From positions 1 through 64,000 of the forward strand of contig JAEUWY010000003.1 in the NCBI GenBank assembly GCA_022059125.1: DNA of 64,000 nt, read 5' to 3'. The notes under the pieces were generated by a model. The model searched no databases. It had not been told where the DNA came from and was given only the letters and a program-made list of their open reading frames with translations. The stretch is from Corynespora cassiicola. Taxonomy: Eukaryota; Ascomycota; Dothideomycetes; Pleosporales; Corynesporascaceae. Position 1 is the stretch's first letter. Each line of letters begins with the position of its first letter. Of the stretch, positions 1 through 64,000 are shown in pieces. The position numbers were made by a program, and so were the translations under genes.

Positions 1-2440
1 CTGCTGCTGCATTGACGTCGGCCTTCTCTTGAAGCAGCCGCTCGACTACTGCGAGATAGCCTCCTTCTGCCGCCGCCTGCAGTGCCGTTCTTCCATTGTA
101 TCTCGCTGCTGCTGCATTGACGTCGGCCTTCTCTTGAAGCAGCCGCTCGACTACTGCGAGATGGCCTTGTTCTGCCGCCGCCTGCAGTGCCGTTCTTCCC
201 TCATAATATTCTGCTGCCGCATTGACATCGGCCTTCTCTTGAAGCAGCCGCTCGACTACTGCGAGATGGCCTCCTCCTGCCGCCGCCTGCAGTGCAGTTC
301 TTCCATCCCTTGCTGCTGCTGCATTGACGTCGGCCTTCTCTTGAAGCAGCCGCTCGACTACTGCGAGATAGCCTCCTTCTGCCGCCGCCTGCAGTGCCGT
401 TCTTCCATTGTATCTCGCTGCTGCTGCATTGACGTCGGCCTTCTCTTGAAGCAGCCGCTCGACTACTGCGAGATGGCCTTGTTCTGCCGCCGCCTGCAGT
501 GCCGTTCTTCCCTCATAATATTCTGCTGCCGCATTGACATCGGCCTTCTCTTGAAGCAGCCGCTCGACTACTGCGAGATGGCCTCCTCCTGCCGCCGCCT
601 GCAGTGCAGTTCTTCCATCACTCTTTGCTGCTGCTGCATTGACGTCAGCCTTCTCTTGAAGCAGCCGCTCGACTACTGCGAGATGCCCTCCTTCTGCCGC
701 CGCCTGCAGTGCCGTTCTTCCACCATAATATGTTGCTGTCGCATTGACGTCGGTCTTCTCTTGAAGCAGCCGCTCGACTACTGCGAGATGCCCTCCTTCT
801 GCCGCCGCCTGCAGTGCCGTTCTTCCATTTGCTGCTGCCGCATTGACGTCGGTCTTCTCTTGAAGCAGCCGCTCGACTACTGCGAGATGCCCTCCTTCTG
901 CCGCCGCCTGCAGTGCCGTTCTTCCATTTGCTGCTGCCGCATTGACGTCGGCCTTCTCTTGAAGCAGCCGCTCGACTACTGCGAGATAGCCTCCTTCTGC
1001 CGCCGCCTGCAGTGCAGTTCTTCCACTAATCTTTGCTGCTGCCGCATTGACGTCGGCCTTCTCTTGAAGCAGCCGCTCGACTACTGCGAGATGGCCTCCT
1101 TCTGCCGCCGCCTGCAGTGCCGTTCTTCCATCACTTTTTGCTGCTGCTGCATTGACGTCGGCCTTCTCTTTAAGCAGCCGCTCGACTACTGCGAGATGGC
1201 CTCCTTCTGCCGCCGCCTGCAGTGCCGTTCTTCCATTGTTTGCTGCTGCTGCATTGACGTCGGCCTTCTCTTGAAGCAGCCGCTCGACTACTGCGAGATG
1301 GCCTTGTTCTGCCGCCGCCTGCAGTGCCGTTCTTCCCTCATAATATTCTGCTGCCGCATTGACATCGGCCTTCTCTTGAAGCAGCCGCTCGACTACTGCG
1401 AGATGGCCTCCTCCTGCCGCCGCCTGCAGTGCCGTTTTTCCATTCCTTACTGCTGCCGCATTGACGTCGGCCTTCTCTTGAAGCAGCCGCTCGACTACTG
1501 CGAGATGCCCTCCTTCTGCCGCCGCCTGCAGTGCAGTTCTTCCACTATACTCTACTGCTGCCGCATTGACATCGGTCTTCTCTTGAAGCAGCCGCTCGAC
1601 TACTGCGAGGTGGCCTCCTCCTGCTGCCGCCTGCAGTGCCGTTCTTCCATTCCTTGCTGCTGCTGCATTGACGTCGGCCTTCTCTTCAAGCAGCCGCTCG
1701 ACTACTGCGAGATGCCCTCCTTCTGCCGCCGCCTGCAGTGCAGTTCTTCCACTATACTCTACTGCTGCCGCATTGACATCGGTCTTCTCTTGAAGCAGCC
1801 GCTCGACTACTGCGAGGTGGCCTCCTCCTGCTGCCGCCTGCAGTGCCGTTCTTCCATTCCTTGCTGCTGCTGCATTGACGTCGGCCTTCTCTTCAAGCAG
1901 CCGCTCGACTACTGCGAGATGCCCTCCTTCTGCCGCCGCCTGCAGTGCAGTTCTTCCATTGTATCTCGCTGCTGCTGCATTGACGTCGGCCTTCTCTTCA
2001 AGCAGCCGCTTGACTACTGCGAGATGCCCTCCTTCTGCCGCCGCCTGCAGTGCTGTTCTTCCACCATAATATCCTGCTGCCGCATTGACGTCGGCCTTCT
2101 CTTCAAGCAGCCGCTCGACTACTTCAAGATGGCCTCCTCCTGCTGCCGCCTGCAGTGCCGTTCTTCCATCCCTTGCTGCTGCTGCATTGACGTCGGCCTT
2201 CTCTTGAAGCAGCCGCTCGACTACTGCGAGATGGCCTCCTTCTGCCGCCGCCTGCAGTGCTGTTCTTCCACCATAATATCCTGCTGCCGCATTGACGTCG
2301 GCCTTCTCTTCAAGCAGCCGCTCGACTACTTCAAGATGGCCTCCTCCTGCTGCCGCCTGCAGTGCCGTTCTTCCATCCTTTGCTGCTGCTGCATTGACAT
2401 CGGCCTTCTCCTGAAGCAGCAGCTTTACAACCTCATCATG
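1..2440 (-). repeat. Array of ~24 near-identical ankyrin units
   Basis: Coding tandem repeat of 33-35 codons (about 99-105 bp per unit). On the minus strand each unit reads GRTALQAAAEGG, then a VVERLLQEKADVN core and a short variable alanine-rich hinge. Hinge length changes only by whole codons, so the frame is kept. Blocks of units are themselves duplicated: 31-342 is repeated at 343-654, and a two-unit block at about 1505-1700 recurs immediately after it. Such homogeneity points to recent unequal exchange. Confidence 0.9.
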
Positions 2441-5400
2441 ACCTATTTGACAGACACTTACCAAGGCATGTCTGATCTCGCTCTCTGATGGTCTCACTAC
2501 TGGTTGAATTCTGTCTCGAGCATGGAACATCATCTCCAGTTGCTCAAAATTGGCCGTTATACATGCAGAAGTAAACAGCCTCTGCCCGTCTTTCCGCCAA
2601 AGGTATTCCCAGTAACTTGACTCTTGCATGGGTGCAACCTTCTGCCAAATACAGAACATGGCTGTATGACCGTTTTGTACAGTCCAAACAAACATATTCC
2701 AGAGAGGCAATGATCTCGTGTCTTCGATAGAATTCCATGGCATCCATTCTACCGGTAAATGCTTTCCGCATACAAAGTTTTCCAAGATCGTACAACGTGC
2801 TACGTCTTGCAAATCTAGGTAGCGGCTATGGCTGTGCCAGTAGGACTTACAGTATTCAGCAATTTGGAAGACAGGATCCATTTTTTTTGCTTGATGAACG
2901 TTAAGTTGAGTTCTTAGAACATCAACCAAATCAACTGGTTGGTGTGCCCTCCTGTCTCGACGGCTTCTGAAAGAGTTAAATGCTGCGAATGGTCGTACTA
3001 AAGTTGGAGTTATAGTCCCTACAATTCTCATCGGGTGATTCATGGAATTGAGGTTTGCTGTATCAGACGTTCGCGTGATAGCTTGATGAAAGTCCGTAAA
3101 GGACAAATATGTAAGGCAAACATCTGCCAGATATTGCTCTGCACTAGCTTCCTCAATAGCGAACTTGGATGCTTCTTCTCCGTTGTTATAGTCTTGTAGA
3201 AAAGCCTCAACCGTATGGTGAGCCAGTGATACTGTTTGGTTGGCCTCATCGAATTCGATAAGATTTCCGCACAGTCTAGCTAGTTTCGGTAAGTCAAACT
3301 TGAAAGAAGGGCTTTTCCACGACTTCTGGCCTGCACTGATGGATACAGCTTCTTCCAGCTCACCGATCATCAGTGGCCGTTTGCTGTAGACAATCCATTG
3401 AAATGTTCTCTTTGCTCGCTCAGCGTGATCATCCATTCTTTTAGAGAGTCTCTTTAACAAGAGACTATACAGATCTGTAATCTTTCGTGGAAGAGTCTCA
3501 AGAAGGTCAGGGATTCTGTTCGGGGTTCCATCCTCCTCACAAACATCGAGAATGGCTTTGAATTGTAGGTCAACCCAAAGGAACCTTACATGAATATCAG
3601 TTCACATGTTCTACTACGTTGAAATGGAAACTTTATCTTGCGACGTACATTCCTTCAGAGTCGGCCATCAATTTTCGCTTAATTGTGTCGAGTACGATGG
3701 GCGAACAGACAGACAGTGCTCCCTCTGAGTATTTGTCGACCTGCGAATCGATGAACGTTTCGATATCATCCTTAAGGTCCTCTCCCGTAATGTGTAGCTG
3801 CGAGCAGGGAGCTAGAACTTGCGACATGTTCATGGCTGCATGAGTGAAGACAAGGATTCGAGCACTGTCCGTCTTTTGTACTTCCTTGAGAAAGGATTTG
3901 ATATTGCGCTGTTCCACCTCGTTCACCTCGTCGAGTCCATCGATTAGAAGGAATGCTTTTTTGAATTGTCCGCAAGAGTGGAGAAAAAGCTGCTCAAGTT
4001 CGCTAGTAGAAGGCTCGAGCTGATTCATGCGGTTACCGAAAAGCGACTCCAAGCGTCTTTCAACGACCGGGGAAAGATTTTCAAGATTAAGAGCCTGGTG
4101 TAGAATGCACCTCAGAAAGGTTGGTATTTCCAAAGACTTCTTATTGAGAGAATCGAAAAAATAATAGATGACCGCTGTTTCTTTCTGGTCTGGAAAGGTC
4201 ATTCGTAGATGATCGACAACGGATGCCCTTGACGTTCACTTAGAGTTCTAGATCATGTAGCCACGTTGCAAGTTTATGGGGTCACATACAGAAGAATGGT
4301 TTTTCCACAGCCAGCTTCAGGTTCATAAGTCAGTACAACGACATGGTAAAACCACTATGTAGTTGGGGAGTACCATACGAATTCCGTAACACCAGAGATG
4401 TTTTGGGCTTACCCCCTCAATCCAATTCCAAAACTCTGATTTGCGAGGGAGCCAACCGGATGTTCCTGGACAACGCTGCCTTTGGGCTCGACGAAGGCTA
4501 GCAGCATAGTCATGGTTGAGGACATGTTCCAAAAGTCGGATTTTATCACGCCCTATAGAAGTCAAATGATTGTTTCGTTCCAAAAGTAATGCTCCTGCTT
4601 AGATGTAGTCACCTTCTTTTCGGAGGATCTTCTGGATCTGTCGAGCGTCGCTTCGCCGTCTTTCAAGCTCCTGCTGCGATCGGAAAGCCCGGTTCTCTTG
4701 TATGTCTGCGGTTTGTGTAACACGGAACGCTCTGCTCTCGTCTGCTTCTGCTGTTAACAAGCGACGAAAGCTCGCTGCTTCCCGTTCGGATGCCAGTTGT
4801 AGCTCCTCAGTAACTTCATTCTTGGCTTCACTGATGTCCTCCTCTATCTCTTTAAAATCCACTTTGAATGATTTCCAAACTGACTTTGAAAATCGTTTAG
4901 TGCCTAGAAAACATTGGTCCTTTAGCAATCTTGTAGACACACACAAGTGGAACAGGGAATACCACCTTTCTCCTGGACTACTCCCAGTGCCTTTGAGCAA
5001 AACCGCACCACAATAGCGTAAAAGTCGGCCAGTGCCTGTTGCAATCTCACCGAGGTAGAGAAAAGCTTCTCATACTCAGAGAGTCTGGGACAGTAATTGC
5101 TGAGTTGAGCTACTAGTTTCGACAACTTGTCAAAGTACTCAGCAAAATTTGTCAAGGTCTAGCACACAATAAGTACAAATCAAATGCGCTAGTAGCAAAA
5201 TAGGCCACAGACTAGGAGAACGAGTCTGATACCACCCCAGACTAGTGCCGCTATCTGGTTTGGCCCTGCGCATACATCGATGATTTTGCAATACTGCTGG
5301 ATGGAGCTTAGGAATCCTTGGAGTCGCGAAGCGAAGAGACGGCTCTTGCGGCTTGCGTTTGCCTCCACGATGTCCTTTGTTAGATGCACGACATCATCTT

Positions 5401-5476
5401 GTGTCGGCGCAGGGTTTGAGAATGAGCGAAGTTGAGCGGCTTGGTCTGCTGTGAGAATCTGCTGAAATTCGCTCAA
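1..5476 (-). CDS. NACHT-ankyrin NLR receptor (3' end beyond window)
   Basis: Intracellular STAND/NLR receptor, expected to signal in non-self recognition. Seven exons join in frame: 5476-5213, 5158-4966, 4903-4613, 4552-4413, 4354-4290, 4227-3649 and 3584 to beyond base 1. All introns are GT-AG, 54-64 nt. Domains: a DUF7708-like helical N-terminus (about residues 20-170), a charged coiled coil (170-250), a NACHT with P-loop AGCGKT near residue 310 and Walker B LLIDGLDE near 408, a helical linker, then about 24 ankyrin units from residue ~890 to the edge. No stop was met where the frame was read through (exons 1-6, the linker and the first units); the rest of the array has repeat lengths that are multiples of three. 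Transcription runs leftward, so the C-terminus is missing. A copy of the ~60-bp NLR-associated repeat lies at 5837-5897, upstream of the start. Family is certain; exact splice sites are inferred. Confidence 0.88.
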
Positions 5477-5836
5477 TGCTGTCGATAGCTCGCTATGTGC
5501 CCTGCTGTTATCAGTCGAACCCTCTAAAAGAACACCGGAAGGTATAGGCTAACATGACTTATGTGTACTTCCTTATAGCTTGAATCAGACAGTGTATCTT
5601 ATGTTGCTGGATAGAGTGTGTCGTTTCCGTGAGCGGGGTGGATTCAGGGCCGACTGATTGCTAGGCTGAAAGGCTGAAGAGCTGAAGAGCGTAGTTGCCA
5701 AGCTAATGCGTCTCGTTACACGAATACGAAAATACGCGCGCCATTAGATTGCCATTAATCACAGTCAAATAAGAGAGCTTATCATTGGTCTTCCGGAAGC
5801 TATCCTTGGGGGCAAAAACAAAAGGATATTGCGCGT

Positions 5837-5897
5837 GAACACCTGGAGCACGCTAGTAGGGACGCTGGCCGACCCGTTCCTGCCCTGATCTTGTGAT
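5837..5897 (-). repeat. NLR-associated ~60-bp repeat, copy 1
   Basis: Read on the minus strand this begins ATCACAAG, continues GGGCAGGAACGGGTCGGCC and ends GGTGTTC. It matches copies at 9055-9111, 13363-13419, 15805-15865 and 21056-21116. It reads toward the ankyrin NLR and starts 421 bp upstream of its ATG. A possible inverted partner would lie left of the window. Confidence 0.75.
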
Positions 5898-6139
5898 AAC
5901 CTTTTTCGTGGTGGTGAAATAGATAGAGCAGTCAGGATGCATGCCTATAATTAGTGTAATAGAGATAACTTTCTCGGTTACGGCAATGTGGCGTCGGGTC
6001 GGTGCTATCATCTCCGCTCTCCTATCACGTGCTGTTGCTTCGGAAACAAAGCGCAAAGCTCGGACCATATCCAATATGCTGCTTGGCCTCATTCAAAACC
6101 TGACATCATATCAACCACCATACGCCAACAGCCTCTATT

Positions 6140-7645
6140 ATGTGCGCGCGCGAGCGAGAAACTTCAATTTTGAAGTGGCTTGAAGATTTCCCTTGCGACC
6201 GTCAGAATCCTTCATTGACATCCGCAGAACCACTTACACCATTGTCATTGCGTTCGGGTCCGTCGACCCCCACTTTGTCAGGCAAACGGAAACGGGGGAG
6301 AAGCATGCCTGAACCCCGATCACACAGCCCTCAAAAGCGCCAACGGAGACTACCCGATGATGATGACATATTTCCTGATCAGAGTGCTTCAGACATAGGG
6401 GTGACAGAACTGTCGGAGAGGACTAAACTGTCGCGTCCATCGCAATCTGCCGGATCGAGTCCGAAGCGAGCAACGAGTCCCGTGCGAGACCTTTTGAATG
6501 ATTTACGCGTGTCGAAACCCTCTGTACTCTGTGAAATTCCGTCCTCGGTGACGCTTCCTGAGCGTGCTGCGGCCCTGCAGCGACGTCTGATGGACGAGCT
6601 TGAAGAGCGGCTTATTCCGGCAAGCTTAAAGGTAATGGGACCAGTCAGCTTAAGGACTTATTCCATGACATCTGACAAACAATACTCTGCAGCCTCGAAT
6701 ACTTGCGACATATCCTTCTGTAGCGGCGACCATTCCAACCTCAGCGTACGACGTCTCAGATACGCGATCAGCAGATGAACTCAACATATTATGGGATTGC
6801 GTGGAGGAGATTTTAAGCGAGAGCAGGGACTGTGGGAGATACCAACAAGATGAGAATGCTTGGTGTATGAAGGTGGTCCATCCAACCTTGCGCCTAGCAC
6901 TGAAGGGGAGCTCTATGCTGAAAGTCGAAAGCGTGTATGTCTTAACCTGAGCAACGCTCTCCACCGGTACTCAGTATGACTGAATATTGCCTTTGCAGAC
7001 AAACCCAAGCGGTCAATCCCGATATGCTGCCAATCACGCCAAAGAATTATCGTGTTCAAAGAAAAGCGGACTATACATTCGCTTTTCATCGGAACAATGA
7101 GCAGGTGTCGGAGCTCTACAACAAACTCCATCTAGTTGGCCTGGGTGACATGATCAGTCAGACAATACCAAGCGACTAGCTCTATTCTCTGGGATTGAGG
7201 TGAAACAAGAGAATGGAGGCAAGGACGAAGCGCTTGCCCAATTAGCAATTTGGCTGGCTGCAGGGCTAGAGAATGTTAGGAGATTGGCCGAAATAGGGCA
7301 AAAGCGACAATTTTCCGTTGAGGAACTCCGCCCCACGGTCGGATGGACGATCATCGGGCATGACTGGCATACATATATTGCTCACAGGGTTCATCAGGAT
7401 GGCCGAGATACGTTTGTAAGCATATCTGCACAAGCGGTCGCACATTGCCTAGCTAACCGAGCTGCGGACAGAACGTTGTGGGACCATGGAGACCTGCTAC
7501 CGCGGACACGAGGGATGTGTATGGAATCTTCAAGCTATTGCGATTGGTGAGAAGAGCAGCCGAATTTGCCTCGGATGAGTATTGGCCGTGGCTGAAAGAC
7601 GAAGTATTGATACCTTGCGTTAGCCATAATGGCCAAGGCCTGTAA
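6140..7645 (+). pseudogene. PD-(D/E)XK nuclease-like gene with one frameshift
   Basis: Member of a fungal family with a PD-(D/E)XK-like core (PDDEXK_12-type). Exons: 6140-6631, 6693-6934, 6999-7415 and 7472-7645. The protein has a basic Ser/Pro-rich N-terminus with KRKRGR and KRQRR nuclear-localisation-like motifs, a conserved DENAWCMKVVHP block and the core GIEVKQ...QLAIWLAA, which supplies the E-x-K pair. The four exons total 1325 nt, one base short of a whole number of codons. The break is at about 7160-7180, where the upstream frame stops at TAG and the family reading resumes one base off. This is either a young pseudogene or a one-base sequence error. A paralogue lies at 13787-15367. Confidence 0.7.
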
Positions 7646-8450
7646 CAAGCAAGAGCTAAAAGCCTCCACTCATGGATAAAACTTCTTGGTAGCGCAAATG
7701 ATAGGGCACAAGAAGAGGTGTTTTCACCTTCAGAGTGCATGGGAATAACTCGGATAGGGACTGAAGGACCGAAGGACTCAACAGCGGAAGCTAGTCACGG
7801 AAAATAGGAAGCAAATTCATTTTTAGTTTGAGTTCCGGACTGGGTCCCAGGGTCCAGGCCCGTGCCCTAAGACAACATATGAGCATCAGTCGGCTACGTA
7901 TCCTTAGTAGGTTCTGTCCTTCCCTGCTGGAATACGAGTAAACGCCTCTGGAGTTTTTATCAGAGGTGGCACACATATTAGAGGATCGTTCAATAGATTT
8001 TACATGGGATTGCAACGAAGTGCTGCTACACGCTTATGGTTTTCCATGGTAATGCTACTATGCTGTGATGAGCTAGCGCATGTTCCAATTAGTCTCAATC
8101 AAGGATCTTTGCGGGAACCAATCTGAACACCAAGACTCCCTGTAGTGCCAGCAACAACCACAAACTCAAAAGCATCTTTTTGAAAAGACTTTATCGCCTC
8201 TCGCACATGCAATATGGAAAATTCTGTAGAAATAAACAACCAGCCAGTGACCTCTTTAGAAGTTCATTTGGATAGGGACGTGTATGTGCCAATGGCTCCT
8301 GCTTCTTCGGGCTAGCCAAATGCGACACTGCGGGGCTGTGCTCTGCAGAGAATATTAGTCGAGCGGGGGGCTTATAATGGAGGCATCTAAATCACGACCA
8401 ACTCCTTAGAATATTGTTTAGTACGAATATACTGGCAGTCTGTAGCAGCC
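7646..8450. other. Intergenic, no recognised gene
   Basis: Only short overlapping open frames are present, and none has recognisable domains or a convincing splice structure. Confidence 0.5.
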
Positions 8451-8451
8451 A

Positions 8452-8733
8452 TGACCCTTCCTTGCTTTGTTTGCGACCAAATGCGAACCCGTAACCCAAA
8501 AAAAACACGAAAATCTCCAAACATCTGGACCCACTCAAACTTGTCTCCTCTGCGACCGAGATTTCTGCGGCAAGCACAAGGGGGAATCCGATGAGGTGTG
8601 CGAGATCAATCATGTCTCATACTATAGGAACCATAGACACCTTGGAAACACTTTTCCAACGCTGGCTGAGAGACTGAAGATGTTAAGTAGAGAAAGTGAG
8701 ACTGTAAGTCTCTTGTTCTTGCCTTTAGACTAG
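8452..8733 (+). pseudogene. Short Cys/His-rich fragment, probably broken
   Basis: One frame starts at the ATG at 8452 and gives MTLPCFVCDQ. After a run of eight A residues near 8500 the coding look moves to another frame, which reads CLLCDRDFCGKHK, CEINHVSYY and FPTLAERLKML. The spaced CxxC, CxxxH and C...H pairs suggest a small zinc-binding protein of a kind seen as fungal orphans. Joining the halves requires a frameshift at the A-run, so I treat it as a remnant. The function is unknown. Confidence 0.35.
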
Positions 8734-9054
8734 AGAGGTGTTTGCAACTAAGTATCACACAGATCATTGAAGGTAAATCAGATTCTACCTGTAGAGCTGA
8801 TTAAGAATGAAGTAAACCATACTATTTCAATCCAGACGAGTATTGTGCCTAGGGCAATCAAGGAGAGTATTTTTACGGAGTGGAGCGGTACATGTTCCGT
8901 GGATAATGTGGGATGAGACAGCCAAAACAGCCTCGTTACCTTCAGAATATTGTAGCAGAGCTAATCTAAAGATCTGTCCCCACGCAGCAATACACCGCCT
9001 CATAAAAGCTTGCCCTTAATCCCAATCCTATCTACTGTTCAAATTCAAAAGCGG

Positions 9055-9111
9055 ACAAGGTCAGGGCAGGAGCGGGTCGGCCATCGTCCCGCCAGCACGA
9101 TTGAGCCGTTC
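9055..9111 (+). repeat. Left inverted repeat of HNWD unit 1 (copy 2)
   Basis: Reads ACAAGGTCAGGGCAGG, AGCGGGTCGGCC, then CGTTC at its inner end. It begins 392 bp upstream of the HNWD1 ATG. Its closest relative among the copies is the inverted one at 13363-13419 on the far side of the same gene (roughly 80% by eye). The two enclose a 4.4-kb unit. Confidence 0.72.
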
Positions 9112-9446
9112 ATGCACGTCGTTCTTGCCCCTCCGCCACCACCACGAACGACTTATGCTGCGCCACACTCTGGGCTGTGCGAGCACTCGACCTCCAGCTA
9201 CGACCTCAGCCTGATGCAGCTTTGTCTCGCGAAATGGAGCACACAATAGCTGGTTGCATCATCGCGCTCTCTAATACTGGAATCAGGTGCTACCGATCCT
9301 CCTAACAACTCGACGCATTTACTAAGCTAGTAGCTAGGTCGTACGCGAAATAGACGACCGAGCTTGCTGTGCTCGCCTTGCTGGCTAGGCCGCCGCGATC
9401 AAGGAACTGTTCCTCCTGCATCTTTCTACCATCTCGATGCGACACC

Positions 9447-12400
9447 ATGCGCCTTCTACAGCACAGCGGTACTGACGCATACCAATTTACGAAGCTTTTC
9501 ACCAACGATAGGGCGATTCCTCCCTACGCGATCCTCTCACATACATGGGGAGCGGACGGCGATGAGGTCACATATGATGACTTAATAACGGACAATGGTA
9601 CGCATAAGCCTGGGCATGAAAAGATTCGGTTCTGCGCAGAGCAAGCCAGGCAAGATGGCTTAAAGCACTTCTGGATTGACAGTTGCTGTATCAATCAAAA
9701 AGATAAGGCCGAGCTGTCGAAAGCCATCAACTCTATGTTTACCTGGTATCGTAGAGCAGAGCGGTGCTATGTCTATCTGTCAGATGTTTCGACAGCTAAG
9801 CGGAAGTTAGATGGCGACACCTGCGAGTGGGAAGCTGCCTTTCGGAGGAGCAAATGGTTCACTCGAGGCTGGACGCTCCAAGAGCTGATTGCACCTCGTA
9901 TAGTCGAGTTCTTCTCTCGGCAATGCAAGTGCCTCGGCAACAAGGACTTACTGAGGCAACAGATCCATGAGATCACCAATATCCCAGTGGCTGCGCTTCA
10001 GGGAGAGCTGCTCTCGCAATTCAGCGTTAACGACCGCTTATCATGGGTCCAGCACCGCGAAACAAAGCGTGAGGAAGATAAGGCATACTCATTAGTGGGT
10101 ATTTTTGGTGTTTATATGTCCCCCATCTACGGCGAAGGGATAGGTAGAGCTTATGGCCGACTCCAAGACGAGATTAAGAAGCTGGAGGAGTGTATGAGAG
10201 ACCTACACGTCACCGATCCGCGGCGCGACAAAGCGCGTATTGAAGAGACCAAAGGCGGACTATTAGAGGAGTCGTACCACTGGATCTTCCAAAACCTAGA
10301 CTTTATCCGCTGGCGTAAAGAAACGCAAAGCCGGCTGCTGTGGATTAAAGGCGATCCTGGCAAAGGCAAGACTATGCTGCTTTGCGGCATCATCGACGAC
10401 CTGTACAGGTCCACGGCCAAGACGACTCTTCTCTCATACTTCTTCTGCCAGGCCACTGACTCACGTATTAACAATGCAACGGCTGTGCTAAGGGGTCTCC
10501 TATTCATGCTTGTCGACCAGCAGCCAGCGCTCATCTCGCATCTGCGGAAGGAATACGACCAGATAGGCAAAGCGCTCTTCGAAGATTCTAATGCCTGGGT
10601 TATTTTACGTGAGATCTTTTTAGACATTCTACAGGACTCGATCTTGGACAGCATGTACTTTTTCGTCGATGCGCTCGACGAATGTATAACGGATCTTGAC
10701 AAGTTGCTGGTCTTCATTGTGCAGAGTTCGTCTCTGTCACCTCGTGCCAAGTGGATACTGACGAGTCGCAACTATGTCAACATCGAGCAGCGACTACAGC
10801 TCGACGATTCTGGAGCGAGGCTCAGTCTTGAGTTGAAGGAAAACGCTGAGCAAGTCTCCCGTGCCGTTGGCGCTTACATCAAATATCGCGTTGGAGAACT
10901 GGAACAAATCCGGCATAACCAGCTACTCCAATCATCAGTTCGAGAGAAGATGCAACAGAAGGCGAACGGCACTTTTCTTTGGGTGGCTCTAGTCATGAAA
11001 GAGCTTAAAGAGGCACAGTCCTGGGAGGTATTGCAGGTCCTCAACGAAGTCCCGTCGGAGCTAATAGACGTGTACCGGCGGATGATGGAGCATATTAAGC
11101 AGTTAAGGCGCCGTAATCCAGAACTGTGCCGTCAAATTCTCTCTACTGTCATCGCTACGCAACGTCCGCTACATCTACAAGAGCTTTACGTTCTAGCGGA
11201 CTTGCCTAACCAGGACCCTAATATAGAAGAAACGACCGCGACGATGGTAAAAATGTGCGGTTCATTCCTCACATTACGAGAAAATCATATATATGTTGTT
11301 CATCAGTCAGCTAAGGATTTCTTATTAGACGAAACGACCCTCAGCAAGTTTCCGTCCGAAGCTGGAAAGATTCACCAAAACATCTTTTCCAGATCTATAC
11401 AGGTCATGTCTAATAGTCTCCAGCGAGATATGTATCAGCTGCATGCGCTAGGATACCCTATCGAGCAGGTACAACAACGCAAGCCTGATCCACTAGCGGC
11501 ACTACGGTACTCGTGTATCTATTGGATCGATCACCTCTGCGAATGGATTTCTAAGTCATCAACGTGCGATGGGAGCATTCTCAAGAGTGGTGGGGTGGTA
11601 GACGGATTCATAAGAGAGAAGTATCTCTACTGGCTCGAGGCTATTAGCCTTTGCACAAGCATGTCGAAGGGTGTAATGTCAATGGCTAAACTAGAGGCCT
11701 TAATCGATGTAATCTCCTACCAGCTCATTCTGTATAATAAGCATTTACTAACTAGACCAGAAGCAAGAAGCTACATCTTCGATAATGGAAGTAGTTCGAG
11801 ATGCACGGCGATTCATTATGTACCACAAATCGGCTATTGAGAGTAGTCCGCTTCAGGCATATGGCGCGCTTCTATTTAGTCCAACTCGTAGTATTATACG
11901 AGTGCTATTCAAAGATGAAGAGCCAAAGGGGATAGTAATTAAGCCAGGAATACAGGAACGATGGAGTAACTGCCTCTTAACACTCGAGGGCCACAGCTCC
12001 GCCGTCAGCTCGGTGGCCTTTTCTCACGACTCGACCTTGATGGCGTCCGCGTCCGACGACCGCACGGTGAGGGTGTGGAAGCCAGGCAGCGGCGAGTGCA
12101 TGTCGACGCTCAAGGGCCACAGATCCTGGGTCAGGTCGGTGGCCTTCTCCCACGACTCGACCCTGCTGGCGTCCGGGTCCGGCGACTGCACAGTGAGGGT
12201 GTGGAAGCCAGGCAGCGGCGAGTGCGTATCGACGCTTGAGGGCCACAGCGCCGCCGTCAGGTCGGTGGCCTTCTCCCACGACTCGACCCTGCTGGCGTCC
12301 GGGTCCGGCGACTGCACAGTGAGGGTGTGGAAGCCAGGCAGCGGCGAGTGCGTATCGACGCTTGAGGGCCACAGCGCCGCCGTCAGGTCGGTGGCCTTCT

Positions 12401-13173
12401 CCCACGACTCGACCCTGCTGGCGTCCGGGTCCGGCGACTGCACAGTGAGGGTGTGGAAGCCAGGCAGCGGCGAGTGCGTATCGACGCTTGAGGGCCACAG
12501 CGCCGCCGTCAGCTCGGTGGCCTTTTCTCACGACTCGACCTCGATGGCGTCCGCGTCCGACGACCGCACGGTGAGGGTGTGGAAGCTAGGTAGTGGCGAG
12601 TATATGTCGACGCTCGAGGGCCACAGCGCCGCCGTCAGCTCGGTAGCCTTTTCTCACGACTCGACCTTGATGGCGTCCGCGTCCGACGACCGCACAGTGA
12701 GGGTGTGGAAGCCAGGCAGCGGCGAGTGTATGTCGACGCTCGAGGGCCACAGCTCCTACATCAACTCAGTGGCCTTCTCTAACGACTCGACCCTACTAGC
12801 GTCCGCATCAGATGACCGCACGGTGAGGTTGTGGAAGCCGAGCAGCGGCGAGTGCCTTCTTATAGTCGACACTGGGAAGGTACTCTTTTACATTGCATTC
12901 GAATCCAGTGGTAACTACCTACACACTGACAACGGTATTATTAATGTCAGTGCTCAAACGACTACAACTCCAGCGCAAACCAGTGTAGAAACTCAGACCG
13001 CTCGGTATCAGGGCGTGGCTTTAGATGCAGCTGGTACATGGATAACACATAACTCGCAGAATATAATATGGGTGCCTTTAGAGTACCGATCATCTTGTCA
13101 AGCAGTGTTAGGAAATGTTATTGCTGTCGGAGTTGGGAATGGAAGGGTATGGATGTGCGAAATTCGAGAGTAG
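9447..13173 (+). CDS. HET-NACHT-WD40 (HNWD) NLR, intact
   Basis: Fungal NLR of the HNWD family, which includes the het-e/het-d/het-r incompatibility genes of Podospora. Two exons (9447-11708 and 11761-13173) are joined by a 52-nt GT-AG intron with an ACTAAC branch point, giving about 1224 residues. The HET cell-death domain covers residues 1-260 ([27 protein letters not shown]). NACHT has P-loop GDPGKGKT near 302 and Walker B FFVDALDE near 405. Seven WD40 units from about 829 form one propeller, followed by a conserved C-terminal cap (NSQNIIWVPLEYR). I chose the ATG at 9447 because the frame upstream of it lacks an ATG and the HET homology starts there. The HNWD paralogue is at 16189. Inverted repeats flank the gene. 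Confidence 0.92.
11985..12865 (+). repeat. Seven-unit WD40 array of HNWD1
   Basis: Coding repeat of 42 codons (126 bp): LEGHSxxVxSVAFSHDST, then ASxSxD.TVRVWK and GSGEC. Units 3 and 4 have identical amino-acid sequences. Differences concentrate at the residues after GHS and around the SxD turn, as in the specificity positions of HNWD proteins. Confidence 0.9.
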
Positions 13174-13362
13174 AGTGCGCTAGGGATGTTACGGCATTTA
13201 CGTGCACTTTTTCCCTCCTTAATCTATTTCCTATTAAATCTATATCATAGAGGGGGGCTGGGGCAGATATAGTACACGAGATTCCCCCAACGATACTGCG
13301 TGTATGTTCTACTCATGTAAGCATGGTTCGTCAATTTGTCACTTACTCCTTTTTAGGTGCAT

Positions 13363-13419
13363 GAACGACTCGATTGCGCTAGCGGGAGGATGGCCGAACC
13401 GCTCTTGCCAGGAGCTTGC
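13363..13419 (-). repeat. Right inverted repeat of HNWD unit 1 (copy 3)
   Basis: Inverted, diverged relative of 9055-9111. On the minus strand it reads GCAAGCTCCTGGCAAGAGCG, then TTCGGCC and, after a short gap, TCGTTC. It lies 190 bp after the HNWD1 stop. Confidence 0.62.
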
Positions 13420-13786
13420 GCCGGAGGCGTTGAATTTTCAGGTACATGTCAGAAGAGCAAGAAGGTATGCAGGGTTGCTGTCACAAGGATCTATTGAGCT
13501 AGTTACGGTCAAGATGTATTCCACAGGGTACCAGGCTCAGGATCAGCCGAAGCATAGAACTAAAGTCAACTAGCGTCAGAGCACGATCCACTGCGGGAAC
13601 TACAAGCGGGACCTAAATTAGCCAGGCACGACCGTGGCACGAGCTATAGATACGTCGTCGGTCTTCAGTTTTGTATCGGAGAGTAAACCAAAGCCGCCCA
13701 GCGTGCGCTGATTGGACGTGAGAATGTCTACACATGGCGAAGATTGATGCAATCCACTTCGTTGTTGTGGAACAGGTTATTTCGCA

Positions 13787-15367
13787 TCAGGAGAGCCCAA
13801 GAGTGAAGGTCAAATTATGTTCTGTGAAGCCTGAGTGCATCTTGTGGGATGAAGGTTGCGTTGTAGAATCGAGAGTAGCACCATGTCCCTCGTCAACGTC
13901 TCCGGCGAGCCTTTGCAACACTACCTCCATGAAGCTGCCCCAGAACCCACCATTTCCTCCATCCCTCCCGTACTTAATCACGTTTTGCCAAAGTCTTAGC
14001 GTCCGAAAGATACCACTCACACTCCTCGTCTCGCAGAGACCTAAGGAACCAACCTCTGGTCCCAGAATATGCACAGCATCCCGCTCCTCCGATTCCATGT
14101 ACGCAAAATAAACGTGCGTCTCATGCCCTATGATAGCGAAGCAGGGTTCCACTAGGTTGCTCTTGTCCACTAGTCCTACCCGTCGCGCAAGCTGCATCTT
14201 CTTCCGTAAGCTAGCTGCCATCCATATGCTGAGTTGGTATTCGGCTTCCGTGTGATCGCCGCTGGCGGGCTTGACCTCAACGCAAGAGAAGAGGGCCGTT
14301 GTTTTTGTAAAAGCGTCTGCCATGTGGCTTATGACGGGATTGCCTACATTTCTTAAACGGCTATACAGATCTTCGAAGCCCGGCGATTTTAGATGGGAGA
14401 AGGAGAGGGTAAAGTCGGCTTTGCGATCGAGTAGGCGAGGTTTGCCAGAAGCATCGGTGGTGGAGGATAGAAATTCACTAGCGATAGCCTGCGACTGTCT
14501 ATTGAGGTGTCAGTGCTTACATCCTAAACAGAAGCAAAAGAAGTCTTACACGCTCTGGAGCCAGAACTTCTCCTCCCCTTCCAGCCTCATCGCGAGCTTC
14601 ATCAATGGCTGAATCACGTCCATACACCACGCATTCTCATCGCGGCCTTTTGCCTGACACATACGTGCGTTAATCCAAATCTTCTTCACCTTTCGCAGCA
14701 GATACGCCAGTGCTTCACGCTCTTCACTGTCAACAGCTGGGTCCGCGAGGCGCCGCGCCGCGGCATTACTCCAAGCATGAGACTCAATCCTTTGGTATCC
14801 AAAATCTTCGTCTTCTTCTATCAGCTCCAGTAGCTGTCCTGGTATCCAGCCTCTGTCCAAGCCATCTTCTAGCCGCTCAATGACATCCCTTACCCTCCGT
14901 GGTGGCGGTGTTTTGAGCCCTGAGCTCGGTTCTGTTATCGTCGGAGGAGATGCGGAGGCTAGTATAGCGATGTTATCGCGCGACGGACTATTTGCTCGAC
15001 GAGGGCTTCTGTTGCTAGCTTGGCTGCTTGGTGGACTGAAGGTATTCCTTTCATTGAGCGTCAGCGCGCCCGCACTCGAAGCCGCTCCAGCTGCTGATGC
15101 GCTATGAGTAGGCAGGATTTCGGCATCGATATCGGTATCGCGTCTGGGTCGCTTAGGACTGGGATTGCGCGTCGACATTGTATGGGCACAGCACGCGGAG
15201 CAGGTCGCACGCTTCCGCTTCAGCGATGGGGCGTTCTCAGGCGTTGAGGGTGGGGAGATAGCGTCTGCCTGGCCTGGGACCGGTTCAGAGAGCTGCTGAA
15301 CCCAGCCTTCCACGCGCAAAGTCTTCGCAGCGGCGATAGAGGGCGACAATGGCGGCGTTGTGGCCAT
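13787..15367 (-). CDS. PD-(D/E)XK nuclease-like protein, intact
   Basis: Intact paralogue of 6140-7645. Exons 15367-14550 and 14498-13787 are joined by a 51-nt GT-AG intron, giving 509 residues. The N-terminal ~200 residues are Ser/Pro-rich and basic, with a KRKR cluster, SPKRPRRD and SPRRANSPSR, likely disordered and nuclear. A helical segment includes RDENAWCMDVIQPL. The C-terminal core reads LFSCVEVKPASGDHTEAEYQ, giving the E-x-K signature, followed by a GHETHVYFAY strand pair. Start: Met 15367 is preferred to an upstream in-frame Met at 15481 because it aligns better with the paralogue's N-terminus. Its substrate is not known; it sits between the two HNWD units. Confidence 0.82.
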
Positions 15368-15804
15368 GGTGGTTGGGTGCTTTGGTGGTTGCCTACCTTC
15401 TAGGTCCGACGCAGGGCACTCAAACGCGGCTAGAGCACGCTTAGTCGCGTCACCCAGGAAACAGTGCATAGGTTGGTACAAGAGATACTTTCACCACCAC
15501 GGCAGCGCGACAACCACACAATACGCACAGAGTTGCGTGACAGATTTCGAAGCCCATCTCGTTAACTTTAAAGCTGAAGGCGAGTGAGCTTGCATTCAAT
15601 GTAAGCATTGGGAGTGAAGATTTGATGTTCTCATCTGCGCTGGAGCTTACCAAGAAAGGGTTAGTACATCTGCAGCGACTCGGCAAGAAGATTCACCTAC
15701 CGCCCCAGCATCAGAACGGCTTGGCTCCCCATGAGTTACATCTGATCTCCATCAAAGGATGGTTCATCAACAACTCTCGCTAACATTTACGGCAGTAGCA
15801 AGCT

Positions 15805-15865
15805 ATCACAAGGTCCGGGCAGGACTGTGTCGGCCGTCATCCCTGCTAGCGCAGTCGAGGTGTTC
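15805..15865 (+). repeat. Left inverted repeat of HNWD unit 2 (copy 4)
   Basis: Reads ATCACAAGGTCCGGGCAGG, then CCCTGCTAGC and GAGGTGTTC. The inverted copy at 21056-21116 matches with about 8 differences over 61 bp. It starts 384 bp upstream of the HNWD2 ATG. Confidence 0.78.
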
Positions 15866-15918
15866 ATGCGCGTCTCCCATGTCCGCTTTCTGTGACCGCT
15901 GCGCGCCAGCCTTGCCAC

Positions 15919-15941
15919 GCCACGCCACGCCACGCCACACT
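15919..15941 (+). repeat. CACGC microsatellite in HNWD2 leader
   Basis: A short run of CCACG/CACGC units inside the 5' flank of HNWD2. It is absent from the matching flank of HNWD1. Confidence 0.6.
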
Positions 15942-16188
15942 GCTACCTCAGCCTGACCGAAATCTTTCTCACAACACTAGATCATGCAACCATGCACTGC
16001 TGTTGTCACAGCTTCTGAGCGCAATCCTTCGGTATTTCTCAACGCTTCATAGTCTTATATGCTTGCTGACCTTGTAGCCAGCCCTACGAAAGAAGACAAC
16101 CTAGTTGCGGGGTTCATCTCTCTAGCTAGGCTGCCGCAAACGGTCGCAGCTAACGCCTGCTCTCACCGCGTCTCTTCTCTCCTCCATC

Positions 16189-19100
16189 ATGGCCGAACTT
16201 ATGCGTCTTTTGAGATGCAGCGATACTGGCGAATTTGGTCTCCCTGAAGCTTTCGTCAGCCACAAAACTATCCCGCCTTATGCTATTCTGTCGCATACAT
16301 GGGAAGAGGGCCAAGAGGTCACCTTCAACGATCTTGTGAACGGTACTGGAAAGGACAAGACTGGCTGCGATAAGATCCGACTTTGTTCACAACAGGCTAA
16401 ACGCGATGGCTTGCAATACTTCTGGGTAGATACCTGCTGCATCGATAAGTCAAATCCTGCCGAGCTTCAGAAGGCCATCAACTCGATGTTTCGCTGGTAT
16501 AGGAATGCGACGAAGTGCTACGTGTATTTACGAGATGTTTCGACCATGAAGCGGAAAGCAAGCGATGGAGTCTTGAGATATACTTGGGAGCCAGCATTTT
16601 TGCAAAGTAGATGGTTCAGGCGCGGCTGGACGCTCCAAGAACTGATCGCCCCAGCTTCGGTTGATTTTTTCTCTCGAGAATGGCAGAAGCTTGGCGACAA
16701 ACAGTCGTTGACGCAGCAAATTCAGGAAGTTACAGTGATCCCAGAAACAGCGCTGCAAGGAACCTCTATGTTTCGATTCAGCGCTGAGGAACGATTTTCC
16801 TGGATACAAAGCCGCGAGACGACGGAAAAAGAAGACAAAGCGTACGCTCTCCTCGGTATTTTTGATATTGAAATGCCACTTTGTTACGGAGAAGGATATG
16901 CAAGTGCCTTTAAACGACTTCAAAAAGAGATCAGCAAGATAAAAACATGCCTTCAAGACTTACACTCAACCGATCCCCTTAAAGATAAGAAGCGTATCGA
17001 AGATACTAAAGGCGGACTACTGCTAGACTCGTACCGCTGGATCCTGGAACACCTGGACTTCCAGCAGTGGCAAGGAGAGTCGCAAAGCCGATTGTTGTGG
17101 ATCAAGGGTGACCCCGGCAAAGGGAAGACTATGCTCCTATGCGGCATCATCAACGAACTGGAAAAGTCACTAGCCGAGACAACTCTGCTCTCCTACTTCT
17201 TCTGTCAAGCAACAGACTCACGTATCAATAGCGCAACGGCCGTGCTGCGGGGTCTGCTGTTCACGCTTATCAGGCAGCAGCCATCGCTCTTCTTTCACAT
17301 GCGGGAGAAGTACGACCAGGCGGGCAAAGCGCTCTTCGAGGATGCAAATGCCTGGGTTTCTCTATCTGAAATCTTCACGAGCATTGTACAAGACACAAGC
17401 CTGAAAATCACATATCTCATTATCGACGCACTTGACGAATGCGTCACGGACCTGCCGAAACTGCTGGATTTAATTATCCAGACGTCTTCCGCATCATCAC
17501 GCGCCAAGTGGATTTTGTCGAGCCGTAACTGGCTTAATATTGAGGAACGTCTTGAGCGAGCGGAGGATAAGGTCAGGCTGAGCCTAGAGCTGAACGCCGA
17601 ATCAGTATCTGCTGCCGTGTACTCCTATATAAATTACAGAGTATCACAGTTGGCGCGAGTTAAGAATTTCAGTAATCAGACGAAGCAGGCTGTCCTGGAT
17701 TATATTCACACTAACGCAAACGACACTTTCCTCTGGGCAGCTTTGGTATGTCAAAATCTCGGCAACGTGTCGCGGCTTAACATTGTCACGAAGCTAAAGG
17801 CCTTCCCTCCCGGACTCGACTCTCTCTATGAGCGGATGGTGCAAAACATCAACGATTCAGAAGATGCTGGTCTCTGCAGGCAGGCGCTGGGAATAGTTTC
17901 CGCCGTGTATCGACCTATTACACTACACGAGCTGGCTTCACTTATGGAGGGGCTCGACGGCACGGATGAAAATTCGGACTCTGCCCGAGAGATCATCAGC
18001 TTCTGCGGCTCGCTTTTGACCATCCGAGATGGCACCATCTACTTTGTGCATCAGTCCGCAAAGGACTTCCTGCTTAAAGAGGCATCTAACACAATTTTCC
18101 CGTCCGGAAGAGAAGTTGTCCACTATGCAATCTTCTCTAGATCGATACTAGCTATGTCTAACACGCTCCGACGAGATCTTTATAGGCTAGGTGCTTTGGG
18201 GTATCCTATTGAGCAGATCCACCAGCCAGATCCTGACCCACTAGTAGCGTCACGATACTCCTGTATCTACTGGGTCGATCACCTCTGTGACTCCATTCTG
18301 GGCTCTGCTACAAACAACCGAGAGAGTTTGCAGGATGGAAGTATTGTTGATGTGTTTCTACGAAAAAAGTATCTTTATTGGCTGGAAGCTCTCAGCCTCT
18401 GCCAAAGCGTATCCAAGGGGGTTGTTTCAATGGCAAAGCTGGCAGCCTTAGTCCAGGCAAGTAAACGAGCAATATAGTTTTATTACAATGTATGCTAATA
18501 TGATGTAGAGTAGAGAACACGCACACTTATTAGTTGAACAAGTTCAGGACGTATATCGATTTATAATGTATTTCAAGGTCGCAATAGAGAGTGCGCCTCT
18601 TCAGGTATATGCATCAGCACTATTATTCAGTCCTAGGCGCAGCTTAGTAAAGATGCTTTTTCAAGAGGAAGCACCAAAGTGGGTCACAATAGCACCATCT
18701 GTGGCAGATGACTGGTCTGCTTGCCTGCAGACGCTCGAGGGCCATAGCAGTGTGGTCGACTCGGTGGCCTTCTCGCCCGACTCGCAACAGCTGGCGTCGG
18801 CGTCGTACGACAGCACGGTCAAGATCTGGGATCCGACGAACGGCAAGTGCTTGCAGACGCTCGAGGGCCATAGCAGTTGGGTCAGCTCAGTGACCTTCTC
18901 GCCCGACTCGCAACAGCTGGCGTCGGCGTCGGGCGACAAGACGGTCAAGATCTGGGACCCGACGAGCGGCAAGTGCTTGCAGACGCTCGAGGGCCATAGC
19001 GATGGGGTCAGCTCGGTGGCCTTCTCGCCCGACTCGCAACGGCTGGCGTCGGCGTCGTACGACAGCACGGTCAAGATCTGGGATCCGACGAGCGGCAAGT

Positions 19101-20897
19101 GCTTGCAGACGCTCGAGGGCCATAGCCATGGGGTCAGGTCAGTGGCCTTCTCACCCGACTCGCAACAGCTGGCGTCGGCGTCGTACGACAAGACGGTCAA
19201 GATCTGGGACCCGACGAGCGGCAAGTGCTTGCAGACGCTCGAGGGCCATAGCGATGGGGTCAGCTCGGTGGCCTTCTCGCCCGACTCGCAACGGCTGGCG
19301 TCGGCGTCGTACGACAGCACGGTCAAGATCTGGGATCCGACGAGCGGCAAGTGCTTGCAGACGCTCGAGGGCCATAGCGATTGGGTCTGGTCGGTGGCCT
19401 TCTCGCCCGACTCGCAACAGCTGGCGTCGACGTCGTACGACAGCACGGTCAAGATCTGGGATCCGACGAGCGGCAAGTGCTTGCAGACTCTCGAGGGCCA
19501 TAGCGGTTGGGTCAGCTCGGTGGCCTTCTCGCTCGACTCGCAACGGCTGGCGTCGGCGTCGGGCGACAAGACGGTCAAGATCTGGGATCCGACGAACGGC
19601 AAGTGCTTGCAGACGCTCGAGGGCCATAGCCATGGGGTCTGGGACCCGACGAGCGGCAAGTGCTTGCAGACGCTCGAGGGTCATAGCCGTTGGGTCAGGT
19701 CGGTGGCCTTCTCGCCCGACTCGCAGCGGCTGGCGTCGGCGTCGAACGACAAGACGGTCAAGATCTGGGATCCGACGAGCGGCAAGTGCTTGCAGACACT
19801 CGCAGCACAAGTTCTGGGATCTTGTGGGCCATTCAGCTCGCCTTCTCGACTCGCAGCGGCTGGCGTCGGCGTCGAACGACAAGACGGTCAAGATCTGGGA
19901 TCCGACGAACGGCAAGTGCTTGCAGACGCTCGAGGGCCATAGCGATTGGGTCAGGTTAGTGGCCTTCTCGCCCGACTCGCAGCGGCTGGCGTCGGCGTCG
20001 GGCGACAAGACGGTCAAGATCTGGGATCCGACGAGCGGCAAGTGCTTGCAGACGCTCGAGGGCCATAGCGGTTGGGTCAGCTCGGTGGCCTTCTCGCCCG
20101 ACTCGCAGCGGCTGGCGTCGGCGTCGAACGACAAGACGGTCAAGATCTGGGATCCGACGAACGGCAAGTGCTTGCAGACGCTCGAGGGCCATAGCGATTG
20201 GGTCAGGTTAGTGGCCTTCTCGCCCGACTCGCAGCGGCTGGCGTCGGCGTCGGGCGACAAGACGGTCAAGATCTGGGATCCGACGAGCGGCAAGTGCTTG
20301 CAGACGCTCGAGGGCCATAGCAGTTGGGTCAGCTCGGTGGCCTTCTCGCCCGACTCGCAGCGGCTGGCGTCGGCGTCGGGCGACAAGACGGTCAAGATCT
20401 GGGACCCGACGAACGGCAAGTGCTTGCAGACGCTCGAGGGCCATAGCGGTTGGGTCTGGTCGGTGGCCTTCTCGCTCGACTCGCAGCGGCTGGCGTCGGC
20501 GTCGAACGACAAGACGGTCAAGATCTGGGATCCGACGAACGGCAAGTGCTTGCAGACCATTGGTGTTGGCACATTCCTTCGCATCATAGCTTTTAATGCT
20601 GATAGTTCATCTCTGCACACAAATATAGGCACTATCGCCGTTAATGCACCTATGGCCTTGTCTTCTTCAAACATGACAGACATTACAGTTGCTGAGCAGG
20701 CGCAGTTTCAAGGGGTTGCTATAAGCTCAGACAACGTATGGATAACTTACAATTCACAAAACATCGTGTGGCTTCCACCTGACTATCGACCATCAGTCTC
20801 AGCTATATATAGTACACAGATTGGCATTGGGGTTGGAACTGGAAGGGTGTGGATATTCAGCGTTCAGTTTGAAGAGAAAGTTAGAAGCCGAATTTAG
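16189..20897 (+). CDS. HET-NACHT-WD40 (HNWD) NLR with frameshifted array
   Basis: Paralogue of HNWD1. Exon 1 is 16189-18456 and exon 2 starts at 18509. The 52-nt intron sits at the same place as in HNWD1 but has a GC donor (GCAAGT...TAG). HET covers residues 1-260 ([28 protein letters not shown]). NACHT has P-loop GDPGKGKT near 307 and Walker B LIIDALDE near 413. WD40 units start near residue 830. The reading frame holds for about nine units, then a net +4 nt change at about 19800-19860 shifts it, and translation would stop at 19942 (about 1233 residues). Past the break the array continues in the other frame to 20897, ending in the family's C-terminal cap ([13 protein letters not shown]). It could be a truncated but functional receptor or a young pseudogene. 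Confidence 0.85.
18725..20560 (+). repeat. WD40 array of HNWD2 (~15 units, two aberrant)
   Basis: Units of 126 bp with consensus [20 protein letters not shown], then SQxLASAS.[10 protein letters not shown]. Most are almost identical in DNA sequence. The unit at about 19626-19650 is shortened in frame, HGV running straight into WDPTSG. The unit at 19791-19920 is 130 bp instead of 126 bp and carries scrambled sequence. Later units alternate as SDWVR/SGWVS then SDWVR/SSWVS, indicating duplication of two-unit blocks. Confidence 0.88.
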
Positions 20898-21055
20898 AAC
20901 GTTTTCTTTTTGTCCTTCTATCTTCTATGATCTCTATTCCACAGAGGGGTCCGGGGATGTAGGTAAATATATAGTAGAATAGTTTGCCACAGAGAAACTT
21001 CGAGATTTATCTTAGTCATCAGCAAAGATAGTAAAAGTGCCGTCTGAAGTCATGC

Positions 21056-21116
21056 GAACACCTCGGCTGTGCTAGCAGGGATGATGGTCGACCCGTTCCT
21101 GCCCGGGCCTTGTGAT
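21056..21116 (-). repeat. Right inverted repeat of HNWD unit 2 (copy 5)
   Basis: Inverted partner of 15805-15865. On the minus strand it begins ATCACAAGGCCCGGGCAGG and contains CCCTGCTAGC. It lies 158 bp after the end of the HNWD2 cap. The pair encloses 5.3 kb. No target-site duplication is visible. Confidence 0.78.
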
Positions 21117-21521
21117 GGAGACACCAGAATTCTTAAATTATGGAAAGCCACTATACAAAGTTATCAGTGATTGTTTGCTATATGCGAAAGAGCGTGTGCC
21201 AAGAGTTCTCGAGTGCAGGTTCCGCTGGTGGCTGCATTAGGTCCCGAGATCCACCACGGGAACCAGAATAGGACCCGACCTTAGTCAGGCCCAGCGCGTG
21301 ATTAGTTCCTTGTTGATGCAAATTAGCTTTGCGCTAAAGGCTCTAACGTTTGCATCGCAGTCATTCCCCGCACCATAGTCCACAGCTACTGCGTCAATCC
21401 CAAGCCACCGGGTCTGTGACTCGAATTGTATATAAGTGAGGCCAAACCTGATTTCCAGAGATCTGTGAATCGAGATAAAACTCTCAGAACCATAGTTTTG
21501 ACATCGACCGCAATAGGTTTT

Positions 21522-22538
21522 ATGAGTGCTCCTCAAGGTTCTCGATGCAATCTATCGTCGTTGATACCGATATTACACCAGTACCTCACGGCCGAAGAAG
21601 AAGCACAGATTATCGAACAATTAAGAAAAGAATGGCGACGCAATGCTCAGGTTCTGTGGAGCGGCATTTTTCGTACAGAGGCCCAAGAATGGGCGGACAA
21701 GCATCACATGCAAACCCTGGCTACTACGATGGGGCCTCTCATGGACAAAAAGAATCCAATGTGTCCAAATCGCAAAAAGAAAGGAGGGGTTTGGGCTAGA
21801 TACGTTGAAGGAGCTTCTGCAATATTTGCATGGTTTATATCGAGAGGTGAATCAGTCATAGTGCTGTCTCCACCTCCCCCGCAAAGATTCAACCCCAATG
21901 GGTTCACGAGCTTGCAAATGATCGAGATTCCGATCCTTCGCTGGGCAGCAGCATTTGGTCATAATGCTTTACAAATTCAAATTGTGCACCCGATGGTACA
22001 AGGAGCCGAGGACTTCCGTTACCAGATTTGGCCTGTGGACGAAACAGATACTTGGAACATGCATTTTGAGACGGTAAAATATCAACAGCGGCTGTGGAAA
22101 GTACGAGGTTGGGACAAGTGGAGGGTTCTAATCATGAGCACCATTGATTCTTTGGTAGAATCCGGCTTTTGGAATCAGAGTGAAGTATTTGGAGTATTAA
22201 ATTGGAAAAAATTCTCCGCTCGTACGAAGGAAGAGAAAGACCGTCAGAAGAAAACGGACAAGCTATCGAAGAAGGTACAGATGACTGAGGAGGATAGCAA
22301 GCTCCAGGAGAATGAGAAAGAGAAAAAATTGAAGAAAAAGAAAAAGAAAAAGGTGAAGAAAAAAGAAGAAAAAGAAGAGCCAATGGAGTTTACTGCCAAG
22401 AAGAAGAAGAAGAAGAAGAAGAAGAGAAAAAGGAAAGAAGGTTGTAATGGAAAGACGGAAATAAGTGGAGAAAAGAAGGCAAAGGGGAAAAAGGGAGCGA
22501 AGAAGGAAAATGAAGTTAAAGAAGAAGCAAAGCCATGA
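21522..22538 (+). CDS. Unknown fungal protein with lysine-rich tail
   Basis: Single exon of 338 residues from the ATG at 21522; the frame extends further upstream but only from a TTG. The first ~240 residues look globular, with FRTEAQEWADKHHMQTLATT, MGPLMDKKNP, SAIFAWFISRGE, VLSPPPPQRFNP and GAEDFRYQIWPVDET. I recognise this as an uncharacterised fungal family without an assigned function. Residues from about 240 on are almost only K and E, with runs of seven or more lysines encoded by AAG/AAA tracts. Such a tail suggests nuclear or nucleic-acid binding, which is inference. It lies 400 bp after the HNWD2 inverted repeat. Confidence 0.7.
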   Translation: MSAPQGSRCNLSSLIPILHQYLTAEEEAQIIEQLRKEWRRNAQVLWSGIFRTEAQEWADKHHMQTLATTMGPLMDKKNPMCPNRKKKGGVWARYVEGASAIFAWFISRGESVIVLSPPPPQRFNPNGFTSLQMIEIPILRWAAAFGHNALQIQIVHPMVQGAEDFRYQIWPVDETDTWNMHFETVKYQQRLWKVRGWDKWRVLIMSTIDSLVESGFWNQSEVFGVLNWKKFSARTKEEKDRQKKTDKLSKKVQMTEEDSKLQENEKEKKLKKKKKKKVKKKEEKEEPMEFTAKKKKKKKKKRKRKEGCNGKTEISGEKKAKGKKGAKKENEVKEEAKP

Positions 22539-23129
22539 TTGTACGTGGTGCTTAGGTATTTTACGTAGTCCTACTACAATAGCCTAAGACGTCATACGCT
22601 TTTTACTCCAAAGGTCAAGAGCCTATTGGTGACGTCATGCAACCGCACTAATCATGACAAGCCAGACCACGTGATAAATAGCGAACATGCTGGGTTTATG
22701 TTAGCAGTATTAATAAATGAATTATAATCGGAACTTTTATGCATCTCTCTACTGAATGAACTTGCCATGACCGATTCGAGCATTGTTGATTCTGCTTCTA
22801 CTTAAGCTTGTGTCACGGGTCTAGAGCTGAGCATGACGGTTGGTCTGCGTCTGAAATTCTTGGCAACGGGCTACATCGATTGTTGCTTTCCTTCATCTCT
22901 CTTCCTCAAATGGAGTTCTAGAATATTGCCTCCAGCGTTGCGCGAAAGCAATAATAAATCGGTTTGAATGGGGAGAAAGACCAATCTGAGCTCCTTGTCG
23001 CGCTCAAGTGATCAAGCTTGAGCACTTCTCTACGGCGCTAGCGATTGCAGTGCCTAGGCAAGGAGCCGTCCTCTGTACAACTGTGTAACTGCTGTATCCA
23101 AGATCTACGGGGCCTTTCAACCTTTGCAT
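22539..23129. other. Intergenic, no recognised feature
   Basis: No coding frame with family resemblance and no repeat were recognised. Confidence 0.45.
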
Positions 23130-23660
23130 TTAAGTTGCAACTGCATCCTTATGGAAGCGGCACCTGAGTCCCTTGCTAAAGTAGAGGCTTTGTTCCGTGC
23201 CATCTATCTTTGTCTGCCGCTCTGCCCGCTGAGCGAGACCCAACCCATCTCCTGTCCAGTCAGCAGAGCGATCAATGTTCATTTGCAGGGCTAGAAAATA
23301 GCGCAACTGTCCGTTGCTGCGCTTCAGGCTCATAGCGGGTTCAATGCTGAACACGCTAGTTGATCGAGCGCTGGAGCCTCGACTGTATTCCGAATCCGGA
23401 GTCCGCTTTTCGTATCTCCGTGCACCGCACAACCACGGTTTACGCGGGGCACGCGGGGTTGTTTTACGCTTTCCAAGATAGGTGGCTGCTTCCGTTGGGA
23501 GCATCAACCCGTATGATGCCTTCATAGTGGAAGGCATTTTGATGCGAAAAAGAGTACTGCAGAACAGGCGTAATGAGGACGATACACGTGTGGCATTGGT
23601 ATAGAACCAAAGCTCTTGATGTTCAGCAACATGCAAAACACGTAGGGTTCTATTTAACAT
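23130..23660 (-). CDS. Doubtful hypothetical ORF, 176 residues
   Basis: An open frame of moderate length with no recognised domain. Composition is R/S-rich and somewhat random. A stretch near the C-terminus (NGQLRYFLALQMNID) looks protein-like, so this may be part of a decayed gene. It is included as a possibility only. Confidence 0.22.
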   Translation of the reverse strand: MLNRTLRVLHVAEHQELWFYTNATRVSSSLRLFCSTLFRIKMPSTMKASYGLMLPTEAATYLGKRKTTPRAPRKPWLCGARRYEKRTPDSEYSRGSSARSTSVFSIEPAMSLKRSNGQLRYFLALQMNIDRSADWTGDGLGLAQRAERQTKIDGTEQSLYFSKGLRCRFHKDAVAT

Positions 23661-23803
23661 CTAAATGTACTGCGACCTGACGCTCTGACATAAAATCATC
23701 ATTTGCGCTTTCGGAATCATTTGCAAGGTATCCATCTAGCTCGATTCAGCCCATCATGATACTTAACACCAGTGTTTGTAGAGATTTCTTTCTGGTTTTC
23801 CAC

Positions 23804-24738
23804 TTAGAAGCTATTCAATCTGACGGCGCTTTCATCATTACTATTTCCAATGCGAGTCGAGTGAGAATGCGACAGTCGAACTACTCGATTCTCGATACCC
23901 TTGATGCAAAACCCCAGAGAGGTTATCAATTGTGATTGCAGATAGGTCTATAATCCACGTAAGCTATCGTCTTCTCAAAGATCCAAAACTTACAAGAATG
24001 AATCCCCAACGGAAGCCGGCACTTATCTGCTTTCCCGCAAATGATAAGCTATAACAGGAAATAACTCTACCTAGTCCACATAATGCTGCGATCCCGTTTG
24101 AAATGATCCAAAGCACCATTAAACGTATGTATGCAGAATTTCGTCCCTCTTCTAAGTGGGCCGTGTTGTGGACTTGTAGGTAGTGGTAGCAAACTGCTAA
24201 GAACACAAGCGAAGCCGCTGTCACACGGAAAAACAATGAAGTCTCGGCGAATACACACAATTCCTGGTCCCTAAACAGTTTCAAAAGATATTAATCAGGC
24301 GGTGGTCAAACGACCTTACATGATACAGGAGAATATATCAGGTACGGTAAAGATGTTTGTGACATGCAAGACCCATACGAGGTAGTTTAGAGCTTGTATC
24401 GTGCAGAGTTTGCGAGCAAGCTGATCGTTCATGAGCCTAAGAAACTATCGAATGGGTCTACTTACGTTTGTTCCAACAGAAAGCTGAAGATTACATAGAA
24501 TAACAGCGTTCAACCAAGCAGGTTGAATGTTCGTCTTGAGTGTGGTCAAAGTTGCAATGATTCCAACTATTGACAAAGATGCTTGGGCAATGCCAAGTAA
24601 GATGGATACCATGATTTCCCAGAAATATGTCGATTTGTTTCTGAGAAGTAGCCTTATATCGATGTAGATAAGTGGCAAGTTGATGAAAAGTCCACATGAA
24701 AGGGTAACGGTAAGGAAGATAAGAACAGCGCTCGTCAT
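23804..24738 (-). CDS. Multi-pass membrane protein, unknown family
   Basis: Four exons join in frame (24738-24466, 24420-24320, 24270-23994, 23947-23804) with introns of 45, 49 and 46 nt, giving 264 residues. Hydrophobic segments are clear at residues 4-30 (AVLIFLTVTLSCGLFINLPL), 40-70, 95-120 (ALNYLVWVLHV), 140-160 and 175-205. It is therefore a five- to six-span membrane protein with a short polar cytosolic-looking C-terminus. I do not recognise the family. The consistent splice frame supports a real gene. Confidence 0.6.
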
Positions 24739-25808
24739 TTTGAGTAAAGATGATCTAGAGAGTACGTGGGCGGGAAAGAGCTTCTAATATACTGCAATCT
24801 AGAAGTTCCTGCCTCAGGGGCCCAATCATGTCTCGGACCTGCGATTCAGGGCGGCTAGTTAAGAATACACTATCAAGGGTAAGAAGCGAAAATGGACTGA
24901 TGAATTTCAGGGCGCCAATGGAACTAGATGGATTGCCTTTATGTTGGATGGCTATGCGGCATACGCAGGCATAATCATGGGCGATGATCAAGCGAATCTG
25001 GACGAGCGCCTATCTATCAGCGAGGCTTTCATGTCATCAAGTGCTATACACTACTTAGGTGTCACCGGAAACAAGAGGAAATCTGGTCTTGCTAATAAAA
25101 ACTTGAGTTGTTACATGTATCATTCTTCCAAACCAACCTGAATGAGCTTAAAAGATGTTTTGGATGCAGCAGTCTTGTGGCTTTTCAGCATGAAGCTATA
25201 AATACATCAGCCTACCTATACTGATTCATGGGACGGGGAGCGACCAGAAGAAGACACGGTCTCCGTGTGCATACATACGCACAGAGCATGCTCCATGTTC
25301 GAAAAAACGCATGGGTCAGGGGAGCTCTATATTGAGTGGCTGTGTTGCATGGAGGTATCAGCATTAGCTGCTTTAGATAGCCATTCGTAGTAGATTCAGT
25401 ACCCTGGTACAGGTTCATTCGACGACATTGCCCCATGAGCAGTCATGGGATGGTAGTCGCTTGACCAGACGGAGCCAGCCAAGCCAACAAGGGGTGGTAA
25501 GTGGCATTAATTCAGCCTTGGGTACTCACAGGGGTGAAGCCGAGACATTGCATGGTGTTTTAACGCTGAAGACGTCACTTACATCCTTGTTGGACTATTC
25601 ATCATGCCATAATCTCCGTAAAGGCTGGACTGGCTAGAAAGACGCTAGAAATCTTTGGGAAGATGATACGATAGGCGCTGATATGCCTTGCTAGTTGATG
25701 AGGAGGTTGTGTAGAATCACATAAAAGATACCCAGTCCGTGCTAATCCTCCAGCAGTCTCATTTTTTCTATTTACCTATTCATCCTTTGCCTCCCTCGTA
25801 TCGAAACA
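24739..25808. other. Intergenic, no supported gene
   Basis: Several frames of 60-80 codons exist on both strands but none has a recognisable domain or splice structure. The last ~60 bp is a pyrimidine-rich leader of the gene starting at 25809. Confidence 0.4.
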
Positions 25809-26316
25809 ATGAGTAGCCCGACAACTCCCATTGAGGATGGTGAGACGTATGTTGTATTCATGGATGAAGACCGTCTATTAGTTGAACAAGATGTATGCCA
25901 TACCACCTAACGCTCGTAATCCTAGGCACTAATAATGAATAAGCCTTTAATCGGAGAGGAAGGTCCCGACGACGAGAATGGCATGGGAGAAAAGGTCACC
26001 GCAGACTCTTATCAAGGTATTTCTAGTATAATCTAATGGAGTTACATAAACACGTCTGACTGTGGCAGCTGAAAACGCGATACTGAAAAAGAAAATTGCA
26101 TCCAATGATGCTCTTATCTGCGAGCTTAGGAAAGACATTGAGGATTTGAAAAATCAAAACTTCGACATGGCTGACGGATATCGTCAAGAAAACGAAATCA
26201 AAGATGCAAAGATTCGCAAGCTCGAGTGCATTGAAAAGCAGATGATGAATTTTTTTGGGATAGCGAGGAGTTTTGAGGAAACAATTCTACTATTGAGGGA
26301 AGAATTCAAAGGCTGA
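25809..26316 (+). CDS. Small coiled-coil protein, 134 residues
   Basis: Three exons (25809-25892, 25944-26016, 26069-26316) join in frame through introns of 51 and 52 nt, each with a CTAAT or CTGAC branch point. The N-terminal 50 residues are acidic and disordered (EDGETYVVFMDED, EEGPDDENG). Residues 55-110 form a heptad-rich coiled coil (AENAILKKKIASND, LRKDIEDLKNQN, ENEIKDAKIRKLE). The family is unknown. A similar build (acidic head plus coiled coil) recurs in small genes further right. Confidence 0.6.
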
Positions 26317-26537
26317 AATAAAAGAGTGGATTTGTATATTGCGTTGCTTATAATCTCAGAGAATGGTGTTATCGTCTCATGTATCTAACAATAGCTCCAA
26401 AGAAATTGTCTAGAGTAACAAAAAAATGTAACATTAAACTAGGAAAAGAAGAATTGCAGATTTTCCATCGACCTAGTAGAGGGGGGAAATCAAGAGCTTA
26501 ACCGTGGTTGTAAAGCGATTCTCAAGTCAGAGTAACC

Positions 26538-27020
26538 TTATGTACAATGATAATAAGGGCCTCTACCACCATGGAAAGGATTGTATCGGCAACCCTTAAC
26601 TTGAATCCTGGACTGTCTTTTTTGCAGCCCTGTATATTCAGTATCAGATGTCTGACACTGAAATAGGTAATTTTCGTTAGACAATGATACAGCAGTGATA
26701 TCGTTGAAGTTCTTCTGGTCAACAAAGGTTATCGTGCTGTTGATAGGAATCCTTGCGTCCAGATAATGGAAAGCACAGGAAACATCTGGAATTGGTGTAT
26801 CAAGTTGAGCGCTAGTAGCGATAATTTCTCCTTCTGAGTCCAGCTTCGAATTTTCAAACATGTTTTGGATGGTATTGAAGCTACCATTTGCTACAACAGT
26901 CGCTGTATCGTTTAAGCCAGTGATATCGTTGATGAGCGAGAGTGTGATACGTGGTGCCACTGGATTACCAAGGACAGTCAGAGTGAAGAGTGCGATGAAA
27001 AGCGCAAAAGTAGACTTCAT
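26538..27020 (-). CDS. Small secreted protein (effector-like)
   Basis: 160 residues in one exon. The N-terminus MKSTFALFIALFTLTVLG is a textbook signal peptide, followed by NPVAPR. The mature part has four cysteines (DVSCAF, LFQCQ, KGCRY, YHCT), which could form two disulphides, plus N-glycosylation sites (NDT, NGS, NST). There is a QKR site near residue 135 where Kex2-like cleavage could free the C-terminal basic, Gly/His/Tyr-rich piece. No homologous family is recognised. Small size, a signal peptide and an isolated position fit a secreted effector or antimicrobial-like protein; this is inference. Confidence 0.62.
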   Translation of the reverse strand: MKSTFALFIALFTLTVLGNPVAPRITLSLINDITGLNDTATVVANGSFNTIQNMFENSKLDSEGEIIATSAQLDTPIPDVSCAFHYLDARIPINSTITFVDQKNFNDITAVSLSNENYLFQCQTSDTEYTGLQKRQSRIQVKGCRYNPFHGGRGPYYHCT

Positions 27021-27239
27021 TTTGTTTGTGTAGTAGTTGTTGTTGTTCTGTTTCTTTGTAGTATGATGATCGCTTTGTGTTTAAGATATGTGTGAGTAGG
27101 TGATTGCCCATGCTCTTATACCATGAAACCTGGTTGCTCGATGAACATTCGCGTACTCATAGTGTCTTTTGCTTTTGAAATTCTATAGACGGCAATTCAA
27201 AAATGGCCATCTAGATATTCATTATCATTCATCAAGATA

Positions 27240-27425
27240 TAAAGTGCGGAGTCAAATAAATGAACGGAAAGTCAGAAATGGAAAGCCAAAAATGGAAAGT
27301 CAAAAGCGGAAAGTTGAAAAAGGAAAATCAAAACGGAAAGCCAAAAATGAAGAGTTAAAACGGAAAGATATAAAAGGAAAGTCAAAAACGAAAGGCAAAA
27401 ATGGAAAGTCAAGAATAGAAATCCG
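27240..27425 (+). repeat. Degenerate GGAAAGTCAAAAA tandem repeat
   Basis: Purine-rich tandem repeat with a 12-15 bp unit, GGAAAGTCAAAAATGGAAAG and variants. A pyrimidine counterpart on the other side of the palindrome is at 40325-40485. Confidence 0.65.
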
Positions 27426-27730
27426 AATACAAGAAATGTTTATTTAATGGCAATGTTCTTCTCTATATGCCGATGAACAGTCATACATCTAATTTGACTA
27501 ACTCACAGGATCAAATATAACTTATCTTTTTTTCATGATAAGTTACAGTATGTAGCCCTATAACTTAGTGAACATCAGTCTAAATATCACTGGCTTCTCA
27601 GTGCTTAAAAAAGAAAGATCGTTGATAGCAAGGAGTAAAGTAAGGAGTCAACAAGTTGAGGCAAGGCTTTGTGAAAGGCATGAAAAATTGTTTTTAACTA
27701 GTTATTTATATATCTGCCATATCTTTGCAA

Positions 27731-28226
27731 CTAACGTCTGTCACAACGTGGCGAGACACCCTGTGTGGCGAGACAGGTTCGCACTTCGGTCTCTCGGAAT
27801 CTCTTATTTGTGGACGGAGGCGTATGCAAAAGAACTATTAGCATTCTGCAATTGATTGTCTATCAGCGTATGGACCTCCGCTGCGAACTACTGAAGTGTT
27901 GGTCGTGTTGTCGCCTGTTTCGATAACCCCGTCAATCGACTCGCCAGCGATACCCCCCTGTTTACTCGCGACACCACGAGCTTTCTCGAGTTTCGGATAC
28001 TTAGAGTGAAGGCTTGTCGTACGAAGAGGCTGCTTTCAACATTAAGAGATCATCTTAACCCATGGAATCGCGTTCCGGGAGTTTCGCCGACCAGAGAAAG
28101 AAGACGACAAAAAGCTCCCAACATAGCGAGACGCTTTAGCGTGACCAGATATCGCCGTATTCTACTGTACTAAAAGCGACGCTAAGCCTACCTAGACCGA
28201 GATCTCGGGAATAACTGTACAGAAAG
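27731..28226. repeat. Outer left palindrome flank (diverged)
   Basis: Inverted counterpart of 39256-39750. Alignment by eye gives roughly 85% identity with small indels, against no visible difference in the inner arm. The edge at 27731 (CTAACGTCTGTCAC) is matched exactly by the reverse complement ending at 39750. It contains no gene. Confidence 0.8.
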
Positions 28227-28403
28227 ATCACGTGCCTTGTCTCTCTGCCTAATAGATGTTGTGTTTTCTAGCACGGCTCTATAGCGACTGGGCATGCTTA
28301 ATTTAGGCTAAGCAGATACAAAATGCATTTTTACAAGGAGTATGGAGGAATGGGATACAAAGGTTCTTGTAGTCTTTCTGGTAATACACTACACAACATG
28401 CTG

Positions 28404-31400
28404 CTAGCTGCTAGACAGCACATCAGACGACTCAGAGTCGACTTCTAGCTGCGCATACAGATCTGCGAGTGCATCCTGCGAGATCACGCGCGATGGGTGA
28501 TCGTCTCGGAGTACTCGTGCCTCGACTGCGACTACGTGCTCGAGCAGCTCCACCGCCTTCTCCACCTGTCCGTCGGCTCGGTATGCTCCTGCGAGCGCGT
28601 GCTGCGATGCCAGTCGGTCGGGGTGGTCTTCCGCCAGCTTCTCCTTTACTTTGACGACGTGCTCGAGCAGCTCCACTGCCTTCTCCACCTGCCCGTCGGC
28701 TTCGTATGCTCCTGCGAGCGCGTGCTGCGATGTCAGTCGAGAGGGGTGGTCTTCCGCCAGCTTCTCCCATACTTTGACGACGTGCTCGAGCAGCTCCACC
28801 GCCTTCTCCACCTGTCCGTCGGCTCGGTATGCTCGTGCGAGCTCGTGCTGCGATGCCAGTCGAGAGGGGTGGTCTTCCGCCAGCTTCTCTTGTACTTTGA
28901 CAATGTGCTCGAGCAGCTCCACCGCCTTCTCCACCTGTCCATCGGCTTCGTATGCTCCTGCGAGCTCGTGCTGCGATGCCAGTCGAGAGGGGTGGTCTTC
29001 ATCGAGTCTGTCCCTCCACCTGCAGCATTCCTCAAGCCATCTAACTGCTTCGCGGATCCTGCCATCCGCCCACAGACATTGTCCCACCACTAGACACAGC
29101 TTAGCCCACTCTTGAATGGCATCTTGCTTCATCCCGTCTAGCAACCGCAGCGCATGCGGCAGGTACCCGTTCCACACCGCCCGGTTCGCGTAGTCATCAG
29201 ACGGGAAGATGTCTGCCACATGCTGGACGGCTCGTTCTGCCACGTTCGCCGCATCGCCGCGCTGCTTGATCCAGACCCTCGTAGCCAGATGCACCAGTCG
29301 GTGCATGTCGTACCACTCCTCGTCCATCTCGTCCGTCTCGCCCGTCTCGCCCGTCTCGCCCGTCTCGCTCGTCTCACCCGTCTCACCCGTCTCACCCGTG
29401 TCGTCCATCTTGTCCATCGCGCCCATATCCTCCAGCCCGCCGTCCCGCCTTGCCAGGAACGAGTACCCGCACAGCGTGCCGATCGCCTCCTCCATCCGCG
29501 CCGCCGGCTGCACCCGCGGCAGCAGAGACCGCGGAATCGCCTTCCACTCGATGCACGACACGAACGACAGCAGCTCGGCCGCTGCCTCGTCGCGCTCTCG
29601 GATCTGCGCAAACGACACCACCCACGTCGTCGCCACCGCGTTGGCCGAGCTCTTGTATCGCGTGTCGTCGCGGAACTCCCGGCTCATGAGCCCGACGACG
29701 TCTTGCTCCGTGCTGCGGAGCAGCCGCAGGTACTTGGCGATGGTCGTCCTGTTCCTGTTCAGGTAGGCGGCCGCCTGCGCGATGGCCAGAGGCAGCCAGG
29801 TCAGCTCGGCCAGCAGCTCGTTCGCCGCCGCCGCGTCGCGCAGCAGCTCCTTCCTGACCAGCGACTTTTCCAGGAAGCTGAACGCGTCTTGCCGGCCCAT
29901 CGCCTCGAGCTCCAGCACGTCGCCGCGCGTCAGCGACACGGCCACGTCTTGGATGCGCGTCGTGTACACCACCACGCCCTCCTCGCTCTCGGGCAGGTAG
30001 TCGGCGATGCCCCTCGACCCTCCGGCCCCGAAGAGAACGTCCGGGTCGTCGGCGTTGTCGAGCACCAGCAGCCACGGTCCTGCCCGCGCCGAGCTCAGGT
30101 GCTGCTGGACCAGCTCCTTGGCGTCCTCGTCCTCGCTGGCCGCCTGCGGCAGGTGCAGCCGCTTGGCCACGCTCGCACACGCCTGCTCGTAGCTCTCCAT
30201 GCTCAGCGCGGGCATCCAGAACACGGAAACGTCCGGCCGCGCCTCCTTGAACATGTACGCGAACTGCAGCGCCACCTGCGTCTTGCCCATCCCGCCGAGG
30301 CCGACGATGGACATCTTCTGGCAGTCTCGCGCCACCATCAGCCTCTGCTTCAGCACGTCGAGCTCGTCGCGTCGCCCGACAAAGTATCGATTCTTGGAGA
30401 AGGGGAGGTAGTGGGTGGGGGTAGGTACACGTCCTGCCGCAGCATCAGCGCCGTCCGTCCACGACATCCAGCATCCACGAGTGCTACACTAACGGCTTGC
30501 GCTGAGGGCCTCATCCACCGTGTGCGCCTTCACCACCTCCGCCGCGGGGATGGCCGACAGCACCTCCTTCGCCCACGCTGCCGCCGTGCCCGCCGCATAC
30601 GCCTGCCACCGCTTGTTCTTGTGCGAGTCGGCGTAGTCGCAGATGCCGCGCACCACGAGGCACGGGAAGTTGTTCATCAGGCCGGCCGCCTCCATCTCGA
30701 AGCAGAGCACGCCGCCGAGGTCGGCGCTGACCCCGTCGCGCTGGGCGGCGTCTCGCATCACCTGGTTTCCTGACGCGATTGTGCCGTAGTGGACCACCAC
30801 CAGCTCATCTTCGTTCTCGCGCGGCTCTCGATCTTCCTGTCTGTCGGCGCTGCACTTGCTGCACGTCGGTCCGCCCTCGTGGTCGTATGCGGCCTCGAAG
30901 AGCACGTCAGGCCCCGTCTTGCCGCGCTGGAACCTGGGAACGCCTTCGAGCTTGGACAAGTGCTCAGCCAGCCTGCTCTTGCCCCGAAGCTCGTTCGCCC
31001 GTACTCGCGCCACCGCAGCGAGCAGCATCTGCGGCGGCGAGTTGAGCGACCCTGTCCGCTCGAACCCGCTCGGCGTCGCCTTCCCCATGTCGTACTGCAC
31101 CACCCCGCCGAAGGTCCTGTCGGGCTGGCTGACCACCACGTCTCCCAGCCGGATGTCCACCTCTTCGCTGGGCACTCCCCCGCCGATGCCCACCATCAGC
31201 CCGAACCGGATCCCCTTGAACGTGGCCCGCATCTGCGTCGCCACGACCGCCGCCGGGTTGTTGCCGATGCGGCCGGCGGGCAGGCACACGATGGCCACGT
31301 TGTGCCCGCCGATCGACCCCAGCGCGTACAAGTTCTCGTCGTTGTCGGCGAGGTCGCGCTCGAGGTCGTCGTGCTCCTCGTCGAGCATCTCCTGGGCGGC

Positions 31401-31469
31401 GGCCAGCTCGACGGGCAGCGCGCACACCCATCCCACCGTGTAGTCTTCGCGGCGCAGCTGGTGCGACAT
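28404..31469 (-). CDS. PNP-NB-ARC-TPR NLR, short copy
   Basis: NLR with an enzyme-type effector domain. The phosphorylase-like exon (31469-30494) and the NB-ARC/TPR exon (30433-28404) are read as one gene: a 60-nt GT-AG intron (30493-30434, GTTAGT...GCTGATG...GGCAG) joins them exactly in frame, giving 1001 residues. Residues 1-325 are a PNP_UDP domain (LMVGIGGGVPS, CFEMEAAGL, GICDYADSHKN). NB-ARC has P-loop GLGGMGKTQ near 370 and Walker B LLVLDNADD. A TGE tripeptide repeat linker follows. Four 41-residue TPR units end the protein. Known PNP-type immune domains act on nucleosides or nucleotides; the substrate here is not determined. Without splicing it would read as two adjacent proteins. The twin gene is at 34171-39078. 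Confidence 0.88.
28509..29000 (-). repeat. TPR array, 4 units (left copy)
   Basis: Four units of 41 codons (123 bp) with core EDHPSRLASQHxLAxAY and ADGQVEKAVELLEH, the kinesin-light-chain type of TPR found in NB-ARC proteins. Confidence 0.9.
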
Positions 31470-31921
31470 GTGTGGTCGTGAGGGGGAGGAAGGAGGGGAG
31501 GGGAGGGCTTATAGCCGAGGATATGAAGGATGAGATGGGAAGGAGTGGAGAAAAGAAGAGAAGTGAAATGAAATGGTGAAGGGCAGCCTGGCAGCCTGTC
31601 AGCCTGGCAGCCATGCTTGCTGCCGCTCAGCCTGCTCCTGCCCTGCCCTGCCCCGTCTGCCTCGTCTGCACCGCAGCTGCCCGCCTGCTGACAGCTGCCA
31701 TGCGCCGCGAGGTGTGGACGTCGCAGCGCGTCGCACAGTCGCAAGCGCTGGCCCTAGCCGTGGCCTAGCGGCGGCTCTGGCTGGGGGCAGGCCTCGTGCA
31801 AGCGGGCGCCAGCGGGCCGTCCATTGGTCGCGCGCGACGCAGGCTGGGGCGTTGGGGGACAGCTCGCCGCTTGGATTGCGCAGGCGGGGGCGCGGCGGCT
31901 GCCGGGGGGGAGGGTGCTCTG

Positions 31922-33718
31922 CGCGCTGTACTTAGTAACATCACATCACACACCGTTCAACTACACAGTCAAACCTCTGGTCAAGCCTGAAACAATCCAA
32001 CATCCAAATCAAAGATATGACAATTATCTCCCAATGTCACAGCCGCAATCTGTCTCCCTCTTGCACTGTTGTCAGTTCTTCTGAACTTCGCTCTACACCC
32101 TACACTCACTTATCATGTCCAGCTTCAAACAAATGGGTCCTCGAGACAACCCTCCTCGATCTCTGCTTAGATGTACTGTGCAAATTCCGCATCTTCACTT
32201 GTTAACTAGTTTAATAACCAACCAAAACAGCATCGCAGAACATCGAAGCTGCAGTATCTGTACCTCGCACTAGCTAACAGCCACTCGCATAGCACTAATT
32301 GGTGTACAGGTTACTAGTAGACAACATCTTCTCACCAGGTAAAGATCTCGCACCAGTGCTGTCAAGCTACTTCCGCCTGCCTAAATACATGCTCTCCGAT
32401 GTGTATCGGCGGTCAAACGGCTTCTTTAGCTTTGAAAAGCTCACTGACAAGGATGGACAATTGCAATCATACTGTACGTAGAAGGCATGACATCTTGAAT
32501 AGTTGACAGATGCTAACCCCTCATGTAGACACCTGGCTCCGCTTCCTAGTCAAAGCAGTATCGCACAGTGATAGCGCCAGTTATACTTGGCACGAGATGA
32601 CCTTCTTTTCACGTTGGGATGCTGAGCGATGTATGGTTCTCTGCATCGGAGTTGATCTTACCTTCCAAAGCACTCTGCAAGGAGTTCTATCCCAAATATG
32701 GACAGATTCTTCACCTTTAGGACCGTACTCATTGCACGTTCCCATTGTGGAAACCGTCGTCGCCATGCAAAATACATCGGTGTGGTCTATCCGAGATATC
32801 GTGCGAAGAATTGAAAAGGTCAGTATCAAGGCCTTATATTGTACCAACACTCACTCTACAGGATCGACCCCGTTCAACCCGAGGATTTGGCGACTTTTTG
32901 ATGTTGCATGAGACGGCAAGACATGCCATACATTCTTTCGAAACGCTCGATGTCACAGTTGAGACGCTAGAAGCCCTTCAACAGCAGGTTTTCGATCTTT
33001 CCGTCAAAGAACAAAGCAACTCAAAACAGGTGGATGCCTTTCATTCTACACGGAAGCAAATTGACTTTCAGCTCCGCGTATTTAGGAGCCTGCTTCATCG
33101 ATCCCAGTCCACCAAAGAGCGGCTACAGAACGAGACTTCGCTTGTGAGGGCAAACGCGTCGATCAGAGCACACAGACCATTAACAGATGCAGGCATACAA
33201 CATGATTGCCCAGCGAGATAGCTTGGTGATGACGAGGCTGGGGGAGGCGTCGAGGCTCGACAGTGGGGCTATGAGGACAATCGCAGTGGTGACGATGGCG
33301 TTCTTGCCGCCGACGTTTCTATCTGTTAGTGGCGTTGTCCACATGGTAGTAATTACTGACAGGATGTAGGCTGTGTTTAGTATGAGTTTCTTCAACTACT
33401 CGCCTGCACAAAACAATCAAGCCGGCACCTGGTCGGTGTCCGACAAGTTCTGGATCTACTGGGCGTTTACGGTACCACTGACGTGTTTGACTATGGCTAT
33501 CTGGTTCTGGCGGCAGGAACGGACGGGGATTGGGAAGAGAGCCGCGCAGGCATGATCGGAAAAACACCAGGACTTAGGTACGCAAAACAAGAAGAGAGCA
33601 AGACTTTTATGAGTGTTTGAGGCCAATCGACATGTTGCAATCAGGGTTGTTGGTACGGAAAATAGCCTATATATGATGCCAAACATGTGCACAGAAGGAG
33701 AGAAGCGAGGCATTCGAC
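31922..33718. other. Unique loop of the palindrome
   Basis: 1797 bp of sequence not shared between the arms. It carries the CorA-like gene. Confidence 0.9.
32115..33555 (+). CDS. CorA-like membrane transporter protein
   Basis: Fungal CorA-like (Mg2+ transporter-like) membrane protein. Supported exons include about 32312-32472, 32529-32819, 32863-33141, 33191-33323 and 33371-33555, with GT-AG introns of 43-56 nt. A cytosolic alpha-helical domain (LEALQQQVFDLSVKEQSNSK, FRSLLHRSQSTKERLQNET) precedes the family signature AYNMIAQRDSLVM...MRTIAVVTMAFLPPTFLS. Two C-terminal membrane spans follow: AVFSMSFFNYS and FWIYWAFTVPLTCLTMAIWF. The usual GMN motif of true CorA channels is not seen, as is common in these fungal relatives. 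The 5' end is uncertain: ATG 32115 (MSSFKQMGPRDN) is likely but I could not join it cleanly to 32312. It lies in the palindrome loop. Confidence 0.75.
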
Positions 33719-34170
33719 CAGAGCACCCTCCCCCCCGGCAGCCGCCGCGCCCCCGCCTGCGCAATCCAAGCGGCGAGCTGTCCCCCAACGCCCCAGCCTG
33801 CGTCGCGCGCGACCAATGGACGGCCCGCTGGCGCCCGCTTGCACGAGGCCTGCCCCCAGCCAGAGCCGCCGCTAGGCCACGGCTAGGGCCAGCGCTTGCG
33901 ACTGTGCGACGCGCTGCGACGTCCACACCTCGCGGCGCATGGCAGCTGTCAGCAGGCGGGCAGCTGCGGTGCAGACGAGGCAGACGGGGCAGGGCAGGGC
34001 AGGAGCAGGCTGAGCGGCAGCAAGCATGGCTGCCAGGCTGACAGGCTGCCAGGCTGCCCTTCACCATTTCATTTCACTTCTCTTCTTTTCTCCACTCCTT
34101 CCCATCTCATCCTTCATATCCTCGGCTATAAGCCCTCCCCTCCCCTCCTTCCTCCCCCTCACGACCACAC

Positions 34171-37100
34171 ATGTCGCACCAGCTGCGCCGCGAAGACTAC
34201 ACGGTGGGATGGGTGTGCGCGCTGCCCGTCGAGCTGGCCGCCGCCCAGGAGATGCTCGACGAGGAGCACGACGACCTCGAGCGCGACCTCGCCGACAACG
34301 ACGAGAACTTGTACGCGCTGGGGTCGATCGGCGGGCACAACGTGGCCATCGTGTGCCTGCCCGCCGGCCGCATCGGCAACAACCCGGCGGCGGTCGTGGC
34401 GACGCAGATGCGGGCCACGTTCAAGGGGATCCGGTTCGGGCTGATGGTGGGCATCGGCGGGGGAGTGCCCAGCGAAGAGGTGGACATCCGGCTGGGAGAC
34501 GTGGTGGTCAGCCAGCCCGACAGGACCTTCGGCGGGGTGGTGCAGTACGACATGGGGAAGGCGACGCCGAGCGGGTTCGAGCGGACAGGGTCGCTCAACT
34601 CGCCGCCGCAGATGCTGCTCGCTGCGGTGGCGCGAGTACGGGCGAACGAGCTTCGGGGCAAGAGCAGGCTGGCTGAGCACTTGTCCAAGCTCGAAGGCGT
34701 TCCCAGGTTCCAGCGCGGCAAGACGGGGCCTGACGTGCTCTTCGAGGCCGCATACGACCACGAGGGCGGACCGACGTGCAGCAAGTGCAGCGCCGACAGA
34801 CAGGAAGATCGAGAGCCGCGCGAGAACGAAGATGAGCTGGTGGTGGTCCACTACGGCACAATCGCGTCAGGAAACCAGGTGATGCGAGACGCCGCCCAGC
34901 GCGACGGGGTCAGCGCCGACCTCGGCGGCGTGCTCTGCTTCGAGATGGAGGCGGCCGGCCTGATGAACAACTTCCCGTGCCTCGTGGTGCGCGGCATCTG
35001 CGACTACGCCGACTCGCACAAGAACAAGCGGTGGCAGGCGTATGCGGCGGGCACGGCGGCAGCGTGGGCGAAGGAGGTGCTGTCGGCCATCCCCGCGGCG
35101 GAGGTGGTGAAGGCGCACACGGTGGATGAGGCCCTCAGCGCAAGCCGTTAGTGTAGCACTCGTGGATGCTGGATGTCGTGGACGGACGGCGCTGATGCTG
35201 CGGCAGGACGTGTACCTACCCCCACCCACTACCTCCCCTTCTCCAAGAATCGATACTTTGTCGGGCGACGCGACGAGCTCGACGTGCTGAAGCAGAGGCT
35301 GATGGTGGCGCGAGACTGCCAGAAGATGTCCATCGTCGGCCTCGGCGGGATGGGCAAGACGCAGGTGGCGCTGCAGTTCGCGTACATGTTCAAGGAGGCG
35401 CGGCCGGACGTTTCCGTGTTCTGGATGCCCGCGCTGAGCATGGAGAGCTACGAGCAGGCGTGTGCGAGCGTGGCCAAGCGGCTGCACCTGCCGCAGGCGG
35501 CCAGCGAGGACGAGGACGCCAAGGAGCTGGTCCAGCAGCACCTGAGCTCGGCGCGGGCAGGACCGTGGCTGCTGGTGCTCGACAACGCCGACGACCCGGA
35601 CGTTCTCTTCGGGGCCGGAGGGTCGAGGGGCATCGCCGACTACCTGCCCGAGAGCGAGGAGGGCGTGGTGGTGTACACGACGCGCATCCAAGACGTGGCC
35701 GTGTCGCTGACGCGCGGCGACGTGCTGGAGCTCGAGGCGATGGGCCGGCAAGACGCGTTCAGCTTCCTGGAAAAGTCGCTGGTCAGGAAGGAGCTGCTGC
35801 GCGACGCGGCGGCGGCGAACGAGCTGCTGGCCGAGCTGACCTGGCTGCCTCTGGCCATCGCGCAGGCGGCCGCCTACCTGAACAGGAACAGGACGACCAT
35901 CGCCAAGTACCTGCGGCTGCTCCGCAGCACGGAGCAAGACGTCGTCGGGCTCATGAGCCGGGAGTTCCGCGACGACACGCGATACAAGAGCTCGGCCAAC
36001 GCGGTGGCGACGACGTGGGTGGTGTCGTTTGCGCAGATCCGAGAGCGCGACGAGGCAGCGGCCGAGCTGCTGTCGTTCGTGTCGTGCATCGAGTGGAAGG
36101 CGATTCCGCGGTCTCTGCTGCCGCGGGTGCAGCCGGCGGCGCGGATGGAGGAGGCGATCGGCACGCTGTGCGGGTACTCGTTCCTGGCAAGGCGGGACGG
36201 CGGGCTGGAGGATATGGGCGCGATGGACAAGATGGACGACACGGGTGAGACGGGTGAGACGGGTGAGACGAGCGAGACGGGCGAGACGGGCGAGACGGGC
36301 GAGACGGACGAGATGGACGAGGAGTGGTACGACATGCACCGACTGGTGCATCTGGCTACGAGGGTCTGGATCAAGCAGCGCGGCGATGCGGCGAACGTGG
36401 CAGAACGAGCCGTCCAGCATGTGGCAGACATCTTCCCGTCTGATGACTACGCGAACCGGGCGGTGTGGAACGGGTACCTGCCGCATGCGCTGCGGTTGCT
36501 AGACGGGATGAAGCAAGATGCCATTCAAGAGTGGGCTAAGCTGTGTCTAGTGGTGGGACAATGTCTGTGGGCGGATGGCAGGATCCGCGAAGCAGTTAGA
36601 TGGCTTGAGGAATGCTGCAGGTGGAGGGACAGACTCGATGAAGACCACCCCTCTCGACTGGCATCGCAGCACGAGCTCGCAGGAGCATACGAAGCCGATG
36701 GACAGGTGGAGAAGGCGGTGGAGCTGCTCGAGCACATTGTCAAAGTACAAGAGAAGCTGGCGGAAGACCACCCCTCTCGACTGGCATCGCAGCACGAGCT
36801 CGCACGAGCATACCGAGCCGACGGACAGGTGGAGAAGGCGGTGGAGCTGCTCGAGCACGTCGTCAAAGTATGGGAGAAGCTGGCGGAAGACCACCCCTCT
36901 CGACTGACATCGCAGCACGCGCTCGCAGGAGCATACGAAGCCGACGGGCAGGTGGAGAAGGCAGTGGAGCTGCTCGAGCACGTCGTCAAAGTACGGGAGA
37001 AGCTGGCGGAAGACCACCCCGACCGACTGGCATCGCAGCACGCGCTCGCAATAGCATACGAAGCCGACGGACAGGTAGAGAAGGCGGTGGAGCTGCTCGA

Positions 37101-39078
37101 GCACGTCGTCAAAGTACGGGAGAAGCTGGCGGAAGACCACCCCTCTCGACTGGCATCGCAGCACGCGCTCGCAATAGCATACGAAGCCGACGGACAGGTA
37201 GAGAAGGCGGTGGAGCTGCTCGAGCACGTCGTCAAAGTACGGGAGAAGCTGGCGGAAGACCACCCCTCTCGACTGGCATCGCAGCACGCGCTCGCAATAG
37301 CATACGAAGCCGACGGACAGGTAGAGAAGGCGGTGGAGCTGCTCGAGCACGTCGTCAAAGTACGGGAGAAGCTGGCGGAAGACCACCCCTCTCGACTGGC
37401 ATCGCAGCACGCGCTCGCAATGGCATACCAAGCCGACGGACAGTTGGAGAAGGCCGTGGAGCTGCTCGAGCACGTTGTCAAAGTAAAGGAGAAGCTGGCG
37501 GAAGACCACCCCGACCGACTGGCATCGCAGCACGTGCTCGCAATAGCATACCAAGCCGACGGACAGTTGGAGAAGGCCGTGGAGCTGCTCGAGCACGTTG
37601 TCAAAGTAAAGGAGAAGCTGGCGGAAGACCACCCCGACCGACTGGCATCGCAGCACACACTCGCAATAGCATACCGAGCCGACGGACAGGTGGAGAAGGC
37701 AGTGGAGCTGCTCGAGCACATCGTCAAAGTACGGGAGAAGCTGGCGGAAGACCACCCCTCTCGACTGGCATCGCAGCACGCGCTCGCAATGGCATACCAA
37801 GCCGACGGAAAGTTGGAGAAGGCAGTGGAGCTGCTCGAGCACATCGTCAAAGTAAAGGAGAAGCTGGCGGAAGACCACCCCGACCGACTGGCATCGCAGC
37901 ACGTGCTCGCAATAGCATACCAAGCCGACGGACAGTTGGAGAAGGCCGTGGAGCTGCTCGAGCACGTTGTCAAAGTAGAAGAGAAGCTGGCGGAAGACCA
38001 CCCTCTCGACTGGCATCGCAGCACGCGCTCGCAATAGCATACGAAGCCGACGGACAGGTAGAAGGCGGTGGAGCTGCTCGAGCACGTCGTCAAAGTACGG
38101 GAGAAGCTGGCGGAAGACCACCCCGACCGACTGGCATCGCAGCACACACTCGCAATAGCATACCGAGCCGACGGACAGGTGGAGAAGGCAGTGGAGCTGC
38201 TCGAGCACATCGTCAAAGTACGGGAGAAGCTGGCGGAAGACCACCCCTCTCGACTGGCATCGCAGCACGCGCTCGCAATGGCATACCAAGCCGACGGACA
38301 GTTGGAGAAGGCCGTGGAGCTGCTCGAGCACGTTGTCAAAGTAAAGGAGAAGCTGGCGGAAGACCACCCCGACCGACTGGCATCGCAGCACACACTCGCA
38401 ATAGCATACCGAGCCGACGGACAGGTGGAGAAGGCAGTGGAGCTGCTCGAGCACATCGTCAAAGTACGGGAGAAGCTGGCGGAAGACCACCCCTCTCGAC
38501 TGGCATCGCAGCACGCGCTCGCAATGGCATACCAAGCCGACGGAAAGTTGGAGAAGGCAGTGGAGCTGCTCGAGCACATCGTCAAAGTAAAGGAGAAGCT
38601 GGCGGAAGACCACCCCGACCGACTGGCATCGCAGCACGTGCTCGCAATAGCATACCAAGCCGACGGACAGTTGGAGAAGGCCGTGGAGCTGCTCGAGCAC
38701 GTTGTCAAAGTAGAAGAGAAGCTGGCGGAAGACCACCCCTCTCGACTGGCATCGCAGCACGCGCTCGCAATAGCATACGAAGCCGACGGACAGGTAGAGA
38801 AGGCGGTGGAGCTGCTCGAGCACGTCGTCGAAGTACAAGAGAAGCTGGCGGAAGACCACCCCTCTCGACTGGCATCGCAGCACACACTCGCAATGGCATA
38901 CCGAGCCGACGGACAGGTGGAGAAGGCGGTGGAGCTGCTCGAGCACGTAGTCGCAGTCGAGGCACGAGTACTCCGAGACGATCACCCATCGCGCGTGATC
39001 TCGCAGGATGCACTCGCAGATCTGTATGCGCAGCTAGAAGTCGACTCTGAGTCGTCTGATGTGCTGTCTAGCAGCTAG
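34171..39078 (+). CDS. PNP-NB-ARC-TPR NLR, expanded copy with frame break
   Basis: Twin of 28404-31469. Exon 1 is 34171-35146, the intron is 35147-35206 and exon 2 starts at 35207. The PNP and NB-ARC parts are identical in protein sequence to the left copy. The array has 19 TPR units. In unit 12 one C is missing from the CACCCCTC motif near 38003, and two bases are missing near 38060 (GTAGAAGG instead of GTAGAGAAGG). The two losses add to three, so the frame is restored, but a TAG at 38035-38037 lies between them. As read, the protein ends after about 1268 residues; without the stop it would be 1615. The break could be real or a sequence error in a hard-to-assemble array. Confidence 0.85.
36237..36312 (+). 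repeat. 9-bp minisatellite coding TGE repeats
   Basis: GAGACGGGT/GAGACGGGC units encode a Thr-Gly-Glu linker between NB-ARC and TPR. The inverted copy is at about 29328-29403 in the left arm. Confidence 0.85.
36640..38975 (+). repeat. TPR array, 19 units (right copy)
   Basis: Same 123-bp unit as the left array, with nearly identical DNA. The order of unit variants (HTLAIAYR, HALAMAYQ with GK, HVLAIAYQ with EEKLA, HALAIAYE) at units 9-12 recurs at units 15-18, showing block duplication. Unit 12 carries the two small deletions. Confidence 0.92.
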
Positions 39079-39255
39079 CAGCATGTTGTGTAGTGTATTA
39101 CCAGAAAGACTACAAGAACCTTTGTATCCCATTCCTCCATACTCCTTGTAAAAATGCATTTTGTATCTGCTTAGCCTAAATTAAGCATGCCCAGTCGCTA
39201 TAGAGCCGTGCTAGAAAACACAACATCTATTAGGCAGAGAGACAAGGCACGTGAT

Positions 39256-39750
39256 CTCCCCGTTCAGTTATTCCCGAGATCTCGGTCTAGGTAGGCTTAG
39301 CGTCGCTTTTAGTACAGTAGAATACAGTGAGATCTGGTCACGCTAAGGCGTCTCGCCATGTTGGGAGCTTTTTGACTTTCTCTTCCTCTGGTCGGCGAAA
39401 CTCCCGGATCGCGATTCTCTAGATCAAGATGATCTACTAACATTAAAATCGACCTCTTCATATGACATGCCTTCACTCTAAGTATCCGAATTTCGAAAAA
39501 AAGCATCGTGTCGCGAGTTAACAGGGGGTATCGCTGGCGAGTCGATTGAAGGGGTCATTGAAAAAGATGACAACACGACCAACACAGCAGTGATTCACAT
39601 CGGAGGGTTATACGCTGATAGACAATAAATTGCAGGATAGTATCATCTCTTTTACATACACCTCCGCATACAAATAAGAGATTCCGAGAGACCGAAGTGC
39701 GAACCTGTCTCGCCACACAGGGTGTCTCGCCACGTTGTGACAGACGTTAG
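39256..39750. repeat. Outer right palindrome flank (diverged)
   Basis: Inverted counterpart of 27731-28226, about 85% identical by eye. Many differences are C/T or G/A. It has no gene. Confidence 0.8.
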
Positions 39751-39888
39751 GCTATTCGCATCTAAAGACGACCTTTGAGAAGTTTTTTTTTTACTCATTT
39801 GATGTTGACACTATTTAGCAGGCGTAGCTATCACCGGTGGAGGGTACAGCTTCTCCTAGATTCAAGTTAGTTCTCTGTAAGCAATATA

Positions 39889-40134
39889 CTATCGATGAAG
39901 GCTCACAAGAGCATCTTGGCTTGGTGGTGACCAATAATTGCCCGATCCATCTGTAGAGATGAAGCCGATAAATCGACCATTGCGGTAGGCGAGAAAATAT
40001 ATCTCCGTGTTGTATTCTTGATGCAGCTTGGCCAGTTTCTTGTAGAGAGTCCTAGATAGCTTGTGAAAGTTGTTGTTTGCGGCTCGTCTTGCTTTCCGGC
40101 GCATCTGTGCCTGCGATCCCGCTGCTGCTGACAT
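39889..40134 (-). CDS. Short MADS-like protein, 81 residues
   Basis: A basic N-terminus (QMRRKARRAANNNFHKLSR) leads into TLYKKLAKLHQEYNTEIYFL and YRNGRFIGFIS, ending with WSPPSQDALVS. This order (basic helix, KK-x-L helix, beta strand, R-NGR turn, then W-PPS) resembles a minimal MADS/SRF-like DNA-binding domain of the type found in small fungal proteins. The resemblance is at pattern level only. It sits just outside the palindrome. Confidence 0.5.
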   Translation of the reverse strand: MSAAAGSQAQMRRKARRAANNNFHKLSRTLYKKLAKLHQEYNTEIYFLAYRNGRFIGFISTDGSGNYWSPPSQDALVSLHR

Positions 40135-40324
40135 GATTGAATTTTTCTCTTTATGCGTGCGTACAGAAAAACTTTCCCAAAACTCTTGAATTCAAATAGC
40201 CTTCTGGTTATATGTATCTACTTCACGACACGTAATCACCACTTATGATTCAATGGTAAGATTCTTGGCTCAAGATTCGTTCTTTTTCTATCTTCTGTGT
40301 CTTATTATCGCGTTGTTCTTATTT

Positions 40325-40485
40325 TCCATATTTCAATTTTCGATTTCCATTTTCGATTTCCATTTTCGATTTCCATTTTCGATTTCCATTTTCGATTTCC
40401 ATTTTCGATTTCCATTTTCCACTTTCGATTTCCATTTTCGCTTTTCCACTTTCGATTTTCGCTTTTCCATTTTGGGTTTCCACTT
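40325..40485 (+). repeat. TTTCGATTTCCA 12-bp tandem repeat
   Basis: About a dozen copies of a 12-bp pyrimidine-rich unit (CCATTTTCGATT), more degenerate at the right end. It is open in several frames, but that is an effect of the repeat. Its reverse complement resembles the repeat at 27240-27425. Confidence 0.8.
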
Positions 40486-41685
40486 GCTGACTAATCAGCA
40501 CATCCCTTCAACGGATTCATCACGTCAGGTTCTTTTCCAAGCCACGGTTTAGGGTCATTTTTCGCGAAGTATCTCTCAAACAACGAGCTCAAACTATTCT
40601 CAGTCACTTCTAGCCATACGATTACTGTGCTTGGCTGTGCAATTCAACACTCACTCTCTTGATCGCCTAATCGGTATATTGTTCATCCTTCGTAGCTCCG
40701 AAAACTTAAGGGAGGAAACGAAGATCGGGATTATATTGTTACCCTCTCCTAACTATTCAATCCTATGACTAGGCTTCATTTTCTCAGTCCTGTGCTAAGG
40801 TTGACGCGACTTTCTAGAGGATTTTGGCGCCGGTGTCTAGATATAGCGAAGGTAGAACCGATCCATGCTATTGATTTTTGCCTGCTCATAATCCGACACT
40901 CCATAGCCACTCAATTTTTCTCATGGGACGATTAGTCTGTATCAAGCAGGCGCTGCAGGAGCTGCTCCTTCTAGCGCCGCCCAACCCTTCCCGGGGTACG
41001 CTGCCAATCAGTCCTTGACCAGATTGCCTCACTGGCATGTTTCTAATGCCAAAATCTTCAAGAATTGTAGCGCTAAAGTGTGGCGAAGCTACGTTACTTC
41101 CCCGTCGCTCCCTGTAATGTAACTTCAAGTGTCTCGGGGCATATGATCTTTCAGTGCATGACCATGGCGTCACTGAGCAACAGCTCACAGCCAAAGTGGG
41201 TCCACTAACCTGTTCATGATATAAGAGGCCTTGCTTTGTCTCACAAAGAAGAATAGCCACGGAACACAACAATGACCCTGGCAAGGCACATTAGCTTTGG
41301 CGCATACATCCAACCTACCACAGGGAAAGACCTCAAGGCCCAAGTTACGCCACATGTCGGGATAAGACAGGAGGTTAACGTTATGCCTTGCCGCAGTAAG
41401 CAATCGTAATTTAAGCGCTGCTCGACTGTCACATCGTGCAAGGATTTATATGAAGGCGGAGTCATCGCACGGTTGGGTGGCGCTCAATAATGGAATTGAG
41501 GCGCAGGCAAACGGAGAATGAGGAAAGAGAAGATCAGTTCCAGTATAAATAAACTCAGAATGCTGAGGGGCACTCAATTATGAGAATTATTTCCACAGCA
41601 TTTCATACCTTCGCTTCATACCATCATCAACCTAGTCAACTCGTCTGCCCAGCCCGAAAAGCATACCTTCGTCGAAACCATAGCA
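40486..41685. other. Intergenic, no recognised gene; promoter of 41686
   Basis: Open frames at 40886-41465 on the minus strand overlap one another and have no recognisable domain. The last 150 bp includes TATAAATA near 41544 and a CT/CA-rich leader before the ATG at 41686. Confidence 0.4.
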
Positions 41686-42189
41686 ATGCCTATCTCAGCA
41701 CCCAATATCAAGTTTGCGAGCTATAAAGCCCCATTCCGTCCCGAAGTCCAAGGTGTCTCCGTCTTCCTTGCCGGTAGCATCGAAATGGGGAAAGCCATAG
41801 AGTGGCAATCCGAATTTACAGCCGCTCTTGAACACCTCCCAGTCACGGTCTTTAACCCACGCCGCGACGACTGGGACAAGAGCTGGAAGCAGGACATCTC
41901 CAATCCGAAATTCACACAGCAAGTTGAATGGGAGATGGACTATTTGGAGAAAGCAGATGTTATTGTACTATTTCTTCAACCGGGTACTATTTCTCCGATC
42001 AGCCTTTTGGAACTTGGTCTTCACGCCCCTGGCGGAAAGCTCATGGTGTGTTGCCCCGAAGGATTTGAGAGGAGGGGTAATGTACAGGTTGTCTGTCATA
42101 GGTTTGGAGTTCCACTTATCGAGACATTGGAGGAGCTTAAGGCGGTCGTCAAAGAAAAGCTCGAAAGCTTCATCAAGGAAACCAAATAG
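41686..42189 (+). CDS. Nucleoside 2-deoxyribosyltransferase-like protein
   Basis: 167 residues, single exon. It matches the Nuc_deoxyri_tr2 family: VSVFLAGSIEMGKAIEWQ at the start of the Rossmann-like core, VTVFNPRRDDWDKSW, QVEWEMDYLEKADVIVLFL, TISPISLLELGL and the closing VVCHRFGVPLIET. Canonical enzymes move a deoxyribose between bases through a catalytic glutamate; the E in SLLELGL fits that role. Relatives in bacterial retron defence act as N-glycosidases, so a role in nucleotide or NAD turnover is possible but inferred. Length and motifs suggest an intact enzyme. TATA box and leader are upstream. Confidence 0.9.
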   Translation: MPISAPNIKFASYKAPFRPEVQGVSVFLAGSIEMGKAIEWQSEFTAALEHLPVTVFNPRRDDWDKSWKQDISNPKFTQQVEWEMDYLEKADVIVLFLQPGTISPISLLELGLHAPGGKLMVCCPEGFERRGNVQVVCHRFGVPLIETLEELKAVVKEKLESFIKETK

Positions 42190-42385
42190 ACTAGCCCAGG
42201 GATATAACTGGTCAGCAGAGTGGGCATTTCGTGGACTGGTTTTGTATTTATCTAGCACAGTCTACGTTATCTGCCCATCGTCGGGTCAAATATTGGTTTC
42301 AGAGCAAGTGATCCACCAGAATGAACCATCAAGTTTTGTATTCTACACATGCTAATGTTATCTCCTATGCTTCATACATTGTGAT

Positions 42386-42664
42386 TTATTCCCAGGCCTC
42401 AACTTCTATGTCAAATTCAGAGTCATTGTTGAAAGACGGTAAGGGAAGACTGGGACTGATATCTGCATCATGATCTCCACTTCGAATGCGACTCTGGTAT
42501 GGTGGTGGAGAACATGCTGCAGACCGAGTAAATCTATCGTCATCGTCTATTGCGCGGTTGAAAATGAATTGGCGTATCCGGCGCAGCCTCGACGAAGGGA
42601 ATGATGAGTTGGATTCGTGTTCTGGTGGCGTGCTTGATCGACTGAAAATGATGAACAAGCACAT
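42386..42664 (-). CDS. Small hypothetical protein, 92 residues
   Basis: Begins MCLFIIFSRSSTPPEHES and continues with a basic stretch (RLRRIRQFIFNRA), an acidic DDDD and a Pro/Ser-rich tail ending FDIEVEAWE. A TATATATA motif lies near 42750 upstream. There is no known domain; it could be a real small gene or a chance frame. Confidence 0.35.
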   Translation of the reverse strand: MCLFIIFSRSSTPPEHESNSSFPSSRLRRIRQFIFNRAIDDDDRFTRSAACSPPPYQSRIRSGDHDADISPSLPLPSFNNDSEFDIEVEAWE

Positions 42665-42854
42665 TTTTAGTGTAGGAGATGATTCAGTATATCAGATCGT
42701 ACGTATGGGAGATAGCGTAACTACATGAGAGAAAGGTTCCCTATGCTTATATATATTGCATGTGTGCAGTATTGCGAAAATGAAATTCCAAAAATGAAAA
42801 ATCAAATCTCGGTTTTGGAAAGGTACCTAATAGAGTCTTGGATTGCTTGTCCCA

Positions 42855-43655
42855 TCAAGGTTGAAACACTACATCGTAGAAATACTCCATAGGACAAGGA
42901 GACAATCGGACATACTCATTCAAAGCAAACTTTTTGGTGTGCCAGACAGGAGGCCGAGAACCGAGGAGTAGTAGCTCTTCCACCGCCCGGGAATGACGAC
43001 TGATGCTCGCTTGGTCTATGGCAGCCCAACCAAATCGAGTAACCCTATTCACATTCGCACCAGCTTGCGTCAAGGACGCAAACACAGAAAAGGATCCTGT
43101 CACTGCGGCTAGATGTAGGGGCGTGTTACCATGATGGTCTTTCGCAGAAACATCGGCCCCAGATGCTATGAGAAGCTTTACTGCCTCCTTTATTCCACGT
43201 CCAGCAGCAAAATGTAATGGTGTGAGCGAAGAAACATCTGCTAAGAATGGGTTCTCTCCATTCTTTCTGAGTACCTTAATCAGAGATTGCATATATCGCA
43301 CCTTGCCTTGGCCTGCGAGGCGATGAAGAAGTGTGACGCCATAACTATCCTGCTGAATCAAGTCCACTCCAGGCTCTGAGAGAAGTCGTTCGAATGTATT
43401 GTATTGACCATGGATTGCAGCCCACTCAAGCACAGTCCCATTTCCTTCCTTGTCAAACCAAAAAGAAACATCGCGCAGGCCATCTGTGAGAGATTTTGCA
43501 TGTTGGAGTCGATAGGTACGCGCTACGCGGTACAGATGATTGACAAGAGAAACGTAAAAATGGCGTGATGTTAGCATAAGAGAAAAAACGTCTTTTGAAT
43601 GGAGATGACAGCCAATGTCTTCAAGAATTTCGAGTGGTATTGAAAGCAAAGACAT
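42855..43655 (-). CDS. F-box/ankyrin repeat protein
   Basis: About 266 residues if started at the Met at 43655 (MSLLSIPLEILEDIG); an in-frame Met at 43691 adds 12 residues. An F-box-like N-terminus (LLSIPLEILEDIGCHL, FSLMLTSRHFYVSL) is followed by ankyrin repeats: VLEWAAIHGQYNTFERLL, GVTLLHRLAGQGK, LTPLHFAAGRGIKEAVKLLI and NTPLHLAAVTGS with ASGADVSAKD. F-box proteins recruit substrates to SCF ubiquitin ligases, and the ankyrins would bind the target. Intact, single exon. Unlike the array at 1-2440 its repeats are diverged, so it is an older gene. Confidence 0.82.
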   Translation of the reverse strand: MSLLSIPLEILEDIGCHLHSKDVFSLMLTSRHFYVSLVNHLYRVARTYRLQHAKSLTDGLRDVSFWFDKEGNGTVLEWAAIHGQYNTFERLLSEPGVDLIQQDSYGVTLLHRLAGQGKVRYMQSLIKVLRKNGENPFLADVSSLTPLHFAAGRGIKEAVKLLIASGADVSAKDHHGNTPLHLAAVTGSFSVFASLTQAGANVNRVTRFGWAAIDQASISRHSRAVEELLLLGSRPPVWHTKKFALNEYVRLSPCPMEYFYDVVFQP

Positions 43656-43771
43656 CGTGCGGTGGTGCGCAACAAAGAATGAACAGGTCATTTAGTAGTT
43701 CGATAGCTCATGTACATTTTTGAATTTCCATTTTCAAGAAACCGAAAACTGATTTTTACTCTAGATCAATG

Positions 43772-44356
43772 CTAAACATATTGCCAACCCGGCCGACCCA
43801 AGGCTACTTCTGAAGTCGGTAACAGAGCTTTCGTGAGAAGCTGATTGTGTCGGCGATCAATTTCATGTGCCCAGCAGGCCAAAAGGCTTATGCAGCGATC
43901 CTCGCCCATGAGCCTCATGAGAGTATCCGCAATCTCCCAAGTCTTATGCAACGCGCCATCTTCATCCTTCCATTGGAGTAGAAGAAATATATCGTCAAAT
44001 CTCTGTTTTGAACAGGTCACGGGATCGTCAATCCACATTGACGAGCAATCCGGGTTGTGTTGGCTACACCATGCCATGTCGAGCACCTGGGTGATGTTTT
44101 CTAGACGAATCTGTTCCGCACCCTGATTAAATGGATTTCCTATGTTTAATTTCTCCGATTCATGAAAATCCTTCAATAACTGTCGTGGCATCCAGAAAAT
44201 GTCGATGAGCACGTGAATAGAGGGTCCTTGAGTTTCTGGCCTGCTGCACCTGACAAGATATCGCCTTCGTTTCTGGTACTGGTGCCACCCTATAATCTCT
44301 TTCTTGATAAGGTCGTCATTCAGATATGCCGCTGTACTGATCTCGGTTTCTGCCAT
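43772..44356 (-). CDS. Hypothetical protein, 194 residues
   Basis: Single exon, starting MAETEISTAAYLNDD. It has balanced composition with several Trp/Cys residues (WHQYQKRRRYLVRCSRP, LDMAWCSQHNPDCSSMW, LLACWAHEIDRRHN). No domain is recognised. Codon usage and length suggest a real gene. Confidence 0.5.
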   Translation of the reverse strand: MAETEISTAAYLNDDLIKKEIIGWHQYQKRRRYLVRCSRPETQGPSIHVLIDIFWMPRQLLKDFHESEKLNIGNPFNQGAEQIRLENITQVLDMAWCSQHNPDCSSMWIDDPVTCSKQRFDDIFLLLQWKDEDGALHKTWEIADTLMRLMGEDRCISLLACWAHEIDRRHNQLLTKALLPTSEVALGRPGWQYV

Positions 44357-45214
44357 TTTTCGACTGGCAAGGAAGAGTCAAAAGATAGGCTTTGGGATTG
44401 AGATCTCAGTTAGAACCCCGGTTTCTCACGATGGTCTTTTTAAAAGTTTTCTCAATTACCTGTTGTGTATGATATTTCGGAACTGTTTTCCGTTTTCGAC
44501 TTAGCGAAAGTGTATTTTCATATGTGTCACCTTCATTCCCAAAAGAATTCCATGGATAATAGTCAAAAGGGTAGTCCATACAGTAACCTGATTAGGACTC
44601 TTTCAGAGAACCGGGTTCCTATGTACTATAACATACTGAAATCGTAAGCTGTGGTGAAAAATATCCCAGAATGTCCGTCTATGAAAAGTTACCCACTGAA
44701 CACGGGTCCATTCCCTGCTCTTTTCGAGGAACACGATTCCCAGACCCCTTTGTTGAAATTCCGCTTGACAAGCGTGTGAACAAATTTTGGATATTATCTT
44801 GTAAGTAACACATTAAATCAAGCAAATATGATCTAGATAACTTAACCCACGATATGTCTTCATTCTATCGTTTTCTTTCCTTTCTATATTGACCTGGTAA
44901 AAAGAAATTTTAGTATCTGGTAATATATGTGATATATGCGCCTACCAAAAATCCAAAACCATTAATGAAAAACGGAATACGATAAACGAAAAGCCCGTCA
45001 ATTGGACTAAGAAGAAGACCGCAAGCCAGTGAAAAGCTCACCTTCAGCGCAAAAGTATAAATACCAGCCCTCACACAAGCTCAAAATATAGATAATGTAT
45101 TACCTCAATTCATTATCTTTTCATAAACTTGCTGTGCGCTAACACTTATCTTTTGAAAATAAAAATAAAAATTTATACTTCCATCTAGAACTCCAACGCT
45201 TTAACACCAACGAG
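44357..45214. other. AT-rich intergenic
   Basis: No open frame of interest. The region is AT-rich relative to its neighbours. The last ~100 bp forms the leader of the peptide-precursor gene. Confidence 0.5.
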
Positions 45215-45591
45215 ATGCGCTCTGTGCTTATTCTCACAACCCTAGCTCTCAGTATCTCTGCCGCTCCTTTCCTATTGGTTAGTCCATAGCCAATTTAATC
45301 AACCCTAAGTAATGCTTACAACAACTAGGATCAAGAACGTGGAATGATCGAGGCTGTACCTGATGTCTTTCGACCCGGTTATCGTCGCGAAGACGATCCT
45401 GATGTGCGATCAACCTAAACCAACGCGAAGCTGAACCCATTGTTGGACCCCACAACAGTCAAAATGGAGCTCAATCTGACATTGGCCCCAACTCACGCCG
45501 TGAAACTCAGCCTGACGGTGGCCGTTCTAGTACGCGCCGTGAAGCCTTAACTGGTCGTGGCTATCGGTCTAGCGAACGACGCGACGCTTAG
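45215..45591 (+). pseudogene. Kex2-processed secreted peptide precursor, frameshifted
   Basis: The ATG at 45215 starts MRSVLILTTLALSISAAP, a signal peptide. A 51-nt GT-AG intron (45278-45328) follows. Exon 2 continues DQERGMIEAVPDVFRPGYRR and stops at TAA 45416-45418. From about 45400 another frame is open to TAG at 45591 and reads INLNQREAEPIVGPHNSQ, later SRRETQPDGGRSST, RREALTGRGYRSSE and RRDA. Dibasic RR followed by E(A/T/D) is the Kex2 plus dipeptidyl-peptidase processing pattern of pheromone and KEP/RiPP precursors. One missing base near 45400 would explain both frames. It is a broken gene or contains a sequence error; the products are unknown. Confidence 0.55.
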
Positions 45592-46323
45592 CCTAGAAGT
45601 CTGCGAATTAATACTGGACATCACAATGCAGCGTGGCGATACTTGGGCGAGGCATTATGATGAAGGAGAGAAATTTGAGACTTTTGGTCGATAGTTAACT
45701 TATCATATCAAGGGAGCTACTTTAAGCAACAATCAAGTATACCTAGATACACCGTCAATGTGCTCTTTCTTGTACATGAGTGAATTCTGTGAGAGTGCTT
45801 TAACTAACTAGTTACATAACGTAGCCCGTAAGCAAGAAACGGATTCGCAGGGCGGGGCGAGCTACGATCAAACGGGGGGTCGGACCTGGACGGGCGGATA
45901 GGGAGCCTGCGTCCTACTACGGTCCCCAGACGTCACCATCAACTTCATCCCAGGCACAACGCGAGTGTTCACACAAGGCTGCGATTCACATGGCTATTCG
46001 ACACGGGCTGCCAGATTGTCCAGGCTGTGTCTGTGCATGATTGGTTCCCACGCGCTAGTTGAAACCGAAGGAATCGGCGATGCGCAACGTGATTTTGCAA
46101 CGGAATGGGTTCGTATTGTCTAGAATTGACTATTGTATTTTATTGACAGAGATTTATTGCTTATCTTGACATGCGCAAAGATTTTGGGTTGCTTGAAGTT
46201 GAAGTTCCCCACATATTCCTCGACCTGCCGTGAGGGATGTTACCAAGAATGAATGCTGTGCACACAGATCCTTGTGCTGCTGCCTAAAGACTTGGCAGAC
46301 ACACATATATAAGTAGCCTCGCC
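45592..46323. other. Intergenic, no recognised gene
   Basis: Includes a GC-rich patch at about 45835-45980 in an AT-rich surrounding, without an identifiable gene. A TATATAAG motif at about 46305 precedes the next short ORF. Confidence 0.4.
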
Positions 46324-46539
46324 ATGTTCCGTGTCATGGGCCTTTTAGTCGCCGTTGCTTCTAGTCTTTCATCAAAGTATTTACTAGGTTGTTTTCCTGT
46401 ATGGTGGAGTATAACAATCAACTGCTTGAACATCGTTTCTTTTAGACGAGTTTATCAAGCAGCACCTTCTATCATCACCCATCATCGCCGTCGGAGCGTT
46501 CTATTACCTCTGTGGCAATTAGATAAGCCTATCTGGTAA
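46324..46539 (+). CDS. Possible small secreted peptide next to transposon
   Basis: Begins MFRVMGLLVAVASSLSS, a likely signal peptide. Unspliced it gives 71 residues. A 69-nt intron (GTATTTACTAGG...TCTTTTAG) would give a ~47-residue product with a KR site at the splice join, RVYQAAPSIITHH, an RRR and a hydrophobic C-terminus (LLPLWQLDKPIW). The stop is 60 bp before the Fot1-type insertion at 46602. Low confidence. Confidence 0.3.
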   Translation: MFRVMGLLVAVASSLSSKYLLGCFPVWWSITINCLNIVSFRRVYQAAPSIITHHRRRSVLLPLWQLDKPIW

Positions 46540-46601
46540 TTCTAATGCCCTGTTAAGTCTTAACAGTACTATACAGCTGGTATGTAAGCAGTAAATCTCT
46601 A

Positions 46602-48454
46602 ACGTAGTTTATAAGTGAGCGGCGCATATAAGCGAGCGGCGCACCCCACCAACTTTTCGCGACGCGTTACCTATCAACTACAATGGCTCAACCCACGCAT
46701 ATTGAATTACCCTATAACGAGGCCAATGTCTTCCTAGCTATCTCAGCTATCAATAAGAATCAAATTCAGAGTGGACGACGCGCTGCTACTACGTACAGCG
46801 TCCCTGAAACCACGCTCCGGCGCCGACGCGCAGGAATCGCTGCGCGACGCGACTGTGAGCCCAAATCAAAGAAGCTTACCAAGTTAGAAGAGGAGGTGAT
46901 TGTCAAACACATACTTGATCTAGATTCGCGAGGCTTTGCCCCCACTCTAGGTGCCGTACGAGATATGGCGAATAAACTGCTCACTGAGCGCGGCGCAGGC
47001 CACGTTGGCCAGCTATGGCCTAGGAACTTTGTCAAACGAACAGAAAGCCTCGTAACGCGATTCAATCGACCCTACGATCGGCAGCGGGCTCTCTGTGAGG
47101 ACCCAACGGCCATACAGGCCTGGTTTGAGCTGGTAGCACGTACAAAGGCCACCTATGGCATCTGCGACGAGGATACCTTCAACTTTGACGAGACTGGCTT
47201 TCTAATGGGTAAAATATCCTCTCGGCTAGTTGTCACGGGCTCAGAGAGACGTGGCCGGCCAAAGGCGATCCAGCCAGGCAATCGCGAGTGGGTTACGATA
47301 ATCCAGGGAATCAACGCTGTTGGGTGGGCTATCCCGCCCTTTATCATCTTCGCTGGCCAGTACCACCTCTCTGCCTGGTATGAGGGCGATGATATACCAG
47401 GTGACTGGGCCATTGGTCTCAGTGACAATGGCTGGACCACGAACGAGCTTGGTGTTGCCTGGCTATGGCACTTTATTAAGCATACAGCAGAGCGTAGAGT
47501 GGGCGCGCGCCAATTACTAATACTCGATGGCCATGAGAGCCATAACTCGCTTGAATTCCAGGAGATCTGTAAGGAGAACAAGATCTATACTCTCTGTATG
47601 CCACCACATTCGTCGCACCTGTTGCAGCCACTTGACGTGGGCTGTTTCTCACCGTTGAAGCGGGCGTACGGGCGCCAGGTCGAGGGCCTAATACGCGACC
47701 ATGTTAACCATATCACCAAGCTTGAGTTCTTACCAGCCTTCCGCGCCGCTTACAACCAGTCCATCACAAAGGGAAATATCTGCGCAAGCTTTCGGGGCGC
47801 TGGACTAGTCCCACATAATCCAGAGGTAGTGCTTCTAAAGCTTAATATCAAGCTTCGGACGCCATCACCACTAGCCCTACCAGAGGCTGTGTGGGAAGCT
47901 AAAACACCAAGCAACCAGCGCGAGATAGAGGCTCAATCAAGATTAATTCGCGATCGGATCCGCGCACATAAGAGTTCGTCGCCTGCTTCTATTATTGAGA
48001 GGCTTAACCAGCTAGAGAGGGGCTCCTCTAAGGCAATGCATCAGATAGCGCTTATGCGCGAGCGAGTCTTGAGCCTTGAAAGAGCAAATGAGGCCGCCAC
48101 AACGCGCAAGCAGCGTAGAAAGAAGCGGATTCAGAAGCAAGGCACCTTATCGAAGGCAGAAGGAGAGGACATGATTGCTCAAAAGGCTGTTGAGCAGCAG
48201 ATAGAGGGAGAAACGCGGCAAGGTAAGGCGCGATCGGGTGCGAGCCGGCAGGCTCTAGCGCGCTGCACGCGCTGCAGGGAGCCTGGACACAATTCGCGTA
48301 CGTGTAAGAAGGCTTCTCTAGATATTATATAATTTAGGATAGCTATCATGTTAATAAAATAGTGATGCGTTGTGAATTTATATGCTTTAAAAGGCTTAGA
48401 GACTTGGTGGGGTGCGCCGCTCGCTTATATGCGCCGCTCACTTATAAACTACGT
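46602..48454 (+). mobile_element. Fot1/pogo-type DNA transposon, structurally complete
   Basis: 1853-bp element bounded by perfect 51-bp terminal inverted repeats (46602-46652 and 48404-48454; outer end ACGTAGTTTATAAGTGAGCG). TA target-site duplications lie at 46600-46601 and 48455-48456. Each TIR contains two near-direct copies of a GCGGCGCA motif (ATAAGTGAGCGGCGCA and ATAAGCGAGCGGCGCA). Identical TIRs and an intact transposase point to recent movement. Confidence 0.95.
46683..48332 (+). CDS. Pogo/Fot1 DDE transposase
   Basis: 549 residues, uninterrupted. N-terminal psq-type HTH (AISAINKNQIQSGRRAATTY), then a CENP-B-type HTH (LEEEVIVKHILDLDSRG, LWPRNFVKR). The DDE_1 catalytic core has FNFDETGFLMG (first Asp), LLILDGHESHNS (second Asp) and HLLQPLDVGCFSPLKRAY (third acidic position). 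A C-terminal coiled coil and a zinc knuckle (CTRCREPGHNSRTC) end the protein. It cuts at the element's TIRs and inserts at TA. No RIP-like damage is evident. Confidence 0.95.
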   Translation: MAQPTHIELPYNEANVFLAISAINKNQIQSGRRAATTYSVPETTLRRRRAGIAARRDCEPKSKKLTKLEEEVIVKHILDLDSRGFAPTLGAVRDMANKLLTERGAGHVGQLWPRNFVKRTESLVTRFNRPYDRQRALCEDPTAIQAWFELVARTKATYGICDEDTFNFDETGFLMGKISSRLVVTGSERRGRPKAIQPGNREWVTIIQGINAVGWAIPPFIIFAGQYHLSAWYEGDDIPGDWAIGLSDNGWTTNELGVAWLWHFIKHTAERRVGARQLLILDGHESHNSLEFQEICKENKIYTLCMPPHSSHLLQPLDVGCFSPLKRAYGRQVEGLIRDHVNHITKLEFLPAFRAAYNQSITKGNICASFRGAGLVPHNPEVVLLKLNIKLRTPSPLALPEAVWEAKTPSNQREIEAQSRLIRDRIRAHKSSSPASIIERLNQLERGSSKAMHQIALMRERVLSLERANEAATTRKQRRKKRIQKQGTLSKAEGEDMIAQKAVEQQIEGETRQGKARSGASRQALARCTRCREPGHNSRTCKKASLDII

Positions 48455-48639
48455 TAGTTTTGATATCTTACGTTAACATAGTGTGAGGTATGCGCACGCC
48501 ATTTGTGTGCCGATAGCTGCCCTTTTCGAGAAACAAACAACCCATTTACGACATCCCGCCTAGAAAAGCTGATCGGATCTGAATGATATAGCAAAACTCT
48601 TTTTATCGACATACATCCAGCTTCTATCTTATGCGCAAC

Positions 48640-49779
48640 ATGAGTATACAAGAGTTATTGCCACAAGAGCCTCTTGGCCATATATGCAGCTATTTTGAGC
48701 ATCTCGAAGACTTGAAAAATGTCTCTCTGGCGTCCTCAACTCTACTTAACGCGACCAAACGATTTTTGTATCGATCACTGGTAGTTCGAGAGACTTTTGT
48801 CAGAACTCGACTTCATGAAATTCAACGCATCGGAGAATACTGCAGACGAGCGACGTTTGAGTTGGGAGACAGGCCAGGCTCCATGGCAAACAACAACGCT
48901 GATCGCCTTCAAGATATGGCTACTGAGACTCACGTCTTCAGTGCTCTAGCTCATCTCCCTAAAGTGCGACATTTGATCATGAAAGGCACTCACAAAGTCG
49001 ACATAAGTCCATTTGTTGAGCATAACCATGGTTTTCGGAGCTTAAGGAATCTTGAACTCTCATGTTCTAATACTGAAAATCCTCTAGATCTTGCGGATTA
49101 TGCCCCGTTACTCAAGTATCCTAAGAATCTCTACGGATTTTCGATCATGCCCGGACTTGGCAACTGTTCCGGGCCATTTCCGCTGACATCTGTCAATCTG
49201 ACCTGCAGTGTTCTGCCATTCTCGGATGCACAGGATTTAATAAAAGCCTGCGATTCCCTTGAAGAATTTATATATTGCCCAGAGGACGGTATGCCCGATT
49301 TGAATAGCGTAAACCCGCATCAGCTCGTCTTCCTCTTGTCGCTCCGCAAGGCCACACTACAGTCTCTGCATATCGATTACGGGACTCTTGATGAAGACTA
49401 CATCTCGAGACCTGAGGGCGAGATGTGGATTGCCGGTGATGGACTTGCTATGCTCGACAATCTACAGACTCTCATCATCGAGTACGATGCACTGTTTGGG
49501 TCCGAAAAATTTTCGCAACAGCACACACAAGATATTGCGAGCCCACTCCTTCCAGCGTCGTTGGGCAAACTGGAAATCCTGAAATGTCCTCCCGACGCAA
49601 CTAAACTTCTCTGTTTAGAATTCGTTCTGGGTCATATGGAAAGACATTCAATGAACGTGACGATAGATTGGTTTTGCGAACAAGAGGAAAAAGACCTGAT
49701 AGACCCAGACATTCTAGATCGTGTACAAAAAGCTCAGCAGGGAGGTTCAGCTATTCAAATGACATACCTTGGTGTTTAA
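48640..49779 (+). CDS. F-box protein
   Basis: 379 residues from MSIQELLPQEPLG (an in-frame Met three codons upstream is also possible). F-box at the N-terminus: LPQEPLGHICSYFEHLEDL, then VSLASSTLLNATKRFLYRSL. The remainder resembles leucine-rich, LRR-like fungal F-box proteins (LRNLELSCSNTEN, ATLQSLHIDYGTLDEDYI, MLDNLQTLIIEYDALFG). Single exon and intact. The likely role is substrate recognition for an SCF ubiquitin ligase. Confidence 0.75.
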   Translation: MSIQELLPQEPLGHICSYFEHLEDLKNVSLASSTLLNATKRFLYRSLVVRETFVRTRLHEIQRIGEYCRRATFELGDRPGSMANNNADRLQDMATETHVFSALAHLPKVRHLIMKGTHKVDISPFVEHNHGFRSLRNLELSCSNTENPLDLADYAPLLKYPKNLYGFSIMPGLGNCSGPFPLTSVNLTCSVLPFSDAQDLIKACDSLEEFIYCPEDGMPDLNSVNPHQLVFLLSLRKATLQSLHIDYGTLDEDYISRPEGEMWIAGDGLAMLDNLQTLIIEYDALFGSEKFSQQHTQDIASPLLPASLGKLEILKCPPDATKLLCLEFVLGHMERHSMNVTIDWFCEQEEKDLIDPDILDRVQKAQQGGSAIQMTYLGV

Positions 49780-49929
49780 TTAATGATTGACCGGAGCAAT
49801 CAAGAGGCAACAATTTTCGATACACCATACACCAGATGCCGAATAGATGTGGAGTCATAAGAGAGTGAGAAATTGAGGAGTAGTAACGTCTGTCTGTTGT
49901 TTGGGCAACCCATGTTTCTGTGTCAGATA

Positions 49930-50026
49930 TGTAACATGTCACGTGCCTGCGAGTATTAATACTCGCAGATTAGCTAGCTTTGTACAATAAGCTTGCATTA
50001 TTACTTCTTCTTCCTATTCTCTAACA
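49930..50026 (+). mobile_element. 97-bp TG...CA element with central palindrome (solo-LTR/MITE-like)
   Basis: Starts TGTAACATGTCACGTG and ends CTATTCTCTAACA, flanked on both sides by GATA (49926-49929 and 50027-50030). It contains a perfect 22-bp palindrome at 49947-49968 (CTGCGAGTATT and its complement). TG...CA ends and short direct flanks fit a small solo LTR or MITE. The short length makes this tentative. Confidence 0.4.
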
Positions 50027-50292
50027 GATAGACGTTACGCGTCTACGGACTTGCATTCAATGTGCTCTTATTCTTTAGACGCTTCCGCCTCGTCTGCGAA
50101 TTTAAAGTAGGAAAAATAAACGACTGTGCTTATGCCGGCGATTATCTCGCATGCGACGTCAGAGACTGCTCGGCCTTCTACTCTTGCTCTGTCATCACTT
50201 TCTACACTTTTACTGTTGTGGAGGGACTTTCAATCGCGCTTATTGTTTCCAATACACGTAACATTTTCATCTTTGTAGTTACCCATTCAGAT

Positions 50293-53124
50293 TCATAGAA
50301 TTTCTTCGTCCGAGTAAGCCGGCATTCTACCCATCTGCAGATTTCCTACATCATAGATCAAGTTCGCTATCGTGTTTCGATTGCCTATGATCAGGCGAGA
50401 TCGTTGAGAATGCCACGTTTCCATCATTTCCCAGCTAATAGTATGCTCTGTAACCATCTTCAGGGTTACTTGGTCTGTGCCAGCTGTGGTATCTCTGCAG
50501 ATACTTGCATCGCTAGAAGTTTTCCATTCGTTTATATGTTCCAAAAACTGGGATTGAGCATGTTCTGCAATTTCCATCCGAAAGGTTCTGTACGTGTGAT
50601 GAAACTTCTGCGCTATTATGAATTCAAAACAGTTCGAAAATGGTGGTTTCGTTATCAGATTGATATCAGCGGTTTTCTCTCCGCCTTCCGTCATTTTCAG
50701 TGCTTCAATAAGCTTGCTTACGACATATCCTAGTGGTTCACCCTTGTACGGGCCCACCAAATGGCCTGGCAATATCTTCTGACTTTCTGGAGGAGGCGAG
50801 TTGGAATTTTCGTAGTGTTCGAAGACCTCGTCGTCCACGGATGAATTCTCTAGTTCTTTTATTCGGCTGTTGGCCAAATCGAGCATGGACCTCAACTCTC
50901 TGACTTTGATCTCTTCGCCTTGGGCCATCTTCCTCCACCCATCTTCGCTCTCTTTGCTTCTCTCCAACTCATAGAAAAGTGACTGATTTTTCGATTTAAT
51001 TTGCTCGACTACCTCTCGACGTCCTTCATCGCACTGCTCATGACGTCGTGATAGTATGTGGTGTCTATTGTTGAGATTGGTGTATTCATTCTGTATTCTT
51101 TCGTGGCTCTCTTGTACCCTCTCGAGCTCATTCTTCAATCGTAAACCTTCATCCAGATATGATACACGCTCGTTCTGCATCTGTGTAACTTTGAACTGTA
51201 ACTGCTGAACCTGTGCATAAAGCTCTTCTGTATTTGGGTTCGTGTTGGCGGCCATGCCATCCAAATCAATTTGGCTTTGAGCGCGTTCGACCTGGCCGTT
51301 GATTACTATCGACCCATAAGCCTGCCCAAATGGAAAAAAAGCTTTCATAAAGTCTTTCTTCACATAAAGAGGTGTAATGTCATTTCCTTCCCGCACACTC
51401 TCGAGTAAAATCGGACAAAACATCGACTTTTTGTCCGTCGCATGGTCTCGATCCCGGGGTCTTCCGCAACGATTTTCTAACGGCAACCTTTGCTCGCTTG
51501 TAAATATGTCTGATGGAACAAATTCTTGGCTTTCTTTCATGTCTGCTAATATGGCTGCGATATTAGATGCTCTAAGCTCTATATCGCCCCCCCAATTGGG
51601 ACGAGCCGTACGTAGGAACTCTAGTGCATGCACGGTGTCCGGGTCTTGACTCGCGAGCTCTATAGCTAGGTCTGTTTTAAATCCAAGAGCGATGGCTAAA
51701 GAGCCTAATCGGTTCCACAACCCTGGATTATATCGCTTTGTCTCTCTACGGCTCCTATCTTTGTGATCTCTCTGCACTATTCCTTGACTTATGTGTATGG
51801 CCTTCTTGTCGAGTTTTGGAGGTATTGAAGTCATCTCTGGGAAGTGTCTGAAACAGAACATCCATAATTGAAGATAGGCCAGTTTCTTAACAACGCCTTG
51901 TTCTGCTTGAATGTACCGGTAATTCCTTTCTGAGACTTCCATTATGGGGCTTGATTCTGGAAAATACACGGCAGAAAACCCACGCCACAGCGTTCGTTTC
52001 TCCTGGGGGCCTAAAAGTTTCTTCAAAATGGTGCTACAAGGCTCAAGATACTTTTGATTCTCAAAAAAGGCCCTTAAAGAAGGTATAAGGCAGTCGATTG
52101 TTTCAATACGCGTTAAGATCTCAGCTTTAGCATCTTCATGAAGAGTCGAGAACGCAGCTGATGTTTCCATCATTCTTTGAACATGTTTTTTATCCTCTGT
52201 AGAAGTTTTTGGAGCGCGCAATTCAAGACTTTGAACTGTAGATGTGTCGACGTACTGTGTTAAGTAACCAGGGGCAATCCTTCCCCAAACTAACTTAACA
52301 TGTTTCAGGTACGCAACAAGCTCCTGTTTTACGTTAGTTCTTCTTTATCACTTGGTATATTACTACCTACTTCTGTACACCTTAACCCGTGCAATCGATG
52401 TAATGTACCGAGTTTGATAGGTGTCCAGAGGCCTGGAAACTCTAGCAGGTCGTCAAATGCTTGAGAAAGCTGCTGATTCGCCAACAGTTGTCGAAGGTCC
52501 TTCCGTTTCGTCTCTGTCAGACGAGCCCACCATTGATTCTCGAGAGTGTTGTCATTTTCCTTGCGGTATTTGCAGATGAACCGAAAAATTGTACCATCTG
52601 TATAGAGCTGTTCGTGGGCGAACGATTGGTAAAGCCGTTTCGAGGCACGATCTCCAAATCCTATCGCGTTTAGTTTCTGATAGGCCATGGGCATCTAACT
52701 TACCATGTTGAGAATAAAGTCTCACAATCCACCATTGTTCATTCTTGTCCAAATATTTCCTAGCTGCCAAAATACGATGTAGCCCATTGAGGCAATCGAC
52801 TACGAGTAAACTGAGCTTTGGGACTGCTGAAGGGTCGAGAATGGACTTTCCACCTATGGCCTTAAAATCAGTCGTAGACAAGTTGATTTTCGTTAATTCT
52901 TGGTTTAAATGATCGTCATCTACCAGGGCGTCAATGAAATTGCATTCCTCAAGACGACGGCATCCTTCAAATCTGAACACACTGAGTAGACGGTCAGCTG
53001 CCTTGCTTGATTGCTCTCGATGTTCATTTTTCAAAGCAACATCAAACTTGAGATTAGAGATGTCGATGCGCGCGATGCCGAGGAAACTGTTTGCTCTCGC
53101 TTCTGTTATGCTGTTTGTAGCCAT
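50293..53124 (-). CDS. DUF3723-family protein
   Basis: Three exons (53124-52704, 52660-52371, 52323-50293) with introns of 43 and 47 nt join in frame to 913 residues. It matches the DUF3723 layout: ANSFLGIARIDISNLKFD, GCRRLEECNFIDALVDDD, LLVVDCLNGLHRILAARKYL, NEQWWIVRLYS, TDGTIFRFICKYRK, AFDDLLEFPGLW, LGTLHRLHGLRCTE, and then SLRAFFENQKYLEPCSTILK. A coiled coil spans about residues 600-740 (VQQLQFKVTQMQNERVSYLD). Function is unknown. The family is a recurrent cargo gene of Starship giant transposons, often with NLRs. It looks intact. Confidence 0.85.
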
Positions 53125-53513
53125 GATGCTGGCGTAAGGCCTCAGCTGTTGTTAATAGAAATTACGCCCATATTATGCGCAGAGATCCTCGTTCTTCTAA
53201 TATGGAAACCAAAAACTAAAACCAGAAACCGAAAATCAGAAACCGAAAACCAAAATCACCGTGCACGAATATTTACGCGCCGCACTAGTTGTCAAGGCTC
53301 ACGTGATATTTCTGATAGGCCGACAAGTTTCGACATAGCAGTACATATTAAAAACAGAATAACTAACTCTGATAACTCAAATTGAACACTGACCAAACGT
53401 AGATTCTGGCTCATAGTCTAGTCGCATGGACACGTGCACAGCTTGGCCAGTTTCATGGTTCCCAACAACCACAAACTGGCCAAGACACGCGAAACTGTTT
53501 TTGGACAAATCGC

Positions 53514-55760
53514 TTATCTTGACGAGCAAAGTTCGAGCAGTTCACAAGAGTCTGGCGCTACTCCCCTAATTTGCTCGTCGTCCAGACTTTCGAACGTATA
53601 CTGTAGCTCCAGATTGTTTCGAAACAATATCATCATCTCAAAATGGTCCAAAGCTTTGCCAATCTGTCGTAAGAAACTCCCTCTTTCTTGATCTAGCCGA
53701 GTAAGAAAGCGAGAGAAATGCGGCTCGGATACTCTCTCGACACTGCGTCCGTCAGTTAGAATACATACTATGTCATGGGCATACCTAGTGTCCGTCAATC
53801 CATCCATTTCTTCGATTAAGAGGAGTATACTACTTGAGAACGTAGAAGCTAGGGACGCCCAATTGCGACCCTTGCGGAGATTGTTCTTAAGCTTCTCCCG
53901 ACTGGATGTATTTTGCGAATTTTTGTATGCCTCGAATAAGAGATCATCCAACGCCAAAGTTTCGACCCTCTGCATACGCGGCTCATTGTCATCTCTCGTT
54001 CTCAAGCCACGCTTACTCAAGTGGACTGCCTTCAACTCATCGCGTCGCTCCACCAGTCGAACCAGATGAAGGCGTCGTATTACCGAACAGCCAGACTTTG
54101 CACGTTCAACGCTATCTAGCGCTTACACGCGTTCCGCGATAGTATTGCTCTGGCAGAGAATATGCTTTAGACCCCCCTGCCGGATGAAAAGGCACAGATC
54201 ACGGAGCTGTATCAACGCCCCTGGACTTGATATAGTATCGAACAGCTTATCGAGTACAGATTTTGTACTTTGGTCGATCCGCTGGGGGAATTCCGTATCT
54301 TTGCCCGTCCGAAGGCGTTTTTTTGTGTCCTGGGCATGCGAAACGTCGCCTTTTCGTTTGGAGGGTACGTAGAAGCCTGCCGCAGTGAGAACATTTTCCC
54401 CGCATTTGGAATTGCACCACGTGTAATCCCTCAGCATCTCTGGCGCATCACTGAATTCGACGTTTACAGATTCCGCAATGTTGGGGCCCATGTTAATCAC
54501 TTGGTGATACACGTTCCGATGCGTGAAAATCATCTCTCCCGGAAGACAGTAGTCCACAAAGTACTCAATCTCCCATTGCTCCAGTAGAGATGGCGACACC
54601 AGACAGTTCAAATGACGGATTTTCTGCGAGCATTTTCGGTGTGTATGACCATATAGATCTTGCAAACGCTTCTCAAAAGCATCCTTTTCCCAGGGGGGGA
54701 CAAACAGCCATGCTTTGGACGCGCCGTCGAGTAACAAGTTTACGGATCCGAGCTCTGCGTCCTCGACATGAAGCGGCGATGGTGTCATTGCATGCTGACT
54801 GATGTACCAATATGCGGTGTTGATGCCAGGCAGGTTGCCATTGTTCCTTCGTCGAAGTCTCTCTCCTGCATCAACATATGGAATATAATCGGACGGCATA
54901 GGTACAGGGCCAACAAAATAGCGTAGTTGGCATTCAGGTGGATGATCAAATACGCTTTGGAAGCATTCGCGAAGCTGATCTTGAGTTGGCGCGGCCCATT
55001 GGCTGGTCAGGGCTGGAAACTTGAAATCCTCCGAGACTTGTCGTGCAGTTACCTTATGGCCATCCTTCTGGTAGATCGTCCCATGCATGTAATCTCTGCT
55101 TGGCTTCTGTGCTTTGGACAAATCAGGACATACATAGTCATCTATGTTGAACTTTAGATAACACTGGTCGGGTACTTTTTTTGCCATGTTCTCCAGGGAT
55201 ACGGCCATCGCGCCTCGCATGTTCTCCATCTTCAAGTTAATGGTAGATTCTATGGCCTGTCTTTTTGAATAGTTTCTGGGTTGGAGGCTGTTACTTTTGT
55301 TCCTTCTGCCCTCATCGTTTTCGTCCTCATCTTCGTCCTCATCTTCATCCTCATCTTCATCCTCATCTTCATTATTGATGACTTCGTTTTTGTTGTTGCC
55401 GTCACTATTGTCGCCATTGTCGCCGCTGTCCCCCTTGTCAGCGGCTTTGTCATTATCAGCGATGTCGCCTCTAAGGCGCTCTTCCTGTTCTTCCTGCTGT
55501 GTGTCGGAAAAAGCGGTTTGTCGTGTAATGTCGAGAGCGGAATAATTATTATCTACCTCTTCTTTAAGGTTCTGAGCATCCTTTATAATTGTTTCGAGGA
55601 TTTTTGAGGATTTTCTAAGGTCATACTCCACTCGTGCAGTCCTAGTCGCATGTTGTTCTTCTCCATTAGACGGTAGCAGTGATGTGGAACGTTGAACTTG
55701 TGTCAATTCGCTGAGTAGTTTTCTGGTGCGGCTAATGAGACCACGAACCTTTTCGTTCAT
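53514..55760 (-). pseudogene. JmjC-domain protein with in-frame stop
   Basis: Read from ATG 55760: a coiled-coil N-terminus, an acidic (ED)n run near residue 140, then a JmjC domain at about 240-430. Likely iron and 2-oxoglutarate ligands are in TPSPLHVEDAELGSVN (H-x-E) and GEMIFTHRNVYHQVINMG (distal His), as in KDM4/JHDM oxygenases. A CxxxC pair follows (WCNSKCGE). A TAA at 54123-54125 ends the frame after 545 residues. The same frame stays open for another 203 codons with protein-like sequence (ALDDLLFEAYKNSQ, ILLLIEEMDGLTDTR), so the stop looks like a point nonsense mutation, or the gene ends there and a remnant follows. The catalytic domain is complete upstream. Confidence 0.72.
55318..55376 (-). 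repeat. Acidic-codon microsatellite in JmjC gene
   Basis: Alternating GAT/GAG-type codons (TCATCTTCATCC on the plus strand) encode a Glu-Asp tract of about 18 residues. It is probably length-variable. Confidence 0.75.
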
Positions 55761-56300
55761 TGTCGGTACTGTCCTGCAGATGTGGCCCTTTTCAACTATT
55801 AAAGCGCTTTGAAACCTGCCAAGCCGGCCAATGGCAGATCATTTTGCCGGTCCAATACTATTTTGCTTGACGGAACCCAAATGTTGGCCACGCGAGGTGG
55901 ACCTGGATAGTGAGCCCTAATATGTATATACGTATGATTCTATCGAAGAAATAACAAATATGGAGTATGATTCAAAACTATCCCGTATAATTTAAAGGCA
56001 ACTAAGCTATTACGGGAGGCTGTTGCGCCTCCGGAAGCTGTGAAAAGAATGGCAATATGACGCTGAAGGCTTTAAGTCGAGCTCAGCGCCGCTGCAGAGC
56101 ACGTGACTTAACTAAGAATAACGATAGAACTTTACATGTCGTGATTATAACATAAAGGGAAGTCGCAGTGTTATCAATACTTCGCGGTGATAAAAATATC
56201 TCCAACAATTTTTTGCGCGAACAATTAGCTTATAGACTACGTTAATCACATATTCGAAGACGCTAAACTAGCCACATATTCGAGCTGAAAGATCAACGTA
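55761..56300. other. Intergenic between JmjC and next gene
   Basis: No coding frame recognised. It includes upstream sequence of the JmjC gene. Confidence 0.45.
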
Positions 56301-57361
56301 TTAAAACACATCAAGAACCCTGGCTGAATCAGATTTCACAGATTCAAACCGTTTGCGGAGTTCTCTATTCTCTTTTTCTAGTTTCTTCACCTTCTCCTCC
56401 AAATTTTCTATGCGGGCAATTTGCCCATCACGAGATTTTTGCTGGCTTTTGCGGTTGTTTTTAAGCCTTTTTTCGTATTTTTGCTCCAGCACGTTATATT
56501 CTTGCCTTAAGTCGCCGAGACAATTATCGCCAAGGCTGCACAGGTCACTATTGATCTTTGAGAATCTTTGCAATCATACCGTTTGAGAAAAGATGAAAAC
56601 GTTTGCTCTAAATCAAAGGGCAAATCATCCCTGCCAGAGTCGGGAAATCCGAAGCATTTTTTCACATCAGTTGCAAACAGCCCTGCAACTATAATTTCGT
56701 CTTTCTCAACAGTGCAAATTGGAATCAGAAGCTTTCCCCCAAGCATCTTCCGCATCGTTGGTGGGAGCAGTAACTGTAAAAAAGCTAGTCCTGATGGTCC
56801 ATAAATAGAGCCGATTATGTGTACCCGGGTTATCTTTGTGACGGGGTAGATTAAATCCCGGTCGATAACAGTTTGTTGATATTTGAAGAGGGCAGATGAA
56901 TCTTCTGAAAAGCGGTCTGGGAAAGATACGGTAAAGCCTTTGTGGATGAAAGCAGTATCCGCTCCGAAAGATGTTTGTGGTGTTGCCGGAATGCAGAAAA
57001 TAACTACTGGATGCATAGGGATGAGTGATGTACTAAACGGGCGGTAGGTCATACCTTTCATGGGGATATCGGTCCATGTGGCACTCTTTCCAATTTTTAC
57101 ATCATATTCATGAATATTCTCTAGGCTAATGGCCTCTGATGTAGGATCTTGTTCGTGCTCGGAATTCGACTGCAAATTATGTTAGTGAAAACAAAATTGT
57201 AGGAAGCCGACGAACCATCCAGTCATCTTATGTTTCATATCAGTCCAGTGAAGAAGATAGAATGGATGACGTTCTGAGGTTAAAGAACGTTTGACAACTT
57301 TTATATATCTCTGGGCTCTATTGGATGGGAACTTATCGGGCAGGTACCTCGCGGTAAGCAT
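56301..57361 (-). CDS. Unknown protein with C-terminal coiled coil
   Basis: Three exons (57361-57212, 57169-56580, 56535-56301) join in frame to 324 residues; introns are 42 and 44 nt. The first intron uses a weak GTCGGC donor, so that join is less certain. The middle has beta-rich, hydrophobic sequence (HPVVIFCIPATPQTSFGADT, KLLIPICTVEKDEIIVAGLF). The last 70 residues are a strong basic coiled coil (ENLEEKVKKLEKENRELRKR). Coding look continues upstream of Met 57361 (ADFSDDHSER), so the true start may be further up. The family is not recognised. Its neighbour is a bZIP gene, also on the minus strand. Confidence 0.5.
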
Positions 57362-57386
57362 CCTTTCTGAATGATCATCAGAGAAG

Positions 57387-57674
57387 TCAGCTGTGGCTGG
57401 GAGGATCGTAGGATGGTGAGTTTACATGAGACATGTGAGCTATGAAGCAGCTAATGCTGGCATTTTTCCTCGTATTGGATTTTCCCAACATCACTAGTGT
57501 GCCACTGGGTTTGACTGTTGAGAATTCTTTAATTTCGGGTCCAATTTTGACCGCCTGGTGATTCACGCTCCCAAAAGCCCTGGATTTTACGACGAATAGA
57601 GTATCATTCTTCAACCGCATTGTATAATATTCTTCCGTAATTACAGGGCAAGTCTCCATTATTATTTCGCTCAA
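57387..57674 (-). CDS. Hypothetical ORF, 95 residues
   Basis: Protein-like frame (EEYYTMRLKNDTLFVVKSRA, VKIGPEIKEFSTVKPSG). It may be an upstream exon of the gene at 56301-57361, but I found no splice join that keeps the frame. No domain. Confidence 0.35.
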   Translation of the reverse strand: MSEIIMETCPVITEEYYTMRLKNDTLFVVKSRAFGSVNHQAVKIGPEIKEFSTVKPSGTLVMLGKSNTRKNASISCFIAHMSHVNSPSYDPPSHS

Positions 57675-57758
57675 GGGTTTCCTCGGAGGTATCTAAATAT
57701 CGCGTTTCTAATATGATACACAGAAACTTGGCAAATTTCGAGACAAATGAACATTCTC

Positions 57759-58274
57759 CTAGTGCAAACCCCAATATGGTGCATATGTAGGTCCAATAAA
57801 AGTAGCCGTTGACCCTGCTCGGTTCTCTATATTCCCCTCGATTTGTAGTGAACCGTTCGGAAAAGAACCTTCTGAAGAGCTATAAGGTTGTTGTAGCCAG
57901 GAGTCAGGATGGGTTTGCTGAAGAGAAGGGTGATGCAACAGCCTAGCTTTGCCTCCTACCAAGGCAGCACATTCTTGATTTTTCTGCTCCAGTTCCCATT
58001 CCAGCTGTCTTATACGTTGCAGAAGCTGTCGATTTTGTTCATCCACTTTCCTCGCAGCCTCTTGAAGCTCTTTTCCGGCTTGGACACCCTGTTGCTCGTA
58101 TAATTGAACCTTGCTTTCTAGCTCCGACACATATTCACGTCTTTTTCTCCGCGAGTTCTGTTGATTCTTACGAATTCGGGCTAAATTCTAGAAATTCATA
58201 AGTTTTGAGAAACAAGATTTGACTTTTCTGCTCACTTCTTCGTGTGATTGTGATTTGGTTCTTTTGGGTCGCAT
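57759..58274 (-). CDS. bZIP transcription factor (small)
   Basis: Two exons (58274-58236 and 58187-57759, intron 48 nt) give 155 residues. MRPKRTKSQSHEE leads directly into the basic region RIRKNQQNSRRKRREY, which carries the N-x7-R bZIP signature, followed by a leucine-zipper-like coiled coil (ELESKVQLYEQQG, AARKVDEQNRQLLQRIRQLE). The C-terminal 50 residues are polar and disordered. This is the short fungal bZIP type with GVQAG after the zipper start. It is expected to bind DNA as a dimer in the nucleus. Confidence 0.85.
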
Positions 58275-58455
58275 GATAGGTAGGAAGATCAACAGCGTTT
58301 AATACGAGCAGAAACTGACAGTATGATTATCGGGAATGCGACAGATTATTTATCTAGCCACCCTATTACGTTGTCTGTGCGCATAATCAGGGGGTAGTTC
58401 TGATTCCAACAGCGCTACCTCGTTTAGGCATGTACTTCGTGACATCTACTAGCAA

Positions 58456-58470
58456 GGGGGGGGGGGGGGG
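58456..58470 (+). repeat. G15 homopolymer
   Basis: Fifteen consecutive G residues in non-coding sequence upstream of the bZIP gene. Length may be unreliable. Confidence 0.85.
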
Positions 58471-58780
58471 CGGTTGAGTGTCCAAGAAGAGCTAGCTTGT
58501 GATAGGATTCGAATCATATTATCCAACGATTTTTCTAGATATTGCGTCCGACCAGATGGCGCATCCAGGCCAACAGAAAAAAAGCCGAAATAACTTTATG
58601 CGATGATAAAGCGATTGAAGAGATTACATATTTTCAAAGTAAACGCCAAGGTTTCAAATGCATGGAAACTGCAGTAACATTGTATCTAGCATGGATGCAT
58701 ATGAAAAGTCTCATTCACTTGGTTTTTTGCAAAAAAACCACTTTCTGTCTACTGGACAATTCAGCTTCGTTGGCTTATGG

Positions 58781-59080
58781 CTAAAAGTTTCCTGCGACCA
58801 GATGACCTATCCCAATTCCAACGGCTGCAGATATTCCCCAAAAGACCCAATTCTCTTCAGGATAGTGGTAGAGGACAGCCAAATAACACGCCAGCGTAAC
58901 AAGAAAATAGAATGAAGCCATTCGAAAGTACAAGTGAAGTCCAAGCGCGATGCTTAAGACAGCAGCAGCAGTTTCTGGGCCTGGATAGGAATTCAGTATT
59001 GTTCCAATTTAGAGAGGGGTTAACATACGGATCATAATGATGAAGAGGATCGTATTGATGGAATCCAGTGTACTTTCCAT
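58781..59080 (-). CDS. Small three-span membrane protein, 83 residues
   Basis: Two exons (59080-59029 and 58980-58781, intron 48 nt, GT-AG) join in frame. Hydrophobic segments: SINTILFIIMI at the N-terminus, MASFYFLVTLACYLAVLYH in the middle and WVFWGISAAVGIGIGHLVAG at the C-terminus. No family is recognised. Too short for ORF-only detection, but the clean splice and membrane pattern support it. Confidence 0.5.
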
Positions 59081-59376
59081 GCCATAGCATGTGGAGTAAT
59101 GAATCTTAATTTTTCCAGAAAGAAAAGAGTGCAGAAAGGCTTTATAGTGCAAGTAAGATAAAATTGACCGATGGCTGCTCCACAACCAACACGAATTCAT
59201 ATTATACATGTTGCAGATAGATGGTTGGGGACGCTTAGGCCAGGGGGATTGGGAACGCCACAAAACGAAAGAATCTTCCCTGAGACTATTACAAGGTCAT
59301 GGGGGGTTCCTAGGAACTTCAGAAGTAGTTGGATATGTGCATACTATTCTTTCTGTACCCGAAACGCCTCATTGTC

Positions 59377-60030
59377 TCAATCCTTTACCGACCCATCGTG
59401 CTCAGGTTGACCGAAGTCGATGTTAATGTCGCCTTGGTCCCAAGATATTCCATCAATGTTAACATATATGAGCGGAAGTTTTTCGTTTTTTTCTCGCTCC
59501 ATGATAACTTTTATACCGCCACAGAAACGATCAAATGACAAAAGCTTGCCTTCATAACTCTCCCCTTCCATTGATACTGTGATTCTGGATCCAACATTGC
59601 CTGAGAGACGCAGATGAAGGATAGATCGGGGGTCTCTCTCTGAGGGAAGTAGATCGTTTGCCTCCTTTCTTAAAAAGTCCCGAAGGCCTTCTAAGACCGG
59701 CCTAATGTTCCCAACATTTCCCTTGACATTCGAAAGTATGCCAGAAACTTGTTCCATAGCACTGGTGATGGAACAAGAACAGTAGTATCCGATACCGTAG
59801 TCTATTGGCAAGCCGATAGTGTAGGCCAACTGTTTTCCTATCTTGACCTCCCCATTTTCCCCTGATTCGTAATCCCAGGAGGATTTTATCTGGCTGATGG
59901 ATGGAGGAGGAGGAGGAGGAGCAGGAGGAGCAGGAGGAGCAGGAAGAGGACCGTGTGAACACATCTTACTAAAACTTGTTAGTAAATCACAGAAATGAGA
60001 AAATACACCATACCTTGAAATTCTTAGCAT
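59377..60030 (-). CDS. Unknown protein with proline-rich N-terminus, 202 residues
   Basis: Exon 1 is 60030-60014 (MLRIS) and exon 2 is 59968-59377, with a 45-nt intron carrying a CTAAC branch. After MCSHGPL comes a run of Ala/Pro repeats (PAPPAPPAPP), then beta-rich globular sequence (IGKQLAYTIGLPIDYGIGYY, RSILHLRLSGNVGSRITVSM, LPLIYVNIDGISWDQGDINI). The family is unknown. Layout, size and intron density resemble the neighbouring orphans. Confidence 0.55.
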   Translation of the reverse strand: MLRISRYGVFSHFCDLLTSFSKMCSHGPLPAPPAPPAPPPPPPSISQIKSSWDYESGENGEVKIGKQLAYTIGLPIDYGIGYYCSCSITSAMEQVSGILSNVKGNVGNIRPVLEGLRDFLRKEANDLLPSERDPRSILHLRLSGNVGSRITVSMEGESYEGKLLSFDRFCGGIKVIMEREKNEKLPLIYVNIDGISWDQGDINIDFGQPEHDGSVKD

Positions 60031-60341
60031 GTACTATGAGACAGAAACGAACTGAAGATATCTCAATTTGTGCGGTATCTTCCCCTATTAATAGTTCCGT
60101 TTAGGCTTCGGTATGAACGACATCAGTAATAAAGATCTCAATCATCACGCAGAATTGATGGCAATCAATAATTTTCTTACAGGGAAATCCATGCATATAC
60201 AGTCAGACTGGTGTTGGAATGTGCTTGAGCCGGTCATGGATATCCAATCATCTGATGTCGATAGCGAGCCATGATCTGTCATTTACAACACAGAGATTCA
60301 TTGGCCCAGAAGATCCTGTTGCCTACATACCCCCTAATCCT

Positions 60342-60856
60342 TCATGCAGCCATGTCACTGCATGTCCATGTCGCCGAGTCTTTACGCGCTTCATTCATCT
60401 GATTTCGGAACTCGCCTTCGTCAAGTGCATAAACTTCAGGTAAAATATTGTCCCACTTATCCGCAGGGTTCTGCTCCTGTTCCCTGTCATATCGGACAAG
60501 AACCTTCCCGCACCACCCTTGTGCCACATAGAGCCTAGAGTACCCCCATTCTTGAACATCAGCTTTCCCGGGCCATTCCGAAGCTTCTTGTATGCCGTAG
60601 AAGATGAGAAGGAAGCAAGCAGATCGTTTAGGCTGGCATTCTTCTCCATCTGAGTCTGTGGTATCCGAAGAGATGCTAAATACGGCATCCTTCTTTCGTG
60701 AGACAGCCTGCTCAGATGGCTCGCGGGTCTCGACAGTGAACTCCTTAGTACGTAATGGACTCAAAGCTAATTAGTATGGATTGAACACGTGGAAAAACGG
60801 TCTTACTTGAAGTTATTTTTGGCAGATTTCTGACAAACCAAGGGAGAAAATTCCAT
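60342..60856 (-). CDS. Hypothetical protein, 155 residues
   Basis: Exon 1 is 60856-60807 (MEFSPLVCQKSAKNN) and exon 2 is 60759-60342, with a 47-nt GT-AG intron. A Ser/Asp-rich acidic segment (SISSDTTDSDGEE) precedes an aromatic region (YSRLYVAQGWCGKVLVRYD). No domain is recognised. The splice frame supports a real gene. Confidence 0.5.
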
Positions 60857-61050
60857 ATTTCCTGCTATGAACTGTGTAATGGTGTCGACAGGATGAAACG
60901 GTAGCAATTGATGTCAGGAAAGGTGGAGATTTAATGGGTTGGGCACGCAATGGTAGGGGATTATGCTTTCTTTATGTACGCTGCGTGGTGAGCACACCAT
61001 ACTTCAAAGATGCTCAATACATGACTTGGTGAAAAGAAGTGGAAACCGTA

Positions 61051-62112
61051 TCAAAATTCAAATAAATTGTTCCAGAATCTATCGATCTTGTCTCCGGTCT
61101 CCGTTTGCTCTTTGTCCAAAGCAGTACCCGAGCACATCAGATTTCCCGAGATCTCCTCTAGTTCATCCTGGCCGTTCTCAATACCAAATTGCTTCCTGCT
61201 TTCCAAATTCAAAAATCGCCTGTGACGCTTGATAATGGAGGTCTCAATCGCAAACACCAAGTCTTTCCTCGAAAGACTATGACCTTGAATTATGGTATCT
61301 GCCAGATTTTCCACCCATTGAGGTTCAAAATCCTTCCACCGTGACTCCCACTCCTTGTTATTCCGCAGCGCTCGTAGAAATATAGCCATAGCAGCTTCAA
61401 TCTGAAATTTCTCTGATTCAGAGGTGGTGTGGGTGTAAGCGTCGACGATATTTCGGATGAGCTGGGAAGCTTCGCGTGTGACAACCCAGTTTACTAGAGA
61501 ATCATCTACTAGATTGCAACCGTAGGCGAGAAACAATATGGCATTTCTTAAGCGCAGGTTGTGGTTTAACACCTTTAGTGGGTGTAAAGTTCTGTCTTTC
61601 TTAGTTACTGCATGGATTTGATCAGTTCGTGGGCTTACATTCGTCTAGAGATTTTATTGACTTCATGGCAAGGCAGATTAAGCAAAAGCGGGGAAAAGTC
61701 GACAGGGAGGTCTAGATAATCGCAACCTAAGAGACATAGAGGTATTCCGACTAAGTTTTCGATCTTCACTTCAGTGTCGCCTAGAAGCGACATTAATGAA
61801 GTGAGATTGCTTTTTGGTGTGGCTTTCTCGTCAAAGGGCTCTCTATCCTGGATTTCGAGCCCGCAGAACTCGACTATATGTTGCAGAACTGCGAGATTCT
61901 GGGCACAATGCTTCGGTGATTTTGTGAGAAAGAGGTCTTGAAAAGCCTCGTCGTCGAGAAAATATCGACAAACGTAAGAAACAGTATATTGTATATCTTT
62001 TCGTTCATCCTCAGAAAGGGACTTGAGAGTATCAGCTTATTGAAACCTAGAGCTACAGTAGACTTACCATCAACCGCTTTCCAAGCTCTTCAAACTTCTG
62101 AGAGAAATTCAT
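61051..62112 (-). CDS. Hypothetical alpha-helical protein, 322 residues
   Basis: Three exons (62112-62068, 62021-61639, 61591-61051) with introns of 46 and 47 nt join exactly in frame. Starts MNFSQKFEELGKRLM. The whole protein is predicted helical, with Leu/Cys-rich stretches (NLVGIPLCLLGCDYLDLPVD, LRNAILFLAYGCNLVDDS, FQIEAAMAIFLRALRNNKEW). No family is recognised. It could be a small HEAT/ARM-like or fungal-specific protein. Confidence 0.6.
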
Positions 62113-62437
62113 GATATTGTAAAAGCTCGGAAGATCGAAATGGTTCAGATGAGCTGTGGGGAAAAAAGCAGTGGGGGATTATGACGGGAGGGTGATCGAG
62201 TGACACGAATTTGGTGGAATGGGTGGGCATATAAATAGAATGAAGTGCACGGCTCAGTGCGCCGAAAGGTAATTTCTTCATTCCGCACTTTACAACCGGG
62301 ATTCTAAGAATAGCGCTGAATTCAATAAGCTACAAAGCAAAAAGAAAACAAATTGTAATTACTACCTCCAGTGAAGCTGTCATGTTGAATTAGCAGCTCT
62401 AGATACATGGTGTCTTGCCATAGAAAGTTCAGCCATC

Positions 62438-62894
62438 TTATTCTATATCCGGCAGGTACGAATAGATCCGCTCTGCAGTCCCCAATGCGTCACGTACGTC
62501 TGTTCCCAACCTCTCCGTTGTATTTTTCAAATTGTCTTGTTCCGCCTCTATGCGTTTCAATGCGTCACGTACTTCTCTTCCTAACCTCTCCATTGTATCT
62601 TCCAACTTCTCTTGTTTCGCCTCTGTGTATTTTAAAGAAGTCATGATTGCAGAAATTTGTTGCTCTTTTTGCTGGTTTCGATGCTTTGAGCGGCTCGGAA
62701 GCCATATTCTCTTGATCATTCGCATAAACCAAGTGTTGTGAGGAGCTTTGTTATCAGCTCCATCGATGAGCTCGACTGGAACGGTTCTATGTGCTTTGTT
62801 AGTAATATCTTCGAGACGCATGCGATGACGCCTACTTTGTCTCCAGATTTGGGCCGGAGCTGGATCGTGTGGAAGAGACACTTGACGAACTCAT
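62438..62894 (-). CDS. Coiled-coil protein, 135 residues
   Basis: Exon 1 is 62894-62836 (MSSSSVSSTRSSSGPNLET) and exon 2 is 62786-62438, with a 49-nt intron carrying an ACTAAC branch. A basic linker (RMIKRIWLPSRSKHR) precedes a coiled coil with two tandem copies of a ~21-residue unit (ERLGREVRDAL and ERLGTDVRDAL). No known family. Confidence 0.58.
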
Positions 62895-63144
62895 GCTGTC
62901 ACCGTGGCTGATTAGCACGTAAAATCGAGGGCAAGGCAGTTATATAGGCCAGAGCTAAAGGGGGGCGCCTTGGCCCTGTAGCATGGATCAGGGGGAACAT
63001 CGTCTCTTGTAGTAAGAAAAAGACCACAATAAACTCAATTTGCGAATCGCAGCATTTAAAAAATTGTGCAAGGATATACATCATCGGAAGCTGAATTTCA
63101 AAAACAGTAGATAAGATTACCAATGAAAATGTGAGTGTCCATTT

Positions 63145-64000
63145 TCATAGTTCCACTCTCTCACTACACACGAACCCTCCATCTCGTAAGACTTCACGAT
63201 CTTTCTGGACAGGTACAAGATCTTTAATATCCCACTTGACAAATATAGGTTGTGAAGTATATTGCCTTGAAAATTGCGCGGCAGTCTTGAACGTGTTCTC
63301 CGGCATCAGTTCCTTCAATGTCGGCTCCCACTCTTGGATCCTATCCCAATCAATTTTCATTAGACTGGTTTTGTTCCCATCTAAACATACTAGCACTTCC
63401 GCAGTTACTGTGGAATTCTGTTCAATGTTCAACAGTTCCCTGATTGCCGTGATCTTGAGTCCCGAAGAGTGTACTAGGTTGACAGCGGTGGTCTCGGTTC
63501 GGGGTGATGTATCGTGCGATTGATAGGATTGGAGTTGGAGGCTTTCGTGCGACTGAGAAGGATGAAGGCTTTCGTGCGATTGAGGAGGGTGGGAGGGGTG
63601 AATTTGTTCGTGTGACTGAGAATGGTGAATGATATCTTGAGCGCTAGATTTATGTCAGCAAGGAATAGAACGAGATTATTTTCACCTTACTCTGTCTGGC
63701 CAAACGACTTCTCTGATCTGATTGCAGTCTCAAGGTCGCTTCGCGGTAGGACTCGACGAACTAGCTTGCATAGAAAGAGAGCAATATTCGTCGAGCATTC
63801 CAAAAGATTTATAGCCTTACTTTTATTAGTTTACGAAAATCCTCGGGGTGGATCTTACCAATGGATGCTGAGGGCTTCCGTGAATTATCAATTCAATAAG
63901 GATGACGGAAACAGTCGCCAGCGAAAATACAGTTAAAGGAACAACCGTCATTCTCCATTCGAGGCTGGTAAAAACGAAGATGCAATAGAATCCAATAGCA
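63145..64000 (-). CDS. Membrane protein with His/Ser-rich linker (5' end beyond window)
   Basis: Exons from the right edge: up to 63859, 63815-63691 and 63643-63145, with introns of 43 and 47 nt. The visible N-terminal part is hydrophobic (MTVVPLTVFSLATVSVILIE), so at least one membrane span is present. A cytosolic-looking segment (LCKLVRRVLPRSDLETA) follows. Then comes a linker with repeated SHE/SHD motifs (SHEQIHPSHPP, SHESLHPSQ, SHESLQLQ). A globular C-terminus (VTAEVLVCLDGNKTSLMKID) ends the protein. The family is unknown. The start lies beyond the window. Confidence 0.5.

Follow-up and report, generated by a model that had tools for sequence, protein, structure and literature searches.

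Introduction

The question raised by this locus is whether a short repeat, five copies of which lie among NLR genes of Corynespora cassiicola, marks the ends of mobile or recombining gene cassettes or is a regulatory element that these genes share. The window (the whole 64,000-nucleotide stretch analysed, C3:1-64000) was followed up by searches across the assembly of this one genome. We favour, with a probability of about 0.6, the reading that NLR genes are carried in discrete cassettes with inverted repeats at their termini (referred to as N cassettes), which move or are exchanged as wholes between the ends of modules of a second class (P modules). Many NLR genes lie in separate cassettes with inverted ends, which are joined at the same base to nuclease or kinase modules, as if plugged in and swapped. 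With a short sequence marking the limits of exchangeable NLR units, the origin and shuffling of the large, fast-evolving fungal NLR repertoires become directly testable, since such units can be catalogued in any assembly and traced between strains.

Repeat copies and modules in the window

All five repeat copies were found at the positions and in the orientations given by the sequence-only reading, and a 77-column alignment of them has 32 invariant columns. Their reported length of ~60 bp has to be divided: ~38 bp is common to all copies, while the remainder is restricted to subfamilies.

Copy 1 (5837-5897, plus strand), whose core ends at 5893, is the right end of N cassette A (1-5893), a unit truncated by the contig start. 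It carries an ankyrin-repeat NLR on the minus strand (ORFs 2-3460 and 3633-4202), with Pfam matches to ankyrin repeats and a partial NPHP3_N domain left of 5837, and is complete with both ends in a near-identical stretch of contig C2 (C2:4754483-4761084, 6.6 kb). It is followed by P module 1 (5894-9055, plus strand), which holds a PDDEXK_12 nuclease gene whose domain match (6759-7394) contains four in-frame stops, representing introns or decay.

The inward-pointing pairs, 9055(-)/13363(+) and 15805(-)/21056(+), enclose HNWD1 and HNWD2 as first described. Copies 2 (9055-9111, minus) and 3 (13363-13419, plus) form the left and right ends of N cassette B (9056-13418, plus), which contains HNWD1 (ORFs 9369-11840 and 11785-13173). 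Copies 4 (15805-15865, minus) and 5 (21056-21116, plus) likewise bound N cassette C (15809-21112, plus) with HNWD2 (ORFs 16189-18477, 18566-19942 and 19002-20897). Pfam identifies HET, NPHP3_N/NACHT and WD40 domains in both genes, the HET, NACHT and WD40 combination that defines HNWD-type NLRs. P module 2 (13419-15808, minus) lies between the two cassettes and carries a PDDEXK_12 gene (ORFs 14549-15481 and 13790-14509). To the right of cassette C, the interval 21113-22937 (plus) is a probable P module 3 with one ORF (21420-22535) for which Pfam gave no match; the right end of this module is placed tentatively near 22937, its right neighbour is similar to P-module ends at C2:4819800 and C8:1377901, and its left side, which gave no BLAST match, was assigned by eye.

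A core family across the genome

Searching the genome with the repeat gave 43 matches to a 24-base core pattern against none for the reversed control, 23 against none in a further search, and 71 against 6 for a looser 21-base pattern; seven more matches to this looser pattern are not among the accepted copies. The accepted set comprises 80 copies, all with a ~38-bp core terminating in CCTTG, and this family, like the alignment in the window, places the likeness of the five copies above random level. Four of the 80 (C13:900, C13:8530, C22:15051 and C22:18320) come from pattern matches alone, one pattern match that lacked a profile match (C5:2995038) was excluded, and the nhmmer matches fall from 71 to 62 once copies alike on both sides are removed. 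DNA folding of six core sequences gave no sign of a hairpin (z-scores -1.40 to 0.97), and the core had no match in a set of viral contigs that is uninformative for fungi.

Gene content of units and spacers

Inward-facing pairs around NLRs recur beyond the window. They delimit 24 units of 3.3-12.7 kb, of which 18 have an NPHP3_N-type NLR domain, so that the family is genome-wide without being unrelated to NLRs or to inward pairing. A PDDEXK_12 or Pkinase_fungal domain occurs in none of the 24 units; among the 21 spacers, PDDEXK_12 genes are present in nine and Pkinase_fungal genes in seven. Across the whole genome, 18 of the 19 PDDEXK_12 loci have a copy no more than 12 kb away, and all 18 are on its outer side. 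Other observations speak against the cassette reading: 70 of 110 NLR loci have every accepted copy at a distance above 12 kb, five of the other 40 are on the outer side, the alternation of N and P is broken in 8 of 53 neighbouring pairs, and some cargo is not of NLR type (P450, a PAN-domain gene).

Domain matches were merged into loci (123 to 110 for NLR, 28 to 19 for PDDEXK_12 and 22 to 15 in the third search), and the interval counts are identical with partial domain positions (56, 18 and 10) and with the full sets. Near-duplicate contigs are part of these headline counts; when C3, C13, C17 and C22 are set aside, there are 21 inward units (15 with an NLR), 17 spacers (seven with PDDEXK_12 and five with kinase genes), and PDDEXK_12 loci number 16 on the outer side and one far away. 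The sequence-only reading did not extend to the spacers as a second class of gene modules, nor to the palindromic units and the absence of a target-site duplication described below. That N cassettes alternate with modules of nuclease and kinase genes suggests a common island, and a common mechanism of exchange, for receptors and effector-like genes.

Paired ends, sharp boundaries and alternative explanations

The private variants first noticed within pairs in the window hold genome-wide: mean core similarity is 0.888 for paired ends against 0.788 for shuffled ones (19 pairs, 0/2000 shuffles), and 0.858 against 0.785 without four palindromic units (15 pairs, 0/2000). Ends facing each other across a spacer are alike only at chance level (521/2000). 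The switch in homology is located at the outer edge of the repeat. Pairs from the same unit have identities of 0.955, 0.884 and 0.862 over successive thirds of the core and fall to background from +2 outward, whereas pairs from the same spacer are near background within the core and high outside it. The latter show a slight, non-significant rise in the outer third (0.797 versus 0.751, 39/400 permutations), because of which the edge may sit up to ~5 bp inside the core. Unit families recur, sharply bounded, in several contexts, and near-identical P modules meet different units at the same base in 18 pairs at 0.85 or more. In one example, P modules share 99.3% identity across 1941 bp and then, past the edge, adjoin units and cores that differ; the same holds for DUF3435 modules with identities of 98.9% (2933 bp) and 97.4% (898 bp). 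Flank patterns from the N side have a core at 11 of 11 matches and those from the P side at 18 of 22, which also favours the cassette reading.

The same junctions could be read with the spacers as the mobile parts, their nuclease, kinase or recombinase modules inserting precisely beside the core as a target. The same P ends are found next to a variety of units, the modules encode nucleases and in two cases a DUF3435 recombinase, and the outer flanks have a weak end motif in common, with T or C as first base in 59 of 62. Four of the 22 P-end junctions lack a core, and at one of these two P ends abut directly, 0 bases apart. P modules retain their own ends where the core is absent, which fits their mobility too. 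However, unit ends match each other beyond chance and ends across a spacer do not, and in the position profile the core varies with the unit and not with the spacer; we regard this explanation as unlikely.

Ectopic homologous recombination or gene conversion, with the core as nothing more than a short homology and nothing mobile, would account for neighbours being shuffled exactly at a shared repeat among clustered genes. Crossovers would then be expected throughout the core, yet unit identity spans it and ends at its outer edge, and this position profile disfavours crossing-over inside the core. A stretch of 38 bp at ~80% identity is also a short substrate for homologous recombination, and the explanation is accordingly a rather improbable one.

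A regulatory or boundary element selected between NLR and nuclease/kinase genes is very improbable, even though copies lie upstream of the three window NLRs and near P-gene starts (5893 and 15809). Of the two alternatives first put forward, a shared regulatory element is disfavoured as an explanation of the whole, because copies also lie 3' of NLRs, ends match pairwise and the repeat edge is where homology changes over. Regulation alone would not be expected to produce paired ends, abrupt limits of homology or swapped units. The cassette is supported beyond the window, because there are inward pairs at NLRs, sharp-ended families in several contexts and P junctions without a unit.

Four of the 24 units are near-perfect palindromes or long inverted duplications, and these, together with near-duplicate small contigs, might evoke mis-joined repeats or fold-back reads, but the arms of the palindromes extend no further than the core edge, beyond which the two sides differ in sequence, and identical junction types occur on several contigs, so that an assembly artefact is barely credible. 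Gene duplication with passive flanks was also considered and fails to account for inverted, paired and sharp ends.

Comparison with known systems

As in TIR DNA transposons, each cassette has paired terminal inverted repeats and the same unit family occurs in different contexts with sharp ends. Most TIR transposon superfamilies make a target-site duplication and a few do not; here, no excess of such duplications over chance was found (19 pairs), a result that weighs against the cassette reading. Non-autonomous elements of the Pack-TIR/MITE type have inverted ends around captured genes and form families at many places, as the units do, but they differ in the missing target-site duplication, in that no related autonomous element was found, and in that the ends here adjoin gene modules of another class. 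By description, Spy-type transposons combine inverted ends with precise insertion and no target-site duplication, and are similar in these respects. Fold-back elements have long inverted arms, which the four palindromic units resemble; such arms are not the rule, as among the units read HNWD1, HNWD2 and C6:2824776-2832314 lack them.

Starships are 15-700 kb long, have direct repeats and carry a captain gene at one of their ends; their cargo can include NLR and DUF3723 genes, and inverted repeats are sometimes present (PMC12134995). The present arrays are likewise fungal, with NLR cargo and with a DUF3723 gene and DUF3435 genes nearby. In contrast, the N cassettes are only 3.3-12.7 kb, have no detected direct repeats and, among those sampled, showed no captain. 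Whole arrays could be Starship cargo. The HNWD genes of Podospora share the HET-NACHT-WD40 architecture and highly similar WD40 repeats; the available part of one account names no flanking inverted repeats, and 'inverted repeat' and 'mite' have 0 occurrences in it (PMC12222747). Among the matches listed from open-licence PMC papers, no title or abstract describes such a unit.

Proposed mechanism and candidate enzymes

In the favoured cassette reading, N cassettes, mostly with one or two NLR or HET genes between inverted terminal cores, would be inserted or exchanged whole between the ends of P modules, which comprise PD-(D/E)XK nucleases, fungal protein kinases and the two DUF3435 tyrosine recombinase cases. 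A recombinase may act at the unit edge without duplicating the target, crossover might take place at the invariant TTG found there, and palindromic units might arise from inverted repeats by copying of one half. The outcome would be a shuffling of complete NLR genes. A broader proposal, which we put forward only tentatively, is a eukaryotic exchange of immune-gene cassettes in which two interlocking module classes (NLR and nuclease/kinase) with their own ends and one directional recombination site, perhaps served by a DUF3435-type tyrosine recombinase, reshuffle complete receptor genes and effector-like genes within defence islands, again with no duplication of the target.

There are six DUF3435 loci, and the recombinase at the two that adjoin units, on the P side, is a weak candidate for the enzyme. 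No transposase tied to the core was found in the units, most of which were read in part. One of them, C1:97085-109042, contains an ORF for a DDE_1/Tc5-type transposase, but the inverted repeats that belong to this element do not resemble the core. Transposases of the pogo/Tc5 type (DDE_1) also occur at 46683-48332 of the window, at two further loci (L033 and L083) and in part at L092. They were rejected as movers, the inverted repeats of the window and L083 elements being unlike the core (not above shuffled sequence). The window element has 54-bp perfect inverted repeats, and that at L083 has 335-bp inverted repeats at 91.6% identity.

The repeat family across the genome

The five copies of a ~60-bp sequence described in the sequence-only reading (5837-5897, 9055-9111, 13363-13419, 15805-15865 and 21056-21116) were confirmed by a sequence check, and Pfam bore out both the HET-NACHT-WD40 genes inside the two complete inward-facing pairs (HNWD1 and HNWD2) and the ankyrin NLR to their left. 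The four best Corynespora cassiicola matches to HNWD2 have 84-90% identity. The genome surveyed has 44.35 Mb in 23 contigs, and the window is the initial 64 kb of contig C3. Allowing at most 3 mismatches, a 24-base pattern for the core gave 43 matches vs 0 for the reversed control, a 31-base pattern from the outer half of the repeat gave 23 vs 0, and a looser pattern gave 71 vs 6. A profile built from the window's five copies identified 71 copies among the loci collected at that stage, and later finds brought the accepted copies to 80; the counts come from one genome and are lower bounds, because divergent copies are missed by the patterns. The shared core is ~38 bp long (majority form GCAGGGATGACGGCCGACCCGTTCCTGCCCGGACCTTG), and the sequence on its inner side, towards the enclosed unit, differs by subfamily.

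Window 1-23887 repeats contig C2 from 4755192, with the pieces compared 100% identical and a 122 bp difference in the length of the HNWD2 unit; this is either an alternative haplotype or a duplication. Similar-looking repetition occurs in C13/C6, C17/C13 and C22/C2. The contig start (window 1-2500) is a long ankyrin-repeat array with a period of ~105 bp.

The inward pair as the unit

Adjacent copies separated by under 16 kb define intervals of four kinds: 24 inward (-+), 21 outward (+-), 4 -- and 4 ++. It is the inward pair that forms the unit: with C3 pairs excluded, the cores at the two ends of a unit have a similarity of 0.888 vs 0.788 when shuffled (0 of 2000 shuffles), and of 0.858 vs 0.785 (again 0/2000) once four palindromes are removed, while ends facing each other across a spacer show no excess likeness (0.778 vs 0.769; 521/2000).

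The edge was profiled by comparing 62 non-redundant copies pairwise by the likeness of their inner and outer flanks. Pairs whose inner flanks are alike and whose outer flanks are not (n = 43) have identities of 0.955, 0.884 and 0.862 in successive core thirds (each 0/400 permutations), dipping at several variable core positions and at background from +2. The corresponding values are 0.692, 0.797 and 0.797 for the 30 pairs alike in the outer flank only, in which identity is high beyond the core, and 0.729, 0.792 and 0.751 for 1774 unrelated pairs. The position of the edge is uncertain by ~5 bp, owing to a slight increase in the outer third among like-outer pairs (39/400 permutations) and a near-invariant TTG.

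Gene content of units and spacers

The genome-wide search found inward pairing around NLRs beyond the window, and 18 of the 24 inward units contain an NPHP3_N domain. Four of the other six carry a TPR-type NLR-like gene (C1:328600), a HET gene (C1:495710), a PAN-domain gene (C1:501815) and an ankyrin gene (C6:2824776); the arm pieces alone were read, unannotated, for C2:4740237 and C6:2751072. PDDEXK_12 and Pkinase_fungal domains are found in none of the 24 units. Among the 21 spacers, PDDEXK_12 is present in 9, Pkinase_fungal in 7 and an NLR in 1, with 5 having none of these.

The genome has 19 PDDEXK_12 loci, of which 18 are no more than 12 kb from a copy, a zone covering ~2.1% of the genome (computed with 77 copies); all 18 are on the outer side. 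The 15 Pkinase_fungal loci divide into 9 outer, 1 inner and 5 far, and the 110 NLR loci into 35 inner, 5 outer and 70 far (34, 6 and 70 with the 77-copy set); the majority of NLR loci are therefore away from any accepted copy. Cargo extends beyond NLR genes, since a cytochrome P450 gene lies on the core's inner side at C13:39498 and C17:13075.

Exchanged neighbours and the rival reading

The units have paired ends and a sharp edge, and their neighbours are exchanged at a single base. Over 1941 bp, the spacer (P) modules at C1:326.6-328.6k and C1:373.0-375.0k share 99.3% identity, with a score of 1.00 in the final 100 bp before the edge. One adjoins a palindromic TPR-NLR-like unit; next to the other is another NLR unit, whose core also differs. 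P modules on C2 and C1 that bear DUF3435 match at 98.9% over 2933 bp and 97.4% over 898 bp, with ~455 additional bases between these blocks on C1; their final ~87 bases before the edge are identical, and past it one module meets a palindromic unit, the other a HET-gene unit. In all, 18 copy pairs have like outer flanks (≥0.85) but unlike inner flanks, and the units of one inner family adjoin several outer families.

The main rival reading is that P modules are what moves, because P ends hold their edge even without a core. With two patterns for the P side there were 17 and 6 matches, marking 22 separate junctions, of which 18 have a core and 4 lack one, and two N-side (cassette-side) patterns gave 5 and 6 matches, all at known cores. 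Two P ends abut with 0 bases between them at C1:325.8k and lie within ~3 bases at C16:308.1k; another coreless junction, in the window near 22937, is tentative. Copies missed by the patterns were found at predicted places at C1:483.5k and C1:123.1k, and none was present at C1:524.3k, where one was also predicted.

Target sites, palindromes and enzymes

The target-site duplications sought at inward pairs did not materialise: across 19 pairs, direct repeats were not above chance (sum 6 vs 4.9, 423/1000; 33 vs 26.2 with 3 bases of slack, 112/1000). Of 62 outer flanks, 59 begin with T or C and 41 have G as the second base.

Some units are palindromes. C1:501815-507163 is nearly spacerless with a 99.7% self-match, and C1:328600-341267 has arms of 4.66 kb at 97.9%; arm pieces match at 97.6% over 1477 bp in C2:4740237-4751987 and at 99.2% over 1193 bp in C6:2751072-2760935. 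The inverted halves of C2:4808206-4819800 match for 212 bp only, and those of C6:2824776-2832314, HNWD1 and HNWD2 at the ends only. Separately, window 27731-39750 is a head-to-head palindrome of a PNP_UDP_1/NB-ARC-TPR NLR, whose arms at 28525-31921 and 33719-37115 are 99.8-100% complementary; no core copy was found within it.

A recombinase may act at the unit edge. The search, in which most units were read in part, turned up no enzyme linked to the core. The unit C1:97085-109042 contains a DDE_1/Tc5-type transposase ORF, and a pogo/Tc5-type element lies at window 46599-48457 (DDE_1 ORF 46683-48332, between 54-bp perfect inverted repeats); both elements have inverted repeats of their own, unlike the core. 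DUF3435 occurs at six loci. Two are on the P side, with a core 1-2 kb away, and another, on C9, shares their module; this amounts to no more than an association.

Comparison with known systems

NLR and DUF3723 genes can be among the cargo of Starships, which may bear inverted repeats, according to excerpts of PMC12134995, and excerpts of one paper state that fungal NLRs can be transposon-borne; single NLR units with inverted ends appear in neither set of excerpts. DUF3723 genes are reported as common Starship cargo in the same excerpts (PMC12134995). The window has a DUF3723 gene at 50293-52221 and a JmjC-domain gene at 54123-55760.
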